64,000 nucleotides of DNA from Rhodocollybia butyracea. Taxonomy: Eukaryota; Basidiomycota; Agaricomycetes; Agaricales; Omphalotaceae. The stretch lies in the NCBI GenBank assembly GCA_015501585.1, contig JADNRY010000002.1, positions 1 to 64,000 of the forward strand, in the 5' to 3' direction. Positions 1 to 64,000 of the stretch are shown piece after piece. Each line of letters begins with the position of its first letter. Position 1 is the stretch's first letter. The notes below the pieces were generated by a model. That model was not told the DNA's origin and made no database searches. It saw nothing but the letters and a program-made list of their open reading frames with translations. The translations under genes and the position numbers were made by a program.

Positions 1-10
1 GTTACTTACC

Positions 11-787
11 CAAGCGGTAGCACAAGCGCAGAATGCTCATGCATTCCCAAGTAAGCCCTGATTTTCTATCGATGATGGTCTTTTGATGAGTATCAACAGC
101 GACAACCGAGCTGGCTCCTACAGCGAGTGCTGCTGCTGTAGCACTGAACGCGGGAATAACTATAGCGGCTAATGGAGAACTCATTTCGTCCTCTGTGGCG
201 GCTGCAGGTTCCGCTCCTTCCAGTTCTGGATCACCTGTAGGGTCTGGTTCTTCCAGTTCTGGATCTCCTGTAGGGTCCGGTTCTTCCAGTTCGGGATTGC
301 CAACAAATGGGGCAGGAAGTATTAGGATGCTTCGCAGTTTGGATGGATACATAGCGCTGGGTAGTTGTATAGGAAGCTGGGGGATGGTATTGGCTACGGT
401 GGCAGCTACATTCTTCACATAAATTAGGTTCCTCGAGCTATCTTGAATCGAGTGCTTCTGTCCATTACTTGTCGTAGAGAAACTTTTGCTTTCTTGAACT
501 GTGGTTGACGAAGGCAGTTTTATTACGCTCGGACGTTCGAGATGCGGAGGACACTTGACGGCTAATAAGTAGGGTAGGGTACCAGAACAGAGACATTTTT
601 CTGGCCCTCTTAATTGGCAAGAGGCCATCGGAGAGTTTAGGGAAAGGCTCATATCTGGTGAAGCAACCTCATCCGCTTTGGGACGATGCGTACCACGCAA
701 ACCTAAACATCTCCCAAGCCTCCCTCCCAGTCTGGTTGAGGTATTCTCAAATATCTTGGACAAACACATCATACAAGTTTCTCCCAT
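11..787 (-). CDS. Hypothetical protein with 11-residue repeats, cut by the window edge
   Basis: An open frame of about 259 codons runs to the left edge. It ends in a good splice donor (GTAAGT, minus strand, positions 5-10), so the gene probably continues outside the window. The middle holds tandem copies of an Asp/Glu/Pro-rich unit (core PELEEPDPTGD). This is followed by a hydrophobic Ala/Val-rich stretch that could be a membrane or amphipathic segment, then a charged tail. I recognise no family. The first part overlaps the opposite-strand hypothetical gene starting near 678, so the true start may be further in; a second methionine (MSLSL) is available. The call rests on ORF length, the in-frame repeat and the donor site. 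Confidence 0.4.
218..292. repeat. 33-bp minisatellite, about 2.3 copies
   Basis: Three successive copies of a TTCCAGTTCTGGAT-type unit recur every 33 bp. The period is a multiple of three, so both strands stay open; on the minus strand it encodes the PELEEPDPTGD repeat of the partial gene above. Confidence 0.8.
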
Positions 788-1740
788 TGACCAAAATTGT
801 CGACCAATTGTGTATGTGAACAGCGAGACCCCTTACAGGCTCGTGCTATCTGAGAGCGTAGTAGCTTCACTTCCAAGAGATATTCTCACTCAAGCTCCAC
901 CCGAAGAGGACCGAAACACTTCCACGTATGCCACCCTTCTCAAATACGTGAAGCGTGAACTCTTCGCTGCCACCCCGAGGGATCGCCTTCACAAGGTCGT
1001 ATTGGGACGCGTGTCAGTCGGGAAATTCTCCTGCCCATTTTCGGTCCGCGAGTGCTATGATCACCAAGCACTCAGCATGTATGACCAAGCTGCCCATGAT
1101 GCACGACGAATGGGTTGGCTTGTGCAGGAGCCCGTCAATGATATCCAACTCTCATTGCGACTACCCACACAGTGGCATTATGAATATTTGGCGGCCCTCA
1201 TTAGACCAAAAGAAATCCCTGATGAGGCTCGAACAATCTCATTCGATGACTTCTTGGTCGAGGTGATTGCCAGATTCAGCGCTATCCGTGAAGACGGCGT
1301 ACAGAGCACAACAATTGACCGAGGCCTTTTACAGCCAGGAGTTTGCGCGCGCTACCGCTGAATATGCCTGCTCCTACTTCCTATTACCACAGATTTCAAC
1401 GGAAATGAAAGATGGGCTTGGGGAGGGGCGGGTTGGCTATATGTGCATGGCCAGACTTTGGCTTATCGAGTTGATGCGTGATGGGAGCAAACGAGCCGAC
1501 CACATCAACCGATTTAAAGAGGATGGTGCTTATCATCGAAAATGGAGCGATCCGTGGAAATGGCGTGTGGTAGATTTTTATTTTAGCACCCAGTCCCACA
1601 GTAACAACCCCCCCGATAAAGCCTTGGAGGAGCCCAACTACCGTGCGGTCGTTCTTTTTCTGAACCTCGATGAAACTGTCCAGGTTGCAATACAGGGGCA
1701 TGGTATGGCAGACCCGGCTTCATTTCGTTTGGTTCACTAG
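678..1740 (+). CDS. Hypothetical protein, apparently frameshifted near 1300
   Basis: Two consecutive plus-strand frames look like one protein of about 350 residues. The first runs 678-1361. The second (from about 1290 to the TAG at 1738-1740) has ordinary globular composition, rich in aromatic and charged residues (for example AFYSQEFARATAEY). The switch lies between about 1285 and 1340. No GT-AG pair of realistic length fits there, so a 1-bp indel is more likely than an intron. I recognise no domain. The first 110 bp overlap an open frame on the other strand. It could be a decayed host gene or a small gene with an error. Confidence 0.35.
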
Positions 1741-2812
1741 TTTTTTTTAAATGATTTAGTTATGTAGGCTTTTTTTCAGTTGTATGCAGTTGTATTAGAT
1801 TCGGTTACAACAGACACTCAGTTAAGAGGGTCAACATTTGAAGAATGGAGGGGAGCCTGCTCCCAAACTCGAAAATCCGCCTCAAATTCAGCCCAGATGA
1901 TACCTTGGGGTGGAGCCTAATTAAACGTTTGTATTCCCGAGCCTGAGGGGAAAGGGGGAATGGAGGAGTCCGGGCTTACAGGCTATGATCAGATCCCTGT
2001 GTAGATCTTGAGATGAAAAGCCCGCCTCGAGAGGAACGAAATGTGTTACAGTAAGCCAGGCGGACGAGAAGGTAATGTAATACTGAGGGTCACGGTCACA
2101 CCCTTGTGTTTTAGCACCTGACGCCGGCCCGGGCTTACGGCGACCGGTGTGACTGTGACCCTTTGTACCTTGTTTTCCACATATGTACGCTAACGAAAAA
2201 AACACCGGGACTTTTGGCCTTCAATTATGCCTTGTTTTGCGGAAGCACTCTTAAAATCTCGGCGGGGCTTTTAAGTTCTCCTCTGCCTGGCGAAATGCAA
2301 TTTGTGACAAATTTGAGCACAGAGCTAGGAGATTCCGTTGCTCTGGACCAGGTGAATTAATGATTATGATTTGGAAGATCGGAAGGACGTGGAGACGGCT
2401 CATAAGCCAATCATGCGACAAGAATAGAAGTGGACTTGCGATATGGACCAGACGTTCAATAACTTGACACCAACCTTTCCTGGATTTTTCCTGGAAGATA
2501 AAGTTCTGGAATCACCGAGCTAGTCAGAACCGTGCGTTTTGTACGATCGCTCCTGTTCTTTTCCCTCTAATATTCCAGACTGTTTAGGTGGAACAACTCA
2601 CCCGACGAAGTCCGAAAAACCTCTTATGTTTTAGACCTCGTCACTGCGCTGAAGATGTGCAACGCCAGCTCAAAAGTTAACAAGTAGAAGAGATAATATC
2701 CTCGGGAGTATTGGGCGGGTCCTCGATGTACGCTGTTTTTTTTAAAACAATAGCCTCAGTTCTTATCTGCTCAAAAGGACACCACGCGAATGGTTTTGCA
2801 GTATCATTCTAG
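1741..2812. other. Intergenic, no gene seen
   Basis: About 1.1 kb between two plus-strand genes. Only short frames of unconvincing composition are present. The far right end may hold a missed first exon of the MYND gene, because its first zinc ligands sit directly after a splice acceptor (TTCTAG, 2807-2812). Confidence 0.5.
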
Positions 2813-4137
2813 GTTTTTGCTTGACCTGTGATAAAGAGACGTCTCGCCGCTGCTCCCAATGTTCTGCCGACTTGTTTTGCTCCATAGAATGTCAAGAATT
2901 TCGGGGCTCTATCAGCGTCTTAGAGCACATCACCGACAAATGTACTGTACGGAGATTATCTGCACACAAGCTCTTTCTTTTCTGTCTACGGAATGAAATT
3001 CCAACCGATGGAGAGACCGAGGTGCTGTTCAGCTTCGACAAATTCTCACCCGTACTCGAAAAGACTTGTCTGTTACGGCTCTACATTTGGCTTTTTTGTG
3101 CTGGGGTGACCGTTGAACATATCTCTCAATGGTCATCAGAGAATAACCTCAGCGATAACATCCTCGCCGAATACGAAAACAACCCAGGGCTCTCCAAAAG
3201 TGACCTGTTTATTTGGTTCCAGAAAAGCTTGAATCGCTTTAATAGTGTTGTTTGCGAGGATCGGGAAGACCTCCCTGGGGTATATTTCGCCAAGTCCTGC
3301 CTTGAGCCAGCGGAACAAAATACAAACGTCAGCGACCTATACCCTGACTCAAAACGACGAGCATTTATATTTTATGCTCAAATGGTCAGTGGTGATCATG
3401 CTCCTTTTTGTCAATCCCCGGCCTGGTTTGATTTCGGGTTTGTGACATGTCGAAATTGCGAAGAAGAAACGATGGTTGGGGTTATGTATCAGACGCTGCT
3501 AGGGACTATAGTTCCACCAGAGATGAACCGCTTGCCAGTGGCAAAGTTTCCAACAGACTACGTCCTACCGGCGCGATGCACTTTTACTGATTTCTGGATG
3601 GCATTTCATAGTGGTGCGTTACCGGATCTCTTGAGACAGCATAACCTTGGATACCAGCTCGGACGCATTCGCCACCTCGCGGCCTTCCTTCAAGCACCCA
3701 CCATTCACACTACATCTTTTTCAAGCGGTAATAGTCCGGCACATCCTTCGGTATGGATGCTGAAAGTTCACCTTGAGCTTGGAAGTACTCAGCCCACTGG
3801 ATCGGTCCACGTTGATTACGGATTTATCAACTGTGGCGATCCTCGTCTTCGACTTGAGCTCTGCAAGATCTATCGAGAGGTCCTAAGACGAGCCGACCCA
3901 CTCGATCTTCACCAAGCTTGCCTCGAAAATAATCTCTGGCGATTTTGTGGTACTTACTGTCCAATCAGTCAATCGTTCGAAAGATACATGAAAAATATAT
4001 ATCCTTTGGAGAAGGATCATAGAGGAATATGGAGGCTTGCGGGAACGACCGTTGCTGATGCTACATTTTTCGGACTGCCAATGAATGGTAGGTTATTCAC
4101 TTCGACCTTGCCTGATGAGTCTCTCACTGTGAATTAG
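2813..4137 (+). CDS. MYND-type zinc-finger protein (5' exon not found)
   Basis: A continuous frame of about 440 codons ends with TAG at 4135-4137. Its start has the Cys/His spacing of a MYND finger: CLTC, then CSQC, then FCSIEC, then a His and Cys in HITDKC. The first CxxC lies directly behind a splice acceptor and no ATG precedes it, so the gene should begin in an upstream exon that I could not place. The rest (about 390 residues) has no motif I recognise; such MYND-plus-unknown proteins are common in agarics. MYND fingers usually bind proline-rich peptides, so a protein-interaction role is a family inference. The C-terminal part looks intact. Confidence 0.65.
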
Positions 4138-5279
4138 AGAAGCAGGCGGCCGTACTAAACGCAATTTGGGCTCGGGTGATATGTGGGTCTGAAACGTGTT
4201 TTTTTACTGAATCTCTTGATGAAAATCCACGTTCTCTGTTGGCTAAAACCGATTTCTTCCCGGCAGACCAATGAATGTAAACTTTGAATTCCGATGTATC
4301 CATATCATAGTGATGTAACAAAGTTGTAAGCAAGTAAATGCAACGAGAGGGGGAAGAAACCGGCAATGGTCGCATTGAGAAAGACCTGGTCATAGTGGAA
4401 CATCGGCGTAGGACTGCCTCTTGGGTCTAAACGAAGCAGAGCCTCGTTCCCTTGTCACCCTCCTCCCAAACTCCTGCGAAATGCTCTCTCTAACCTTTTT
4501 CGCGTATCGGTATCCGAGCTTCGTCTAACGTTTGTGAGATGGAATTTCGAAGTTCGAGGTTGTTTTCCAACGCCTAACAGCCAAACAATGTAAACCCTGT
4601 GGTTGGAAATTTGAGGAAATGCATGCCCCGAAGCCGTGTCGTTATCATCAACGGCAAACATGTGTCCGTTAGTAGTAAGTAGAGAAGACACAAATATTCG
4701 GTAGTGAGTGGTGGACCTGGAGGTAAATTCTTGTTCTACTACTCGGTAATTTCAACGAGCTGTAAAGATTCAAGACGAAGGACTGTGACTTACCTCGAAG
4801 CAGACCATCGCAGTGATATTGAATCCACTTTCTTCGCTATTTCTGCTGACTTTCCCAACAGTTTTCCGTAGAGTGAACTGAGGAGGCAGAAATTGCAAAT
4901 TCTGTCCCTGCACCATCCAGCGTAACAACGCGCCAAAACCTGAAATCGTGAGAGTAGGGGGTCAACATTCAACGACTGCCACTAAATCAAGTAACACGCA
5001 ATCGAGTGAGTGCAAGGTTCCATATATTTCCACTAGTACTGTGTATGAACGAAGTAATATTCTTTTAAAAACGTACTGGGTGATTCCAGAGCTTCACACT
5101 ACAACGATGTGAACGAGGTTCAAACCACCCTGCCCAATCCATCGCTCGCCCGTTTCCCGACCAAGGCCTGTATGTCCGCCATATCCCAGTTCGACGGCGG
5201 TTAAGAGTGTTCCGACCTAATCGAGCGAGAGAAAAAAACCCCAAGTCAGTAATCAGCAATCGAAAGACATTTTTTTAGT
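4138..5279. other. Intergenic or unresolved small minus-strand gene
   Basis: Several short minus-strand frames (for example 4790-4972 and 5065-5259) end at plausible splice signals such as GTAAGT near 4793. I could not join them into a convincing protein. This is either the downstream region of the Rap1-like gene or an unresolved small multi-exon gene. Confidence 0.3.
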
Positions 5280-6995
5280 CGCTACGCAGTCGTCGAGTTC
5301 CAGCTCTTCAGCGTATGTTCCACCTGTAAAAAATCCTGTCCATATCGCGCCCAGAACCTCTGTAAAACATCTTTCCTCCCGGGCGATGAAATCTGGGCGT
5401 ATACTTTTTTAAACTCGAAAGGCATGGGTATTTGCGCTGTTTGCGCTGCGGGAGGGTGGTCTGCGTCCTTGGGGTTCCGTGAAGAGTCTCCGTTTGGAGA
5501 CGGGGGATGGTCATCCGCGGCAGAAGATGTGGAAGATGTAGAAGATGTATCGCTGGCCGTCGGAGAAGGTGACCGAGCTTGTCGTATTTGTGGTTCCGGT
5601 GTGCGAGGCGGAATTGCTGCGTCGCGAGGAACCACATTCGAGACGCCGTTGGCGTTAATGACGGCAGCGTCATCGAGAGGTGAGTTATGAACGGGGATAG
5701 TAGGTTTCGACGCAACAGTATGCCCATCGTCTTCTCGTCCTATAGGTGAGTTATGAGCTGGTAGAGTCGAGATTGGCGTAACTATCTTCGAAGAGGCCTC
5801 TCCGTTAGATTCTGTCAACTCCTTCAGCGCCGCCGCCGCCTTTTGCAAACCACCCGATTTCTTCCACACCCGTAGTATCTGGTCGGCTGGAAGCTGGTAC
5901 TCAGCCATCATGCTCGTAACCATCATGTCGATTAGCTGGTGTTGATCAGAAGCCGAAAGCCAGGTGTCATTTGGACTAGATGAAAAGGGAGGGGAAACGT
6001 TATGCTCATCGGCACTGAGAGAACATTAGCGAGGATGCATGATAATAGTGAAGAACGCCTTACGGAGACGAATGAACAGGCATAGTAGTATCGTTTTCAT
6101 CACCCAGCTGGATACGACTCGCGTTGTTGTCTGGTTTGATTCCACCGCATGAGAAAGCCCTTCGGTACGAGGAGGGGCAGCGCGTTCAGGAGATGGACGA
6201 TTGCGGAAGTCACCGTTAGAGGTTTGAGATCTTTGAGACACCAAGGGTTGATCGAGATCTAGAATTGTGGATTCGGGAACTGGGGTAATCCAAGGCTTCT
6301 TCCATAGTGGCCGCCGCCTTGTCGGAGCATTAGCACGACTGGAGCCTTCACCCTTGTCAGAAGATATGGTCGGTTTGCGGTGGGATTTGGATGTGTCGAT
6401 CTGAACGAAACGTAGCTTGCTCACGATATTGAGGGCTTCAGCAGGGGTTAAAAGCGGAAAGGACTTGTCCTGGGTACCGGAAGGGCCAGCTGCTGTTTGA
6501 GAGGATGGAAGAGCTCTCTTCGTAGAGTTCGAACTCTGCTCCGCGTTGATTCTAGGTCGTTTCTCCTGCCTCGTATCTTCAGGCTCCAAATCCGCTTTGC
6601 GTTTCGAGTTTAGTAGGTGAGGCTCGGAAGATGTCAGCGCTGGTGCGGTCTCGACAAGCCGCGCCTTATTCTTGTGAAACCGAATCATACGTTCAAAGTC
6701 ATCGGATTTCCTCACGTAGCGATCTCTCCAGGACTGCCAAGGATGTCTAGAGGACCATGGCCACTGAGTTGGCTGTTGGGATGGTGAGAGTCTCAAAATT
6801 GAGAGAATCGATGGATGACAGCGCACATTGTCCACCAAGTCCCTATACAGCCGAGTTCCTTTCCTTCCAGCATCGAAATCGCTCAGATATTCCACAAGAT
6901 GCGCGTCGTCCCTTGAACTGAATAACTTTTTCGTGCTATTGCTAACAATTATTCCAGTGCCAGCAGCGATGTCTGTTATCGTACCTAAAGTTCAT
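5280..6995 (-). CDS. Rap1-like telomere protein with Myb domain
   Basis: The first exon (ATG 6993-6995) joins across a 43-bp intron (6942-6984) to a frame that gives a Myb-type module. Its telling segment is PWSSRHPWQSWRDRYV (about residue 55), the signature of the Rap1/TERF2IP Myb domain, preceded by a hydrophobic LVEYLSDF helix. The middle is Lys/Arg/Ser-rich and probably disordered. A probable intron at about 6125-6210 and another near 5930-6050 lead to a C-terminal exon (5282-5926) with a Ser/Pro/Thr-rich linker and a final helix-rich segment (PGRKDVLQRFWARYG). Family knowledge: Rap1 proteins act in shelterin-like complexes at telomeres. The Myb assignment is strong; the C-terminal exon joins are less certain. 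Confidence 0.7.
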
Positions 6996-8180
6996 TGTAA
7001 CGAGAAAAAGCAAACGAGTGATAGTTGTGGTTTGAGGGAACGAAAGAAGCAATGAGCAATAATCACGTTTCGTCATAGACACATGACGTCGACGTAACTC
7101 TCGAAGAAGATAGCCTTTTCTTCCTGTCTTATTCACTAGCGATCCACAAGTGCACAAGCAACGAGAAATGGAAGCGATCTCAATGATGCGTGTGGCGGCA
7201 CAGATGTTTGACGATGTTTAACCGAGTAATTCCGTTCGAGTTGTCCAGACGTCCAGGCTTCGTTGGTGCTCCTGAAGCTGTGACACTTTCTCTATGGCTT
7301 GCGAGAGCTTGCCTTTGGAGGAGCGACTTGAAATTATATAAACAAGAACTAATTTGCGTCGCCTCTCTCCGTCTCATCACTTAGCCTTACTACTACTAGT
7401 ACTCTTCGCCCTTCTGTTTGACTCTTCTTCTCTGCACTGCCGCTTCCTGCCTTACTCTCTCCCCATTCCCATCCCGTTCCCACCTCATCGTTGCCCACCA
7501 TCCGCTTCCAGCCGATTGTATTGCCTGTATTGCCTCTCTCTCTACCGCCCCCGTCCTCCCAGTCCTGCCACCTGCATATTCTACAAATAACACTTGCCCT
7601 CTTCATTCGTGCTTTCGGGTTATTACATACATGTTGGCGTATTTCTTCATTCCCTTTGGGGTATCCACGTATTTCTTTCGCGGATCGTACGCCCATGTAT
7701 CCCATCTGACTTTAGTCCGCTTCGGACATGCTGGCGTGATGTGTAATGTCGGAGACCGGGTCGCTGCAGTAAACTGTACAAGCTACTTACGGAGCGGCTC
7801 ACAAGATATCCCAAGTTCTTGCGTGACACTCGAGCCGGTGGAATATACATAATGGCCAGGTCCACCTGGTATCATTTCGTGTATTCACCGTGGAACTTCT
7901 GCAAACGTGATAGGCCTTCTGGAGCAAGTTCTTTTGCGTTCACTCAGTCTGTCATACTTGACAAATTGAGTTAGTCTCGAGCTCGAGAGTAGCATATACA
8001 CACCATGGTAGATATGTCTTGGGCCTTGTGTATGGGCTATTGTAGAGATACATCCCTTTCCTACTTTCTGTTGAGAACTTATTGTTCGAGTTCTCGATTG
8101 CTTTAACTTCTTTCTAGTACGAGAATCAACATGAGAATAAGTTGAAAAAAGCTCAAAAGCTCACCCTTGTCCGGTAGACA
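6996..8180. other. Intergenic, no gene seen
   Basis: This is the upstream region of the Rap1-like gene and the downstream region of the small proline-rich pseudogene. Stretches near 7400-7570 are CT-rich, which creates several overlapping open frames without protein-like composition. Confidence 0.5.
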
Positions 8181-8187
8181 TATCCTA

Positions 8188-8388
8188 TTAGCGTGCCGGG
8201 GTATCCCCAGTCCTCGTACGAACAGGAAGGGCAGGAGGTGGAAGGGTGAGAGGTGGGAGGGCTTCAACGTTGGTTAGCGTATCGGAGGGATCAGGCTTCT
8301 CAGTCTTCGTACGAATAGGAAGGGCGGGAGGAGGAATGGCCTTAACGCTGATGAGCAATGTTAGAAGTAGGAAAGAAGTAAAAATCAT
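8188..8388 (-). pseudogene. Secreted proline-rich protein, truncated paralogue
   Basis: The start encodes a signal peptide (MIFTSFLLLTLLISVKA) almost identical to that of the plus-strand gene at 12646. A short Pro-rich segment follows with two copies of a PPPALPxRTxT unit. The paralogue's exon 1 ends TLIGYVY before its donor. Here the same sequence is present (8165-8200) but one base out of frame, so this copy stops at once (GDTPAR-stop). I could not find later exons. The 5' flanks of both copies share sequence (CTGGTGCAT and AGAGCTGGTCT-like blocks), so whole genes were duplicated in inverted orientation. Probably a pseudogene. Confidence 0.55.
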
Positions 8389-8561
8389 GTCAAGTAAATT
8401 CGAGAGACCAGCTCGTATGGAAGGTTAAATGCACCAGGCGATTTTTTAAACCAGGGTGTTCGAGTTGTCAGTCATCTGAGAGTAGCTCAGTAACGAATCC
8501 GATGGTAACTAATCACTGAATTCATAACTATTACATATTGTGTTCAATACGATATCCTATC

Positions 8562-9988
8562 TCAATTTCCTGCCTCGTCAGATCCATGTTCAACCAATTT
8601 GATGTCAAAAATCGTAGAAAACGAGTCAAAACTGACATTGCCTCCTAGAGTCTCATGATCATATGGCTGATCTGTCTGATAGCCCCCTGCGTGACTAGAC
8701 TGAGCAACGAGACCGAGTGTAAACGCGCGATGAATAGGTTTCATCCATTTCAAGAACACTTCGAAATCAGGTCGTGGAACCGGGTTAGGCTCGACGAAAA
8801 ATGACCTCTTCGTCTTAGCCATTGCAGGACCGCTAAGGGAGAACCAGTCTTTTATATATGAGAGATCTGCAGGACAAACGGTGCAGACTAAGACATAGTA
8901 TAGAGATTCAAGATCATGGCGGTATAGGTGGACAGGAGGGGGGATCTCGTTGAGAATGTCGATGGCCATGAATGGAGCTGTGCCTGTGCGTTGGTGAGAA
9001 CTTTGGGGGATTGCTGGACCAATGCGAACGGCATGATCAAAGTCGTTGAGAACACCGTACACTCTACCATTACTCCCGCGACGAAACATGATGTTCGCTA
9101 CACTCAGATCGCGATGAAGAACTTTTGCGTACTCGCACAACCATCGATAGCCTTAAAGTGTACATGAGAGGAAGTATGGCAAGAAAGACGGCACTACTCA
9201 CAGTTGAATACATCCCTGAAAACTATTTCAAGATCAGCAGGATCGGTGAGATCAGCCATGGGAAAGAGTTCAGCCATGACGACAATCCGAAGGACACGTT
9301 GCTCGTAAGCATCCTTGAGAAAAGCTTCCGGGCGTATCTGAGTCTGCGTGGATGGCAACTCTGTAGAGTACACTATCTCAGGGAGATGTTGTAATACCCA
9401 CTGCCAGTCTGTGCGGGAAGCAAGCTTACGAGCCTCGTCGAATAAATTCGACTCGGATAACCTGGTCTTTGCTGGTAGGGAGAGCTTGACGACACACGCA
9501 GAACCTTTTTTGCCCACAAGATGTCCCAAAGATGCAGCACGAACAACAACGAGGTGGGGCTTTCGAGATGAGTAGGGGCCAGAGATAATTTTGTTGTCAT
9601 TACGACAGAAACGGACATCGGTGTATCCTAGGCCATCAAGCAGAGCGTTAGCAAGAGTAGCAAATGGGGCATATAGATTGGGTTCGAGGCCGGTTGGGTG
9701 ATTCAAAGTCTCTAGCTTGTCAGCGATGGAACGAGATAGTGCCAGATCTTTCCAGATACATTGCCGCTGTGTTAACCACCCATCGCTGAAGCCACAAACT
9801 TGGCGCAGAAACTCGTCCAAAGAGATACGCTGGGCGTTGAAGACATCGAATTGCAGATATGCCTCATAATGCTTCTGGCTGTATCTGCCTTGGAAAGAAG
9901 AGTGGCTACTACTACCCTGATTGAGCGGCGTAGAGTGCGATTTTGCTGGCACTGGTGGTGGCGTCGAAGGTGATTTTATGGATGTCAT
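8562..9988 (-). CDS. FunK1-type fungal protein kinase
   Basis: Two exons joined across a 50-bp intron (9152-9201) give one protein of about 458 residues starting at ATG 9986-9988. The C-terminal half has the catalytic loop HRDLSVANIMF (near 9090-9119), an LNDFDHA segment in place of DFG, and the GTAPFMAIDIL block. This combination (HRDxSxxN, DFD, GTxPFMA) is typical of the fungal FunK1 kinase family. The N-terminal 260 residues contain the degenerate N-lobe, with a VVKLSLPAKT stretch that may hold the ATP-binding Lys. The family is expanded in mushroom-forming fungi; substrates are mostly unknown. The frame is complete with good codons, so I take it as functional. Confidence 0.85.
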
Positions 9989-12645
9989 AAAGAGTATTAA
10001 CTTTCATCGAACGTCCGCGTCAGTAAAGCGAGTTTCGAGAACGAGTACGGCTGTACATACCTTCTACGGAGTCACTGATTATTGCCTGCTGTGAGTGGTG
10101 CAGAACAAAGAGAGCCCACAGCAGGCATAGATATAAAGCACAAGCACAATTGACCCACGAAGTCAAACATCAAACATCAAGCCACACACGTGGTTCGCGA
10201 AGGCGCTTACTCGGAGTCGGACCGTTCTCGCTGTTCCTTGCAATTGATCATGACTGTTACGATTTTAATTTTTCACCTATTTTCACGCTGCGGTGGGGGC
10301 AGCTAACACTAGAAAAATACAGGACGAGAACGTAGCTGGAAACTATAGGCAACCGCCAAAAATTTTATCACTAGCTGCTGAGTGAATTAGAACGGACGTC
10401 GCCTGGTAAGATAATTTCTCTGTTCTGTTGCGGTCGTATAACCCTTTCCGTACAAAAAACAGCTACTCTGATGGTCGATATCCTTGCTGGATGCACAGAT
10501 GAAAGACTGCTGTTGAACGATGATCGATGTCGATGAAGAGCAATTGTAGACATTCAGTATCAACGCACCGTTGTCTAGGTTAAAATCACTCGAGCAATCA
10601 CTGTGTTTATTCTATGCTGATTTTGTATTCGGAGCGTTTTATTCGTATAGTTTTTAGGCAAGTGATAAAACAACTTTGAACTATCATCCATGATGGAAAT
10701 ACGCAGTACTTACTCATCAGACCACAGAGCTTCATAGTTTCATGCTGAAGGTATCGGAAGAAGTAGTACTAAAGCATGGCAGATCAGTAAACAAAGATTG
10801 AAAGGTACACCTTCAAGCTATCGCGCGCAGCGGAAAGAACACGGGTAAAAACTTAACGACTCACACAAAACTCCTAACTTCACTCTCTCTGCGACATTTA
10901 GCATTATTACCTTCTTTTCTTCACCATTGGGTGATGTGATATATGGCAAGGAATGATCGGCAGTCCGTCTTGCAAACACAACACGGTGTTTAAAGATACT
11001 AAACCTAGCAGGTAAGTCAGGAAGACTTGGAAGTCACACAGAGGCGTTCTCTACTATGACTACCCTCCCGCTGTCCTACACAAATCCCTAATTCTCTAGC
11101 ATTTGCCGAATCGGATTTGAGATACCCATATACAAACCATCCCTGCAATCCACGGTGTACATTATTTGTTAAAGATCTATGTGTCAAAATTCGCTCTATG
11201 GGGTGAAGTTGCTTCGATGGCTAGGCCAACCTTACACGCTGGATCATTCCTGTGTGATTGCACGTTCCCGCTCGTCTTGTGTTGAATCTACACTTGGAGA
11301 GCGTAACCTTTCCGTGCATGCGGCTCGGCAGTCTATCCTCGAGCCCATATCGTATGCTCTTATTCAATTCTGTGTTGTATAGGCGGATTCCATTCTCTCC
11401 ACGCTCTAAGTTTCTCTTGGGTTTTGGCCACGAGAAAACCATTTTTAGGAGAGACCCAGAATCCCTCTCACTTTTACCTTCCCTCTCAAGCCACCCTTTG
11501 GTTTCTGCGCCGTCACCTCACTATATGGAAATCTGCATCGACGTTACTTCCTTCCTTCTATGTACCTTACTTGTGTCAAACACTAGAGTACAAATTCCCG
11601 AACACAGGAACACGACGCGAGTATCAGAATTGACAGGAATGGATCCATTGCATTCGCATCTTACCTCCTTGTCCCCTTACGGAAGCTTGCAAACACCCGA
11701 GTATTCACGGTTATAGATGTTGAGCAGAATCCTTTTACATTTTAACTGCCTGATTAGACAAGTCAAACCAGTGGGGAAATCCCTCCCTTCACACTCCTTC
11801 ACACACTCCTTTACACCAAGCCAGCTGACCAGAGTGCCAAAAAAGAACGACTGACTTGAGTCGGTTGCCTGGCGCACTGTCTCGGCATCATTGAGCAAAC
11901 AAGTTTGTTTACAGCATCGAATCTCGGTGCTGGGCTAAGTACTCAGCTGCATTCAACTATAGTGGCTGCTAAAACTGATGTCAACCCCAAATCGGGAAGA
12001 TAGCTCCGAGCAGGCTGAAGCTTATTTTACGCTATGGATACAATGTTTAGAGATATATTATACTCAGCTATATAGTTTAAAGTAAATAAATCCATGTATA
12101 TACCGTGACAATGCTGCTGCTGTTTCAAAGCTGGTTTGATGAGGTTAAATGGGCCTTCCCGATTTGGAGGTGACATTAGTTTTAATGAATCTGATGGCTT
12201 TTTGGTCTGGGCCCATGCTACTCGTTCGCAACTGTGCTGAACATATCAGCATCCAGATAATCCGAGTCAAAGTACATATTTTCCTTTCCAGTAGAAGAGT
12301 GGGCAGCAACAGATTTCGGCATTTCGAGTGTAAGCACAATTTTTGATACGTTGAGCACGGAAGTTATAAATGAATGCACATGAAGGTTGCACGAATCACC
12401 GAGGTCCGAAACATAGATCAGTTAGAAGTTGCATGGTACTGTCCAGCTACCGTCCAACGCTGCACAGCGTCGGAAGCTGCTCGGAAATGGCTCTGGCAGT
12501 TCACAGGTTTTGCGGCCTGAGAAGCCTTGAAACTCTAGCTATAAAGGCTAACCATGCACCCAGATTGTTAAGAATCGCCTGGTGCATCTAACTTCCACAG
12601 AGAGCTGGTCTTTCTACTTACGTTCACCTTCAACTTCAATCAGAC
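9989..12645. other. Intergenic, 2.6 kb without a supported gene
   Basis: No frame longer than about 150 codons has protein-like composition, and I saw no conserved motif, terminal repeat or RNA gene. It holds the upstream region of the FunK1 kinase and, at its right end, the promoter of the secreted protein gene. Confidence 0.5.
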
Positions 12646-13583
12646 ATGATTTTTACATCTTTCTTACTTCTGCTATTCCTTATCAACGTTGACGCCCGTC
12701 CTACCGATCCTCACTTGGAGCACCGTTCCGACAACCCCGCCCCCCTTGTTGCTCGGGTCTACCCGCCTCAGTATGGCTCTGGGGGCAGCCGTAATCGCAA
12801 TTCTCACCAAGATTCCCGTCCTCCCCCCAGAACCTCTAATCACTATCCTCCTCCTCGCGATGTCAGTCCTCCCCCCAAAGCCCCTACCCCTCCCCCGGCC
12901 TCTGAGTGGCCCCCTGTCCCTCCGACCGCTGATACGCTAATAGGTTATGTCTATCTTCCCCAGGTAAGCTCTTGAACTATTTAAGTTATTCTGATGTCAA
13001 TTATTGCAACAGGACATAGTCAGACACATGCAGGAGACGGAAAACTTTCTCCCAGTCACTGTGAATCGTGCTACTAGTTCGCTATTGGAAGGGACAGAAA
13101 TCATGGATATGGCATACCCTGACCCTGTGGCTGCAATGAGAGCGTATGTATTACTTTCCCACCATACAGACAATTTATTGACACGGTTAACAGGCTTCAC
13201 CCCAGTGATTTTGGAGGCTATCATGAGGTTAGTCTGAGCCGGCTTAAACCGCCAAAAAACAAAGTTAACTAAGTATACTCAAGTGTTTGATATCTGCAAA
13301 CAAAAACTCCTTCATCAATGACAACAAGCATGAGATGGTCAGTTCTCCGAGCTCCAGAAACTAAATATGAGACCAACCATTACTAACTGCGGCATAGGTG
13401 TTTGTCAATGATCAGCAAGCACTTGAGCACCCTGAACATTATCTCAAGGATTTTCTTCGACGCTCCGGTATTCGAGACCCAGACCCCATCTGGTTTTCCA
13501 AAGCAACAAATAATTACGGGGCCAAATACATTTTAATGGGTATTCCCCCCGATAGCCTACACGAACTCGGGGCATTCTGTTAT
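12646..13583 (+). pseudogene. Secreted proline-rich protein gene, interrupted by a copia LTR
   Basis: Exon 1 (12646-12963) encodes a signal peptide (MIFTSFLLLLFLINVDA) and a Pro/Ser/Arg-rich region, and ends in a CAG/GTAAGC donor. Exon 2 starts at 13013 (DIVRHMQETENF) and ends at a GTATGT donor near 13144. Two small exons (about 13191-13225 and 13285-13337) and a last one from 13398 (VFVNDQQALEHPEHYLKDF) follow in frame. The last exon runs into the LTR at 13584, whose first bases supply an immediate TGA. The original C-terminus is therefore missing or replaced. About 240 residues remain. I recognise no family beyond a small secreted protein. A truncated paralogue lies at 8188. Confidence 0.6.
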
Positions 13584-14099
13584 TGTTGAAACTAGATTAC
13601 CGCTTATGAGTCGTATCTAATCAGTAATGTGAGTCGACTAGACGCACTTGCTATACGATCGATGAACTGTCGATATATGCTATGTTGAAACTCACCCTCA
13701 AACACTAGACGCAGCCTCTACGCAGGTTCGTATAGATGTAGTCAATTATGCCATTCGCTATTAGTCTTATGATACATAGCTTGTACGCTGCCTTGCAGTA
13801 CCTATGAACAATACCTATAGAATTACCATACGGACTCCATCTTCTAGGGTACATTATGCACATGTATATGCACTATGTTTAGCAGTACGACTCAAGTAGA
13901 CTCATACATTGTTATAGGGTTTATTATATTCTGTAGTATAAATACTGTAGATATTTTCCTGTAACAATAACCAAGAATCCTACTATTCGTCTGGACACTT
14001 GTTCTGCTCTCAACAAGCACCCTTCTATCTCCTGTAACCTCCACACACTTCCAGGTGAGTATGCTGTCGACCTTGTGTTGACTGACCGCTGTTCCGACA
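13584..14099 (+). repeat. 5' LTR of copia element
   Basis: 516 bp, almost identical to the 3' LTR over the first 440 bp or so (one difference seen, GGTTCG against GGATCG). A block at about 14030-14056 and the last few bases differ clearly from the partner. Confidence 0.93.
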
Positions 14100-14114
14100 G
14101 GTTATGGGCCCCGG
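14100..14114 (+). other. Primer-binding site (half-tRNA type)
   Basis: GGTTATGGGCCCCGG directly follows the LTR. It resembles the copia-type primer site complementary to the anticodon-loop region of initiator tRNA-Met rather than to a tRNA 3' end. About 730 bp of untranslated leader follow, without a gene. Confidence 0.7.
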
Positions 14115-14842
14115 ATCGCTTCAACACATGTTGTGCCCTCCATTGTGCTTACTGCACTTGGTTAGACAGTGTTCAATGAACGTCCAACGCTCATTCCTGG
14201 AGTGTACGAAGTTCGCGTGTTGTGCATAGCTGGTCATGGTACATGGTAACATTCATGGATCGCATTTCTCTCCATTCCTGCATTGTTCAAAAATATACAT
14301 GACTTTGCACACTGACACACACATGTATTTACATAGGCACCCGATGATCGAACGAACTGTTTAAGGGCTTTGCTGTGATGGCATTCCCTTTAGGGTTTTA
14401 TTCCCTGCCAGGTAGACTTGGGGTCACCGCTATAATAGCCATAAAAGCGTTCATGTGCATCCGCTGGCAAACTGCGAACGATCATTGGGTTCTTGGCCTT
14501 CGTAGAATAATTGTACATACACATTACCTACCTGCTGCTTGCCTTAAGTTCTTCACATGCTGAAGGGATACTGTTCGATTGTGCTGCAAAGCACATCTGA
14601 ACGTTGACTGAACGCATATTCTTGGCATTCAGTTACCCTATTTGTGTTCCGATCAACTTAAGCGACTGAGTCCGAATTGGAATGATCGGATCAGTGGATG
14701 GAAAATGGATGGATAATTATATGCGATCAACACTAAAAACACTTGTCACGGGTTTCTGACTCTGTTGTTGTGATCTGAGTTCATAACTTGTGGAAGCACG
14801 TCACTGACTGTTGCTCTACTTTTTCTAGAACCTTATCAAAAC

Positions 14843-17800
14843 ATGTCTCTCTCAAACCTCTCTAGTGTTCCTCTCCTCAATGGGGCTAACTACCCCTCCT
14901 GGTCCAGTTCAATGACAGCGCTCCTTAGAGCCTCTCGTTGTTGGTCTGTTACAAGTGGACGAATCCCTCGCCCCAAACCAACATTCCGCAAGGCAAGCGC
15001 CTCTGAAGTTGCTGCTGGCACTTACAAGGCTAATGAAGATGTTGAGACCACCACTGCTGAACGGCAGAAAGAGATTGAAGACTGGGACAGCCTTGACGAT
15101 CAAGCCATGGGCTTAATTGCCCTCCGACTTCCTGATGACATCAGGGCTACTGTCCTAAAGACTGAATCTGGCGAAACATGGGACGAAATCAAAAAGATCT
15201 ATGGCAAACCCGGCTCTGCCGGCACTTTTGGCATCTTCAAAGAGGCCATTAACTTCCAAATCGACGGAAGAAACGACCCTACTCTTGCCCTAGCATCTTT
15301 AAACTCCACCTTCTCCCGCCTTGATGGCTCTGGTCTCATTCTTCCCGAACCAGTAAAAGCTATGATTCTCTTGGCCGCCTTACCTACTCAATGGGATAGT
15401 CTTGCGATGACAATCCTTTCTCGAGATGCTACTCTTCTTACTCCGTCCAACATCATGCCGATCATTCAGGACGAGTACCGCCGCCGCCAATCCAACGCTA
15501 CCTCACTCGCGGCCCGCATCTCCGGCGTCAAACGTCAATCTGACTCCAAGTCTTCTTGGAATGACCAGAAGAAGAAGAAGGACACTAAGAAGGGAGCGCC
15601 TTACCCGGCAAGCAAACCTTCCAACGACTCGTCCTCTTCTTCCGACAAAGACAAAAAGACACGCCGCGGAAAGAAAGGAGGAAAAGGCAAAGAAAAGGCT
15701 CATGAATCGGCTGAAGTGGAGACTTCCAATGTCTCCAATTTCGCCACCTGCCTTGCCTCGCGCATTAACGACAGCTTCCTCCGTGAAGCCTCCCACGACT
15801 CCGTCCTTGACAGGATGAAGATCGAGGAAGTAGAGGTCGATCTCTCTGATCACCTTTGGCCTCAGACCAAACTCGATATGGACATTGACGAGGAAATGTA
15901 TGGCTCTGGAGACGAGCGCCTTATTTTCTGGCAAGCTTCCCTTAATAGTTTTAAGGAAAAATTCACTGACCAATTGCACTCATTACAACAGATGTTCAAT
16001 AATATGGCTGGAATATCGAACGGTCCAAACGGACCTTATGTATCACATTCTCCACGCTTCTTGAACTCTGTACCTCCTAGTGAGGGTAAATTAAATAAAA
16101 TGGTTTCTAATGATGTGCATGGTGCGAATAAGAACCTTAGTCAGATATTTAACACATGGCTGCTTGATTCCGGTGCATCTGGATATTTTACCCCTTATCG
16201 GCAAGACTTTGTGTCTTATAAAAAATTCACACACCCGATACCTGTCCAGACTGCTGACGAACGTACGTCAACCTTTATTGAAGGTGCCGGGACAGTCTAC
16301 ATAAGGCATGACAACGGCGAAGGAAAAATCCTCACGACTAAGTTACACCCAGTGTTTTACCAACCGCATTGCACACACCGACTTCTATCTGTTGGTTTAT
16401 TAAATCGACAGGGTTGTTACACAACTATTAACGTTGAAAAATCAGTTATTCGTAAGACGGATGATGACTCAACAATCATGACCTTATATCCCAATAACGA
16501 CAGGGATAATATTCACTGGCTAAAGGCCGATGTAGTGAAATCTGAGATAGGCATGATATCATCTCCTAATGATTTTAACACCTGGCATAACCGTTTTGCA
16601 CATCCCGGTGATGTCGTATTACGCAATGCTCCTGGAAATGTCAACGGACTACCTAAGTTGTCAATACCAGATAAAGAATCTCCATGCAAGGGTTGCGCGC
16701 TTGGAAAGGCTGCCTCCAAAGCATATCCTAAGTCCGAGAAACGAGCATCCAACCCTATGGATTTAATTCATGCAGATTTGGTTGAAATCCCAACCGTCTC
16801 TTATCATAAATTTAAATTTGTGATCACTCTGCTGGATGACTGCTCTTCTCATGCTACTTCGATCATGCTGCGACAAAAATCAGAAGCGTTTCAAGCCTTC
16901 AAGGATTTCAAATCTTGGGCTGAAAAACAAACTGGACGCAAACTTGTGCGTTTCCGCATTGATCGAGGGGGAGAACTTATCTCAAAGGAATTTACTTCCT
17001 TTCTCAAGTCTGAGGGTATTGATATTCAAATGTCCGAACCTTATGTTCATCAACAGAATGGTAGAGCGGAACGTATCAACCGTACACTCATGGAAAAATC
17101 CGAAGCCATGCGACACCATGCATGCTGCCCGGAGTCCTGGTGGCAATTTTCATATTCCACAGGAGTACATGTGTACAACCGCACACCGATCCGTCGATTG
17201 AACTGGAAGACACCAATTGAAGGCTTTCTCAAAAAGAAACCTGATGTCTCGTACTTCAGAACCTTTGGCTGTGGCGCTTATGTCTTTATTCCTATTGACA
17301 AGCGAAAAAATAAACAATCCCCACACTCTGAAGCAATGACTTTCATTGGATATGACCAAGGAAGCAAAGGATATCTATTCATGCGTAGCGATAATTCCGT
17401 AGTGCATGCTGCACAAGCAACTTTCTATGAGAAATGGTTTCCACGGTGCAAATCCGAATCTGATTCTGGAGTAAAACCCGCTATACCTGTTGCCCCCACG
17501 CCTGTGAAACCTTCGCAACCTTCAAATGGTAATGGTGCAGACATTCCATTTGATCCGGAATTCCCGGAAGATCAACCACAACCGTTTACTGAACCGGATA
17601 ATGGACCGCACAGTCCACCAGCTGGCCCAGATCCAGATCTGCCTGGTGATGATGATGCTCCAAATCCCAATCCTCCGGTACCATCTCGATCACCCACCCC
17701 TCCACCTCAAGCAAGAGACCCTTCACCACCTGCTCCCGATCCTAATCCATTCAGCTACCGTCCCGAAGACGTTGAAGCATGGAAACGTGTGAACCCCACT

Positions 17801-19738
17801 AGAGAACGCCGTGCACCCTTGCGCCCTGGCATGATACCCACGCCTGGCACTTGGAGCCGACAAGCTGATCGTGAAGAACGTGCTGAGCGCTTTGGACACG
17901 CTAGACGTGGACTTGTGCCTGCTCGCAATATAGTTCCTGATCAAGTTCCACCACTGGTTCCACCACCACGTCCATTGAATCCTGATGACCGTATGGTCAC
18001 ACCGCCACCTCCAGGCGCTACTCCGGATTCTGACATAGAAGAGGAAGCACTTCTGACTAAACTAGCTCAGGAAGGGGGAGTTGAATTACAAAAATACCTT
18101 CTTTCGCAAGCAATCTCCGATTCTCTAGAAGAATCATCTTTTATCACAGATCTTGACAGTGAAATGATACCGGCTAAACACGAAGCCGCTAGGAATAATC
18201 CTGATAATTGGATTTCTCCAACATCATATCGTCATTTACCATCTGCTGAAAGAAAGAAATGGGATCAAGCATGCAAAGATGAGATCGATGGTTTGAAGAA
18301 ACGAAATGTCTTTGAAGTAGTTGATCTACCAAAAGGTCGCAAACCTATCCGTTGTCGATGGGTTTTTACTAAAAAATCTGACGGTCGCTATAAAGCCCGA
18401 CTCGTAGCAAAAGGTTTTTCACAAGTAGAAGGTGTGGATTATAATGAGTTGTTCTCACCGGTCGCCCGGTTTGAAACTGTACGAACTCTCCTAGCTTTAG
18501 CCGCATTAGAGGACTGGGAAATCCAGGCTCTTGACGTCAAACAGGCTTTTCTTTATGGCAAGCTAGATGAAGAGATCTACATGGAACAACCTAAAGACTT
18601 CATTAAAGAAGGCACACCAAAAGTATGGCGGTTACATCGTGCATTATACGGACTGAAACAAGCTAGCTTATCCTGGTGGAAGGAATGTAATGCCTCCATG
18701 GGAAAATTGGGATTTAAGCGCTGCTCTTCAGATGCTGGTGTATACGTCTTTAAATCAAATGGCAAAACCGTAACTGCCATCATCTATGTTGATGACGCAC
18801 TCTTTCTTGGCAAGGACAAAGATCTTGTTCTTAAAAAGAAAAACGAGTTTATGAAATTATGGGAATGTCGTGATCTAGGAGAACCAACTGAGTTCCTTGG
18901 AATGCGGATTACACGGGATCGTTCCAAACGTGTCTTAACACTTGACCAACAACCTTATCTTCGAAAGGTCATAGAACGTTTTGGACTGACTAATGCTAAA
19001 GCCACCCCAACCCCATTACCTTCATCCTGGGTTCCTCGTGCAAACACTGGTCGTGTAGATGCCAAACTTAGACAACGCTTTCAAAGCGTAATTGGATCTT
19101 TATTGTATCTGATGCTAGGCACCCGACCCGACATTGCTTATGCCGTTATAAAACTCTCACAGTATTCGGCGAATCCAAACCCAGACCACCTGGCCAAAGC
19201 ACTTTACATTGTGCGCTACTTAATTGGGACTTCTACTTACGTACTTGTCTTTGATGGTAGATCTGACCATGGCTTCTTAGCCTATTGTGATTCTGACTGG
19301 GCGTCAGATCCAGATGATCGAAAATCCCATACTGGGATGATTATCAAACTTGCCACAGGTCCAATCTGCTGGACTTCTCATAAACAGAAAACAGTTGCTC
19401 TTTCATCGACTGAAGCTGAATACATGGCTTTATCTGATTCATGTAGACAACTCATGTGGCTCAAGTCTCTCTTTTCTGAGATCGGAATTACTATCGCTGT
19501 ATTGCCCTTATGTGGTGATAATCAAGGATCAATCTTTCTGGGATCTAATCCTGTACAAGAAAGAAGAACCAAGCATATTGATATACGATATCATTATATC
19601 AGAGAACGCATTGAATCAAAAGAAATAGAACTCTTCTATGTTCCTACTGATGATAATGTCGCAGATCTTCTCACGAAGAACCTTGCACTTGTCAAATTTC
19701 AGAAATTCCGCAACAGTCTTGGAATTCTCTTTAATTGA
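14843..19738 (+). CDS. Copia Gag-Pol polyprotein
   Basis: One frame of 1631 residues with all domains in copia order. A Gag region (LNGANYPSWSSSM start) leads to a Lys/Ser-rich segment without a CCHC knuckle. The protease motif WLLDSGAS is at about residue 440. A pre-integrase HHCC module follows (HNRFAHPG, then CKGCALGKA). The integrase core has Asp, Asp and Glu in HADLVE (about 642), RIDRGGEL (about 706) and NGRAERIN (about 741). A Pro-rich linker precedes reverse transcriptase with IYVDDALFLG (about 1315). RNase H follows with YCDSDWAS, SSTEAEYMAL and a final DLLTK. No stop or frameshift was seen. It would make a cytoplasmic particle that copies its RNA and inserts the cDNA. Confidence 0.96.
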   Translation: MSLSNLSSVPLLNGANYPSWSSSMTALLRASRCWSVTSGRIPRPKPTFRKASASEVAAGTYKANEDVETTTAERQKEIEDWDSLDDQAMGLIALRLPDDIRATVLKTESGETWDEIKKIYGKPGSAGTFGIFKEAINFQIDGRNDPTLALASLNSTFSRLDGSGLILPEPVKAMILLAALPTQWDSLAMTILSRDATLLTPSNIMPIIQDEYRRRQSNATSLAARISGVKRQSDSKSSWNDQKKKKDTKKGAPYPASKPSNDSSSSSDKDKKTRRGKKGGKGKEKAHESAEVETSNVSNFATCLASRINDSFLREASHDSVLDRMKIEEVEVDLSDHLWPQTKLDMDIDEEMYGSGDERLIFWQASLNSFKEKFTDQLHSLQQMFNNMAGISNGPNGPYVSHSPRFLNSVPPSEGKLNKMVSNDVHGANKNLSQIFNTWLLDSGASGYFTPYRQDFVSYKKFTHPIPVQTADERTSTFIEGAGTVYIRHDNGEGKILTTKLHPVFYQPHCTHRLLSVGLLNRQGCYTTINVEKSVIRKTDDDSTIMTLYPNNDRDNIHWLKADVVKSEIGMISSPNDFNTWHNRFAHPGDVVLRNAPGNVNGLPKLSIPDKESPCKGCALGKAASKAYPKSEKRASNPMDLIHADLVEIPTVSYHKFKFVITLLDDCSSHATSIMLRQKSEAFQAFKDFKSWAEKQTGRKLVRFRIDRGGELISKEFTSFLKSEGIDIQMSEPYVHQQNGRAERINRTLMEKSEAMRHHACCPESWWQFSYSTGVHVYNRTPIRRLNWKTPIEGFLKKKPDVSYFRTFGCGAYVFIPIDKRKNKQSPHSEAMTFIGYDQGSKGYLFMRSDNSVVHAAQATFYEKWFPRCKSESDSGVKPAIPVAPTPVKPSQPSNGNGADIPFDPEFPEDQPQPFTEPDNGPHSPPAGPDPDLPGDDDAPNPNPPVPSRSPTPPPQARDPSPPAPDPNPFSYRPEDVEAWKRVNPTRERRAPLRPGMIPTPGTWSRQADREERAERFGHARRGLVPARNIVPDQVPPLVPPPRPLNPDDRMVTPPPPGATPDSDIEEEALLTKLAQEGGVELQKYLLSQAISDSLEESSFITDLDSEMIPAKHEAARNNPDNWISPTSYRHLPSAERKKWDQACKDEIDGLKKRNVFEVVDLPKGRKPIRCRWVFTKKSDGRYKARLVAKGFSQVEGVDYNELFSPVARFETVRTLLALAALEDWEIQALDVKQAFLYGKLDEEIYMEQPKDFIKEGTPKVWRLHRALYGLKQASLSWWKECNASMGKLGFKRCSSDAGVYVFKSNGKTVTAIIYVDDALFLGKDKDLVLKKKNEFMKLWECRDLGEPTEFLGMRITRDRSKRVLTLDQQPYLRKVIERFGLTNAKATPTPLPSSWVPRANTGRVDAKLRQRFQSVIGSLLYLMLGTRPDIAYAVIKLSQYSANPNPDHLAKALYIVRYLIGTSTYVLVFDGRSDHGFLAYCDSDWASDPDDRKSHTGMIIKLATGPICWTSHKQKTVALSSTEAEYMALSDSCRQLMWLKSLFSEIGITIAVLPLCGDNQGSIFLGSNPVQERRTKHIDIRYHYIRERIESKEIELFYVPTDDNVADLLTKNLALVKFQKFRNSLGILFN

Positions 19739-19822
19739 TTCGCTATAGACTGTGCAATATGTCTATAAACTATAATGCCGTTTAAAGTCGATAAAAATTA
19801 TACTTCTTAGCTACAATTCTTA

Positions 19823-19833
19823 GCGAGGGGGAG
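19823..19833 (+). other. Polypurine tract
   Basis: GCGAGGGGGAG lies directly before the 3' LTR, the expected position for plus-strand priming. Confidence 0.8.
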
Positions 19834-20351
19834 TGTTGAAACTAGATTACCGCTTATGAGTCGTATCTAATCAGTAATGTGAGTCGACTAGACGCACTTG
19901 CTATACGATCGATGAACTGTCGATATATGCTATGTTGAAACTCACCCTCAAACACTAGACGCAGCCTCTACGCAGGATCGTATAGATGTAGTCAATTATG
20001 CCATTCGCTATTAGTCTTATGATACATAGCTTGTACGCTGCCTTGCAGTACCTATGAACAATACCTATAGAATTACCATACGGACTCCATCTTCTAGGGT
20101 ACATTATGCACATGTATATGCACTATGTTTAGCAGTACGACTCAAGTAGACTCATACATTGTTATAGGGTTTATTATATTCTGTAGTATAAATACTGTAG
20201 ATATTTTCCTGTAACAATAACCAAGAATCCTACTATTCGTCTGGACACTTGTTCTGCTCTCAACAAGCACTCTTACAAACTCCTGTAAACACCCTTACAC
20301 TTCCAGGTGAGTATGCTGTCGACCTTGTGTTGACTGACCGCTGTTTCTACA
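19834..20351 (+). repeat. 3' LTR of copia element
   Basis: 518 bp, the partner of the 5' LTR. It ends CTGTTTCTACA where the other ends CTGTTCCGACA, and abuts adenylation-gene sequence at 20352. Confidence 0.93.
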
Positions 20352-20756
20352 TTGGCATCTCTGAATATATTGATGAGCTGGGGAATGTATCCAGCTCTGG
20401 AAATTGCGTATACATGTACAATGTCGAGATACTTGTAGCCTTCGAAACTGGGAACGAGGAATTATAGAGTCAGCTCAGCACGATTCAACATGTCTCGGCG
20501 GCACTCGCAAGCCTCTGCATTCAACTTACCATAAAGCAATCACAGACCTCTGGGGAATATCACTAGTCTCTTTCAAAACATGAAACCAGTGCCCCGCAAG
20601 ATGCTCAATGTCGAGAAGGAATTGATGGAAAGTGATATCCGTCCAAAGTTCAATCTGGTCAGTTTGGGGGTTGACCTGAGGAATCTTGAATGCAACTCTG
20701 AAGGGGGAGCGGGAGGCCGCATCTTCGATGTTGGTTAGGTGGGTCAGTGGTGGCAT
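20352..20756 (-). pseudogene. Adenylation-domain gene copy 1, 5' fragment only
   Basis: Exon 1 (ATG 20754-20756, ending IPQRSVIAL before a GTAAGT donor at about 20531) and the first part of exon 2 (GYKYLDIVHVYAISRAGY) match the complete paralogues further right. The gene stops at the end of the copia LTR at 20352. The missing 430 residues are not found on the other side of the element, so this is a truncated relic. A TTTATAAAC box lies just upstream, near 20788. Confidence 0.85.
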
Positions 20757-21589
20757 GATAAGGTGATCTTTATGATCAACGGAGGGTTTATAAACCTCCA
20801 GGGCTGCACCTTGGCTCCCGTAGCAAAGAGCGTCATTCCGGTGTCATTATTGTTTCCTCGCTCCAAAATGAATAGTGATTCAATCTCGCTACACACTTCC
20901 CCCACCAAGCAGCGATCCGCTTTAGGTAAATCATTTGGCCACGCTCACCCTACCTACATCATCCTAGCAGATCCTAGCATGCTTCGCACACAGTGCACCG
21001 CGATTGGAGCACGACTGTTCACCTCATGCAATCTACTTACAACTAAATCAATTAAATCGATGCCAGGTTGAGAAAGTGCATCTTTGATGTAGATAAATCA
21101 ATCAGCGATATCGAGATGAATGCTAAGATTATTTTAGATGATGTAGGTTGCTCTTGCTTCTCAAGACCTCAGATATATCAAGAGCAGAGGCTGAAAAAGT
21201 TTGGTTTTACAATTCAATGTTTCTTTCTTCTTTGCATGGTTGTTCAGATACTACGTAGTATCCCTCGAGCTCTCCTGCCGCATTTCCTTGTCCCACCCAA
21301 GATCCTTCCGGTTGAGAACAGAAGCCTGATTCTTACGACATGAGCATCTTCGACCCAGCGGCAAATGAAAGCTACGGCCGAGAACAACGTACGACACTGC
21401 ATATTGTAGCGAGTTGAGGGGAGATCCGAGTCGGCGGTGTGCAGGATGCAGAGGACCCAAATTTCTTCCTTTCTCGTTCGGGCTTTCGAACGAGTTCTGA
21501 CTTAGTTTATAGTCGACCCAGGTACGGTCGACAATGTAAAAAAATGAAACGAGTTATTGAAGCTGAGGTAGATATACCGCGAGCCTGTA
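20757..21589. other. Upstream region of copy 1, no gene
   Basis: Holds the TTTATAAAC box (about 20788-20796) and AT-rich intergenic sequence. Short frames only. Confidence 0.5.
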
Positions 21590-22388
21590 GTGTTGATTAT
21601 ACTGCGCTACTTACACAACTCTTTTCTTGAGGCCCAGGTTTCCTCGGATAGCGAATCTGGTCATTGCTTCCGATTCAAAGCCATTCACGCCATATTCAGG
21701 ATGCAGCACACGCCGAGCATTAATCTTCTCTAGAACCACGTCGCTGCTTGCTTTTCCTTTTCATCGTTCGCACCGACTTCTGTAGCCACATGAAGTGCTT
21801 TCTCCAGGTCTTTCGTTCCCATGACTGGCCCAGTGAGGTCTAATAGCTCGTGTCCGATTCTATGGTTCGCTACTTCTTCGCTGCTTCCTCTTCACTGCAT
21901 TCCCCTCAAAGTGAAGACGCTACGCTGGCTGCAGCAGATAGGGAGGAGGCGAGTGCCAAATGAACCCCACTTGAGAGAAAAAGGGATCAATGCTTCCAAG
22001 GTTTAGTACTTCTAAATTGATGAATATGGAGTACACCCACCTTCAGCGTCCCAGGCGACTCGGAAACCGGGTCCAGCGTATCTAGGTGCCGAGTAACTGT
22101 AGTCACTCGCGCTTTTCACGCTACCCTCCACCATAGATCCGTTTTCTGTGGTCAGTTTGATCACTCTAGGTGCCAAATGGAACATAGAAATATATCGGGC
22201 GATCATCGTAGAGTTGGATGGATTTGGTACTGCGGATGGATAAAAGAGCAAACCTGTGTCCTTCTTTGTCTTTCCTTCCTCGTCAAACATTTCTTTATTT
22301 CTGACAAACCCGATGGACGTCGTTCCGTTGTTCACAGGAATGAACCAGACCCATCCAGATTCATCTATAGTTAAATGAGGCTGGAGTG
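21590..22388 (-). pseudogene. Flavin-dependent halogenase, broken copy
   Basis: Matches the intact halogenase at 58343-60513. Exon 7 is nearly complete here (WVWFIP-containing start, then a VNNGTTSIGFVRNKEMF block, 22012-22370). The 5' half of the gene is missing: similarity ends at about 22388 and other repeated sequence takes over. Near 21860 about 370 bp are deleted relative to the intact gene, joining the end of the FIDPFF-region exon to the C-terminal exon. The junction carries the short repeat TTCGCT, which is found at both break points in the intact copy. The C-terminal exon also has stops and frameshifts (around 21630-21760). It cannot make a working enzyme. Confidence 0.85.
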
Positions 22389-23325
22389 ATCCTATATCGA
22401 GACTTGTAGTAGTACCTGCGGTAAATTTTCAGTATCGCGTCAATGTAATGAGCATGTTGTATGGATCATCCAATCTTCCATTTGAAGCGGCCACGCGAGT
22501 TCTATATGTGCAAAACTGACGCATATATTCTTCTAATGTATGGTGTCAAATTGGCTTGAATTTCTGATAGTATGAAGCACCAGAGCAGCCAGCGGGACAA
22601 CCATATGCAGTGACGTGACATATAAAGGATAGGGAAAGTTGACGTTGAATCCGAGAACATATGTTGCAAAAGAACCTAATCATGTAGTAGATAAAGCAAC
22701 GATGAAATAGAATATGGACTTGCCAGGAGCCAATGATTAATGAACCGCATTCCACCACTCTAGTTTCATTACTTCTCGTGAATCCCAGGGACTGACGGCA
22801 GGAAACAATGACGATTGCATCGGTGATCCTGTAGTTTCGCACTGTAAGAGGCCATTTTTGTGTGGTGGTTGTTCAGAGTGAGTAACAAGCGCGTTCCGGG
22901 CGGAACGATTCGGTAGCTCTTGCCGAGTTACGGCAAGCGATTCGGATTATTTGTAGTCCTCCAACTATCAAGATTTCTAGGATTCGGAATCTTACGCGGT
23001 AATAATGGAGCTTCCAAGAGACCATGGTATTGGGGCTCGCAGCGTACGCGTCTTCCAAGCAGGCATTCACATTGATATCCAGTTTAGCAGGATCCTTCTT
23101 GCAATGAATTATTTTCTTGCACAGCCAAAGCTGCAAGTCTTCTTTGCTTTTTTCCGTGCCCCTTTCTCCTCCAAGAATTCGCCCAGAGTCAGCTTTCCTC
23201 TGCTCTTTTCCTGTGCACTTAGTTCTTATAATCTGAACTCATTCGTTCGTTCGTCTTTTGGTTTCGCTCCCAGCCTCTCGCATTCTTTCTTCGTGCCGCC
23301 GCCGCCGTTTCCCTTGGACAACTGG
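22389..23325. repeat. Repeated intergenic block, unit I
   Basis: This block recurs at about 27790-28775 and 33015-33563. Landmarks are GTCAATGTAATGAGCATGTTG, GCGCGTTCCGGGCGGA and TTGCCGAGTTACGGCAAG, in the same order. Only short frames occur, so it is probably ordinary intergenic sequence spread by segmental duplication. Confidence 0.7.
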
Positions 23326-24170
23326 ATGAATTACCTTCAGTGCCCGACGAGTCCACTTCAGCCCGACTACTCTTTGTCATTAAGCTGTACGTCTCTTCTC
23401 CATGTATCCAGCTTGCTTGCATCTTACATTCCTTCCTCTAGTTTCTAACACCTCGAGGCCCCAGCTCACCAATGACTTTTCTCCGCGCCTCATTTCACTA
23501 TGGCAGGCTACAGCTATCCTCCATTGCACCCCCGGCTTTCCGTTGTACGCGTTATACCCTCTCGGGAATACTCAGAAATGCTAGCGTCTCTCCTCGGCCA
23601 TGCTGCACTCTCTGATGAACGGCGAGAATCCGACGCAGCCTTGGTTCCTACCCGTCGCTGCCATCACCGTCCGGACTCTACCCTGCCACTACTGGGTCTA
23701 GGTCACATCGCTTTAACCCAGCCAACGTTCCTACCGCTCCTAGCAAGAGCAAGACCAGTAACGAAAACCCGGACGAAGACGAAGGAACGTACGTGCGGCT
23801 GCTAAGTGTGGACCCGTAAGTCATTCATATTCCCTTCCTGCACGCCAATTCTCACCCTTAATCAGCATTCTTCGAGAGGCCGTTTGTAGGCAACGAATCG
23901 AGTTGGAGCCGCAGCGTCCGTGACAAGAAGTTGAGAAGGACGAATCTGCTGAACTGCGGTAAGTCTTTCTTGGTCGCTTGTCGTAACATCCGCCGATGGT
24001 GCTCTTTTTTTCGCGGGTGCTAAATATGTCAAGAACCTCAACGCAGTACGAGACCGACTCGAGGCCGAACTCAACACATCCAACGACGCATCAACGCCTC
24101 TAGGCTTTGTGGTAAAGCTCATGTATTCTTGGCACCGCCAGAGGTGTGCCACCATGCAGTCCACCATGGT
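23326..24170 (+). pseudogene. bHLH-type regulator gene relic, unit I
   Basis: Pieces of a plus-strand gene are recognisable across several frames. The first exon begins MNYLQCPTSP. An acidic exon ends DEDEGTYVRLLSVDP before a GTAAGT donor (about 23815). After an acceptor near 23865 comes ILREAVCRQRIELE, which looks like the basic region of a fungal bHLH protein. A last exon near 24040 gives a helix-2-like segment in which VRDRLEAEL is readable. Frames are broken between these blocks, so no single product is possible. In fungi such proteins bind E-box DNA and often sit in metabolite clusters; a regulatory role here is inference. Confidence 0.55.
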
Positions 24171-25187
24171 AATCGTCGGTGCTGGGACTGTGCCGAGTTC
24201 CTTTTAGAGCTTCCACCGTGCCACTCGGTAAAGTTCAGAAGAAAAGAAATCCTCGCTGAGCATACCAAAAACAGAGTAACATTTACAACACGACTATGAT
24301 GTTTTTTCTCTTGTACCCTGCCTCAATCGCTTTATCTGAGTGGAAGCCTAGCCTACTTACCTCTGTCTCAACTCCGTCTCCCAGTTCTTTCGAGCGTCGT
24401 AGATTGGACTCGAAGTTAACTTACAGACAGCCGCATTGATCCTCTACTGGAACAAAACATGATGGATGAGAGGGATTTCGGTTCACTCAAGACTGGAGTA
24501 TTCGCTTGGGGTGCTATATCTACCTCATTGCTTGAAGCGGATGATGGCAGGCCGTGCTTCACCTACTGTGCAAATTCGCTTCTTAAACTACCGCCGCTTT
24601 CTTCCGAACTTTGTCATCGCGGTCCTGTACAACCTCCATACATACGTTCGTTTTATTCCCCCAAGCTACCTTGGCTACAATAGTCAATTTTTGGTGCCGA
24701 GGGCCGTCTTCGACCTTGCTATGTGGAATCCACATCATCACTTGCTACTCTTCGCTCTCGCGTTGCATCACACATACCTTATTCTATCCCTCTTCAAAAA
24801 AGGACCACCTACATACCACTTGCCTGTGTATAGCGTACCGTAAGGACATATTTCTGCCAATTTTATGGCTGCATAGCTTCTACTGGGCAAAGCCTGAAAC
24901 TCAAAGTAGCAATAGTGTATGAAAATGAGCAAGACAAACTAGCATCTTGGAATCACAGAACAAGATGCCTGAACCTCATCAAGTTTCTCCTGGCACCCCA
25001 ATAAGGGACAATCGCTTGCCGAAGCATTGCGGCTTGGATCCGCTGGTCTTCCGAAACGTTCTGTATTCTCTATTAAGACTACTAAACTTATCTATGGGTC
25101 TCCGCCCATCTCCATCCTTGTCCGGGCCCGATCACCATCAGGCCCTTCTTCTCCTTGCTCTCCACTCTCACTCCTTGATGTTGCAGC
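24171..25187. repeat. Repeated block between bHLH relic and adenylation gene, unit I
   Basis: Shares sequence with about 29640-30295, 49640-50282 and 52440-53385 (for example GGTTCACTCAAGACTGGAGTA and CTCCGCCCAT near the right end). Short exon-like pieces (FGSLKTGVFAW, then CHRGPVQPPYI) recur in the copies. I could not identify a gene; it may be the remains of a further small gene. Confidence 0.5.
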
Positions 25188-27147
25188 TTACGCATTGCCC
25201 GAAAATAACTTGTCCAACTTTTCCTTCATCGTCTCCTCTACAACCCTCCTCCTCACTGTTGCTTTTGTCACCGTTCGTGGTAAGGTGCCCAAAGGTACGA
25301 CGAATATCATGTCTGGAGAATCGATACGCTCGTGTGGATAGCGAGAGGAGTGGAAAGGGCGAATCCGATGGTAGATTTTGGTTTTTAGTTCAGACTCATT
25401 GAGGACGGGGTTAACGGTGGAATGAGATAGAGGAGAGTATGCCTCCACAACCAATACGGGTGATGGATGACCATTACCCACTACCACACAGTCTGAGATG
25501 ATGTCACCGCAAAGGCTTCGAGCATTATCTTCAATGGCTCTAGGGAGACAAATGTGAAAAGCTCAGATGGTATTGAATTGATGAACCTACTTTGTATCAC
25601 ACAAACTGCAATTGTGCATGATAAACCAATCATCATTGCGACCGCAAAAGACGTAGTTTCCAGGTTCTACTTCGCGGAAGAGGTCATTAGTATGATAGTT
25701 ACCTAGAGATCTCAGGAATTAGTACAACTCGAGTTCAGTATATAAGTAAACGGTCTGGGACACTAACCGTCAGATGATCTAAATGAGACACCAGGGCATT
25801 CGGGTGCTTCTGGTGGAATGACTAGTTCTAGCAACTCCGAATCGCTTGAGATAGGAATGAACTGGACGAAAGAGGAACCTAAGAGCGGCTTGAGGTAATT
25901 TTGGCGAGATTTCCGGAGTCCCTCTGATATGAGAAGTACGCCGCATTCAGTTGTTCCATAAGCATTCTATATAAAATTAATATCAAGTTCAACGAAGGAG
26001 TAAAGAATTTACCACAAGATTGATACCATTTTTCCAAGCCCATTCTTCATCCTCATCACTCCCAAAGCTACCTCCTGTGTATGTAATTACATCCACTGAG
26101 GAGAGGGCACGTAAAGTCTCTGGGTTTGTGCGTGAGGCCCGAAGGTGTTCTCGAAGAAAATGCGGGTACGAGAAGAGCTGCCTCGTCTTGCATCTGTCAA
26201 TGATATCTACCAATTCGGAAGTAGAGGCTGGCCAGATCTGTATTGGACCATGCAGGATGTGTGGTAGATTGTTCTGATGAGACCTGCCACGATGGAAAGA
26301 TTCAATACATCTCAAACAAAGAAATAGAACGACCTGGAAACATACCTACGAATTGAGCGATATAGCCGATGCTGCCACTGCCAATAGTGTCATACATTAG
26401 TCGAGGATAACTGTAATGTTAGTAAGAGTCTTACCGCCAGCTCACGGTATCTACATTTCCTGGATTCAAGTGAGCTTTGGTCATTTTACGAACATTACCA
26501 TCCAGCCAGGTGTAGTTCAAGGGAATAATCTTGGATTTTCCCGACGTGGTGCCACTGGTCTGGTATATAACTGCAATGTCAGAACCTGTGACATGAGGTA
26601 GATCGGGCAGTGGATAGTCATTCGGATGGACAACAGTGACCGAAGTAAAGCAGGGAATAGGTATATCACGGATGATGTCGTTATATACCGACTCATAGAT
26701 GAAAGCACGGGCATTGGCCTGTTCAAGCGGGCCTTGGATGACACTGTAGTCGGCATTTGGGAAGATATTGATGAGCTGGGGAATGTATCCAGCTCGGGAA
26801 ATTGCGTATACGTGTACGATGTCGAGATACTTGTAGCCTCCGAAACTGGAGGCGGGGGAATATACAATCAGCTCAATATGTCCTGGCGGCACTCGTAGTC
26901 CTCTGCATCCAACTTACCATAAAGTAATTACAGACCTCTGAGGAATACCACTAGTTTCCTTCAAAACATGAAACCAGTATCGAGTAAGGTGCTCAATATC
27001 GAGAAGGAATTGATGAAAAGTGATGTCCGTCCAATGATCAATCTCGTCGGTTTGGGGGTTGACTTGGGGAATCTTGAATGCAACCCTAGAGGGGAAACGA
27101 GAGGTCGCATCTTCGAGGTTGGTTAGGTGGGTCAGGAGTGGAGACAT
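25188..27147 (-). pseudogene. Adenylation-domain gene copy 2, one-base frameshift
   Basis: Seven exons can be traced (26918-27147, 26435-26845, 26346-26410, 26013-26283, 25768-25967, 25591-25702, 25188-25539), enough for about 546 residues. Motifs of the ANL adenylate-forming family appear in order: YQTSGTTSGKSK (A3), NAYGTTECG (A5), YHTNDLF (A7), FCGRNDD (A8) and PRTVTKATVRR (A10, with the C-terminal Lys). The protein ends right after A10, so the carrier and reductase domains usual in basidiomycete NRPS-like reductases are absent. In exon 4 near 26226 this copy has GTAGAGGCTGG where four paralogues have one base more, which breaks the frame before the A5 region. Otherwise it looks well kept. 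Confidence 0.85.
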
Positions 27148-27177
27148 GATAAAGCGATCCTTTTGCCACCCGAATGA

Positions 27178-27190
27178 TGGGTTTATAAAC
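27178..27190 (-). promoter_or_regulatory. TATA box of adenylation gene copy 2
   Basis: GGTTTATAAACC is 30-45 bp before the ATG. It is kept at the same place before copies 1, 3 and 5 (about 20788, 32338, 55370) and in changed form before copies 4 and 7 (about 52250, 63350). The position and conservation suggest the core promoter. Confidence 0.6.
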
Positions 27191-28775
27191 CACCAGGCCT
27201 GTATCTTGATTTCCGTAACGAAGAGTGTTATTATTCTTTTTTTTCACTCTAAAGCCTTCTAAAGCGAAGAGTGACTCTGGTGTGACACTCTGCTGTCATA
27301 TTACTGTGTTCCTCGCTCCAAAGCGAAGAGTGATTCAATTTCGCTGTATGATGAATGGCTTACTAAAATTCATTAAGCACCAAAACGCCTGTACTCCGGG
27401 TGCGACGAGAAGTAAAGTTATCATAGTAAGACCGGAAAAGTACTCAAGAGTCACAAGCGACAATGGAAGAACAGCTTTGATTAACAAGGCTTAGAGCGCA
27501 AAGGGTGATAGCTGAGGTGTCAGAAAGATCGTAGATGCGGGAATGCTGAAGTCAGATCCGATGAAGATCACCCAAGCCGCTACACCAGCAAAGAGCCACT
27601 TAGGTCAGAGTGCGCTCAGTCGTGTCCATTAAAACCAATATAACGCGCGCGGGCCACCAGGAGGAATGTCCTAAGCGAAATAAGAATGCGGAAAGGAGAA
27701 CAGATATTAAGGACGACTTTATGTAACCGTGGCTTTCAAAGAGAAAACATCAGAGCGATGACACGGGAGAGGTTGTGATGGTTTTGAGGAGAGATTTGAC
27801 AATCCTATATGTAGAGACTTGTCAGTATTGTGTCAGTGTAATGAGCATGTTGACGAAAAAGCCGTATGGATCATCCAAATCTTCTATTTGAAGCAGCCAC
27901 GCGAGTTCTATATGTGAAGGACTGACGCGTACACTCTTCTAATGTAGGGTATTGAATTTCTTTGCCATATATAAAGCCAACCGGATAACCATACGCACAG
28001 CGACGTGACAAATAAAGGATAGGGAAAGCTGACGTTGAATCCGAGAACATACATTGCAAAAGAACCTAATGGAGTAGATAATCGATAAGCGATAACGAAA
28101 CAGAATATGGAACCAGGAAGCTGCGACTTGCCAGGAGCCGATGAACGTTATGAACGTTCACAACTGCATTCCAACAGTCTAGTTTCGTTACCTCTCGTGA
28201 AGCCCAGGGACTGACAGCAGGAAACAATGACAATTACATTGCGGTCCTGTAGATTCGCCTTGTAAGAGGCCGTTTTCGTGTGGTGGTTAGTGAGTAACAG
28301 GCGCGTTCCGGGCGGAGCGATTCGGTAGTTCTTGCCGAGTTACGGCAAGTGATTCGACTCTCAGCACAATAACTTCGGGTTATTTGTAGTCCTCCAACTA
28401 TCAAGATTTTTAGGACTCCGAATCTTACCCGGTAATATGGAGCTTCCTGTGTATCTGGCACGGGTATTGGAGCTTGCGTCTTCCAAGCAGGCATTCGCAT
28501 CGAGTTTCGCGGGATCCTTCCTACAATGAACTGAACGGGATCCTTCTTGCAATGAATTATTTTCCAAAGCCAAAGCTGTAAGTCTCCTTTCTCCTCTAAG
28601 AATTCGCCCAGAGTCAGCTTTTCTCTGCTCTTTTCCTCCATCGTCACTGACTGTGCACATAGTTCTTATAATCTTGACCTCATTCGTTCATTCTCTTTTA
28701 TTCGTCTTTTGGTTTCGCTTCCAGCCTCTCGCACTCTTCCTTTGTGCCGTCGCCGCTGTTTCCATTGGACACCTG
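27191..28775. repeat. Repeated intergenic block, unit II
   Basis: Close to 32350-33563. Two copies of AAAGCGAAGAGTGA (27262-27335) lie 90-190 bp upstream of the TATA box, inside CT/GA-rich sequence. A hydrophobic minus-strand stretch near 27600-27780 corresponds to the frame at 32783-33016 but is interrupted. The CCGGGCGGAGCG and GCCGAGTTACGGC landmarks of unit I follow at about 28300. Confidence 0.65.
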
Positions 28776-29640
28776 GATGGATTACCTTCAGCTTCAATAC
28801 CCAACGAATCCATCTTAGTCTGGCTACTCTTTGACATTAGGTCCTGGGATCCTATGTCCTCTCTATGCGTCCAGGTTGCTTGCATCCTACATCTCTTCAT
28901 CTGGTTTCTAACACCTCGAGGCTCAAGCGTACCAATGACTTTTTTCCTTCCCTTGCTCCACTTTGGCAGACTACGGCTATCCTCCAGTTGCACCTCCGGC
29001 CTTCCGAAGTTCCGTCGTTGCCTTCCTCTCGAGAATGCCACCGTCTCTCATCGATCCCATCCCTACAGTTTCGGCCAACACTTTCTGATGTACAACATTC
29101 TTGCGCGCGCGGCCTAGGTTCCAACCTGTCACCATCATCGCCTTCTAGACTATGCAACTGCTACTGGGCACAGATCACATCACTTTAGCCCAATTGGTGC
29201 TCCTACCACGTGAGCCTGCTGCTAGCAAGAGGATTAACAGCAAGACCAGCAATGGACGAACGCGGCAACAATGACTCGAACGAAGGCAAGGAAAGTCTGC
29301 TGTAATGTGGACCCGTGAGTCATATTCACATCCCTTTCTGCGCCAATTCTCACATTTAATCAGCATTCTTCGAGAGGCCGTTTTCAGCAACGAATCGGGT
29401 TTGAGCTGAAGCGTCCGTGACAAGAAGTTGAGCAGGGCAAAGCTACTGAAACGCGGTAAGTACTTCTTGGTCGCTGGTCGTCACATTCGCCGACGATGCT
29501 CTTTTTCACGCAGCTGTTGAATATATCATGAACCTCAACGCAGTACGAGACTGACTCGAGGCCTCAACACAGCTAACGACGAAATCAAGGCCTTCAGGCT
29601 TTGTGTATTCTTGGCACCGCCAGAGGTGTACCACCATGGC
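28776..29640 (+). pseudogene. bHLH-type regulator gene relic, unit II
   Basis: Same order of pieces as in unit I: a first exon MDYLQLQYPTNPS, a YGYPPVAPPAF segment near 28970, a GTGAGT donor after a VMWTR segment near 29310, an ILREA-like start of the basic region near 29365, and a helix-2-like segment near 29520-29570. Stops interrupt the basic region and the last helix (VRD-stop), so it is dead. Confidence 0.5.
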
Positions 29641-30295
29641 AGTTGTTAATGCTAGGACTATGCCGAGTTCTTTTTAGAGCTTCCACCGTGGCACTTGGTA
29701 AAACTCAGAAGAAAAGAAAACCTCGTTGATCATACACAGAGTAACATTTATGACACGACTAAGTATCATTTTTTTTCTCTTCTACGCATGTATACCCCAT
29801 CGGCCTCAGTCGCTTTACCCCTCTGCATGGAAGTCTAGCCTACCTGCCTCTGTATTTTATCCCGTCTCCCAGTTTTTTCCGGTATCCGCGCTGGATTGGA
29901 CTCGAAGTTAACTTACGGACAGCTACGTTGACCTTGTACTGGATTAAAACATGATGCGTATGAATGAGACGGATTTCAGTTCACTCAAGACGGAGCAGCT
30001 TGGAGTTGTTGATGGCAGTGCGTGCTTAGCGTGCACATTCGCTGCTTGCACGACCGTCGCTTTCTTCTGAACTTTGTCATCCCGATCCTATACAACCTCC
30101 ATACGTATGTTTCGTTCTCGCATTGCATCATAAATAAGATCTATTTCTGCTATAACTTCTACTATTCGAAGTCTGAAAGGCAAAGTGTTCTTGCCGAGCC
30201 ATTGTGGCTCCGCTGGCCTTCCAAAACATGTACTTTCTATCGATACCCTTACAACTTATCTAAGTATCTCCGCCCATGCCCATCCTTGTCCCTGA
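29641..30295. repeat. Repeated block, unit II
   Basis: Corresponds to 24171-25187 of unit I, somewhat shortened. No gene is supported. Confidence 0.5.
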
Positions 30296-32307
30296 TCACC
30301 GTGGTCCTTCTCCTCGCTCTCCACTCGCGCCCTTTGATGTTGCAGCTCTTACTCGTATCCCCGAAAATAACTTGTCCAACTTTTCCTTCATTGTCTCCTC
30401 TACAACCTTCCTCCTCACCGTCGCTTTTGTTACTGTTCGTGGTAAGGTGCCCGAAGATACGACGAATATCATATCCATAGAAGCGATACGTTCGTGTGGA
30501 TAGCGAGTGGAGTGGAAAGGGCGAATCCGGTGGTAGATTTCCGTTTTTAGTTCAGACTTATTGAGGGCGGGGCTGACGGTAGAATGAGATAGAGGAGAGC
30601 ATGCCTCCACAACCAATACTGGAGATAGACGGCCATTGCCCACTACCACACAGTCTGAGATGATATCACCGCAAAGGCTTCGAGCATTATCTTCAATGGC
30701 TCTAGGTGGACAAACGATGAAAAGCTCAGATGGTATTGAATTGATGAACTTACTTTGTGTCACACAGTTTGCAAATTAGCATATTGAACCAATCATCATT
30801 GCGACCGCAAAAGACGTAGCTTCCGGGTTCTACTTCGCGGAAGAGGTCATTGGTGTGATAGTTACCTAGAGATCTCAGGAATTAGTACAAGTCGAATTCA
30901 ATATATCAGCTACGAGACACTAACCGTCAGATGATCTAAATGAAACATGAGGGCATTCGGGTGCTTCTGGGGGAACAACTAGTTCCAGCAGATCGGAATC
31001 GTTTGAGATAGGAATGAACTTGATTAAAGTGGGACCTGGGAGCCGTTTAAGGTAATTTTGACGAGATTTCCGAAGTCCCTCTGATCTGAGAAGTTCACCG
31101 CATTCAGTTAATCCATAAGCATTCTATATAAAATCAATCAAGTTCAAAGGAAGAGGGAAGAGAGCTTACCACAAGATTTATACCATTTCTCCAGGCCCAT
31201 TCTTCGTCCTCATCGCTCCCCAAGCCACCTCCCGTGTATGTAATTACATCCACTGAGGAGAGGGCACGTAAAGTCTCTGGGTCCGTACGTGACGCACGAA
31301 TGTGTCCTTGAAGCAAACGTGGGTGCGAGAAAAGCTGCTTCGTCTGGCATCTGTTAATGATATCTACTATTTCGGAAGTAGAGGGCCAGCCAGATTTGTA
31401 TTGGACCATGCAGGATGTGCGGTAGATTATTCCGATGAGAGCTACAACGATGGAAAGAGTCAATACATTTCAGGCAAAGAAATAAAAGGACCTGGAAACA
31501 TGCCTCTAAATTGAGCCATATAGCCCGTGCTCCCACTGCCGACGATGTCATTCGTTAGCTGAGGATAGCTAGGGTGCTAGTAAGAACCTTACCGCCAGCT
31601 TACAATATCTACCATTCCAGAATCTGAGCAAGCTCTGGTCATTTTACGAACACAACCATCCAGCCAGGCGTAGTTGCAGGGAACAATGTTGGATTTTCCA
31701 GAGGTGGTTCCACTGGTCTGGTAAATGATTGCGATGTCAGAGCCTGTGACATGAGGTAGATCGGGGAGTGGGTAGTCATTCGGATGAACGACAGTGACAG
31801 AAGTAAAGCAGGGAATCTGAGGTATATCATGGACGGTGTCGTTATATACCGGCTCATAAATGAAAGCACGGGTATTGGCCTGTTCAAGCGGGCCTTGGAT
31901 GACACCGTAGTCGGCATTTGGAAATATATTGATGAGCTGGGGAATGTATCCAGCTCGGGAAATTGCGTATACGTGTACGACGTCGATATACTTGTAGCCT
32001 CTGAGACTGGAGGCGGTGGATTACAGAGTCAGTTCAACATGTTTGGACGGCAATTCATAATGTTCTGCATCCCTTACCATAAAGTAATTACAGACCTCTG
32101 AGGAATACCATTACTTTCTTTCAAAACGTGAAACCAGTATCGAGCAAGGTGCTCAATATCGAGAAGGAATTGCTGGAAAGTGATGTCCGTCCAATAATCA
32201 ATCTCGTCAGTTTGGGGGTTGACTTGGGGAATCTTGAATGCAACCCTAGAGGGGAAACGAGAGGTCGCATCTTCGAGGTTGGTTAGGTGGGTCAGGAGTG
32301 GAGACAT
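30296..32307 (-). CDS. Adenylation-domain protein copy 3 (stand-alone, ANL family)
   Basis: Same seven-exon plan as copy 2, starting at ATG 32305-32307. I followed the frame through exon 2 (YQTSGTTSGKSN, A3), exon 3 (YPQLTNDIVGSGS), exon 4 (SGWPSTSEIVDIINRC, where copy 2 is broken), exon 5 (NAYGLTECGELL, A5), exon 6 (YHTNDLFREVEPG, A7; GRNDDWF, A8) and exon 7 (LPRTVTKATVRRK, A10) without finding a frameshift. Exon 3 needs a GC donor (AG/GCATGT). The usual stop after LFSG is changed, adding about 15 residues. Such enzymes turn a carboxylic acid into an acyl-AMP; without a carrier domain this one would have to hand the product to a separate partner or to CoA. The substrate is unknown. Confidence 0.8.
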
Positions 32308-33563
32308 GATAAAGCGATCCTTTTGCCACCTGAATGATGGGTTTATAAACCACCAGGCCTGTATCTTGATTTCCGTAACGAAGAGTGTCACTCTGTTGTT
32401 ATTATTCTTTTTTTTTCACTCTAAAGCCTTCTAAAGCGAAGAGTGACTCTGGTGTGACACTCTGCTGTCATATTACTGTGTTCCTCGCTCCAAAGCGAAG
32501 AGTGATTCAATTCGTTGGGTGATAGATGGCTTACTAAATTCATTAAGCACCAAAATGCCTGTACTCCGGGTGCGATGAGAAGTAAAGTTAAAAGTACTCA
32601 GAGTCACAACCCAAGATGGAGGAACAGCTTTGATTAACAAGGCTTAGAGCGCAAAGGGTGATAGGAGATGTCGGAAAGATTGTAGTTGCGGGAATGCTGA
32701 AGCCTCTCTTCCTATTTGAAAACACGCTTTTGAGTCAGATCCGATGAAGATCACCCAAGCTGCTGCACCAGCAAAGAGCCACTTAGGACAGAGTGCGCTC
32801 AGTCGTGTCCATTAAGAGAAATCTGCTACAGATAGCCAATATAACGCCCGCGGGCCACCAGGAGGAATGTCGTATACGAAATAAGAATGCGGAAAGGAGG
32901 ACGAATATTAAGGACGACTTTGTGTAACCGTGGCTTTCAGAGAGAAAAAACATCGGAGAGATGACACAGGAGAGGTAGAAAGATGATGTGATGGTTTTGA
33001 GGGAGAAATTTGACAATCCACAATCTTATATCGAGACTTGTCAGTATCGCGTCAGTGTAATGAGCATGTTGATGAAAAAGCTGTATGGATCATCCAAATC
33101 CTCCATTTGAAGTAGCCACACAAGTTCTATATGTGAAAGACTGACGCATATATATTCTTCTAATGTGAAGTATCGAATGGGCTTGAATTTCTTTAGCTAT
33201 ATTTGAAGCGCTGGAGGAGCCAACTGGACAACCATACGCAGCGATGTGACAAATAAAGGACAGGGAAATTTGATGTCAAATCTAAATCCGAGAGCATCCA
33301 TTCAGAAGAATTGCAAGAAAGAACAATAGATAAGTGACAACGAAACAGAATATGGAAGCTACGACTTGCCAGCAGCCACAACTGCATTCCACCGCCATAA
33401 TTTCTTTGCCTTTAGTGAGGCCCAGGGACAGACAGCAGGAAACAATGACGGTTGCATCGGTGGTCCTATAGGTTCGCCCTGTAAAAGGCCATATTCATGT
33501 GGTTCAAGTACAAAATTCAGACGCGCGTTCCGGGTGGAGCGATTCAGCTCACCTGCCGAGGTA
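32308..33563. repeat. Repeated intergenic block, start of unit III
   Basis: Contains the conserved TATA box (about 32338), two AAAGCGAAGAGTGA motifs (32430-32510), a minus-strand hydrophobic frame (32783-33016, IFVLLSAFLFRI and WWPAGVILAI) that may be a relic of a membrane protein gene, and the GTTCCGGGTGGAGCG landmark at about 33525. It ends where the large transposon starts. Confidence 0.6.
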
Positions 33564-33572
33564 ACGTTGTTT
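33564..33572. repeat. Target-site duplication, left
   Basis: ACGTTGTTT, repeated exactly at 41773-41781 on the other side of the Mutator-like element. Confidence 0.9.
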
Positions 33573-33700
33573 GGAAAGCGTGGCTGCACAAAACTTCGTA
33601 ATGCGCGACGCATAAGCGATAGGGTAATGTCATTTACTAAAGGCGTGTGTAAGAATTTCTCAAGAGCAGGTGACAGACAGATAACAGACAGATAAGATTT
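33573..33700 (+). repeat. Left terminal inverted repeat of the MULE
   Basis: Matches the reverse complement of about 41645-41772. Internal GACAGATAA-type units are repeated more often on the left. Confidence 0.88.
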
Positions 33701-34043
33701 TATTTAGATAAGATTGTTCTACCGTCGCGTCGCGTCATTAATCGCACAATCAGTTAGGCGCGCTCTCCGCTCTTTAGCCGCAGTTCCTTGGATTGACAGG
33801 ACGCTTCTCTTCTCCAGATATCACAAAATAAAAACCTGTCAACCGTCCCCAAAAGATCTAAGGGCCCGATACCGGAGGGAAACGCTCCTGCAGAATGCTT
33901 TATAGGCGTCATTTGGGGCTCTGTTTTCCCCCATTCTTTTCTCTTTTCTATCCTCTCGCTTTCTTGAAACCTTGCGTTCTCGTCCTCTCGCTTTCTCGCT
34001 TTCTCGCTCTTGCTCTCGTTTATTCCGTCCATCTGCTCGAAAA

Positions 34044-35330
34044 ATGCCCGCAGACCGTTTTATCAGTGCCTACGACGCAGATGGCAGAGCCACTGACTTT
34101 CCCTAGTACGTGTTCTCCTCTCCCTCGTTTATTTTATTATATGTTTCCGCTAAATTTATTTTCTAGCCCGTATGCAGCTAACGGCCTTCCTGAACTGCCC
34201 AAGCGCGTTGTTCAGATGCAATCCGAGTACGAAATAAACCTGTTCTGCGCGCATAGGCTACGCTGCAAAGTGTGGTACGTTAACCCGACCAGTAGTTTTC
34301 TTTGCTGTCCGAACCAGAAGAACCATCGTTGCGGTCTTTACCGTAAGTCGTTCCTTTATTTCCTATTAAAGCGGGTTTTGAATAGTTTCTTAGTTAAGAT
34401 AGACGATATCCATGCTCCTCTTCTTCAAGGGTATTGCGCCAGCCAAACGAAACCTTCTGGTCCATACCCATCTCCGCCCGCTTCACGCAAGAGGCCCTCC
34501 GTTAATTCAGAAACTAATACAACCCCTACAAAACGTCAGAAGAAATCGTCGAAGGTTCCTGAGTCTCCGCCTCTGTCTACCACTGCTACAGCTACCAGCA
34601 ACCTTCCTTCTCCGTACATTCCAAAAGGAACGTACTTTACAAGCCCCCCTTGGAGCTTAAGGGACCCCTTCTACCTGACGCTGACGATGATGGTGCGTAT
34701 TTCTTCCTTTCGCAAGTGGGAGAGTAGGACGTTTACATATTTTATATAGAAATTGTTTCGTTTTTCACCGACGTTAAAGATGCAACGGTGGGTCTTAAGG
34801 GGGTGCTTATCTACGACGATTCCAGTAAGTGTTATATCCCCCGTTTATCTACTGAACGTTATGAACAAATTTCTGGCAGAGACGTCTTTCGGGATTTTTA
34901 CGCACCTTTCCACCGTTGACATTGCCATCCTTATCCAGCAACTCAGAGACGTATTGTTCCCGGGAACTCGAGCTGGTAGGTTTCCTAGGCATTATGGGAG
35001 TTTTTTGCGTTCGCTGATTGATTTGCAGAGCTCATGCGCTTGATCCAGGACGTCCCTGGCGCTGGAATTGGGAAGAACAATGAAATGATTGGACCACCTC
35101 CGTTGCTTGCTACGGGTACGTCCCTTAACTTTATCCGTTCTCGACTTTTACAGTCCCACCAGGTTTGACGGCGGACGATCCTATCGATGTAGATTTAGGT
35201 ACGCTATCCTATTCTATCATTGAGCTAGCTAATACATTTTTTAGAAGTCGAAGTCTGCGCCGATTGTGGTTGGGAGGTTGACTCCGACATTCACTGGGAA
35301 CTTTGTTATGGTATGACTCGAGACGGTTGA
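34044..35330 (+). CDS. Unknown Cys-rich cargo gene of the MULE, multi-exon
   Basis: Exon 1 (34044-34105, MPADRFISAYDADG) joins by GTACGT/CTAG to exon 2 (34167-34342), which holds Cys/His residues (LFCAHRLRCKVWY, then CCPNQKNHRCGLY). Exon 3 (from 34430) is Ser/Pro/Lys-rich with a nuclear-localisation-like TPTKRQKKSSK. Downstream exons encode VSFFTDVKDATVGLKGVLIYDD (about 34752-34827), then pieces bounded by clear introns at about 34976-35029, 35116-35159 and 35200-35245. The last exon gives CADCGWEVDSDIHWELC, a CxxC...HxxxxC arrangement, before TGA 35328-35330. The frame through the end of exon 3 is unclear; a C6 run near 34650 may hold an indel. No family recognised. Two Cys clusters suggest zinc binding; a nuclear or DNA-related role is only inference. 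Confidence 0.55.
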
Positions 35331-35541
35331 ACCCAAACCTGCGCCTTGCTAGCTATTGGTGTACGAAACACCGCCTGTTTATTGTGCCTCAATACTTAAT
35401 CGCTCTAATCATTAAAAAAGAAATCAATAACTGTAATACTGTATGTACTCACTCGTTTATGCACCGTACCCAATATGATTGTAACTTGATCGTAACTTGT
35501 ACTTGAATGCAGAGCTCGTTGAGAAGTACTAATGGTATCGT

Positions 35542-37035
35542 TTATTCCAACATACTAAGTAACTCGTCTACTGTAGAATATAGACCTAAGCGTCGAGAAA
35601 CAGCTGTTGCCTTGTCCTGCATCATCTGGCGATAGCGAGCAGGGTCTGCCTTCTTTAAGTTATCCTCTGTCAAACATCCGTTCTCAACCCAACGGAATAT
35701 TGCTCCAGCGGTGTACTGAGTGAATGACGTTCGAACGTCACCTTCTGCAACCGGGGTGTTCGAGTGAGTGATGACGGCGGAGGGGATTAGAATGGTGGAT
35801 GCATGGGGAAAGTCGATAACGAGCTTCAACTCCCACAGAATGAGCTGCGCGCTTTGTGTTGCATCGAAATTCCCCAGTGCTGTAATGGCGCACCAGCCGA
35901 AAGTCCAGTTCTGGAAATCCCGGTGCTTGAATGTCCATACGTTTCCTCCAAAGTTAAACGCAGCAGCGCCAAAAACTCCACCCGGGAAGTTGTTCCGGAG
36001 ACTAGGCATCTTCTCCCACATGGTCTTCATTGTATTTTCGTACACCTCGTAGACCCTCGGGGCCCAAAGAGAAAACGCTGCTATTGAGAATGAATACCCA
36101 AATATGAGAGATACAGAAAAACTTACCGTTCTGATACATCGCCATCCTACGCACAGACTTGCGGCCAACAAGGCGCTCCAAAACTTCCGTCATATTCTTT
36201 GGATCCAGCTGGACGGGATGGGGGTTGCCCATACCCATGCTAGCCCCGCAATTGAAGGCCGGGAACCAACCCCGCGCACTGGCACCTTCGGGCGAGGTCG
36301 CCTCTAGTCCAGCTTCTCTACCTTCTCGCATCATCTCTTCAAATGCATCGCTAAGCTCAGAAGCATAGCCGGAGCCAGGTTGACCTGCAAGAACCCCAAC
36401 AATACGGCCAAAGCAATCAATGAGGGGAAACGGAGTACTAGGTAATTGGGGCTAATTAGAAAAATAACAGACAAATGGCAACAGATTGGCGTACATTCCA
36501 TCCCACTTGATATGCTGAAATCCCCGCTGAAGAAGTTCAGTCAGAGAATAAGTCCGACGCATATCTGCTTTGGAACCCCGTTGCTTTTTGGTCCCTGGTT
36601 TCGCGGTGTGGGCCCCCAGAGCAGCGTCGAAGTCGGCGGCGTTTAGATCGACTTCGATAGCGTTACCCTCTGACAGGACATTTGCAAGGGTTCGTTTTGA
36701 AGGCCCTGAGGCCGGAAGTTCTTCCTCTGCTTTTCGTTTTCGGTCCCCCGTCGCTTGGAGTTGCGAAGGGATTGAACGGCGGGATTGGGCTTTGAACAGG
36801 GGCAGGAGGGGAGGGGAGGAGTTTTGGGCTTCTTATAAAAGAGGGGTTGGAGTAAGGTGGCGGCTTTTGAAAGTAGGGAAGGGGAGGGCGGAAGTGGCGG
36901 CGGAGTAGAGAGAATATCCGAAGCAGGTTCTAAGTAGGAGTAGGGAAGCTGTGCTTGTAACGCTGCGTGTTCTCGAGCCCGTCGGTTAGCAGTCTGGCGG
37001 CGGCGTTTATCGCGGCGTCGGGAATTATTGCGCAT
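35542..37035 (-). CDS. TET/JBP-family 2-oxoglutarate/Fe(II) dioxygenase, MULE cargo
   Basis: The C-terminal exon (35542-36080) has the full double-stranded beta-helix signature: FKHRDFQNW with the first metal His (35923-35925) and Asp (35917-35919), and THSNTPV with the second His (35764-35766), followed 11 residues later by the Arg (35731-35733) expected to bind 2-oxoglutarate, in RTSFTQYTAGAIFRW. A 46-bp intron (36081-36126) leads to an exon with FNCGASMGMGNPHPV. A further intron (about 36391-36446) leads to RGFQHIKWDG, which joins to TPFPLIDCFGRIVG as in agaric relatives. The N-terminus is Arg/Lys-rich (RRRDKRRRQ). Frame is unclear at about 36730-36850. Fungal TET/JBP enzymes oxidise 5-methylcytosine or related bases in DNA, so a nuclear role acting on methylated transposon or host DNA is the natural hypothesis. 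Confidence 0.85.
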
Positions 37036-37903
37036 TTGAACCCCGTCCCCTCGTCTACCCCCAAATCGTCTTCTTCGTCAATTCCTAGGTCCCTGCCTAT
37101 AGGAATCTGAGGTGCATCTGCTATAGATGCTTGAGTAAGTGCCAGAAAGTCGAATCCAGGAGGGGCACTAAGGGTTGAACTCGCTGCAGAGTCTAGCGTC
37201 AATTCGGGTGGCTCTGGGAACCGCATTCTGTTGCTTACCGCGTTATTTAATAGGTAGATCATGTATTAAAATTATCCGTGTCTAGAAGAGGGTATAACTC
37301 TAATCAGCCTGTCAATCCTGGAGAAAAGGGAAGGAAGATACGCTGGAAGCCCCAAGCTTAACTTTTAGACTGGAGGACGCAGTTAGGTCCGATAGGGTCC
37401 GAACCAGTAGCCCTGCATCCTTAACAGCCTATCATAAAGCTCACAGGGCTTCCTAGGCGCGTCCTTACGCGTCGAATGTTACCCCGTCCACCCCAGAGGG
37501 GATCCAGAACTGAAGTTCCGATTCGCCGCTCTGAGGCTTCTGGGGTTTATTCATATGCGCTGAAATAAAGAGGAATATGGGCAGAGACTTACCTTAAGCT
37601 AACCGTACTAAGTTCCAGCGTTATCAGTCGTTGTAGTTGGTAGAAGAAAGGTAGTCAACGGAATCTAGCGCCTTGTTACGCGCCCACGTGATGGGCGCTA
37701 ATTCAATCACCATTATTCATTGACCGCCTCCTCCTCCACTCACAGTCCAGAAAGGACCAAATACTCGGACTGGAGAAGGATGAAATGCGCTTTTAATAGG
37801 TCAGCTTGTGCTGTTTTCTACGATTCAAATTGAGGAGACAAGCTACTTGTGAGTTACGCCGTAGTTTATAAGTAGTCTGAAGGCGTTGTCCTATACAGAT
37901 AAA
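37036..37903. other. Spacer inside the MULE, possible upstream exon
   Basis: A minus-strand frame (36930-37262) with an acidic GIDEEDDLGVDEG segment overlaps the start of the TET/JBP gene and may be its real first exon. From about 37270 to 37900 I see no gene; this is the region between the TET/JBP start and the transposase stop. Confidence 0.4.
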
Positions 37904-40900
37904 CTAATGTATCCCCCTTGAGATCTTCCGTATCTGCTTCATCTCCGGAGATGGAGCCCGAAGAATAGGACCGGATTGTGCACGAACGAGCTTCCGGGAC
38001 TTGATTCTGGGAATGGGATCGTTCTGCTGCTGCGGTGAAGCTGGAACGGAGGAAGGCGCTGGGTCAGAGGCTTTCGTGTCTGCAACAAGTAACTTAGACA
38101 GCGCGGAGGATAGAGAATCTAGCGTATGTATGAACTCCATTATCTCAGGGGTTTCACTGAGATCGGAAGCTCCTGCCAATGTGCTTTCCATTCCGTATAG
38201 TCGAGGAAGAAGGGACCTAGCTTCGTGTGTTATAAGATTACGGATCTGTGCATTAATCGAGGCTTTTTGTCCTTCATGAAGATTTGCAGGCTAGAAGGGA
38301 TCAGGATTAAATTCGTATTCGTTATAGGAATGAGCTGAACAAACCAAATCAAGGGGTTCAGAACCGCCCGTATCCAATGTATCAAAATCGCTATCACTGC
38401 CCTGCTCACTGTCGGGCTCATGATCGAGTTCACCACCTAACACGCTCATATCACCTCCAAGTGCTTGCAGAGCTCGCCAAGCAGATACATCGACTGTTTC
38501 CACAGGCAGAGGTAGCGGAAGTACCGCCTCAAGTGAGGGAGTAGACTCTCTAGGAGGTTCTGTGCGCTGTTTTATTCCTTGGGCGATTGCAAGAGTTGTC
38601 GGATAGCACAGCGGAGCGCATAATCCCTGGGCCACCCATGTCTCGATAGAAGTTCGAAACGCACGCAAGTGTTTACAAGCTCCCCCGCGACTGTAGAAAT
38701 CCGGACAGTTGCAGGATCCATTTCCGTTTCGATAGAGCTTGACCTCGTAGGGAGAAATGCCTGGTGTAGAGGAACTACAAAGGCAGGAGAATACATCCTT
38801 TTCGGGCGTGACAACTAGACCATGAAACCTGTTTGTTCTAATAATCTCTTTTGCTTGTATATCCGTGCGGTATCTGCTGGCCACCAGCACACACTTCGGA
38901 GAACTCAGGAACGTTCTTCCTTGGACTCAGCCAACTTCTTTTGTAAGTCTAAGAGATTGTGACCCCCAGCAGCCACGGAAAAGCGTTCATTAAGGAAACG
39001 ACGATGTTCCCGTAGGAGACGACGGTGGTTGTATATTTGAGGGAGGATTTGTGTGATTAGAAGGAAGATAAGGATATCGAACCGAAGACGGTGGCCAGAG
39101 TGTACGTGCTGTTGAATATATTTTCTCTTTAGAACTGCGTTGAATGATTCAAGGTGATTAGTAGTAGGGATGATGCCCTCGACTGGGATTCCTATTGCGG
39201 CTGCAGCGGTTAACCGACCCCACTCAGACCAGCTCTGCCAGAGTGCAAGGCTCATCCAGTTAGCGTCAAGGTAATTGAGGTGGGCAAGGCCACCCTCTGC
39301 TGCCAGCTTTGCTGTGTTATTCGTGAGTAGGCCAGTCAGGTACTCGCGTTGATTTGCAATTAAAGTAGTAGCACTAGAGTGCTCTACCGTCAAGATAAGC
39401 CTTAAAATCATACGTTAATAAAAATAGATGAGGGTAGAACTGCACGAACTTGGTCTCAAGAGTAAAGAGATTATTATTGACTTTATTACCCCACGAACCA
39501 ATGGATTCCGATACTTTGATCTTTACTGCCTTTTTGCGATGATTTGTCCAGCACTGTCGAAGATGGAACTTGCAAAGGAGGAGAATGATTGAAGCCCACA
39601 CGTTCAAGAGAGCCCCGCGCTCCTTTGTATCCATATCCGTGATACACGAGCGAGGCTCAAATGCACCATACCTGCGAACGATATCGGCCTTCCAAGTGGC
39701 CAGGAGCTTGGTAAGTATTACTGTATTGTACGATGCATGAGTCGCTTTGGCACCTGTGGACGCTGAGAATAGAAAAAATGCAATTGGAAGGCCCTTGCGA
39801 TCTTCGTCAATAGCCAATGCAATAAATAGCAAGAGTCGGGAACTGCATACGCCAAACGTACCATCCAACACCATTTGAGAGTGGTGAGCATACTTGTGAG
39901 CCGCTTCACACATCTCTGGAGTGGATATGCAGACCTCGAAACGGTCGCCGCGCTCTGCACGTTGGGAATAGTGGAAAACAGCTTCTGAGATCTCTGACCT
40001 GAAGTTTGGGCTATGAGGATTGAGCCAATCGTCCACGTTATACTGCGGAAGTTCCCGAGTATCAACTCCTAGTCCTTTGGCAGCCTTGCGATAGAGAGAG
40101 GAATGGTCCGTCGGGAGGAATATGTAACGAACATTAGCGGTGGTGGGGTTGTAAGTCTTCATGTCTCGATACAGCTTGGTATTAATCATCTCTTGATTCT
40201 TTTCCTGAATTGCAGTTATACTGAAACAAATAAGCTGAACGATTGAGCCCATGAAGTTGAATTTACCTTGCACCATTACGGAGCTGTTCAAGAGCAACTT
40301 CGTATACGTGTTCATGAAGCGGAACCGGAGGGCGACGTTCAAGAACAGCGTTTTGGCAAGCTGCGTTATGATCAAGTATCCCCGCAATCCAGCTGATACT
40401 GCCGCCATCGTGCTCGATGATTTCTACATGGGCAAGACAGCTTGTGAACGGATAAGGCGTAGAGCGTTCCCAGTCCTCTTTGTATTGACTGACACCTTTA
40501 CGCTCTTCCAGTTTCTGTCTAGATATATGGTCGTATCCGCAACGGCTGATATATGATTAGTATAAGTAAGTAACTGAAGTGGTGTACAAACCATTGAAAC
40601 AAAGTACGCTTTCGCGTGTTATTAGACCATTTTACTGAATGTCGAATGCTCCATCGCGTGGTAAGATCTTTGCGAGCATCTGAATCTAGCCCGAGTTCTT
40701 GTAGTTTCTTCAGGGCCTTCTGTTGCTGCAGTTGATCAAGCGAATATTCTTCTGAGAAGTGACGGAACGAGGCGTAGGTATTTTCGATGGCAGTTTTTTG
40801 CGCTTCGTTAATGCACAGTCTGGTTATTAAAACCTGGGGAAGTCTTGGGCGGAGTTTCTCTCTCAAAAACTTAGTGAACGTACATGCTTGTTTGTCGCCG

Positions 40901-41254
40901 GAATTATCGGGATCTTGAACAACGAGGAGTCAAAGGGGGTTATGGTTTGGACGAAAGGCTGTTTATTCTGTTTATACCATTTGTAACGTAGTATCTAGGA
41001 ATGCACTTACTGATGGAGCACGAAGGTCTTGAAGTGAAAAGGAACGGCGGGGAGATGTAGGAGTACTGTCTGACCGGGACCGTTTCAATGAAGCCTGCGT
41101 GCTCAAGTTAGTCGTTGAAAAAATGCTATAGATGGGCAGCACTGACGGGGTTCAGAAACGGGCTAGGTTCTTCGATTGAAAACATTGCCGTATTATTGAC
41201 AAACGGCGAGAGCTCCGCTGGATCTATGTGCGTAAAATTAGTACCTAGAGCCAT
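37904..41254 (-). pseudogene. MULE transposase with SWIM zinc finger, two apparent frameshifts
   Basis: Exons: 41147-41254 (MALGTNFTHIDP), 41011-41094, 40592-40958, 40267-40545, 39450-40220, about 38905-39400, 38345-38904 and 37904-38290. A CRCGYDH...CLAHVEI zinc-binding module in exon 4 precedes the DDE core. The core has the first Asp in LDGTFG, the second in ITDMDTKERGALLNVW, the MULE signature CKFHLRQCW, and the Glu in TTNHLESFN. The SWIM finger is CNCPDFYSRGGACKHL near 38680-38720. Two places need one extra base to keep the frame: the T5 run at 40865-40869 and the bases around 38907. Either the gene is dead, or the sequence has homopolymer errors. Family role: binds the terminal repeats and moves the element by cut and paste. 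Confidence 0.85.
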
Positions 41255-41644
41255 GGTACGGGCAGCATTTCGTTGTGTTTATCGCGGTTGAAGCTCAGAT
41301 TAGTTCTTGATTCCCCATCGTTGTTCTTGCACTCATGACCGCGCTCAATTCGGCCAGTGGTTGCAGATTTAAAAGCAATACGTAGATTAAGTAGGAGAAA
41401 AGAATGCTTTTGTATTCATTTGCCCCGGAGCTCTCGCAGATAGTGAGCGATCTTGACCCAGTGTTATATTTAAAGCTTGACATGAACCAGACGAAGGTTG
41501 TTGTGACATCGGAGCCAAGATACTTGCACTAGAGTAGAAGAGTGCTATGGATATCACATCACTGCCAATTTGGGAATGAAGATTACTGATTTTGAAACGA
41601 AGATCACCAATTCGGATGGCGAGTCCGAGTTCACGTTGCTTTCT

Positions 41645-41772
41645 ATCTATCTTATCTATTTATCTTATCTGTCACCTGCTCTTGCGAAAGTATTACACAC
41701 GCCTTTAGTAAATAACATTACCCTATCGCTTACGCGCTACGCTTTACGAAGTTTTGTGCGGGCGCGATTTCC
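41645..41772 (-). repeat. Right terminal inverted repeat of the MULE
   Basis: Reverse complement of the left end, with ACACGCCTTTAGTAAATAAC and CTATCGCTTACGCG blocks. It ends TTTCC at 41772. Confidence 0.88.
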
Positions 41773-41781
41773 ACGTTGTTT
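41773..41781. repeat. Target-site duplication, right
   Basis: ACGTTGTTT, identical to 33564-33572. Confidence 0.9.
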
Positions 41782-41802
41782 TAGCCGCCGCCGCTGTTTC
41801 CC

Positions 41803-42321
41803 GCAAATGCAGTCCCCACAAGCTTTACATAAGCATTGCATAACGCTCTCACAGCAATTAGCCGATATATTTGGGCTACATCTGGAGCAAAAAGTACTGC
41901 TTTAGTATAGCGGTTTTCGCGGCACCCTTGTTGTAATAAGCTTGAGGCTCGCTGTTCAATTCTCGCTTTTGGCAACTTTTTTTCTCCGTTATACAACTTT
42001 GCTAGCTAGCCGCTAGCGTTAGGTTAAGTTAGGTCAGGTTAGGCGTTAGGGTTTTTACGCCCGCGCGCAGCGCGGGTTGTTTAGGGTTCAGGGCTGGGTC
42101 AGTTAGGGTTCGGGGTTGGTTGGTTAGGGTTCGGGGCTAGGTTTAGGGTTAGGCGGGGGTCCGGGGGCAGCGCCCCCGCTTTAGCATTAGGGTTGAGAAT
42201 ATATACCAGGCCAGAGGCCTCTCAGTTTAGATTAACAGCCTGAGTGTGCAATTAAGCGCCAGGATCATAGCCACGGATTGTTATGTAACGCTTATGTAAA
42301 GTTTGTGGGGACTGCGTTCGC
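41803..42321. mobile_element. 519-bp non-autonomous element with telomere-like repeats
   Basis: Inverted ends of about 42 bp (left GCAAATGCAGTCCCCACAA, right as complement GCGAACGCAGTCCCCACAA, each followed by a CTTTACATAAGC-like block). A perfect 9-bp duplication CTGTTTCCC (41794-41802 and 42322-42330) flanks it. It has no gene. The 9-bp duplication fits a Mutator-like origin, but the ends differ from those of the 8.2-kb element. Confidence 0.82.
42015..42200 (+). repeat. Degenerate telomere-like repeats inside the 519-bp element
   Basis: At least six TTAGGG hexamers and several TTAGG or TCAGG variants, mixed with GGGGTT and a GC-rich palindrome (GGGGGCAGCGCCCCC). It is internal to a transposon, so it is not a present telomere. 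Confidence 0.8.
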
Positions 42322-42707
42322 CTGTTTCCCTTGTATAACTTGACACTACGCCAGCGTCAAAAAATATCGGGCGAAATTATTGCCAAAATTATTGTTGTAA
42401 TTGCTTACCTTTTTCGATAAAGATTTCGCGTGTAAATCTTTGATAATTTCGGCTGAAAAATATACTGTAATTGATTATGTTTTTCAATCCGAATTTCACC
42501 AGTAATCTGTTATCTATTTTGTCCGAAAAAGATAATGAAATTCCTTATCTATTTCATTAAAAATTTTGCTCGAAATTATTACAAGGTAATAACTGGCCAA
42601 GAACTGGGAGGCTTGGTCATGTGATGCATCTGACAATATTTTAGGTGAATGTGAGAGCAGAACTGGACAGAGGTGTAGCAATTTTATGTCTGGGTGTGAC
42701 TAGTGCA

Positions 42708-42712
42708 GCCAT
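42708..42712. repeat. 5-bp target duplication, left
   Basis: GCCAT, repeated at 46054-46058 after the other LTR. Confidence 0.85.
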
Positions 42713-42965
42713 TATAACGCGCCCTATGGGCAAAGTCCTTAAGAACACCGGTGAACACGACAAATAGGATACTATTGTGTGTACGACGGTGTAAAAGACT
42801 AACTAGACTCTTAAGTAATCGTACGATACTTATAGTAACGGATTTATTATATAATTAATAATAAATAGAAAGATAAGATAGACCATTCGGTCTATCGGCG
42901 GTGTCTAGGATGACCATATTGCCGGATACGGTCAGTGGTGATTATGGAGAGGCAGAGGCGTTACA
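42713..42965 (-). repeat. LTR (3' LTR of the minus-strand element)
   Basis: 253 bp, differing from the other LTR at only about ten positions, so the insertion is fairly recent. Confidence 0.9.
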
Positions 42966-43373
42966 CCCTCCCCCACCAGATTAACATCAGGGATGTGAAT
43001 CGAAAATGGTAATGACATCATCACCATCCAAACCATTTCTAATTTGGTTTAACATAGAATGATCCCGCATCAAGTACGGGATTTAATTGATGCGGCGCAT
43101 CAGATTTTCGGACTTGTCCGAATCAAATGATAGTGGGGCGTACCACTAGAGTATGATTTGATTCGGAAATGTCCGAATGTTCAACACGCAGACTCGGAAG
43201 TTTCCGAGTATTGCTTAATGAGGATTCTCAGTGAGAATCCGGGCTGAGGATAAGTAGTGATGCCCAGGTAAGGCATATTACCTGGGTGTCGGAATAAACC
43301 AATAAATCATTTGGAAGGTTTATCCTTTCCGATACTTAAGGAGGTGTCCTCCTCGATTGGCTCAAGAACATTT

Positions 43374-43990
43374 TTAATGTTCTCGGTGTTCTGATGATTC
43401 AAGTTCATTGTCTCTATTCCTAGAAGAGACATAATATTTAGTGAGGGCCGTGTGGTCCTCAATGCGTGTGATGGCTCTGACCATCACTTCTAATTTGGCA
43501 TACTCCGGAACGATCCCCTCGTTCGTGAGTTGCCTGATAATATTGAAGGGTAATCCCTCAATGAACCGTTTCCGCATTGTTGCATCATCCGGTGTTTGGA
43601 GCATCCGTGATGCCCATTGTGTAAGTGAGGAATAATAATCCCTCACACCCGTATCGGGTGAATACTCAATAAGGTCAAACTGCCGTGCAGCTTGATGAAT
43701 GGTCGTTGCTTGGATGCAACGATCAAAGACACCAATGATTGCACCTTCAAATGTCCACTTAAGGACAGTGCGGTGTATACCAGCGACTTCGTCATTATAC
43801 CAGTCAAGGGCTTTGCCCTGTAGAAACATGCCAAGCACGGCAGTCCGTGTAGCATCGTAATTGTCACCGCACATGCGGTTGACTACCATCCATTGGAGAA
43901 GTGACATTAGCCACCGCTCAAAGACATCGACATCCGGAGATCCATCATAGACCTCCGGAGATGGAACTTTAAGAGCTTTACGGCTCTCAA
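43374..43990 (-). CDS. Retrotransposon Gag core domain
   Basis: The frame 43374-43907 extends upstream to about 43990 without a stop (KVPSPEVYDGSPDVDVFERW). It has the layout of the retrotransposon Gag family: FLQGKALDWYND, then a helix with IGVFDRCIQ, then YYSSLTQWASRM. It ends at a stop after SSEHREH with no zinc knuckle and no pol frame behind it. A stop codon separates it from the upstream Gag-like frame. It would form particle shells if translated. Confidence 0.65.
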
Positions 43991-44093
43991 TGGGAGGGAT
44001 AGGATTCCCTACCTTATCTCAAATTTGTTAACGGTACACTTTGTGTACCTTGTGTTTCCATCGGGAACGACGTTCGTCGTCACCTGTTGTTTC

Positions 44094-45632
44094 TCACATC
44101 TTAGATGCAAGCAAGCGCAGTAATTTACGCTGCTCATTTTTAGTAATTTTACCCTTGCGGGTAGCAAATTTGTCTAGCCAAGAGGCATTAGACAATGAGT
44201 CAGTATTTGACTCAGTGTCACTTGGGTCTGATGATTCATCTGACCATGGGCTGCGTTTGCGGCCTTTGGATTTAGCACTCTTGTGCTTCCTCCCCCCTTC
44301 ACGGGATTTTTTGCTAGGCGCTTTCGCTCCGGCATTATTGCTTGGTCCTGGAAAGGACTCAGCGGGTGGAATGTAAAATCGATCCCAGATTTCTCTGGGA
44401 GTAGTCAATTTATCAACGGGTATTCCGTCGACATTATATCCCACCATTTGGTCGGGAAGCCCAGATGGTGTGAATCCAAAATCTCGGAGACTGGTGTTAT
44501 GTTGGCGTTGAATCGCTATGCGACTCATCCAATCTTTAGCTACTCCCAATGGAAGCGGCTGTGGTTGCAACTCGGCCGATACCGTTGGTACTGGCATTGA
44601 ACTTGGCTCTGGCGCATTGCTGGGCGGCAATTTGGGCAGTCTTACGGTAGTGTGTACTACCGGAGGGGCAACACTTTGTGTTGCTGGGGCGATGGATATG
44701 GTAGTAGGAACTACCGGAAGGGTACCATGTTGCGGTCCGTTACTGGAATGATTTCCAGTAGTGTTTGGTACAACTACTGGAGGTGTAATAATATTGGGTA
44801 CCATTGGCGCCCTTGCAGTAGGGAAGTACATTGTACTTTCCTGTGGTGGTATCGCTACTACCTGATTGAAGTTACGAGGTAACTTCGGTTCACTTTTAAT
44901 ATTCACCGCGCTTTGTGGTGAGCAAGATTTGGTCACCGGTAATGGCCTGGGACCTTGCAGTGTCAGAGACGCTGCCTCCGCATTGGGACTCTGTCTCATG
45001 CGGGATGTGTAGATGGGTGTCGGTATAGTTACTGACACTGGTGCGTATTCCTGTCGGAATACAGGAACATGACGGGGTGACTTGGTCATCCCTTGTGAAT
45101 ACTGTTTGTCCAACAGTGATTGTTGGACTGACGGTGCCTTGGGCACAGTCTCACGCCATTGGCGTACCGAGTTGTTTGTCTCGGTATGAATATATGGTGT
45201 TGCGTTGTGCAATACCGGTGGTGTGACAGCAGGCCGTCTCGGTGTGGGTGCAGCAATAGTGATTCTATTGCTGTTTCTCGATGAAGAAGATCTTTCTTCA
45301 TTAGATCGGATGCTAGATGCATCCCATTTCTCAGTTATATTGAGAATATGATTGAGTACTTGCGTACTCTTGTCGAGTGATGCCGCTACATCTCGTAGCG
45401 CAGAAGAAATCTCACTTAAACCCTCTCGGGTTGGCTGTTTCTTACGAATAGTCATAGACTGTTCATTAGGTGGACTCTTGTCCTGCCTGTAGTGCTGTCC
45501 TTCAGACGCACGTACGGAATGAGTCGCTGATGCGACTGAATAGATTGATTGTGGTGACACGTCACCATGAATGGAAGGTGCGCGATCGCGCACGCTCCGA
45601 TATGACTTCTCTGATTGATTTCGAGAGGTCAT
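44094..45632 (-). CDS. Gag-like N-terminal protein of the LTR element
   Basis: One frame of 512 residues from ATG 45630-45632 to TAG 44094-44096. It is rich in Ser, Thr, Pro and Val, with a helix (EISSALRDVAASLDKST) near residue 75, a long low-complexity Pro/Val middle and a basic C-terminus (KKSREGGRKHKSAKSKGRKR). It matches no enzyme motif. Its position between the 5' LTR and the Gag core suggests the N-terminal part of Gag, now split from the core by stop codons, or a separate structural protein. Many short perfect hairpins lie inside this frame. Confidence 0.6.
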   Translation of the reverse strand: MTSRNQSEKSYRSVRDRAPSIHGDVSPQSIYSVASATHSVRASEGQHYRQDKSPPNEQSMTIRKKQPTREGLSEISSALRDVAASLDKSTQVLNHILNITEKWDASSIRSNEERSSSSRNSNRITIAAPTPRRPAVTPPVLHNATPYIHTETNNSVRQWRETVPKAPSVQQSLLDKQYSQGMTKSPRHVPVFRQEYAPVSVTIPTPIYTSRMRQSPNAEAASLTLQGPRPLPVTKSCSPQSAVNIKSEPKLPRNFNQVVAIPPQESTMYFPTARAPMVPNIITPPVVVPNTTGNHSSNGPQHGTLPVVPTTISIAPATQSVAPPVVHTTVRLPKLPPSNAPEPSSMPVPTVSAELQPQPLPLGVAKDWMSRIAIQRQHNTSLRDFGFTPSGLPDQMVGYNVDGIPVDKLTTPREIWDRFYIPPAESFPGPSNNAGAKAPSKKSREGGRKHKSAKSKGRKRSPWSDESSDPSDTESNTDSLSNASWLDKFATRKGKITKNEQRKLLRLLASKM

Positions 45633-45800
45633 TGAGACAGCAAATGATATAGCGGGACAGAAAATGGAGCGGGTTTTGTATAGCTTGTGATGTGAGTTGG
45701 AATAGTGGTTGTTATACTTGGTAGTATAACTGTTTTTAGCTTGTTAAACTAATAGCTTTGTGTTATTCACACAATAGTAATTTTTTGATGTTCAAAAAAG

Positions 45801-46053
45801 TATAACGCGCCCTATGGGCAAAGTCCTTAAGAACACTGGTGAACACAACAAATAGGATACTATTGTGTGTACAACGGTGTAAAAGACTAACTAGACTCTT
45901 AAGTAATCGTACGATACTTATAGTAACGGATTTATTATATAATTAATAATAAATAGAAAGATAAGATAGACCGTTTGGTCTATCGGCGGTGTCTAGGATG
46001 ACCGTATCGCCAGATACGGTCAGTGGTGATTATGGAGAGGCGGAGGCGTTACA
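45801..46053 (-). repeat. LTR (5' LTR of the minus-strand element)
   Basis: 253 bp, same ends as the partner. Followed by GCCAT at 46054-46058. Confidence 0.9.
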
Positions 46054-46394
46054 GCCATGCATGTACAGGATCCCATAAGTCGCGTTCAAAGACAGGAAAT
46101 CTTGTCTGATGCATCACATGACTGAGCCTCCCAGTTCTTGGCCAGTTATTACCTTGTAATAATTTCGAGCAAAATTTTTAATGAAATAGATAAGGAATTT
46201 CATTATCTTTTTCGGACGAAATAGATAACAGATTACCGGTGAAATTCGGATTGAAAAACATAATCAATTACAGTATATTTTTCAGCCAAAATTATCAAAG
46301 ATTTACACGCGAAATCTCTATCGAAAAAGGTAAGCAATTACAGCAATAATTTCGCCCGGTATTTTTTGACGCTGCCGCAGTGTGGGATTATCGA

Positions 46395-46970
46395 TTACCA
46401 GCTAGTAGTTACCGGTTACCTCCAATACCCGATGAATCCATCTCAGCCCGCCTACTCTTTGTCATTAGGTCGTACATCTCTTCTCCATGCATCCAGTTTG
46501 CTCGCATCTTACATCGCACTCGTATTCCTTCCTCTAGTTTTTAACACCTCGAGCTCACCAATAATTAATAACTAGTAACTTTCCACTCCGCCTCTCGCTC
46601 CACTTTGGCAGACTACGACTATCCTCCAGCTGCACGCCTGGCTTTCCGTCGTTATGCCCCTCTCAAGAATGCTACCGTCTCCCGTCCCCACAGTGTTGGC
46701 CATGCTTAAGCATTCTTGCAGATGCAATCTTGGTTCCAACCCGCCACCATCATCGCCATCCAGACTTTGGACTTCCGAAACCTCCTGCGCGCTCTATCAC
46801 TACCATTTAACTTATCTACACACTTCTGCCCATACCCATCCTTGTCCCCAATCACCGTCTTGCCCTTCCCCTCCTCCTCGCTCTCAACTCTCGTCTCTTG
46901 GTCTTGCGTATAAACCGGTTTATGATATAAACTTTACCCGAAAATAACTTTTTCCTCGGTGTCTCCCTCC
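46395..46970 (+). pseudogene. bHLH relic of unit III and end of its adenylation gene
   Basis: Starts with the bHLH first-exon segment (YLQYPMNPSQPAYSL) directly after the foldback element and reads through a short, frame-broken version of the second exon to about 46750. The sequence then jumps to the 3' flank of an adenylation gene (CTACACACTTCTGCCCAT, then CCCGAAAATAACTT near 46940), but that gene itself is gone. Unit III has therefore lost its adenylation gene. Confidence 0.55.
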
Positions 46971-47375
46971 CTTTGTGACTGAAGCACAAACCTACAAAAG
47001 GACTCAAAATCACTAAAAATCACTGAGCTGTGATGGCTGAACGTTTGAACAGTCGGACTGCACTGACTGATAAGGAATAGAGAATCACCAAGAGTGGGAA
47101 TGAATTCTCTCAGGTCCGAATTTAGTATCGAATTAGTGTTCAGTTTTCTTCTGCTCCTTCAATATTAACTCGTCATTAGACAGACAAATTTGAAACTCTC
47201 AGCAGTCGGGCGACAAAATCAAACTCGATATTTCAAACTCGATATTCTGTTCCATGCATTCGTAATTTTTAATGTCTACTTGGGATATGATATCTGGTAA
47301 CCCCTGACACTTTGATGTTCCATGATGTTTTGTGGGCAAGTACTTCTTTGTTTTCGCAGCAACACAACATCAAGC

Positions 47376-48175
47376 TTAAACTTGTTGTGGCGTTTGGAGA
47401 TCAAGAGGGTTAAATGCTAGCATATATGCGTCAGGATACACGGAATGAAACTGCGAGGAGAGGATAAGTACCTTTATTTCATGTCTTAATATATGCACTT
47501 CCTTGTATGCAGAGGAAATGGTGCATATACGGGTGATATATACTTTGAGAAAACTTGTCAATGATGGGGGAGGGGGTTGCAAGCGCAGATCATGGACGAT
47601 GTCTTTGATTCTGAGGAAAATACCGTGAGTTGGGCGCATCAGATGTTGTGTGTATACTGACCGACATAAACGCTCCTCGTAGTCCATGCATCTGCGTATC
47701 AGACCACTGGGTTAGAGATTACTTTGAAGACAGCTCAATAAACTCACCGACGAGAATCTTCCAGGTTCCCAATGTCGAGGTATCCGAGTCTTTCAGCAAA
47801 GATCAGTATTCCTTAGAACTGAGTGAAAAAAAAAATCGCATAGACTCACTGATCGTTGCACAACAGATGCTCGCTATAATCTAATCCCAGTGCAAAGCAA
47901 AAGTTGCTACCAGCACCACTATCAACATTGGAGGGAATAATCCCCAAACCGATATGGCCTTGTAGCATTTTATCAACAGCTTTGATCGTCTCCTCGAGTC
48001 CGCGCAGAGTTAGACAAGGGAGTAAGGTGTACCGAAGTATGGTCATAGATATGACCGTGGACGCAAGGATCCAAAGACATGGAGCCGGCAGGCTCGTCAA
48101 TAGTGTTGTAAGTAAGTTCTGGGTGACCTTCGAGCAGTCAACCAGTGGTGTTTGATATTCAGGAGAAGAGGACAT
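47376..48175 (-). CDS. Small predicted membrane protein, unknown
   Basis: Exon 1 (about 47850-48175, ATG 48173-48175) has a hydrophobic helix (LPAPCLWILASTVISMTILRY) followed by an amphipathic stretch and a Cys-containing FCFALGLDYSEHLL segment. A GTGAGT donor near 47753 and an acceptor near 47690 suggest two further exons, with GYLDIGNLEDSR then CMDYEERLCRSVY. Agaric genomes have many such short one-helix proteins with a charged, helical C-terminal part and no known function. It is not repeated in the other units, so it lies in a unique stretch between two array units. Exon borders are tentative. Confidence 0.45.
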
Positions 48176-49349
48176 TCAGTGGATGCAACGAACACGCCTT
48201 CAGGGAATGGAGGTTTTATACAACCTAGTAGCGAATCCGTCGCGAGACGGAAGAGCATAGGCAATTCGAGTATACATCGACAATGTATTCAAAATAATTA
48301 ATATCTAGAAGGGCTGTGGAACCTCGTAGATTTTGTGTCGGTCAAGGCTGTGTAAGGCTGTTTAGGCCATGAATTTGGATTTGGATTTGGAAGATTTATC
48401 TGACCTGACGGATATTGTCACAGAGCAACTGTTAGCAATCACAACAACAAGCGTTCTGTTCACTTTTCTGAAGGAAAAGCCGCGATTTCACTAGTATAAA
48501 GGCCTAATGATTGCGTGGAAAGGTCCGCAGTTTCCAGGTTTTTTAACTGGCAACAGACCAAGAGAGATAACTCAGCTGACATTGACGTTGGGGCCTGGCT
48601 TTGAAAATGTGCAATCAGGAGCTTTGAGGGTTCGAGCGGAGCTACTTGTCGGAGCGCCTATGCGTTACACCCGAACTTATCCCAGATTCATGCGACTAAC
48701 CAAAGTGACGTTGATATCGCCTCTTACGCCTGAATCGCAGTACGTACGCGGTAATCCCGGATCCAGAGCTGCGTCACATCTGGTGCGATTCGACCGTAAG
48801 GGAGAGTACAGCAACCTAGTCACAGTGACATGCCTGTGACACACCGCTCCTCGAGTCCAACGTTTAATTAGACATTAGCTTTGGTAATGGAAAGAAGTAT
48901 AGTCCAAGTGCGCCATGCATTTCAAGTTGTGTCCAGCAGCGGCCCATAGCTAAGTTTGTGGCAGTTTGAGCAAGAGTTTGAGCCAAGGATTGAAGAAAGT
49001 CCGAATCGCAAGTTTAGTCATGACTCGTCGAGCAATTTCGGAGGCGCCGGCGTCGAACCTAGGTCATGTTAGGATTGCGGTCAAAGCACGCCAGAAAAGA
49101 TTGATATTGTTCCATGCAAGAGGGAAGGAGGAGCGAAGGCCTTGTCCTTCTTCTCAACATAGATTGCCATCCAATAACAACCGAATAAGGAAATTTGGTG
49201 ATTGAGAATTGATATTTGTAATTTTGTATTTACATAAGAGACTGACTTGTCTTCCTCTTTTTTTCCCGCAGCCCTTTCTCGCATCTGCACTTGAATTCAC
49301 CCAGATTTCTACCCTTTTTCTTCTTCTCCAGGCTTTCACTGGCACCACA
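48176..49349. other. Unique intergenic stretch, no gene
   Basis: Frames at 48507-48839 and 48966-49205 are open but have no motif or introns and are not convincing. The similarity to the array units resumes near 49360. Confidence 0.45.
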
Positions 49350-49640
49350 TAGTTCTTATCGGCAGATGCGCTCTATGTTGAACAGCATTCTTGCAGACGC
49401 TGCCTAGTTCCAGCCCGGAGCCATCGTCGCCGTCCGGATTCTACGCTACCAGGCCCAGTTAGTATTCCTACGAGCCTGCTGTTATCAAGAGGATAAACAG
49501 CAAGACCAGTAACGGCGACTAGAACGAAGGCAAGGAAAGTAAGTCATTTTCATATTTCCTTTTTGTATCCTAATTCTCACTCTTAATCAGTATTCTCCGA
49601 GAGACCGTTCGTAGTGGACCTGAAGCTAACTCACAGACAG
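49350..49640 (+). pseudogene. bHLH relic, unit IV (middle part only)
   Basis: Only the segment around the acidic exon and the intron before the basic region remains (AAGACCAGTAACGGCGACTA, then GTAAGTCATTTTCATA, then TATTCTCCGAGAG). There is no start and no helix 2. Confidence 0.5.
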
Positions 49641-50282
49641 CTACATTGATTCTCTACTGGTTCAAAACACGATGGATGATGCAGATGGATGAGGTGAATT
49701 TCGGTTCACTCAAGACTGGAGTAGTCGCTTGGAATGATATACCTATCTCATTGCTTGAAGTGGTTGATGACAGTGCGTGCTGCCTAGGCCTACTCGTGCA
49801 TGACATTCGCTTCTTGCGCTGCCGTTGCTTTCTTCCGAACTTTATCATCCCGGTCCTATACAACCTCTATACATAGGTTCGTAGGCGACCGCTTCATTAC
49901 GAATCGCGCCTCGCGTTCGTCCGAAACACTGGCGTTGTTTCTTCTCAATAAATTCCGCTCCCCAAGTTACCTCGGATACAACTGTCAATTTTTGGTGCAG
50001 ACAGCTGTCCTCGGCCTTCTTGCTATGTGGATACCACACTATTACTTAGTACTCTTCGCTCTCGTATTGCATCATAAATAAGGCCTATTTCTGCTATAAC
50101 GTCTACTGTTCAAACGCAAAGTGTTCTTGCCGAGCCATTGTGGCTCCACCGGCCTTCCAAACATGTACTTTCTACCGATACCCTCACAACTTATCTACGC
50201 ATCTCCGCCCATGCCCATCCTTGTCCCCGATCACTGTGGTCCTTCTCCTCGCTCTCCACCCCGCCCCTTGATGTTGCAGCCC
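49641..50282. repeat. Repeated block, unit IV
   Basis: Same sequence family as 24171-25187, with the FGSLKTGVVAW and FLPNFIIPVLYN exon-like pieces. No gene is supported. Confidence 0.5.
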
Positions 50283-52225
50283 TTACGCGTTGCCTGAAAA
50301 TAACAGGTCCAACCTTTCCTTCATCATCTCTTCTATAACTTTCTTCTTCACCGTTGCTTTCGTCACCGTTCGAGGTAAAGTGCCCAAAGGTACAATGAAT
50401 ATCATGTCCGGAGAATCGATGCGTTCGTGTGGATAGCGAGCGGTGTGGAAAGGGCAAATCCGGCGGTAGATTTCGGTTTTCAGTTCCGACTCAAAGTTTA
50501 GGGCGGGGCTGACGTTGCGATGGGATGGCTCTACAACCAATACTGGTGACGGACGACCATTACCCACTACCACGCAGTCTGAGATGATGTCACCGCAAAG
50601 GGTTCGAGCATTATCTTCAATGGCTCTACGGAGGCAGATGAAGAAAAGCTGGGTGGTATCGAATTGTGAACTTACCTGGTATCACACAAACAGCAATTTT
50701 CCATATTGAACCAATCATCACTGCGACCGCAAAAGACGTAGCTTCCGGGTTCCACTTCGCGGAAAAGGTCATTGGTGTGATAGCTGCCTAAGGATCTCAG
50801 GATTAGTACAACCCGAATATATCAGCAGTAATACGAGACACTAACCGTCAGATGATCTTAATGAAACATGAGGGCATTCGGGTGCTTCTGGGGGAACAAC
50901 TAGTTCCAGTAGATCGGAATCATTTGAGATAGGAATAAACTTGATTAAAGAGGGACCTGGGAGCCGTTTAAGGTAATTTTGGCGAGATTTCCGAAGTCCC
51001 TCTGATAAGAGAAGTCTGCCGCATTCAGTTTTACCATAAGAATTCTATATAAAATTAATCGGGTTCGGGGGAAGAGTGAAGAGCTTACCACAAGATTTAT
51101 ACCATTTTTCCAGGCCCATTCTTCGTCCTCATCGCTCCCCAAGCCACCTCCGATGTATATAATTGAATCCACTGAGGAGAGGGCACGTAAAGTCTCTGGG
51201 TTCGTACGTGACGCACGAATGTATTCTCGAAGATAAAGTGGGTACGCAAAAAGCAGCCTCGTCTGGCATCTGTTAATGTTATCTACTATTTCGGAAGTGG
51301 AGGGCTGGCCAGATCTGTATTGGACCATGCAGGATGTGCGGTAGATTATTCCGATGACTCCTGCAACGATGGAAAGAGTCAATACATTTCAGGCAAAGAA
51401 ATTGGAAACATGCCTCCAAATTGAGCCATATAGCCGGTGCTTCCACTGCCGACGATGTCATTCGTTAGTTGAGGATAGTGATCATGGTGCTAGTAAGATC
51501 CTTACCACCAGCTTACAATATCTGGCTTTCCAGGATCCAAGTGAGACATCATTTTACGAACATTACCATCCAGCCAGGTGTAGTTGCAGGGAACAATCTT
51601 GGATGTTCCAGAGGTGGTTCCACTGGTCTGGTAAATGATTGCGATGTCAGAGCCTGTGACATGAGGTAGATCAGGGAGCGGATAGTCATTCGGATGGACA
51701 ACAGTGACAGTAGTAAAGCGGGGAATCTGAGGTATATCACGGACGGTGTCGCTATATACCGACTCATAAATGAAAGCACGGGTATTGCCCTGTTCAATCG
51801 AGCCTTGGATGACGCTGTAGTCGGCATTTTGGAAAATATTGACGAGCTGGGGAATGTATCCAGCTCGGGAAATTGCGTATACATGTACGATGTCGATATA
51901 CTTGTAGCCTCCGAGACTGGAGGCGGTGGATTACAGAGTCAGCTCAGCGTGTTTGGACGGCAATTTGTAATGCTTGGCACTTGCATCCAACTTACCATAA
52001 ACCAATCACAGACCTCTGAGGAATACCACTAGTCTCATTCAAAATATGAAACCAGTATCGAGCAAGGTGCTCAATATCGAGAAGGAATTCCTGGAAAGTG
52101 ATGTCCTTCCAATGATCAATCTCATCGGTTTGGGGGTTTACTTGGGGAATCTTGAATGCAACCCTAGAGGGGAAACGAGAGGTCGCATCTTCGAGGTTGG
52201 TTAGGTGGGTCAGGAGTGGAGACAT
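50283..52225 (-). CDS. Adenylation-domain protein copy 4 (stand-alone, ANL family)
   Basis: Starts at ATG 52223-52225 with the family N-terminus (MSPLLTHLTNLEDATSRF). I found no frameshift in the seven exons. Motifs: YQTSGTTSGTSK (A3; the loop has GTSK where copies 2 and 3 have GKSK or GKSN), SGQPSTSEIVDNINRC in exon 4, a TECG A5 block, YHTNDLFREVEPG (A7), FCGRSDDWF (A8) and LPRTVTKATVKKK (A10), ending LDLLFSGNA. The exon-3 donor is GC (AGGCATG). The upstream region differs from the other copies beyond the TATA-like box, so control may differ. Together with copy 3 it is the best candidate for a working enzyme. The substrate cannot be read from the sequence. Confidence 0.8.
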
Positions 52226-53385
52226 GATAAAGATCCTTTTGCAAATGATGGGTTTATAACACTGGGGGCATTTGCCTTGACATGTGAACTTCACATGCCT
52301 CTGTGTGATGTTAGTTGGGAAAAATCGCTCGCGCCGAGGGTCTGGGGGTCGATCGGTCATATTCGGTCTAAAAAGGTTGGGCCTGGGAACCCTTAGTAGC
52401 CCAAAAACAGAGTAACATTACGACACGACTATCATCTTATCTTCTACACGTGTACACCCTATCAGTCTATGCCTTTCCAGCCTATTAGTATCCAATTCCG
52501 TCTCCCAGTTCCTTCCAGTATCCGGCTTCCCCGCAGTTTGACTGGGCTAGATTGGGCTCAAGGCTACCTCAATCATCTACTGGAACTTCGGTTCCCTCAA
52601 AACTGGAGTAGTCGCTTGGAGTGCTCACTAAAGTGTGTGCTTCCCTACACATGCACATTTGCTTCTTGCACTATCGTCGCTTTCTTGCGAACTTTGCCAT
52701 CTAGGCCCTATACAACCTCCATACATAAGTTCACAGGTGATTGTGGATCGTGCCTGGAAAACTGGTGTCTTTTCCTCTCGATATCCTCTTCTCCCTCAAG
52801 CTATCTCGGCTACGATTGTCAATTTTTGGTGCAGAGGGCTGTCTTTGTGTCCTAGGCCTCCTAGCTAACCATGTGGAAACTACACCATCACTTACTACTC
52901 TTCGCTCCCGCCATTATAATTAGCCACAATCCCTATCCTTATTCTTATCATTATATCCTTCTATATATTACGAAAAGAGGACCACCTACCCACCCACCTG
53001 TCTATAGCGTACCATAAGGACCTATTTCATGGCTGTAACCGTCTAACTTCTACTAGGCGCATCTTATTCGAAACCTGAAACGCAAAGTTGCGATAGTGTA
53101 TGAAAAATTGAAAATAAGCAAGACAGACTGGCGGCATGGAATCACAGAACTTTCAATGTCTTGACCAAGATTATCAAAAATGCCTGAACAAGTTTCTCCT
53201 GGCACCCCAATAAGAGACAGTCGCTTGTCGAAGCATTGCGGCTCGTATCCGCTGGCCTTCCGAAACGTTCTGTACTCTCTATTAAGACTATTAAACTTAT
53301 CTATGCATCTCCGCCCATCCTTGTCCGGACAATCTGGCCCTTCTGCTCCTCCTCGCTCTCCACTCCCGCTCCTTGGTGTTGCCGT
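52226..53385. repeat. Promoter of copy 4 and repeated block, unit V
   Basis: Contains GGGTTTATAACACTGG at about 52250, then unique sequence to 52400, then the repeated block (FGSLKTGVVAW-like near 52590, CTCCGCCCAT near 53308). No bHLH relic is present, which makes this the shortest unit spacing (3.1 kb between adenylation starts). Confidence 0.5.
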
Positions 53386-55342
53386 TTACACGTTTCCCGA
53401 AAATAACTTGTCCAACTTTTCCTTCATCATCTCCTCTATAACCTTCCTTCTCACCGTCGCTTTTGTTACCGTTCGGGGTAGAGTGCCCAAAGACACAACG
53501 AATATCATGTCCGGAGAAGCGATACGTTCGTGTGGATAGCGAGTGGAGTGGAAAGGGTGAATCCGGCGGTAGATTTCTGCTTTCAGTTTTGACTCATCGA
53601 GGGCGGGGCTGACGCTGCAAGCCTCCACAACCAATACTGGTGAAGGATGACCATTACCCACTACCACACAGTCTGAGATGATGTCACCGCAAAGGCTTCG
53701 AGCATTATCTTCAATGGCTCTAGAGAGGCAAATGAGGAAAAGCTGAGACGGTATTGAATTAGTGAACCTACTTCGTATCACACAAACTGCAATTTTGCAT
53801 GTTGAACCAATCATCGTTGCGACCGCAAAACACGTAGCTTCCGGGTTCCACTTCGCGGAAGAGGTCGTTGGTGTGGTAGTTACCTAGGGATTTCAGGAAT
53901 TAGTACAACTCGAATTCAGTATATAAGCAGTAAATGGTATGGGACACTAACCGTCAGATGATCTGAATGAAACATCAGGACATTCAGGTGCTTCTGGGGG
54001 AATGACTATTTCTAGTAGATCCGAATCGCTTGAGATAGGAATAAACTTGATGAAAGAGGGACCTGGGAACCGTTTAAGATAATTTTGGCGCGATTTCCGA
54101 AGTCCCTCTGATATGAGAAGTCCACCGCATTCCGTTGATCCATAAGCATTCTATATAAAATTAATCATAAGTTCAAAGGATGAGTGAAGAGAGCTTACCA
54201 CAAGATTGATGCCATTTTTCCAAGCCCATTCTTCTTCCTCATCACCCACGAAGCCACCTCCTGTGTATATAATTACATCCACTGAAGAGAGGGCATGCAA
54301 AGTCTCTGGGTCTGTACGTGAGGCACGAAGGTGTTCTCGAAGAAAATGAGGAAACAAGACAAGCTGCCTCAACTTGCATCTGTTAATGATATCTACTAAT
54401 TCAGAGGTAGAGGGTTGGCCAGATTTGTATTGCACCATGCAGGATGTGTGATAGATTGTTCCGATAAGACCTGCAACGATGGAAAGAGTGAATACAATTG
54501 CAGCAAAGAAATAAAAGGACCTCGAAACATGCCTACGAATTGAGCAATATAGCCGATGCTCCCACTGCCGACAGTGTCATTTCGTTAGTTGAGGATAGCT
54601 ATAATGCTAGTAAAAGCCTTACCGCCAGCTTACGATATCTACTTTCCAGAATCCGAACGAGCTTTGCCAGTCACTTTACGAACATTACCATCTAGCCAGG
54701 CGTAGCTGCAGGGAACAATCTTGGATTTTCCCAGTGAGGTGGTTCCACTGGTCTGGTATATCGACTGCGATGTCAGAGGCTGTAACATGAGGTAGATCGG
54801 GGAGTGGATAGTCATTCGGATGGACAACAGCGACCGAAGTAAAGTGGGGAATAGGTATATCACGGAGGCGTCACTATATACTGACTCATAGATGAAAGCA
54901 CGGGCATTGGCCTGTTCAAGCGAGCCCTGAATGACACTGTAGTCGGCATTTTGGAAGATATTGATGAGCTGGGGAATGTATCCAGCTCGGGAAATTGCGT
55001 ATACGTGTACGATGTCGAGATACTTGTAGCCTCTGAAACTGGGACGGGGAATAAAAGATGTCAGCTCAATGTCTCGTGGCACTATGAGTCGCAATCCTCT
55101 GCATCCAACTTACCATAAAGCAATTACAGACCTCTGAGGAATATCGCTAGTTTCTTTAAAACATGAAACCAGTATCGAGCAAGGTGCTCGATATCAAGAA
55201 GGAATTGATGGAAAGTGATGTCCGTCCAATGATCAATCTGGTCGGTTTGGGGATTGACTTGGGGAATCTTAAATGCAATCCTGGAGGGGAAGCGAGGAGC
55301 TACATCTTCGATGTTAGTTAGGTGGGTCAGAAGTGGAGACAT
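53386..55342 (-). pseudogene. Adenylation-domain gene copy 5, paired indels
   Basis: Complete in length (ATG 55340-55342; C-terminus LDKLFSGNV) with A3, A7, A8 and A10 motifs visible. In exon 2, one base is missing near 54870 (GGAGGCGTCAC where copy 4 has GGACGGTGTCGC). A base is gained near 54764, plus three in-frame bases just before A3. The 35 codons between are read out of frame, then the frame is restored. A product might still be made, but with a scrambled stretch before the A3 loop. Exon 3 again needs a GC donor. Probably non-functional or impaired. Confidence 0.75.
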
Positions 55343-56054
55343 GATAAAGTGATCCTTTTGCCTCGAATGAGAGGTTTATAAACCACCGGGCTCGAGCCCT
55401 GCGTCTTGACTTTCGTAACAAAGGATGCCGCTCGGTTGTCATTATGTTTTCCTCGCTCTAAAGCGAAGAGTGACACTGTACTGTCATATTATCTCGTTCC
55501 AAAGCGAAGAGTAGTTCAATTCCGTTGTATACATACTTCTCAAGTGCCAGCGCACGCAGCGACCCGCTTTCGATAAACGATTTGATGACCACGCCCCTAA
55601 GTAGTATGCTTAGAACACAGTGGACCGGAGTGCAGCCCTGAGTTTCTAGAGGTGTTCACTTCAAGCAAATTATTAATTGATGGTGGGTTGGGAAAGTGAG
55701 GATGCAACTGGTACAGAAGCCCTGAAGCTTGAGGCCTTAGATGATGCGGGAAAATACATTACAGAATACTTGCAGAACTCTGTGCATTGACCTAGTAGAT
55801 CATCGAACACCTGAGCTTTGTCAAAGACGATCTCGCTTCGAGCCACTACGACTCCACTGGTCTTCCAAAACCTCCTGCACTATCATTACACTGACTTATC
55901 TTTACATTCCTGCCCATGCCCTCCTTATTCTCATGCAACGCATAGCTGCTATCAAGGCGGTGTGAGAGCGAGAGAGGAGAAGGCCCAGAGTCCGACTTGC
56001 CTTCATGCGTTCTCCGCAGCTTCTCCTCCGCAAGCTTCTCCTCACCCTTTTGAC
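55343..56054. other. Upstream region of copy 5
   Basis: Has the TATA box (GAGGTTTATAAACC, about 55368) and two CAAAGCGAAGAGT/TAAAGCGAAGAGTG motifs (about 55458-55515), as before copies 2 and 3. No gene beyond. Confidence 0.5.
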
Positions 56055-56175
56055 ACCGTTCGTGGTAATGTCCCCAAAGGTACGACAAATATCATTTCTG
56101 GAGAAGTGATATGTTCATGTGGAGCAAGTGGTGTGGAAAGAGTGAATTTGGCGATAGAATGCGGTTTTCAGTATG
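56055..56175 (-). pseudogene. Adenylation-gene fragment (A10 region)
   Basis: About 120 bp similar to the last exon of the family around the A10 region (complement of ACCGTTCGTGGTAATGTCCC and ACGACAAATATCAT), flanked by unrelated sequence. Confidence 0.6.
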
Positions 56176-56865
56176 CAGTTGCGAACGTTCATTGGCTCCT
56201 CGCAAGTCAACAATGCATTAATGAACGTTAACGTTCGCAACTGCATTCCACCGGTATATAGTTTCTTCTTTGCTTCTATTGAAGTCCATAGGATTGACAG
56301 CAGGAAACAATGACGGTTGTATTGGCGGTCCTATCTATGTGGTTGCAGAACAACAAAAATCGGAAGCGCTGTGAACACGTTCCGTTCCGGGCGGAGCGAT
56401 TTGATAGACGCCCAAGCCACTTCCTCAGCCTGCAACTATCAAGATTTCTACGAATCCTACACGGTACATAGAGTTTCTAAAAGACCACGGGTATATCTGG
56501 CAGGTATTTGGACATGCAGCGCCGTCTGTCTACGCGTTTTCCAAGCAGGCATTCGCATCCAGTTTGGCAGAATCCTTCCTGCAACTTCGAAGGACAGTAT
56601 TACCATAGCCAAGTTCTCCAATGATCAAACTGTTATTGGTTTGGATATTTGTGAAACGGCATGTCTTGTTTCCAGCCTCCTTTGATTTTTTCCGTAGCCT
56701 TTTCTCCTCTGAGATCTATCTCGAATTCAGAATGAGCTCTTTTCAGCTCTTTTCCTTCCTCGCCACAATCTCTGTTATTCCCTAAATTTGAGGTCTTTTG
56801 GCTTCGATCTCAGCCTCTCGCACTTCTCCTTTATACCGCCACTGCCGTTCCCCTTGGACAACTCA

Positions 56866-57735
56866 ATGGATTATGTGCCTTCAGTACCCGACGAATCCAT
56901 CTCAGCCCGCCTACTCTTTGTCGTTAGGTCGTACGTCTCCATGCATCGAGCTTGCTCGTATCTTACACCGCACTCATATTCCTTCATCTAGTTTCCAACA
57001 CCTCGAGCTCACCAATAACTTCCCACTTCGCGTCTCGCTTCACTTTGGCAGACTACGGCTATCCGCCAGTTGCACCCCCGGCTTTATATCATTATCCTCT
57101 TCTCGAGAATGCTACCATCTCTCCTCGTTTCGGTCATGCCGGCGCTTTCTGATGTGCAGCATTCTCGCAGACGCAGCATTGGTTCCAAACCGTCATCATC
57201 ATCGCCGTCCGGTCTCTATGCTACTACTACACCTTAACCCACTAGCACGTGAGCTGCTACTAGGAAGAGCCCAGACAATAGTGAACGAGTTTTCTTCACT
57301 AACTACAAGACAGCTAGCCAGGCTACCCAAACAACAAGAACAAGACAAGCAACGATGACTCGGATGACGACAAGCACCCACAGTCGGCCAAGTGTTGAAC
57401 GTTGACCCGTAAGTCATTTTCATATTTCCTTTCTGTGCAATCTCACTGTTAGTCAGCATTCTCCGAGCCCGTTGTAGGCAACGAATCGAGTTTGAGGCTT
57501 GCGGAGAAGCGTTGTGACAAGTTGAGCAGGGTGAGCCAGCTGAACCATGGTAGTAGTAAGTACACCTTGGTCGCTTGTCATAACATTCGCCGATGATCTT
57601 CTTTTGCCCGCAGCTGTTAAATATATCAAGAACCTCATCACAGTACGAGACCGACTCGAAGCCGAACTCAGCACAGAACAACGAAATTGAACGTCTTCGG
57701 GCTTTGTGATACAGCTCATGTATCTTGGCACCGTC
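56866..57735 (+). pseudogene. bHLH-type regulator gene relic, unit VI (best kept)
   Basis: Starts MDYVPSVPDESISA or, in the other frame, YPTNPSQPAYSLSLG. A YGYPPVAPPALYHYPLLENA segment follows near 57055. An acidic exon has NDDSDDDKHPQSAK (about 57330), but a TGA follows at once. The intron GTAAGTCATTT...CAG leads to the RQRIEFEA basic-region start (about 57475). A last exon reads AVKYIKNLITVRDRLEAEL, clearly a helix-2-like segment, before another stop. This copy gives the best evidence for the bHLH assignment; it is still not translatable as one protein. Confidence 0.6.
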
Positions 57736-57940
57736 AGAGGTGTGCCACCAAGGCTAGTTGTTGATGCTGGGACTGTACCGAGTTTTTTTTAGAGCTTTCA
57801 CGCTGCCACTTGGTAAAATTAATATATATAAAAAAGCGTCTCAGCCTTCTGCGCTGGGCACATCAAAAACAAAGACGACAAGACTATCATGTTTTTATCT
57901 TATACACAGGTACACCACTCTCGCCCCTTGACGTTGCAGT

Positions 57941-58225
57941 TTACAAGTTGACTAAAAATAACCGGTCCAACTTTTCCTTCATGGTCTCCTCTACAACCCT
58001 CCTCCTCACCGTCGCTTTTGTCGCCGTTCGGGGTAAAGTGTGAATCCGGCGGTATATTTCGGCTTTCTGTTCAGACTCATCGAGGGCGGGGCTGACGCTG
58101 CAAGACGGGGGTGGAGGAGAGACTCCAGGCTCCACGACCGATACTGGTGGTGGACGACCGTTGCCCACTACCACACAGTCTAAGATGATGTCACCGCAAA
58201 GACTTCGAACATTATCCGAGTTTCA
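57941..58225 (-). pseudogene. Adenylation-gene 3' fragment with internal deletion
   Basis: Matches the last exon (CVVVGNGRPPPVSVVEPG; LPRTATKATVRRRVVEE) but lacks the roughly 60 bp encoding the PHERxxSPDMIFVV stretch. Nothing of the earlier exons is present. Confidence 0.75.
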
Positions 58226-58342
58226 ACTCAGCGTATATATGTAATAGACCCAGATACAGTGAAAAACGAAACGAATTGCTGAGGCTGAGGTCTCTATGTC
58301 ATGAATCTGTATGATTCTGTGCTACTAATTATACTATGTACA

Positions 58343-60513
<2,171 letters not shown>

Positions 60514-61341
60514 ACTTTTGGTGGCACGCGGGGGACAGAGTTTTCGGAAGTCATGATGGTGGTTTAAAATCGACACTGTGTCCCTACTTAAGTAGTACTC
60601 ATCACTGGCAAATCTGCACAATGGCATGATTACGTTTCCGGCGTAATCAAAATGCTCATTTATGCCGCCCCGATATCTGATTCCATCATACAATTGGTCT
60701 GTCGGGAGACCGTGACTGACTGCCTGAGTTGGGAGTAATAGGTAGACCAGAAAGGATCTTATCTAGAGAACTCTGTGTTAATTAACTACATATATATATG
60801 CATATTCAATGTACTTATAGGAGACAGGCTTTGTAGGGCTTTGTCCACTTGGGAGAAGTCTTGAATTTCAAATCTTAGCTTGAAACGAACATGCCGCGTG
60901 ATGGCGCGTGATGGCCAACTCGCTTAGCTTCATCAGAGTTCGTTAATTAGCCTATTAATTTGTACTTATGGGAAGTCATCCACATCGCGGAATTCCTGAC
61001 TTTAACCAGTGACCAACAACTGACTGGTCAGGGAGGCCACAATTGGCATTATGCATGATTTTTTATCCACGTACACCATTTGCCCAACTAACTTACCCTA
61101 CACTACCTATACTTAATTCTATCATGTAGGGTATACAAGGGTATACATGGATTCACATGTAATAACAAACCATTCAGGTCCAAAATGAATACTATCAAAG
61201 ATTCTTCAGTTCTTCAACTTCAACTTCTATTACACTGGATACTTGTTACTTGGAGAGGAATAGTAGATGTATGCAACGAGGGTGATTGCTTCCTCTTCCT
61301 CGCTCTCCGCTCCCGCCCTATGATCTTGCGTATAAACCAGT
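60514..61341. other. Upstream region of the halogenase
   Basis: AT-rich, with a TATATATATATG stretch near 60789 about 275 bp upstream of the ATG. The right end is the 3' flank of adenylation copy 7. No gene is supported. Confidence 0.5.
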
Positions 61342-63322
61342 CTACACATTGCCTGAAAATAGCTCATCCAACTTTTCTTTCATAGTCTCCTCCACAACCT
61401 TCCTCCTCACCGTCGCTTTTGTCACCGTTCGTGGCAAGGTGCCCAAAGGTACGACGAATATCATGTCCGGAGAAGCGACACGTTCATGTGGATAGCGAGC
61501 GGCGTGGAAAGGGTGAATTCGATGGTAGATTTCGATTTTCAGTTCTGACTCATTAATGCTGGGGCTGACGCTGCAAGACGGGGGTGGGGGAGAGCATACC
61601 TCCACAACCAATACTGGTGATGGACGACCGTTACCCACTACCACACAGTCTGAGATGATATCACCGCAAAGGCTTCGAACATTATCTTCAATGGATCTAG
61701 GGAGGCAGATGATGAAAAACTCCAAAGGTAATGGGTTAGGGAGCTTACTTGGTATCACACAAATCGCAATCTTGCATATTGAACCAATCATCGTTGCGAC
61801 CGCAAAAGACGTAGCTTCCGGGTTCCACTTCTCGAAAGAGGTCGTTGGTGTGATAACTACCTACGAGTTAGGGCTCGAATTCAATGTATCGTCATTAAGT
61901 ATAAGACACTAGAACTCACCGTCAGATGATCTAAACGATACATCGGGGCAGTCGGGTGCTTCTGGGGGAACGATTAGTTCCAGTAGATCTGAATCACTTG
62001 AGATAGGAATGAACTTGATGAAACAGGAACCTGGGAGTCGTCTAAGGTAATTTTGGCGAGATTTCCGAAGTCCGTCTGAAATGAGAAGTCCACTACATTC
62101 AGTTGTTCCAAAAAAATTCTATACTTGAACAATTAACCAAGTACAAAGAAGCGGTCAGAGCTAGAAGAGTGAAAAGAGCTTACCACAAGGTTGATACCAT
62201 TCTTCCAAGCCCATTCTTCCTCCTCATCACTCCCAAAGCTACCTCCTCCGTACACAATTTCATCCACCGATGAGAGGGCATGTAAAGTCTCTGGGTCCAT
62301 ATATGAAGCACGAATATGTTTCTTAAGAAAGTGCGGGAACAGGAAAAGCTTATTTGTCTTGCATCTGTTAATGATATCAACTAATTCGGAAGTAGAAGGT
62401 TCGCCAGATTTATATTGGACCATGCAAGATGTGTGGTAGATTGCTGAAATGAGAGCTGCGAAAAAGAGTCAACTCAAGCAAGGAAATAGAAACATCTGGG
62501 AACATACCACTGAATTGAGCCATAAAACCCATGCTTCCACTGTCGACAGTGTAAATTTGTTAGTAGAGAATAGTTGTGAGGCTATTGAAAGCCTCACTGC
62601 CAAACTAGGATATCCAAATTCGCAGAATCCAAGTGAGCTCTTGTCGCTTTATGAACAATACCGTCCAACCAGGTGTAGTTGCAGGGAACAATCTTGGATT
62701 TTGCAGAGGCGGATCCACTGGTCTGGTAAATGACTGCAACGTCAGAGCCTGTGACATGAGGTAGACCGGGGAGGGGATAGTCATTCGGATGGACAATAGT
62801 GACCAAAGTAAAGCAGGGAATGGGTATATTCTGGACAATATCACTATATCCCGACTCATGGATGAAAGCACGAGTATTTGCCTGTTCAAGCGGGCCTTGG
62901 ATGACACTGAAGTCGGCATTTTCGAATATATTGATGAGTTGGGGAATGTACCCAGCTCGGGAAATTGCGTATACATGCACGACGTCGAGATACTTGAAGC
63001 CTCCGAAACTGGGGCGGGGATGAGAGAGTCAGCTCATCCATTTATCGGCGGTACTCGCGGATGACATAGCAGCCCAACCCTATACAACTTACCATAAAGC
63101 AATCACAGACCTCTGAGGAATATCACTAGTTTCTTTCAAAACATGAAACCAGTACCGAGCAAGGTGTTCAATATCGAGAAGGAATTGATGGAAAGTGATG
63201 TCCGTCCATTGTTCAATCTCGTCGGTTTGGGAATTGACTTGGGGTATCTTGAATGCAACTCTGGCAGGAAAGCGAGAGGCCGCATCTTCAATGTTGGTTA
63301 AGTGTGTGAGGAGAAGTGGCAT
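61342..63322 (-). pseudogene. Adenylation-domain gene copy 7, probable frameshift in exon 3
   Basis: Starts at ATG 63320-63322 (MPLLLTHLTNIEDAAS). A3 reads YQTSGSASAKSK, exon 4 has SGEPSTSELVDIINRC, and the end is LPRTVTKATVRRKVVEE...LFSGNV. It is the most diverged copy. Exon 3 (about 62515-62565) has one more base than its paralogues in the stretch after CTAACAAAT, so the frame into GSMGFMAQF fails, and the exon-2/3 intron is also altered. It keeps a GT donor where copies 3, 4 and 5 have GC. Otherwise the exon plan is the same. Probably inactive unless splicing has shifted. Confidence 0.75.
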
Positions 63323-63584
63323 GATCAATTCCCCCCTCTGGCTGGCTGAAGTGTTTATAAACGAGACCTCCTATAGCGAATAGTGTCACTTTGGGGTCAT
63401 GACTGTTTCTTTGCTCCAATAAGCAGTGGCCAACTCTTAATAAATCATTTGACGACCACAACCCTCTCGTTATTCGGACAGGTAAACATAATACCATTAG
63501 AGCAGACCTTGGGATTGAGAGCCAGAAGGAGATAGCAAAATTCATTAACCAAGATCTAGACCCTGCTCTACGCCAACGACAACG

Positions 63585-63720
63585 AATCCAGCTTGAGATA
63601 ATGAATCCGTTCATTGCGATTTGAAGTCATAATTACGTCCACGCTTGGATTATTTTGCTCTACACTGACGATAACGACTCTTGCTTGAGGCCCAAAAGTC
63701 TATTCATTTTGAAGTCATGA
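63585..63720 (-). pseudogene. Halogenase 3' fragment
   Basis: Short pieces (CTTGAGGCCCAAAA, AATCCGTTCATTGCGA) resemble the end of the halogenase gene at 58350-58430. Too degraded to read as protein. Confidence 0.35.
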
Positions 63721-63918
63721 TTACCTCCACACTTGATTCAAAGCTTGTATACATACCTTCTCCATTTCATGGACGGATGAGAGTCTGCAAAAGGGCTGTT
63801 TCGTACTGTCCGACCAAGGTGTCCAATAAGCCGTGTACGCTTCTTTCGTAGCTTTCCCGAAATAATCTAAACAATCGAAGATCAAACCTTCGAGAACGGC
63901 GGATAAAACGTCAGACAC
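63721..63918 (-). CDS. Unidentified frame at the right edge
   Basis: A 65-codon frame from ATG 63916-63918 with globular composition (GLIFDCLDYFGKATKEAY, then TAYWTPW). A possible GTATGT donor near 63758 follows SVHEME. It may be the first exon of a gene or a relic of one. I do not recognise it. Confidence 0.3.
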   Translation of the reverse strand: MSDVLSAVLEGLIFDCLDYFGKATKEAYTAYWTPWSDSTKQPFCRLSSVHEMEKVCIQALNQVWR

Positions 63919-64000
63919 TTCTGAACATTACTCGGAAATATGTTCACCTCATGTCAAATCTTACACCCATTTGTCTATTCCTCTCAAACTGCGAACCCAC

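What the first reader, a model, noticed from the sequence alone, without database searches (positions are those of the whole stretch)
33564..41781. Mutator-like transposon carrying a TET/JBP DNA-dioxygenase gene
Seen: inverted ends of about 130 bp and a perfect 9-bp duplication (ACGTTGTTT) bracket 8200 bp that hold both a MULE transposase (DDE core, CKFHLRQCW, SWIM finger) and a 2-oxoglutarate/Fe(II) dioxygenase with the HxD...H...R arrangement of fungal TET/JBP proteins. Established: in mushroom fungi TET/JBP genes are expanded and linked to Kyakuja-Dileera-Zisupton (KDZ) transposons. Inference: here the same enzyme class travels as cargo of a different superfamily, where it could remove methylation from the element's own ends or from its target and so escape silencing. 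I do not know of a description of this pairing, but cannot check.
Basis: partly seen in the sequence, partly recalled or inferred. Interest (0 to 1): 0.9.

Follow-up and report, generated by a model that had tools for sequence, protein, structure and literature searches.

The report
Mutator-type transposon carrying a TET gene
In a woodland mushroom, a jumping gene of the Mutator type carries its own copy of an enzyme of a kind that in other organisms strips methyl marks from DNA, probably so that the fungus cannot easily switch it off.

The parts
33564..33572 (.). left copy of the 9-bp target-site duplication ACGTTGTTT
   Evidence: single copy in the empty site C505
33573..33698 (+). left terminal inverted repeat (starts GGAAAGCG)
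34045..35330 (+). ORF3, about 6 exons (my gene model): Cys/His-rich N-terminal segment, basic stretch, C-terminal CxxC...HxELC
   Evidence: homologues; exon matches between 34044 and 35327; also matched at C212, C877, C547, C1017, C706 and C1272
35542..37226 (-). TET/JBP-type 2-oxoglutarate/Fe(II) dioxygenase gene (start codon and upstream exons approximate; catalytic exons about 35542-36126 and 36132-36430)
37904..41254 (-). MULE transposase gene (core 39470-40207 with CKFHLRQCW; NHLESFN within 38932-39396; SWIM about 38600-38907; C-terminal tail to 37904); start codon approximate
41649..41772 (-). right terminal inverted repeat (ends TTTCC)
41773..41781 (.). right copy of the 9-bp target-site duplication ACGTTGTTT
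41803..42321 (.). neighbouring small non-autonomous element with second-family (C706-type) ends and its own perfect duplication CTGTTTCCC (41794-41802 and 42322-42330)
   Evidence: absent from the empty site C505

Best explanation
This is an autonomous-type Mutator-like DNA transposon with three genes: a MULE transposase, a TET-type dioxygenase and ORF3. It moves between its inverted ends and makes 9-bp duplications (shown from sequence). The dioxygenase belongs to the element and has been kept by purifying selection since before its two families in this genome split (shown), and probably since before Lentinula and Marasmius diverged from Rhodocollybia (inferred from same-contig pairs). Most likely mechanism (inferred): the host methylates CpGs in the copies; the TET protein oxidises 5mC in the element's DNA, so that methylation is lost by dilution or repair and the transposase gene and ends stay usable. 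ORF3 may be the partner that brings the enzyme to the element. It would work like VANC of plant VANDAL MULEs, but with an enzyme.
Against: No activity, expression or methylation data. Element CpG observed/expected is 0.98, not depleted, so methylation cannot have been heavy for long. Transposase decay: the matched transposase frame has six stops at C212, one at C877 and two at C706, and is split by insertions at C547; only the window's is free of stops (some of these stops may lie in introns). One TET sequence, C1017, has a stop in its C exon alignment, and C1272 has Gln for the Arg. The Tet_JBP match of the window exon is below cut-off and identity to solved TETs is about 10-15%. ORF3 has no confident domain (Pfam GRF E 0.28 in one homologue) and its model is useless (pLDDT 37.5), so targeting is a guess. 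Pairs in other species rest on equal contig lengths and locus tags; distances were not seen. Synonymous sites between A and B are near saturation (dS about 1.6), so the ratio is rough; transposase dN/dS between window and C547 is near 1 on few changes.
Confidence: 0.62

Rival explanations
1. The dioxygenase works mainly in trans on the whole genome or on the host, as a general oxidiser of methylcytosine at repeats, not as a self-directed anti-silencer of its own element.
For: The genome gave 150 scored matches to this enzyme, some of them pieces of one gene; 24 of the best 110 lie within 8 kb of a KDZ match and others near Plavaka matches. Kojima 2025 speculates that Agaricomycete AG-type enzymes act without target specificity (PMC12730594).
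Against: Selection keeps the gene inside the moving element together with ORF3, which in this genome matches only at seven of these elements and two further loci, one of them a relic of the same kind; a gene of use only to the host need not stay between MULE ends.
Confidence: 0.25
2. The enzyme makes oxidised cytosine as a mark that the transposition machinery uses (for choosing targets, for timing after replication or for repair), not as a step towards demethylation.
For: TET enzymes leave 5hmC/5fC/5caC, and oxidised methylcytosine accumulates around transposons in Coprinopsis and Laccaria (as reported in PMC12730594).
Against: No link between oxidised cytosine and MULE transposases is known to me (recall, not searched); the parallel with VANC points to anti-silencing.
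Confidence: 0.1
3. Accidental passenger: a host TET gene caught by a MULE, as Pack-MULEs catch gene pieces, with no function for the element.
For: MULEs tend to acquire host gene fragments (PMC6446971, abstract start in the listings; passages).
Against: Present in 4 of 4 complete A copies and in family B in the same place and orientation, dN/dS about 0.05 across families, same-contig pairs in other genera.
Confidence: 0.03

Closest known systems
TET+ fungal DNA transposons (Kojima 2025, PMC12730594): Kyakuja, Zisupton, Dileera, hAT7, IS3EU, PHISTA/Harbinger, EnSpm, ESTA, Plavaka, Helitron1, Helitron2
   Same: A DNA transposon encodes its transposition protein plus a TET/JBP dioxygenase between its ends; same presumed purpose.
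   Different: Mutator/MuDR is not among the 11 lineages; 9-bp duplications and long inverted ends; the enzyme has HxD (not the PE-type HxE) and Asn/Cys where AG-type Kyakuja enzymes are said to have Gly or Ser/Asp; extra ORF3.
VANDAL/Hiun MULEs of Arabidopsis with VANC (PMC5735166, abstract read)
   Same: A MULE carrying its own anti-silencing factor that causes methylation loss on the element.
   Different: VANC is a plant sequence-specific DNA-binding protein (not an enzyme, recalled); here a predicted 5mC oxidase in a fungus; sequence relation to VANC was not tested.
CcTet of Coprinopsis cinerea (PDB 8jkk, 7w5p, 7vpn)
   Different: 11% identity; CcTet has Gly where the hTet2-N1387-like Asn is invariant here, so 6mA activity is less likely here (inference).
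KDZ-linked TET genes of the same genome
   Same: Same enzyme family, 31-46% identical; Asn and Cys kept in 11 of 11 tree rows, HxD in 9 of 11.
   Different: Fall outside the MULE-linked clade in the tree; linkage is nearness within 8 kb, not shown carriage.

Membership tests
Mutator-like elements (MULE) | MULE-type DDE transposase | tested here: met
   PF10551 27.9 bits, cut-off 27.6; Marasmius homologue 35.1 bits, SWIM 21.5 over its cut-off 19.6; 323 homologues among 7994 scored candidates
Mutator-like elements (MULE) | about 9-bp target-site duplication | tested here: met
   perfect in 6 of 6 gene-bearing elements with both ends read; empty site; in short copies perfect in 3, 8 of 9 at C728 and 7 of 9 at C994
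Mutator-like elements (MULE) | terminal inverted repeats | tested here: met
   window 106 nt, 88%; C706 33 nt at 91% plus 21 nt at 90%
TET/JBP dioxygenases | double-stranded beta-helix of TET type with HxD...H...R | tested here: met
TET/JBP dioxygenases | oxidation of 5-methylcytosine | not testable with these tools
   needs an enzyme assay
TET/JBP dioxygenases | passes Pfam Tet_JBP cut-off | tested here: not met
   window exon 15 bits against 34.9; only 4 places in the whole genome match, all below cut-off. This model misses the family; fold and residues are the better test
PE-type TET (Kojima) | HxE in place of HxD | tested here: not met
   HxD in 7 of 7 MULE-linked sequences and 92 of 97 in the tree set
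AG-type TET (Kojima) | Gly/Ser and Asp at the CcTet 331 and 337 places | tested here: not met
   Asn and Cys in 46 of 46; residue equivalence by offset from the His; hallmarks from text
PU-type TET (Kojima) | hallmark residues of Figure 7 | not testable with these tools
   figure not held, only its legend
VANC-type anti-silencing system | element-encoded protein that causes methylation loss on the element | not testable with these tools
   no methylation data
KDZ transposons | KDZ transposase in the element | tested here: not met
   none of the 27 TET matches at 50% identity or more, the window's included, has a KDZ match within 8 kb (one position per KDZ locus)

The most novel reading that the evidence does not exclude
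The element is a complete, self-targeted demethylation machine: ORF3 binds element sequences and brings the TET enzyme there, giving a fungal, enzymatic counterpart of VANC that arose independently in the same transposase superfamily; and its enzyme stands for a fourth TET type beside PU, AG and PE, shared in Agaricales by MULE, Plavaka and KDZ carriers.
Probability: 0.25. Interest if true: 0.85.

Novelty: new variant of a known kind. Interest (0 to 1): 0.62.

Why it matters
Mutator elements in plants already carry one studied anti-silencing factor (VANC). Finding that fungal Mutator elements reached the same end with a demethylating enzyme would suggest that escape from methylation is a repeated need of this superfamily, and would add a carrier missing from the list of TET-bearing transposons. 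It offers a compact natural system (8 kb, three genes, an empty site, and a deletion derivative that keeps TET and ORF3 but lost the transposase core) in which to test whether a transposon-borne TET protects its own DNA.

Tried and rejected

Limits of counts: linkage used the best 110 of 150 listed TET matches and one position per KDZ locus; Plavaka nearness was judged by eye. The tree used 97 rows, 48 of them external (of 120 listed, 485 found), after dropping one row (KDZ_C1268, coverage 0.59), and was rooted at its midpoint. The CpG test counts a site as CpG if either copy has CpG there; the transversions use the same classes.

Full report
What is there. The window is contig C494 of a 95.6-Mb assembly. 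Protein hits whose longest-contig lengths (56,749; 185,902; 32,205; 15,377; 88,913; 251,887) equal those of C706, C212, C1017, C222, C556 and C1083 are named Rhodocollybia butyracea, so the host is that mushroom (inference from matching lengths). The element spans 33573-41772 between two copies of ACGTTGTTT. Its inverted ends are 106 nt at 88%. At C505 the same flanking DNA, 98.6% alike over 621 bp on the left, reads through with one ACGTTGTTT and without the element. The same empty site also lacks the small neighbour at 41803-42321, which has its own perfect duplication CTGTTTCCC.

Copies. The left end finds 27 places, right ends and partial matches included. Three further complete copies are C212, C877 and C547, with duplications GTAGTTCGC, TTCATCGAT and TTGAACTTA, all perfect and all different. 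Each contains ORF3, the dioxygenase and the transposase in the same order. C877 carries one and C547 three extra insertions, all in the transposase half, and C212 and C877 share a piece of about 290 bp between the two genes. The matched transposase frame has no stop in the window, one in C877 and six in C212. C1017 is a further A copy cut by a contig end, with ORF3 and dioxygenase. Short copies with the same ends (546-557 bp) have perfect 9-bp duplications at C869, C114 and C549; C994 matches at 7 of 9 and the 8.2-kb C728 pair at 8 of 9. So the ends move without the cargo too.

Second family. C706 holds an element of 8,354 bp, 66-72% alike to the window's over the matched stretches, with ends of a different but related sequence, duplication ATCACTTAG, and all three genes in the same order. 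C1272 is a 99.3-99.9% identical deletion derivative of 5,521 bp that lost the transposase core and kept dioxygenase and ORF3, with duplication GGCGATGAG. C525 is a relic with small remnants of all three genes. Of six loci with this transposase core, five have the dioxygenase; the sixth, C993, begins at the contig edge on the side where it would lie (inference from the shared gene order). None of the other PF10551 loci (C820, C645, C627, C819, C499, C561) lies within 8 kb of one of the best 110 TET matches.

Selection. Between families A and B the enzyme has pN 0.073 and pS 0.662 (C exon), dN/dS 0.048, and 0.049 for the N exon; the transposase core and b exon have pN 0.20 and 0.24 with saturated pS, the SWIM piece 0.395. 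Synonymous sites are near saturation for the enzyme too, so the ratio is rough. Against C212, C877 and C547 enzyme dN/dS is 0.20-0.50 on few changes; for the transposase it is 0.06-0.10 against C212 and C877 and near 1 against C547. C1017's enzyme has one stop in the aligned C exon. A useless passenger would not look like the A-B result.

Relatives. In the tree (97 rows, 176 columns) the MULE-linked enzymes sit in a clade of 28 with Lentinula, Gymnopus, Collybiopsis and unnamed metagenome proteins (support 99.1/100), inside 35 with Marasmius and Paramarasmius (93.1/99). Rows from genes near KDZ or Plavaka matches fall outside. Within the clade of 28 some own-genome genes have no MULE match nearby, among them the C470/C556 unit, so cargo has moved or carriers were lost. 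Same-contig pairs of transposase and enzyme exist in Marasmius sp. AFHP31 (8,394 bp, tags 001598 and 001600) and Lentinula aff. lateritia (36,637 bp); a pair on a 2.1-Mb L. raphanica scaffold is too loose to count. Only the best 120 hits of each search were seen. Identities of the two pairs to the window are 54-56% for transposase and 50-67% for the enzyme, compatible with long joint descent.

Methylation footprint. Comparing copies, transitions at CpG exceed those at other C/G sites: C212 0.107 to 0.060, C877 0.112 to 0.057, C547 0.152 to 0.038, C706 to C1272 0.032 to 0.003 (Fisher P from 1e-6 to 2e-30), with little or no such excess of transversions. This is what deamination of methylated CpG leaves. 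It is not a heavy loss: CpG observed/expected is 0.98 in the element and 0.88 in the rest of the window. The genome has matches to C5-methyltransferases on four contigs.

ORF3. Nine homologues were found: five in R. butyracea elements, one in a short metagenome contig, three in Lentinula; one Lentinula edodes homologue shares a 10,170-bp contig length with a TET protein. In the genome it matches at seven elements and at C525 (a relic) and C118 (not read). It has a Cys/His-rich N part, a basic stretch and a C-terminal CxxC...HxELC. No domain was assigned. That it binds DNA is a guess.

Comparison with the known. Kojima 2025 (PMC12730594; parts 1-5 of 7 and the legends read) lists 11 lineages of TET-bearing transposons, none MuDR, and states that AG-type genes show no transfer between superfamilies. 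Here one enzyme family, which lacks the stated AG and PE hallmarks, lies in MULEs and near Plavaka and KDZ matches. VANC of VANDAL MULEs (PMC5735166, abstract) is the nearest functional parallel. Five literature searches showed no description of a MULE with TET; closed-access papers and Repbase were not searched.

Verdict. Real, repeated, selected and with no sign of nesting. The kind is known, the carrier is new in the literature I could search, and the purpose is likely but unproven.

Noticed in passing
window 41803-42321: A roughly 520-bp non-autonomous element with second-family ends and its own perfect 9-bp duplication sits 21 bp from the right duplication of the main element; both are missing from the empty site at C505.
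   Followed up: yes
L030 (C470) 1396-8288 and L031 (C556) 1888-8184: A repeat of about 6.3-6.9 kb, 88% alike over its main 5.5 kb, with a TET gene 64-65% like the window's and a convergent 228-aa ORF without Pfam match; no transposase recognised.
   Followed up: partly
G000 C533, C904, C25, C158, C437, C983, C713, C561: TET genes with HxD (7) or HxN (1) lie about 2.6-6 kb from Plavaka matches, although published Plavaka-borne TETs are placed in the HxE (PE) type.
   Followed up: partly
L009 4513-4804 and L010 6165-6456: About 290 bp between TET and transposase present in the C212 and C877 copies but absent from the window and C547 copies.
   Followed up: no
L009, L010/L011, L012/L013: Copies look like mosaics against the window: C212 98% to position 4180 then 90%; C877 97-99% to 5357 then 86%; C547 91% to 3361 then 96-98%, as if subfamilies recombined.
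   Followed up: no
L029 608-1107 and 6957-7429: Long inverted repeats (357 nt at 88% and 123 nt at 85%) surround a TET relic at C222; no duplication was established.
   Followed up: no
window 14774-19738: Uninterrupted 1654-aa open frame that reads like a Ty1/copia-type polyprotein (by eye, no domain search).
   Followed up: no
window 28091-28190: tRNA-Met gene on the minus strand.
   Followed up: no
window 43374-44018: Gag-like open frame (Retrotrans_gag E 0.014, below cut-off).
   Followed up: no
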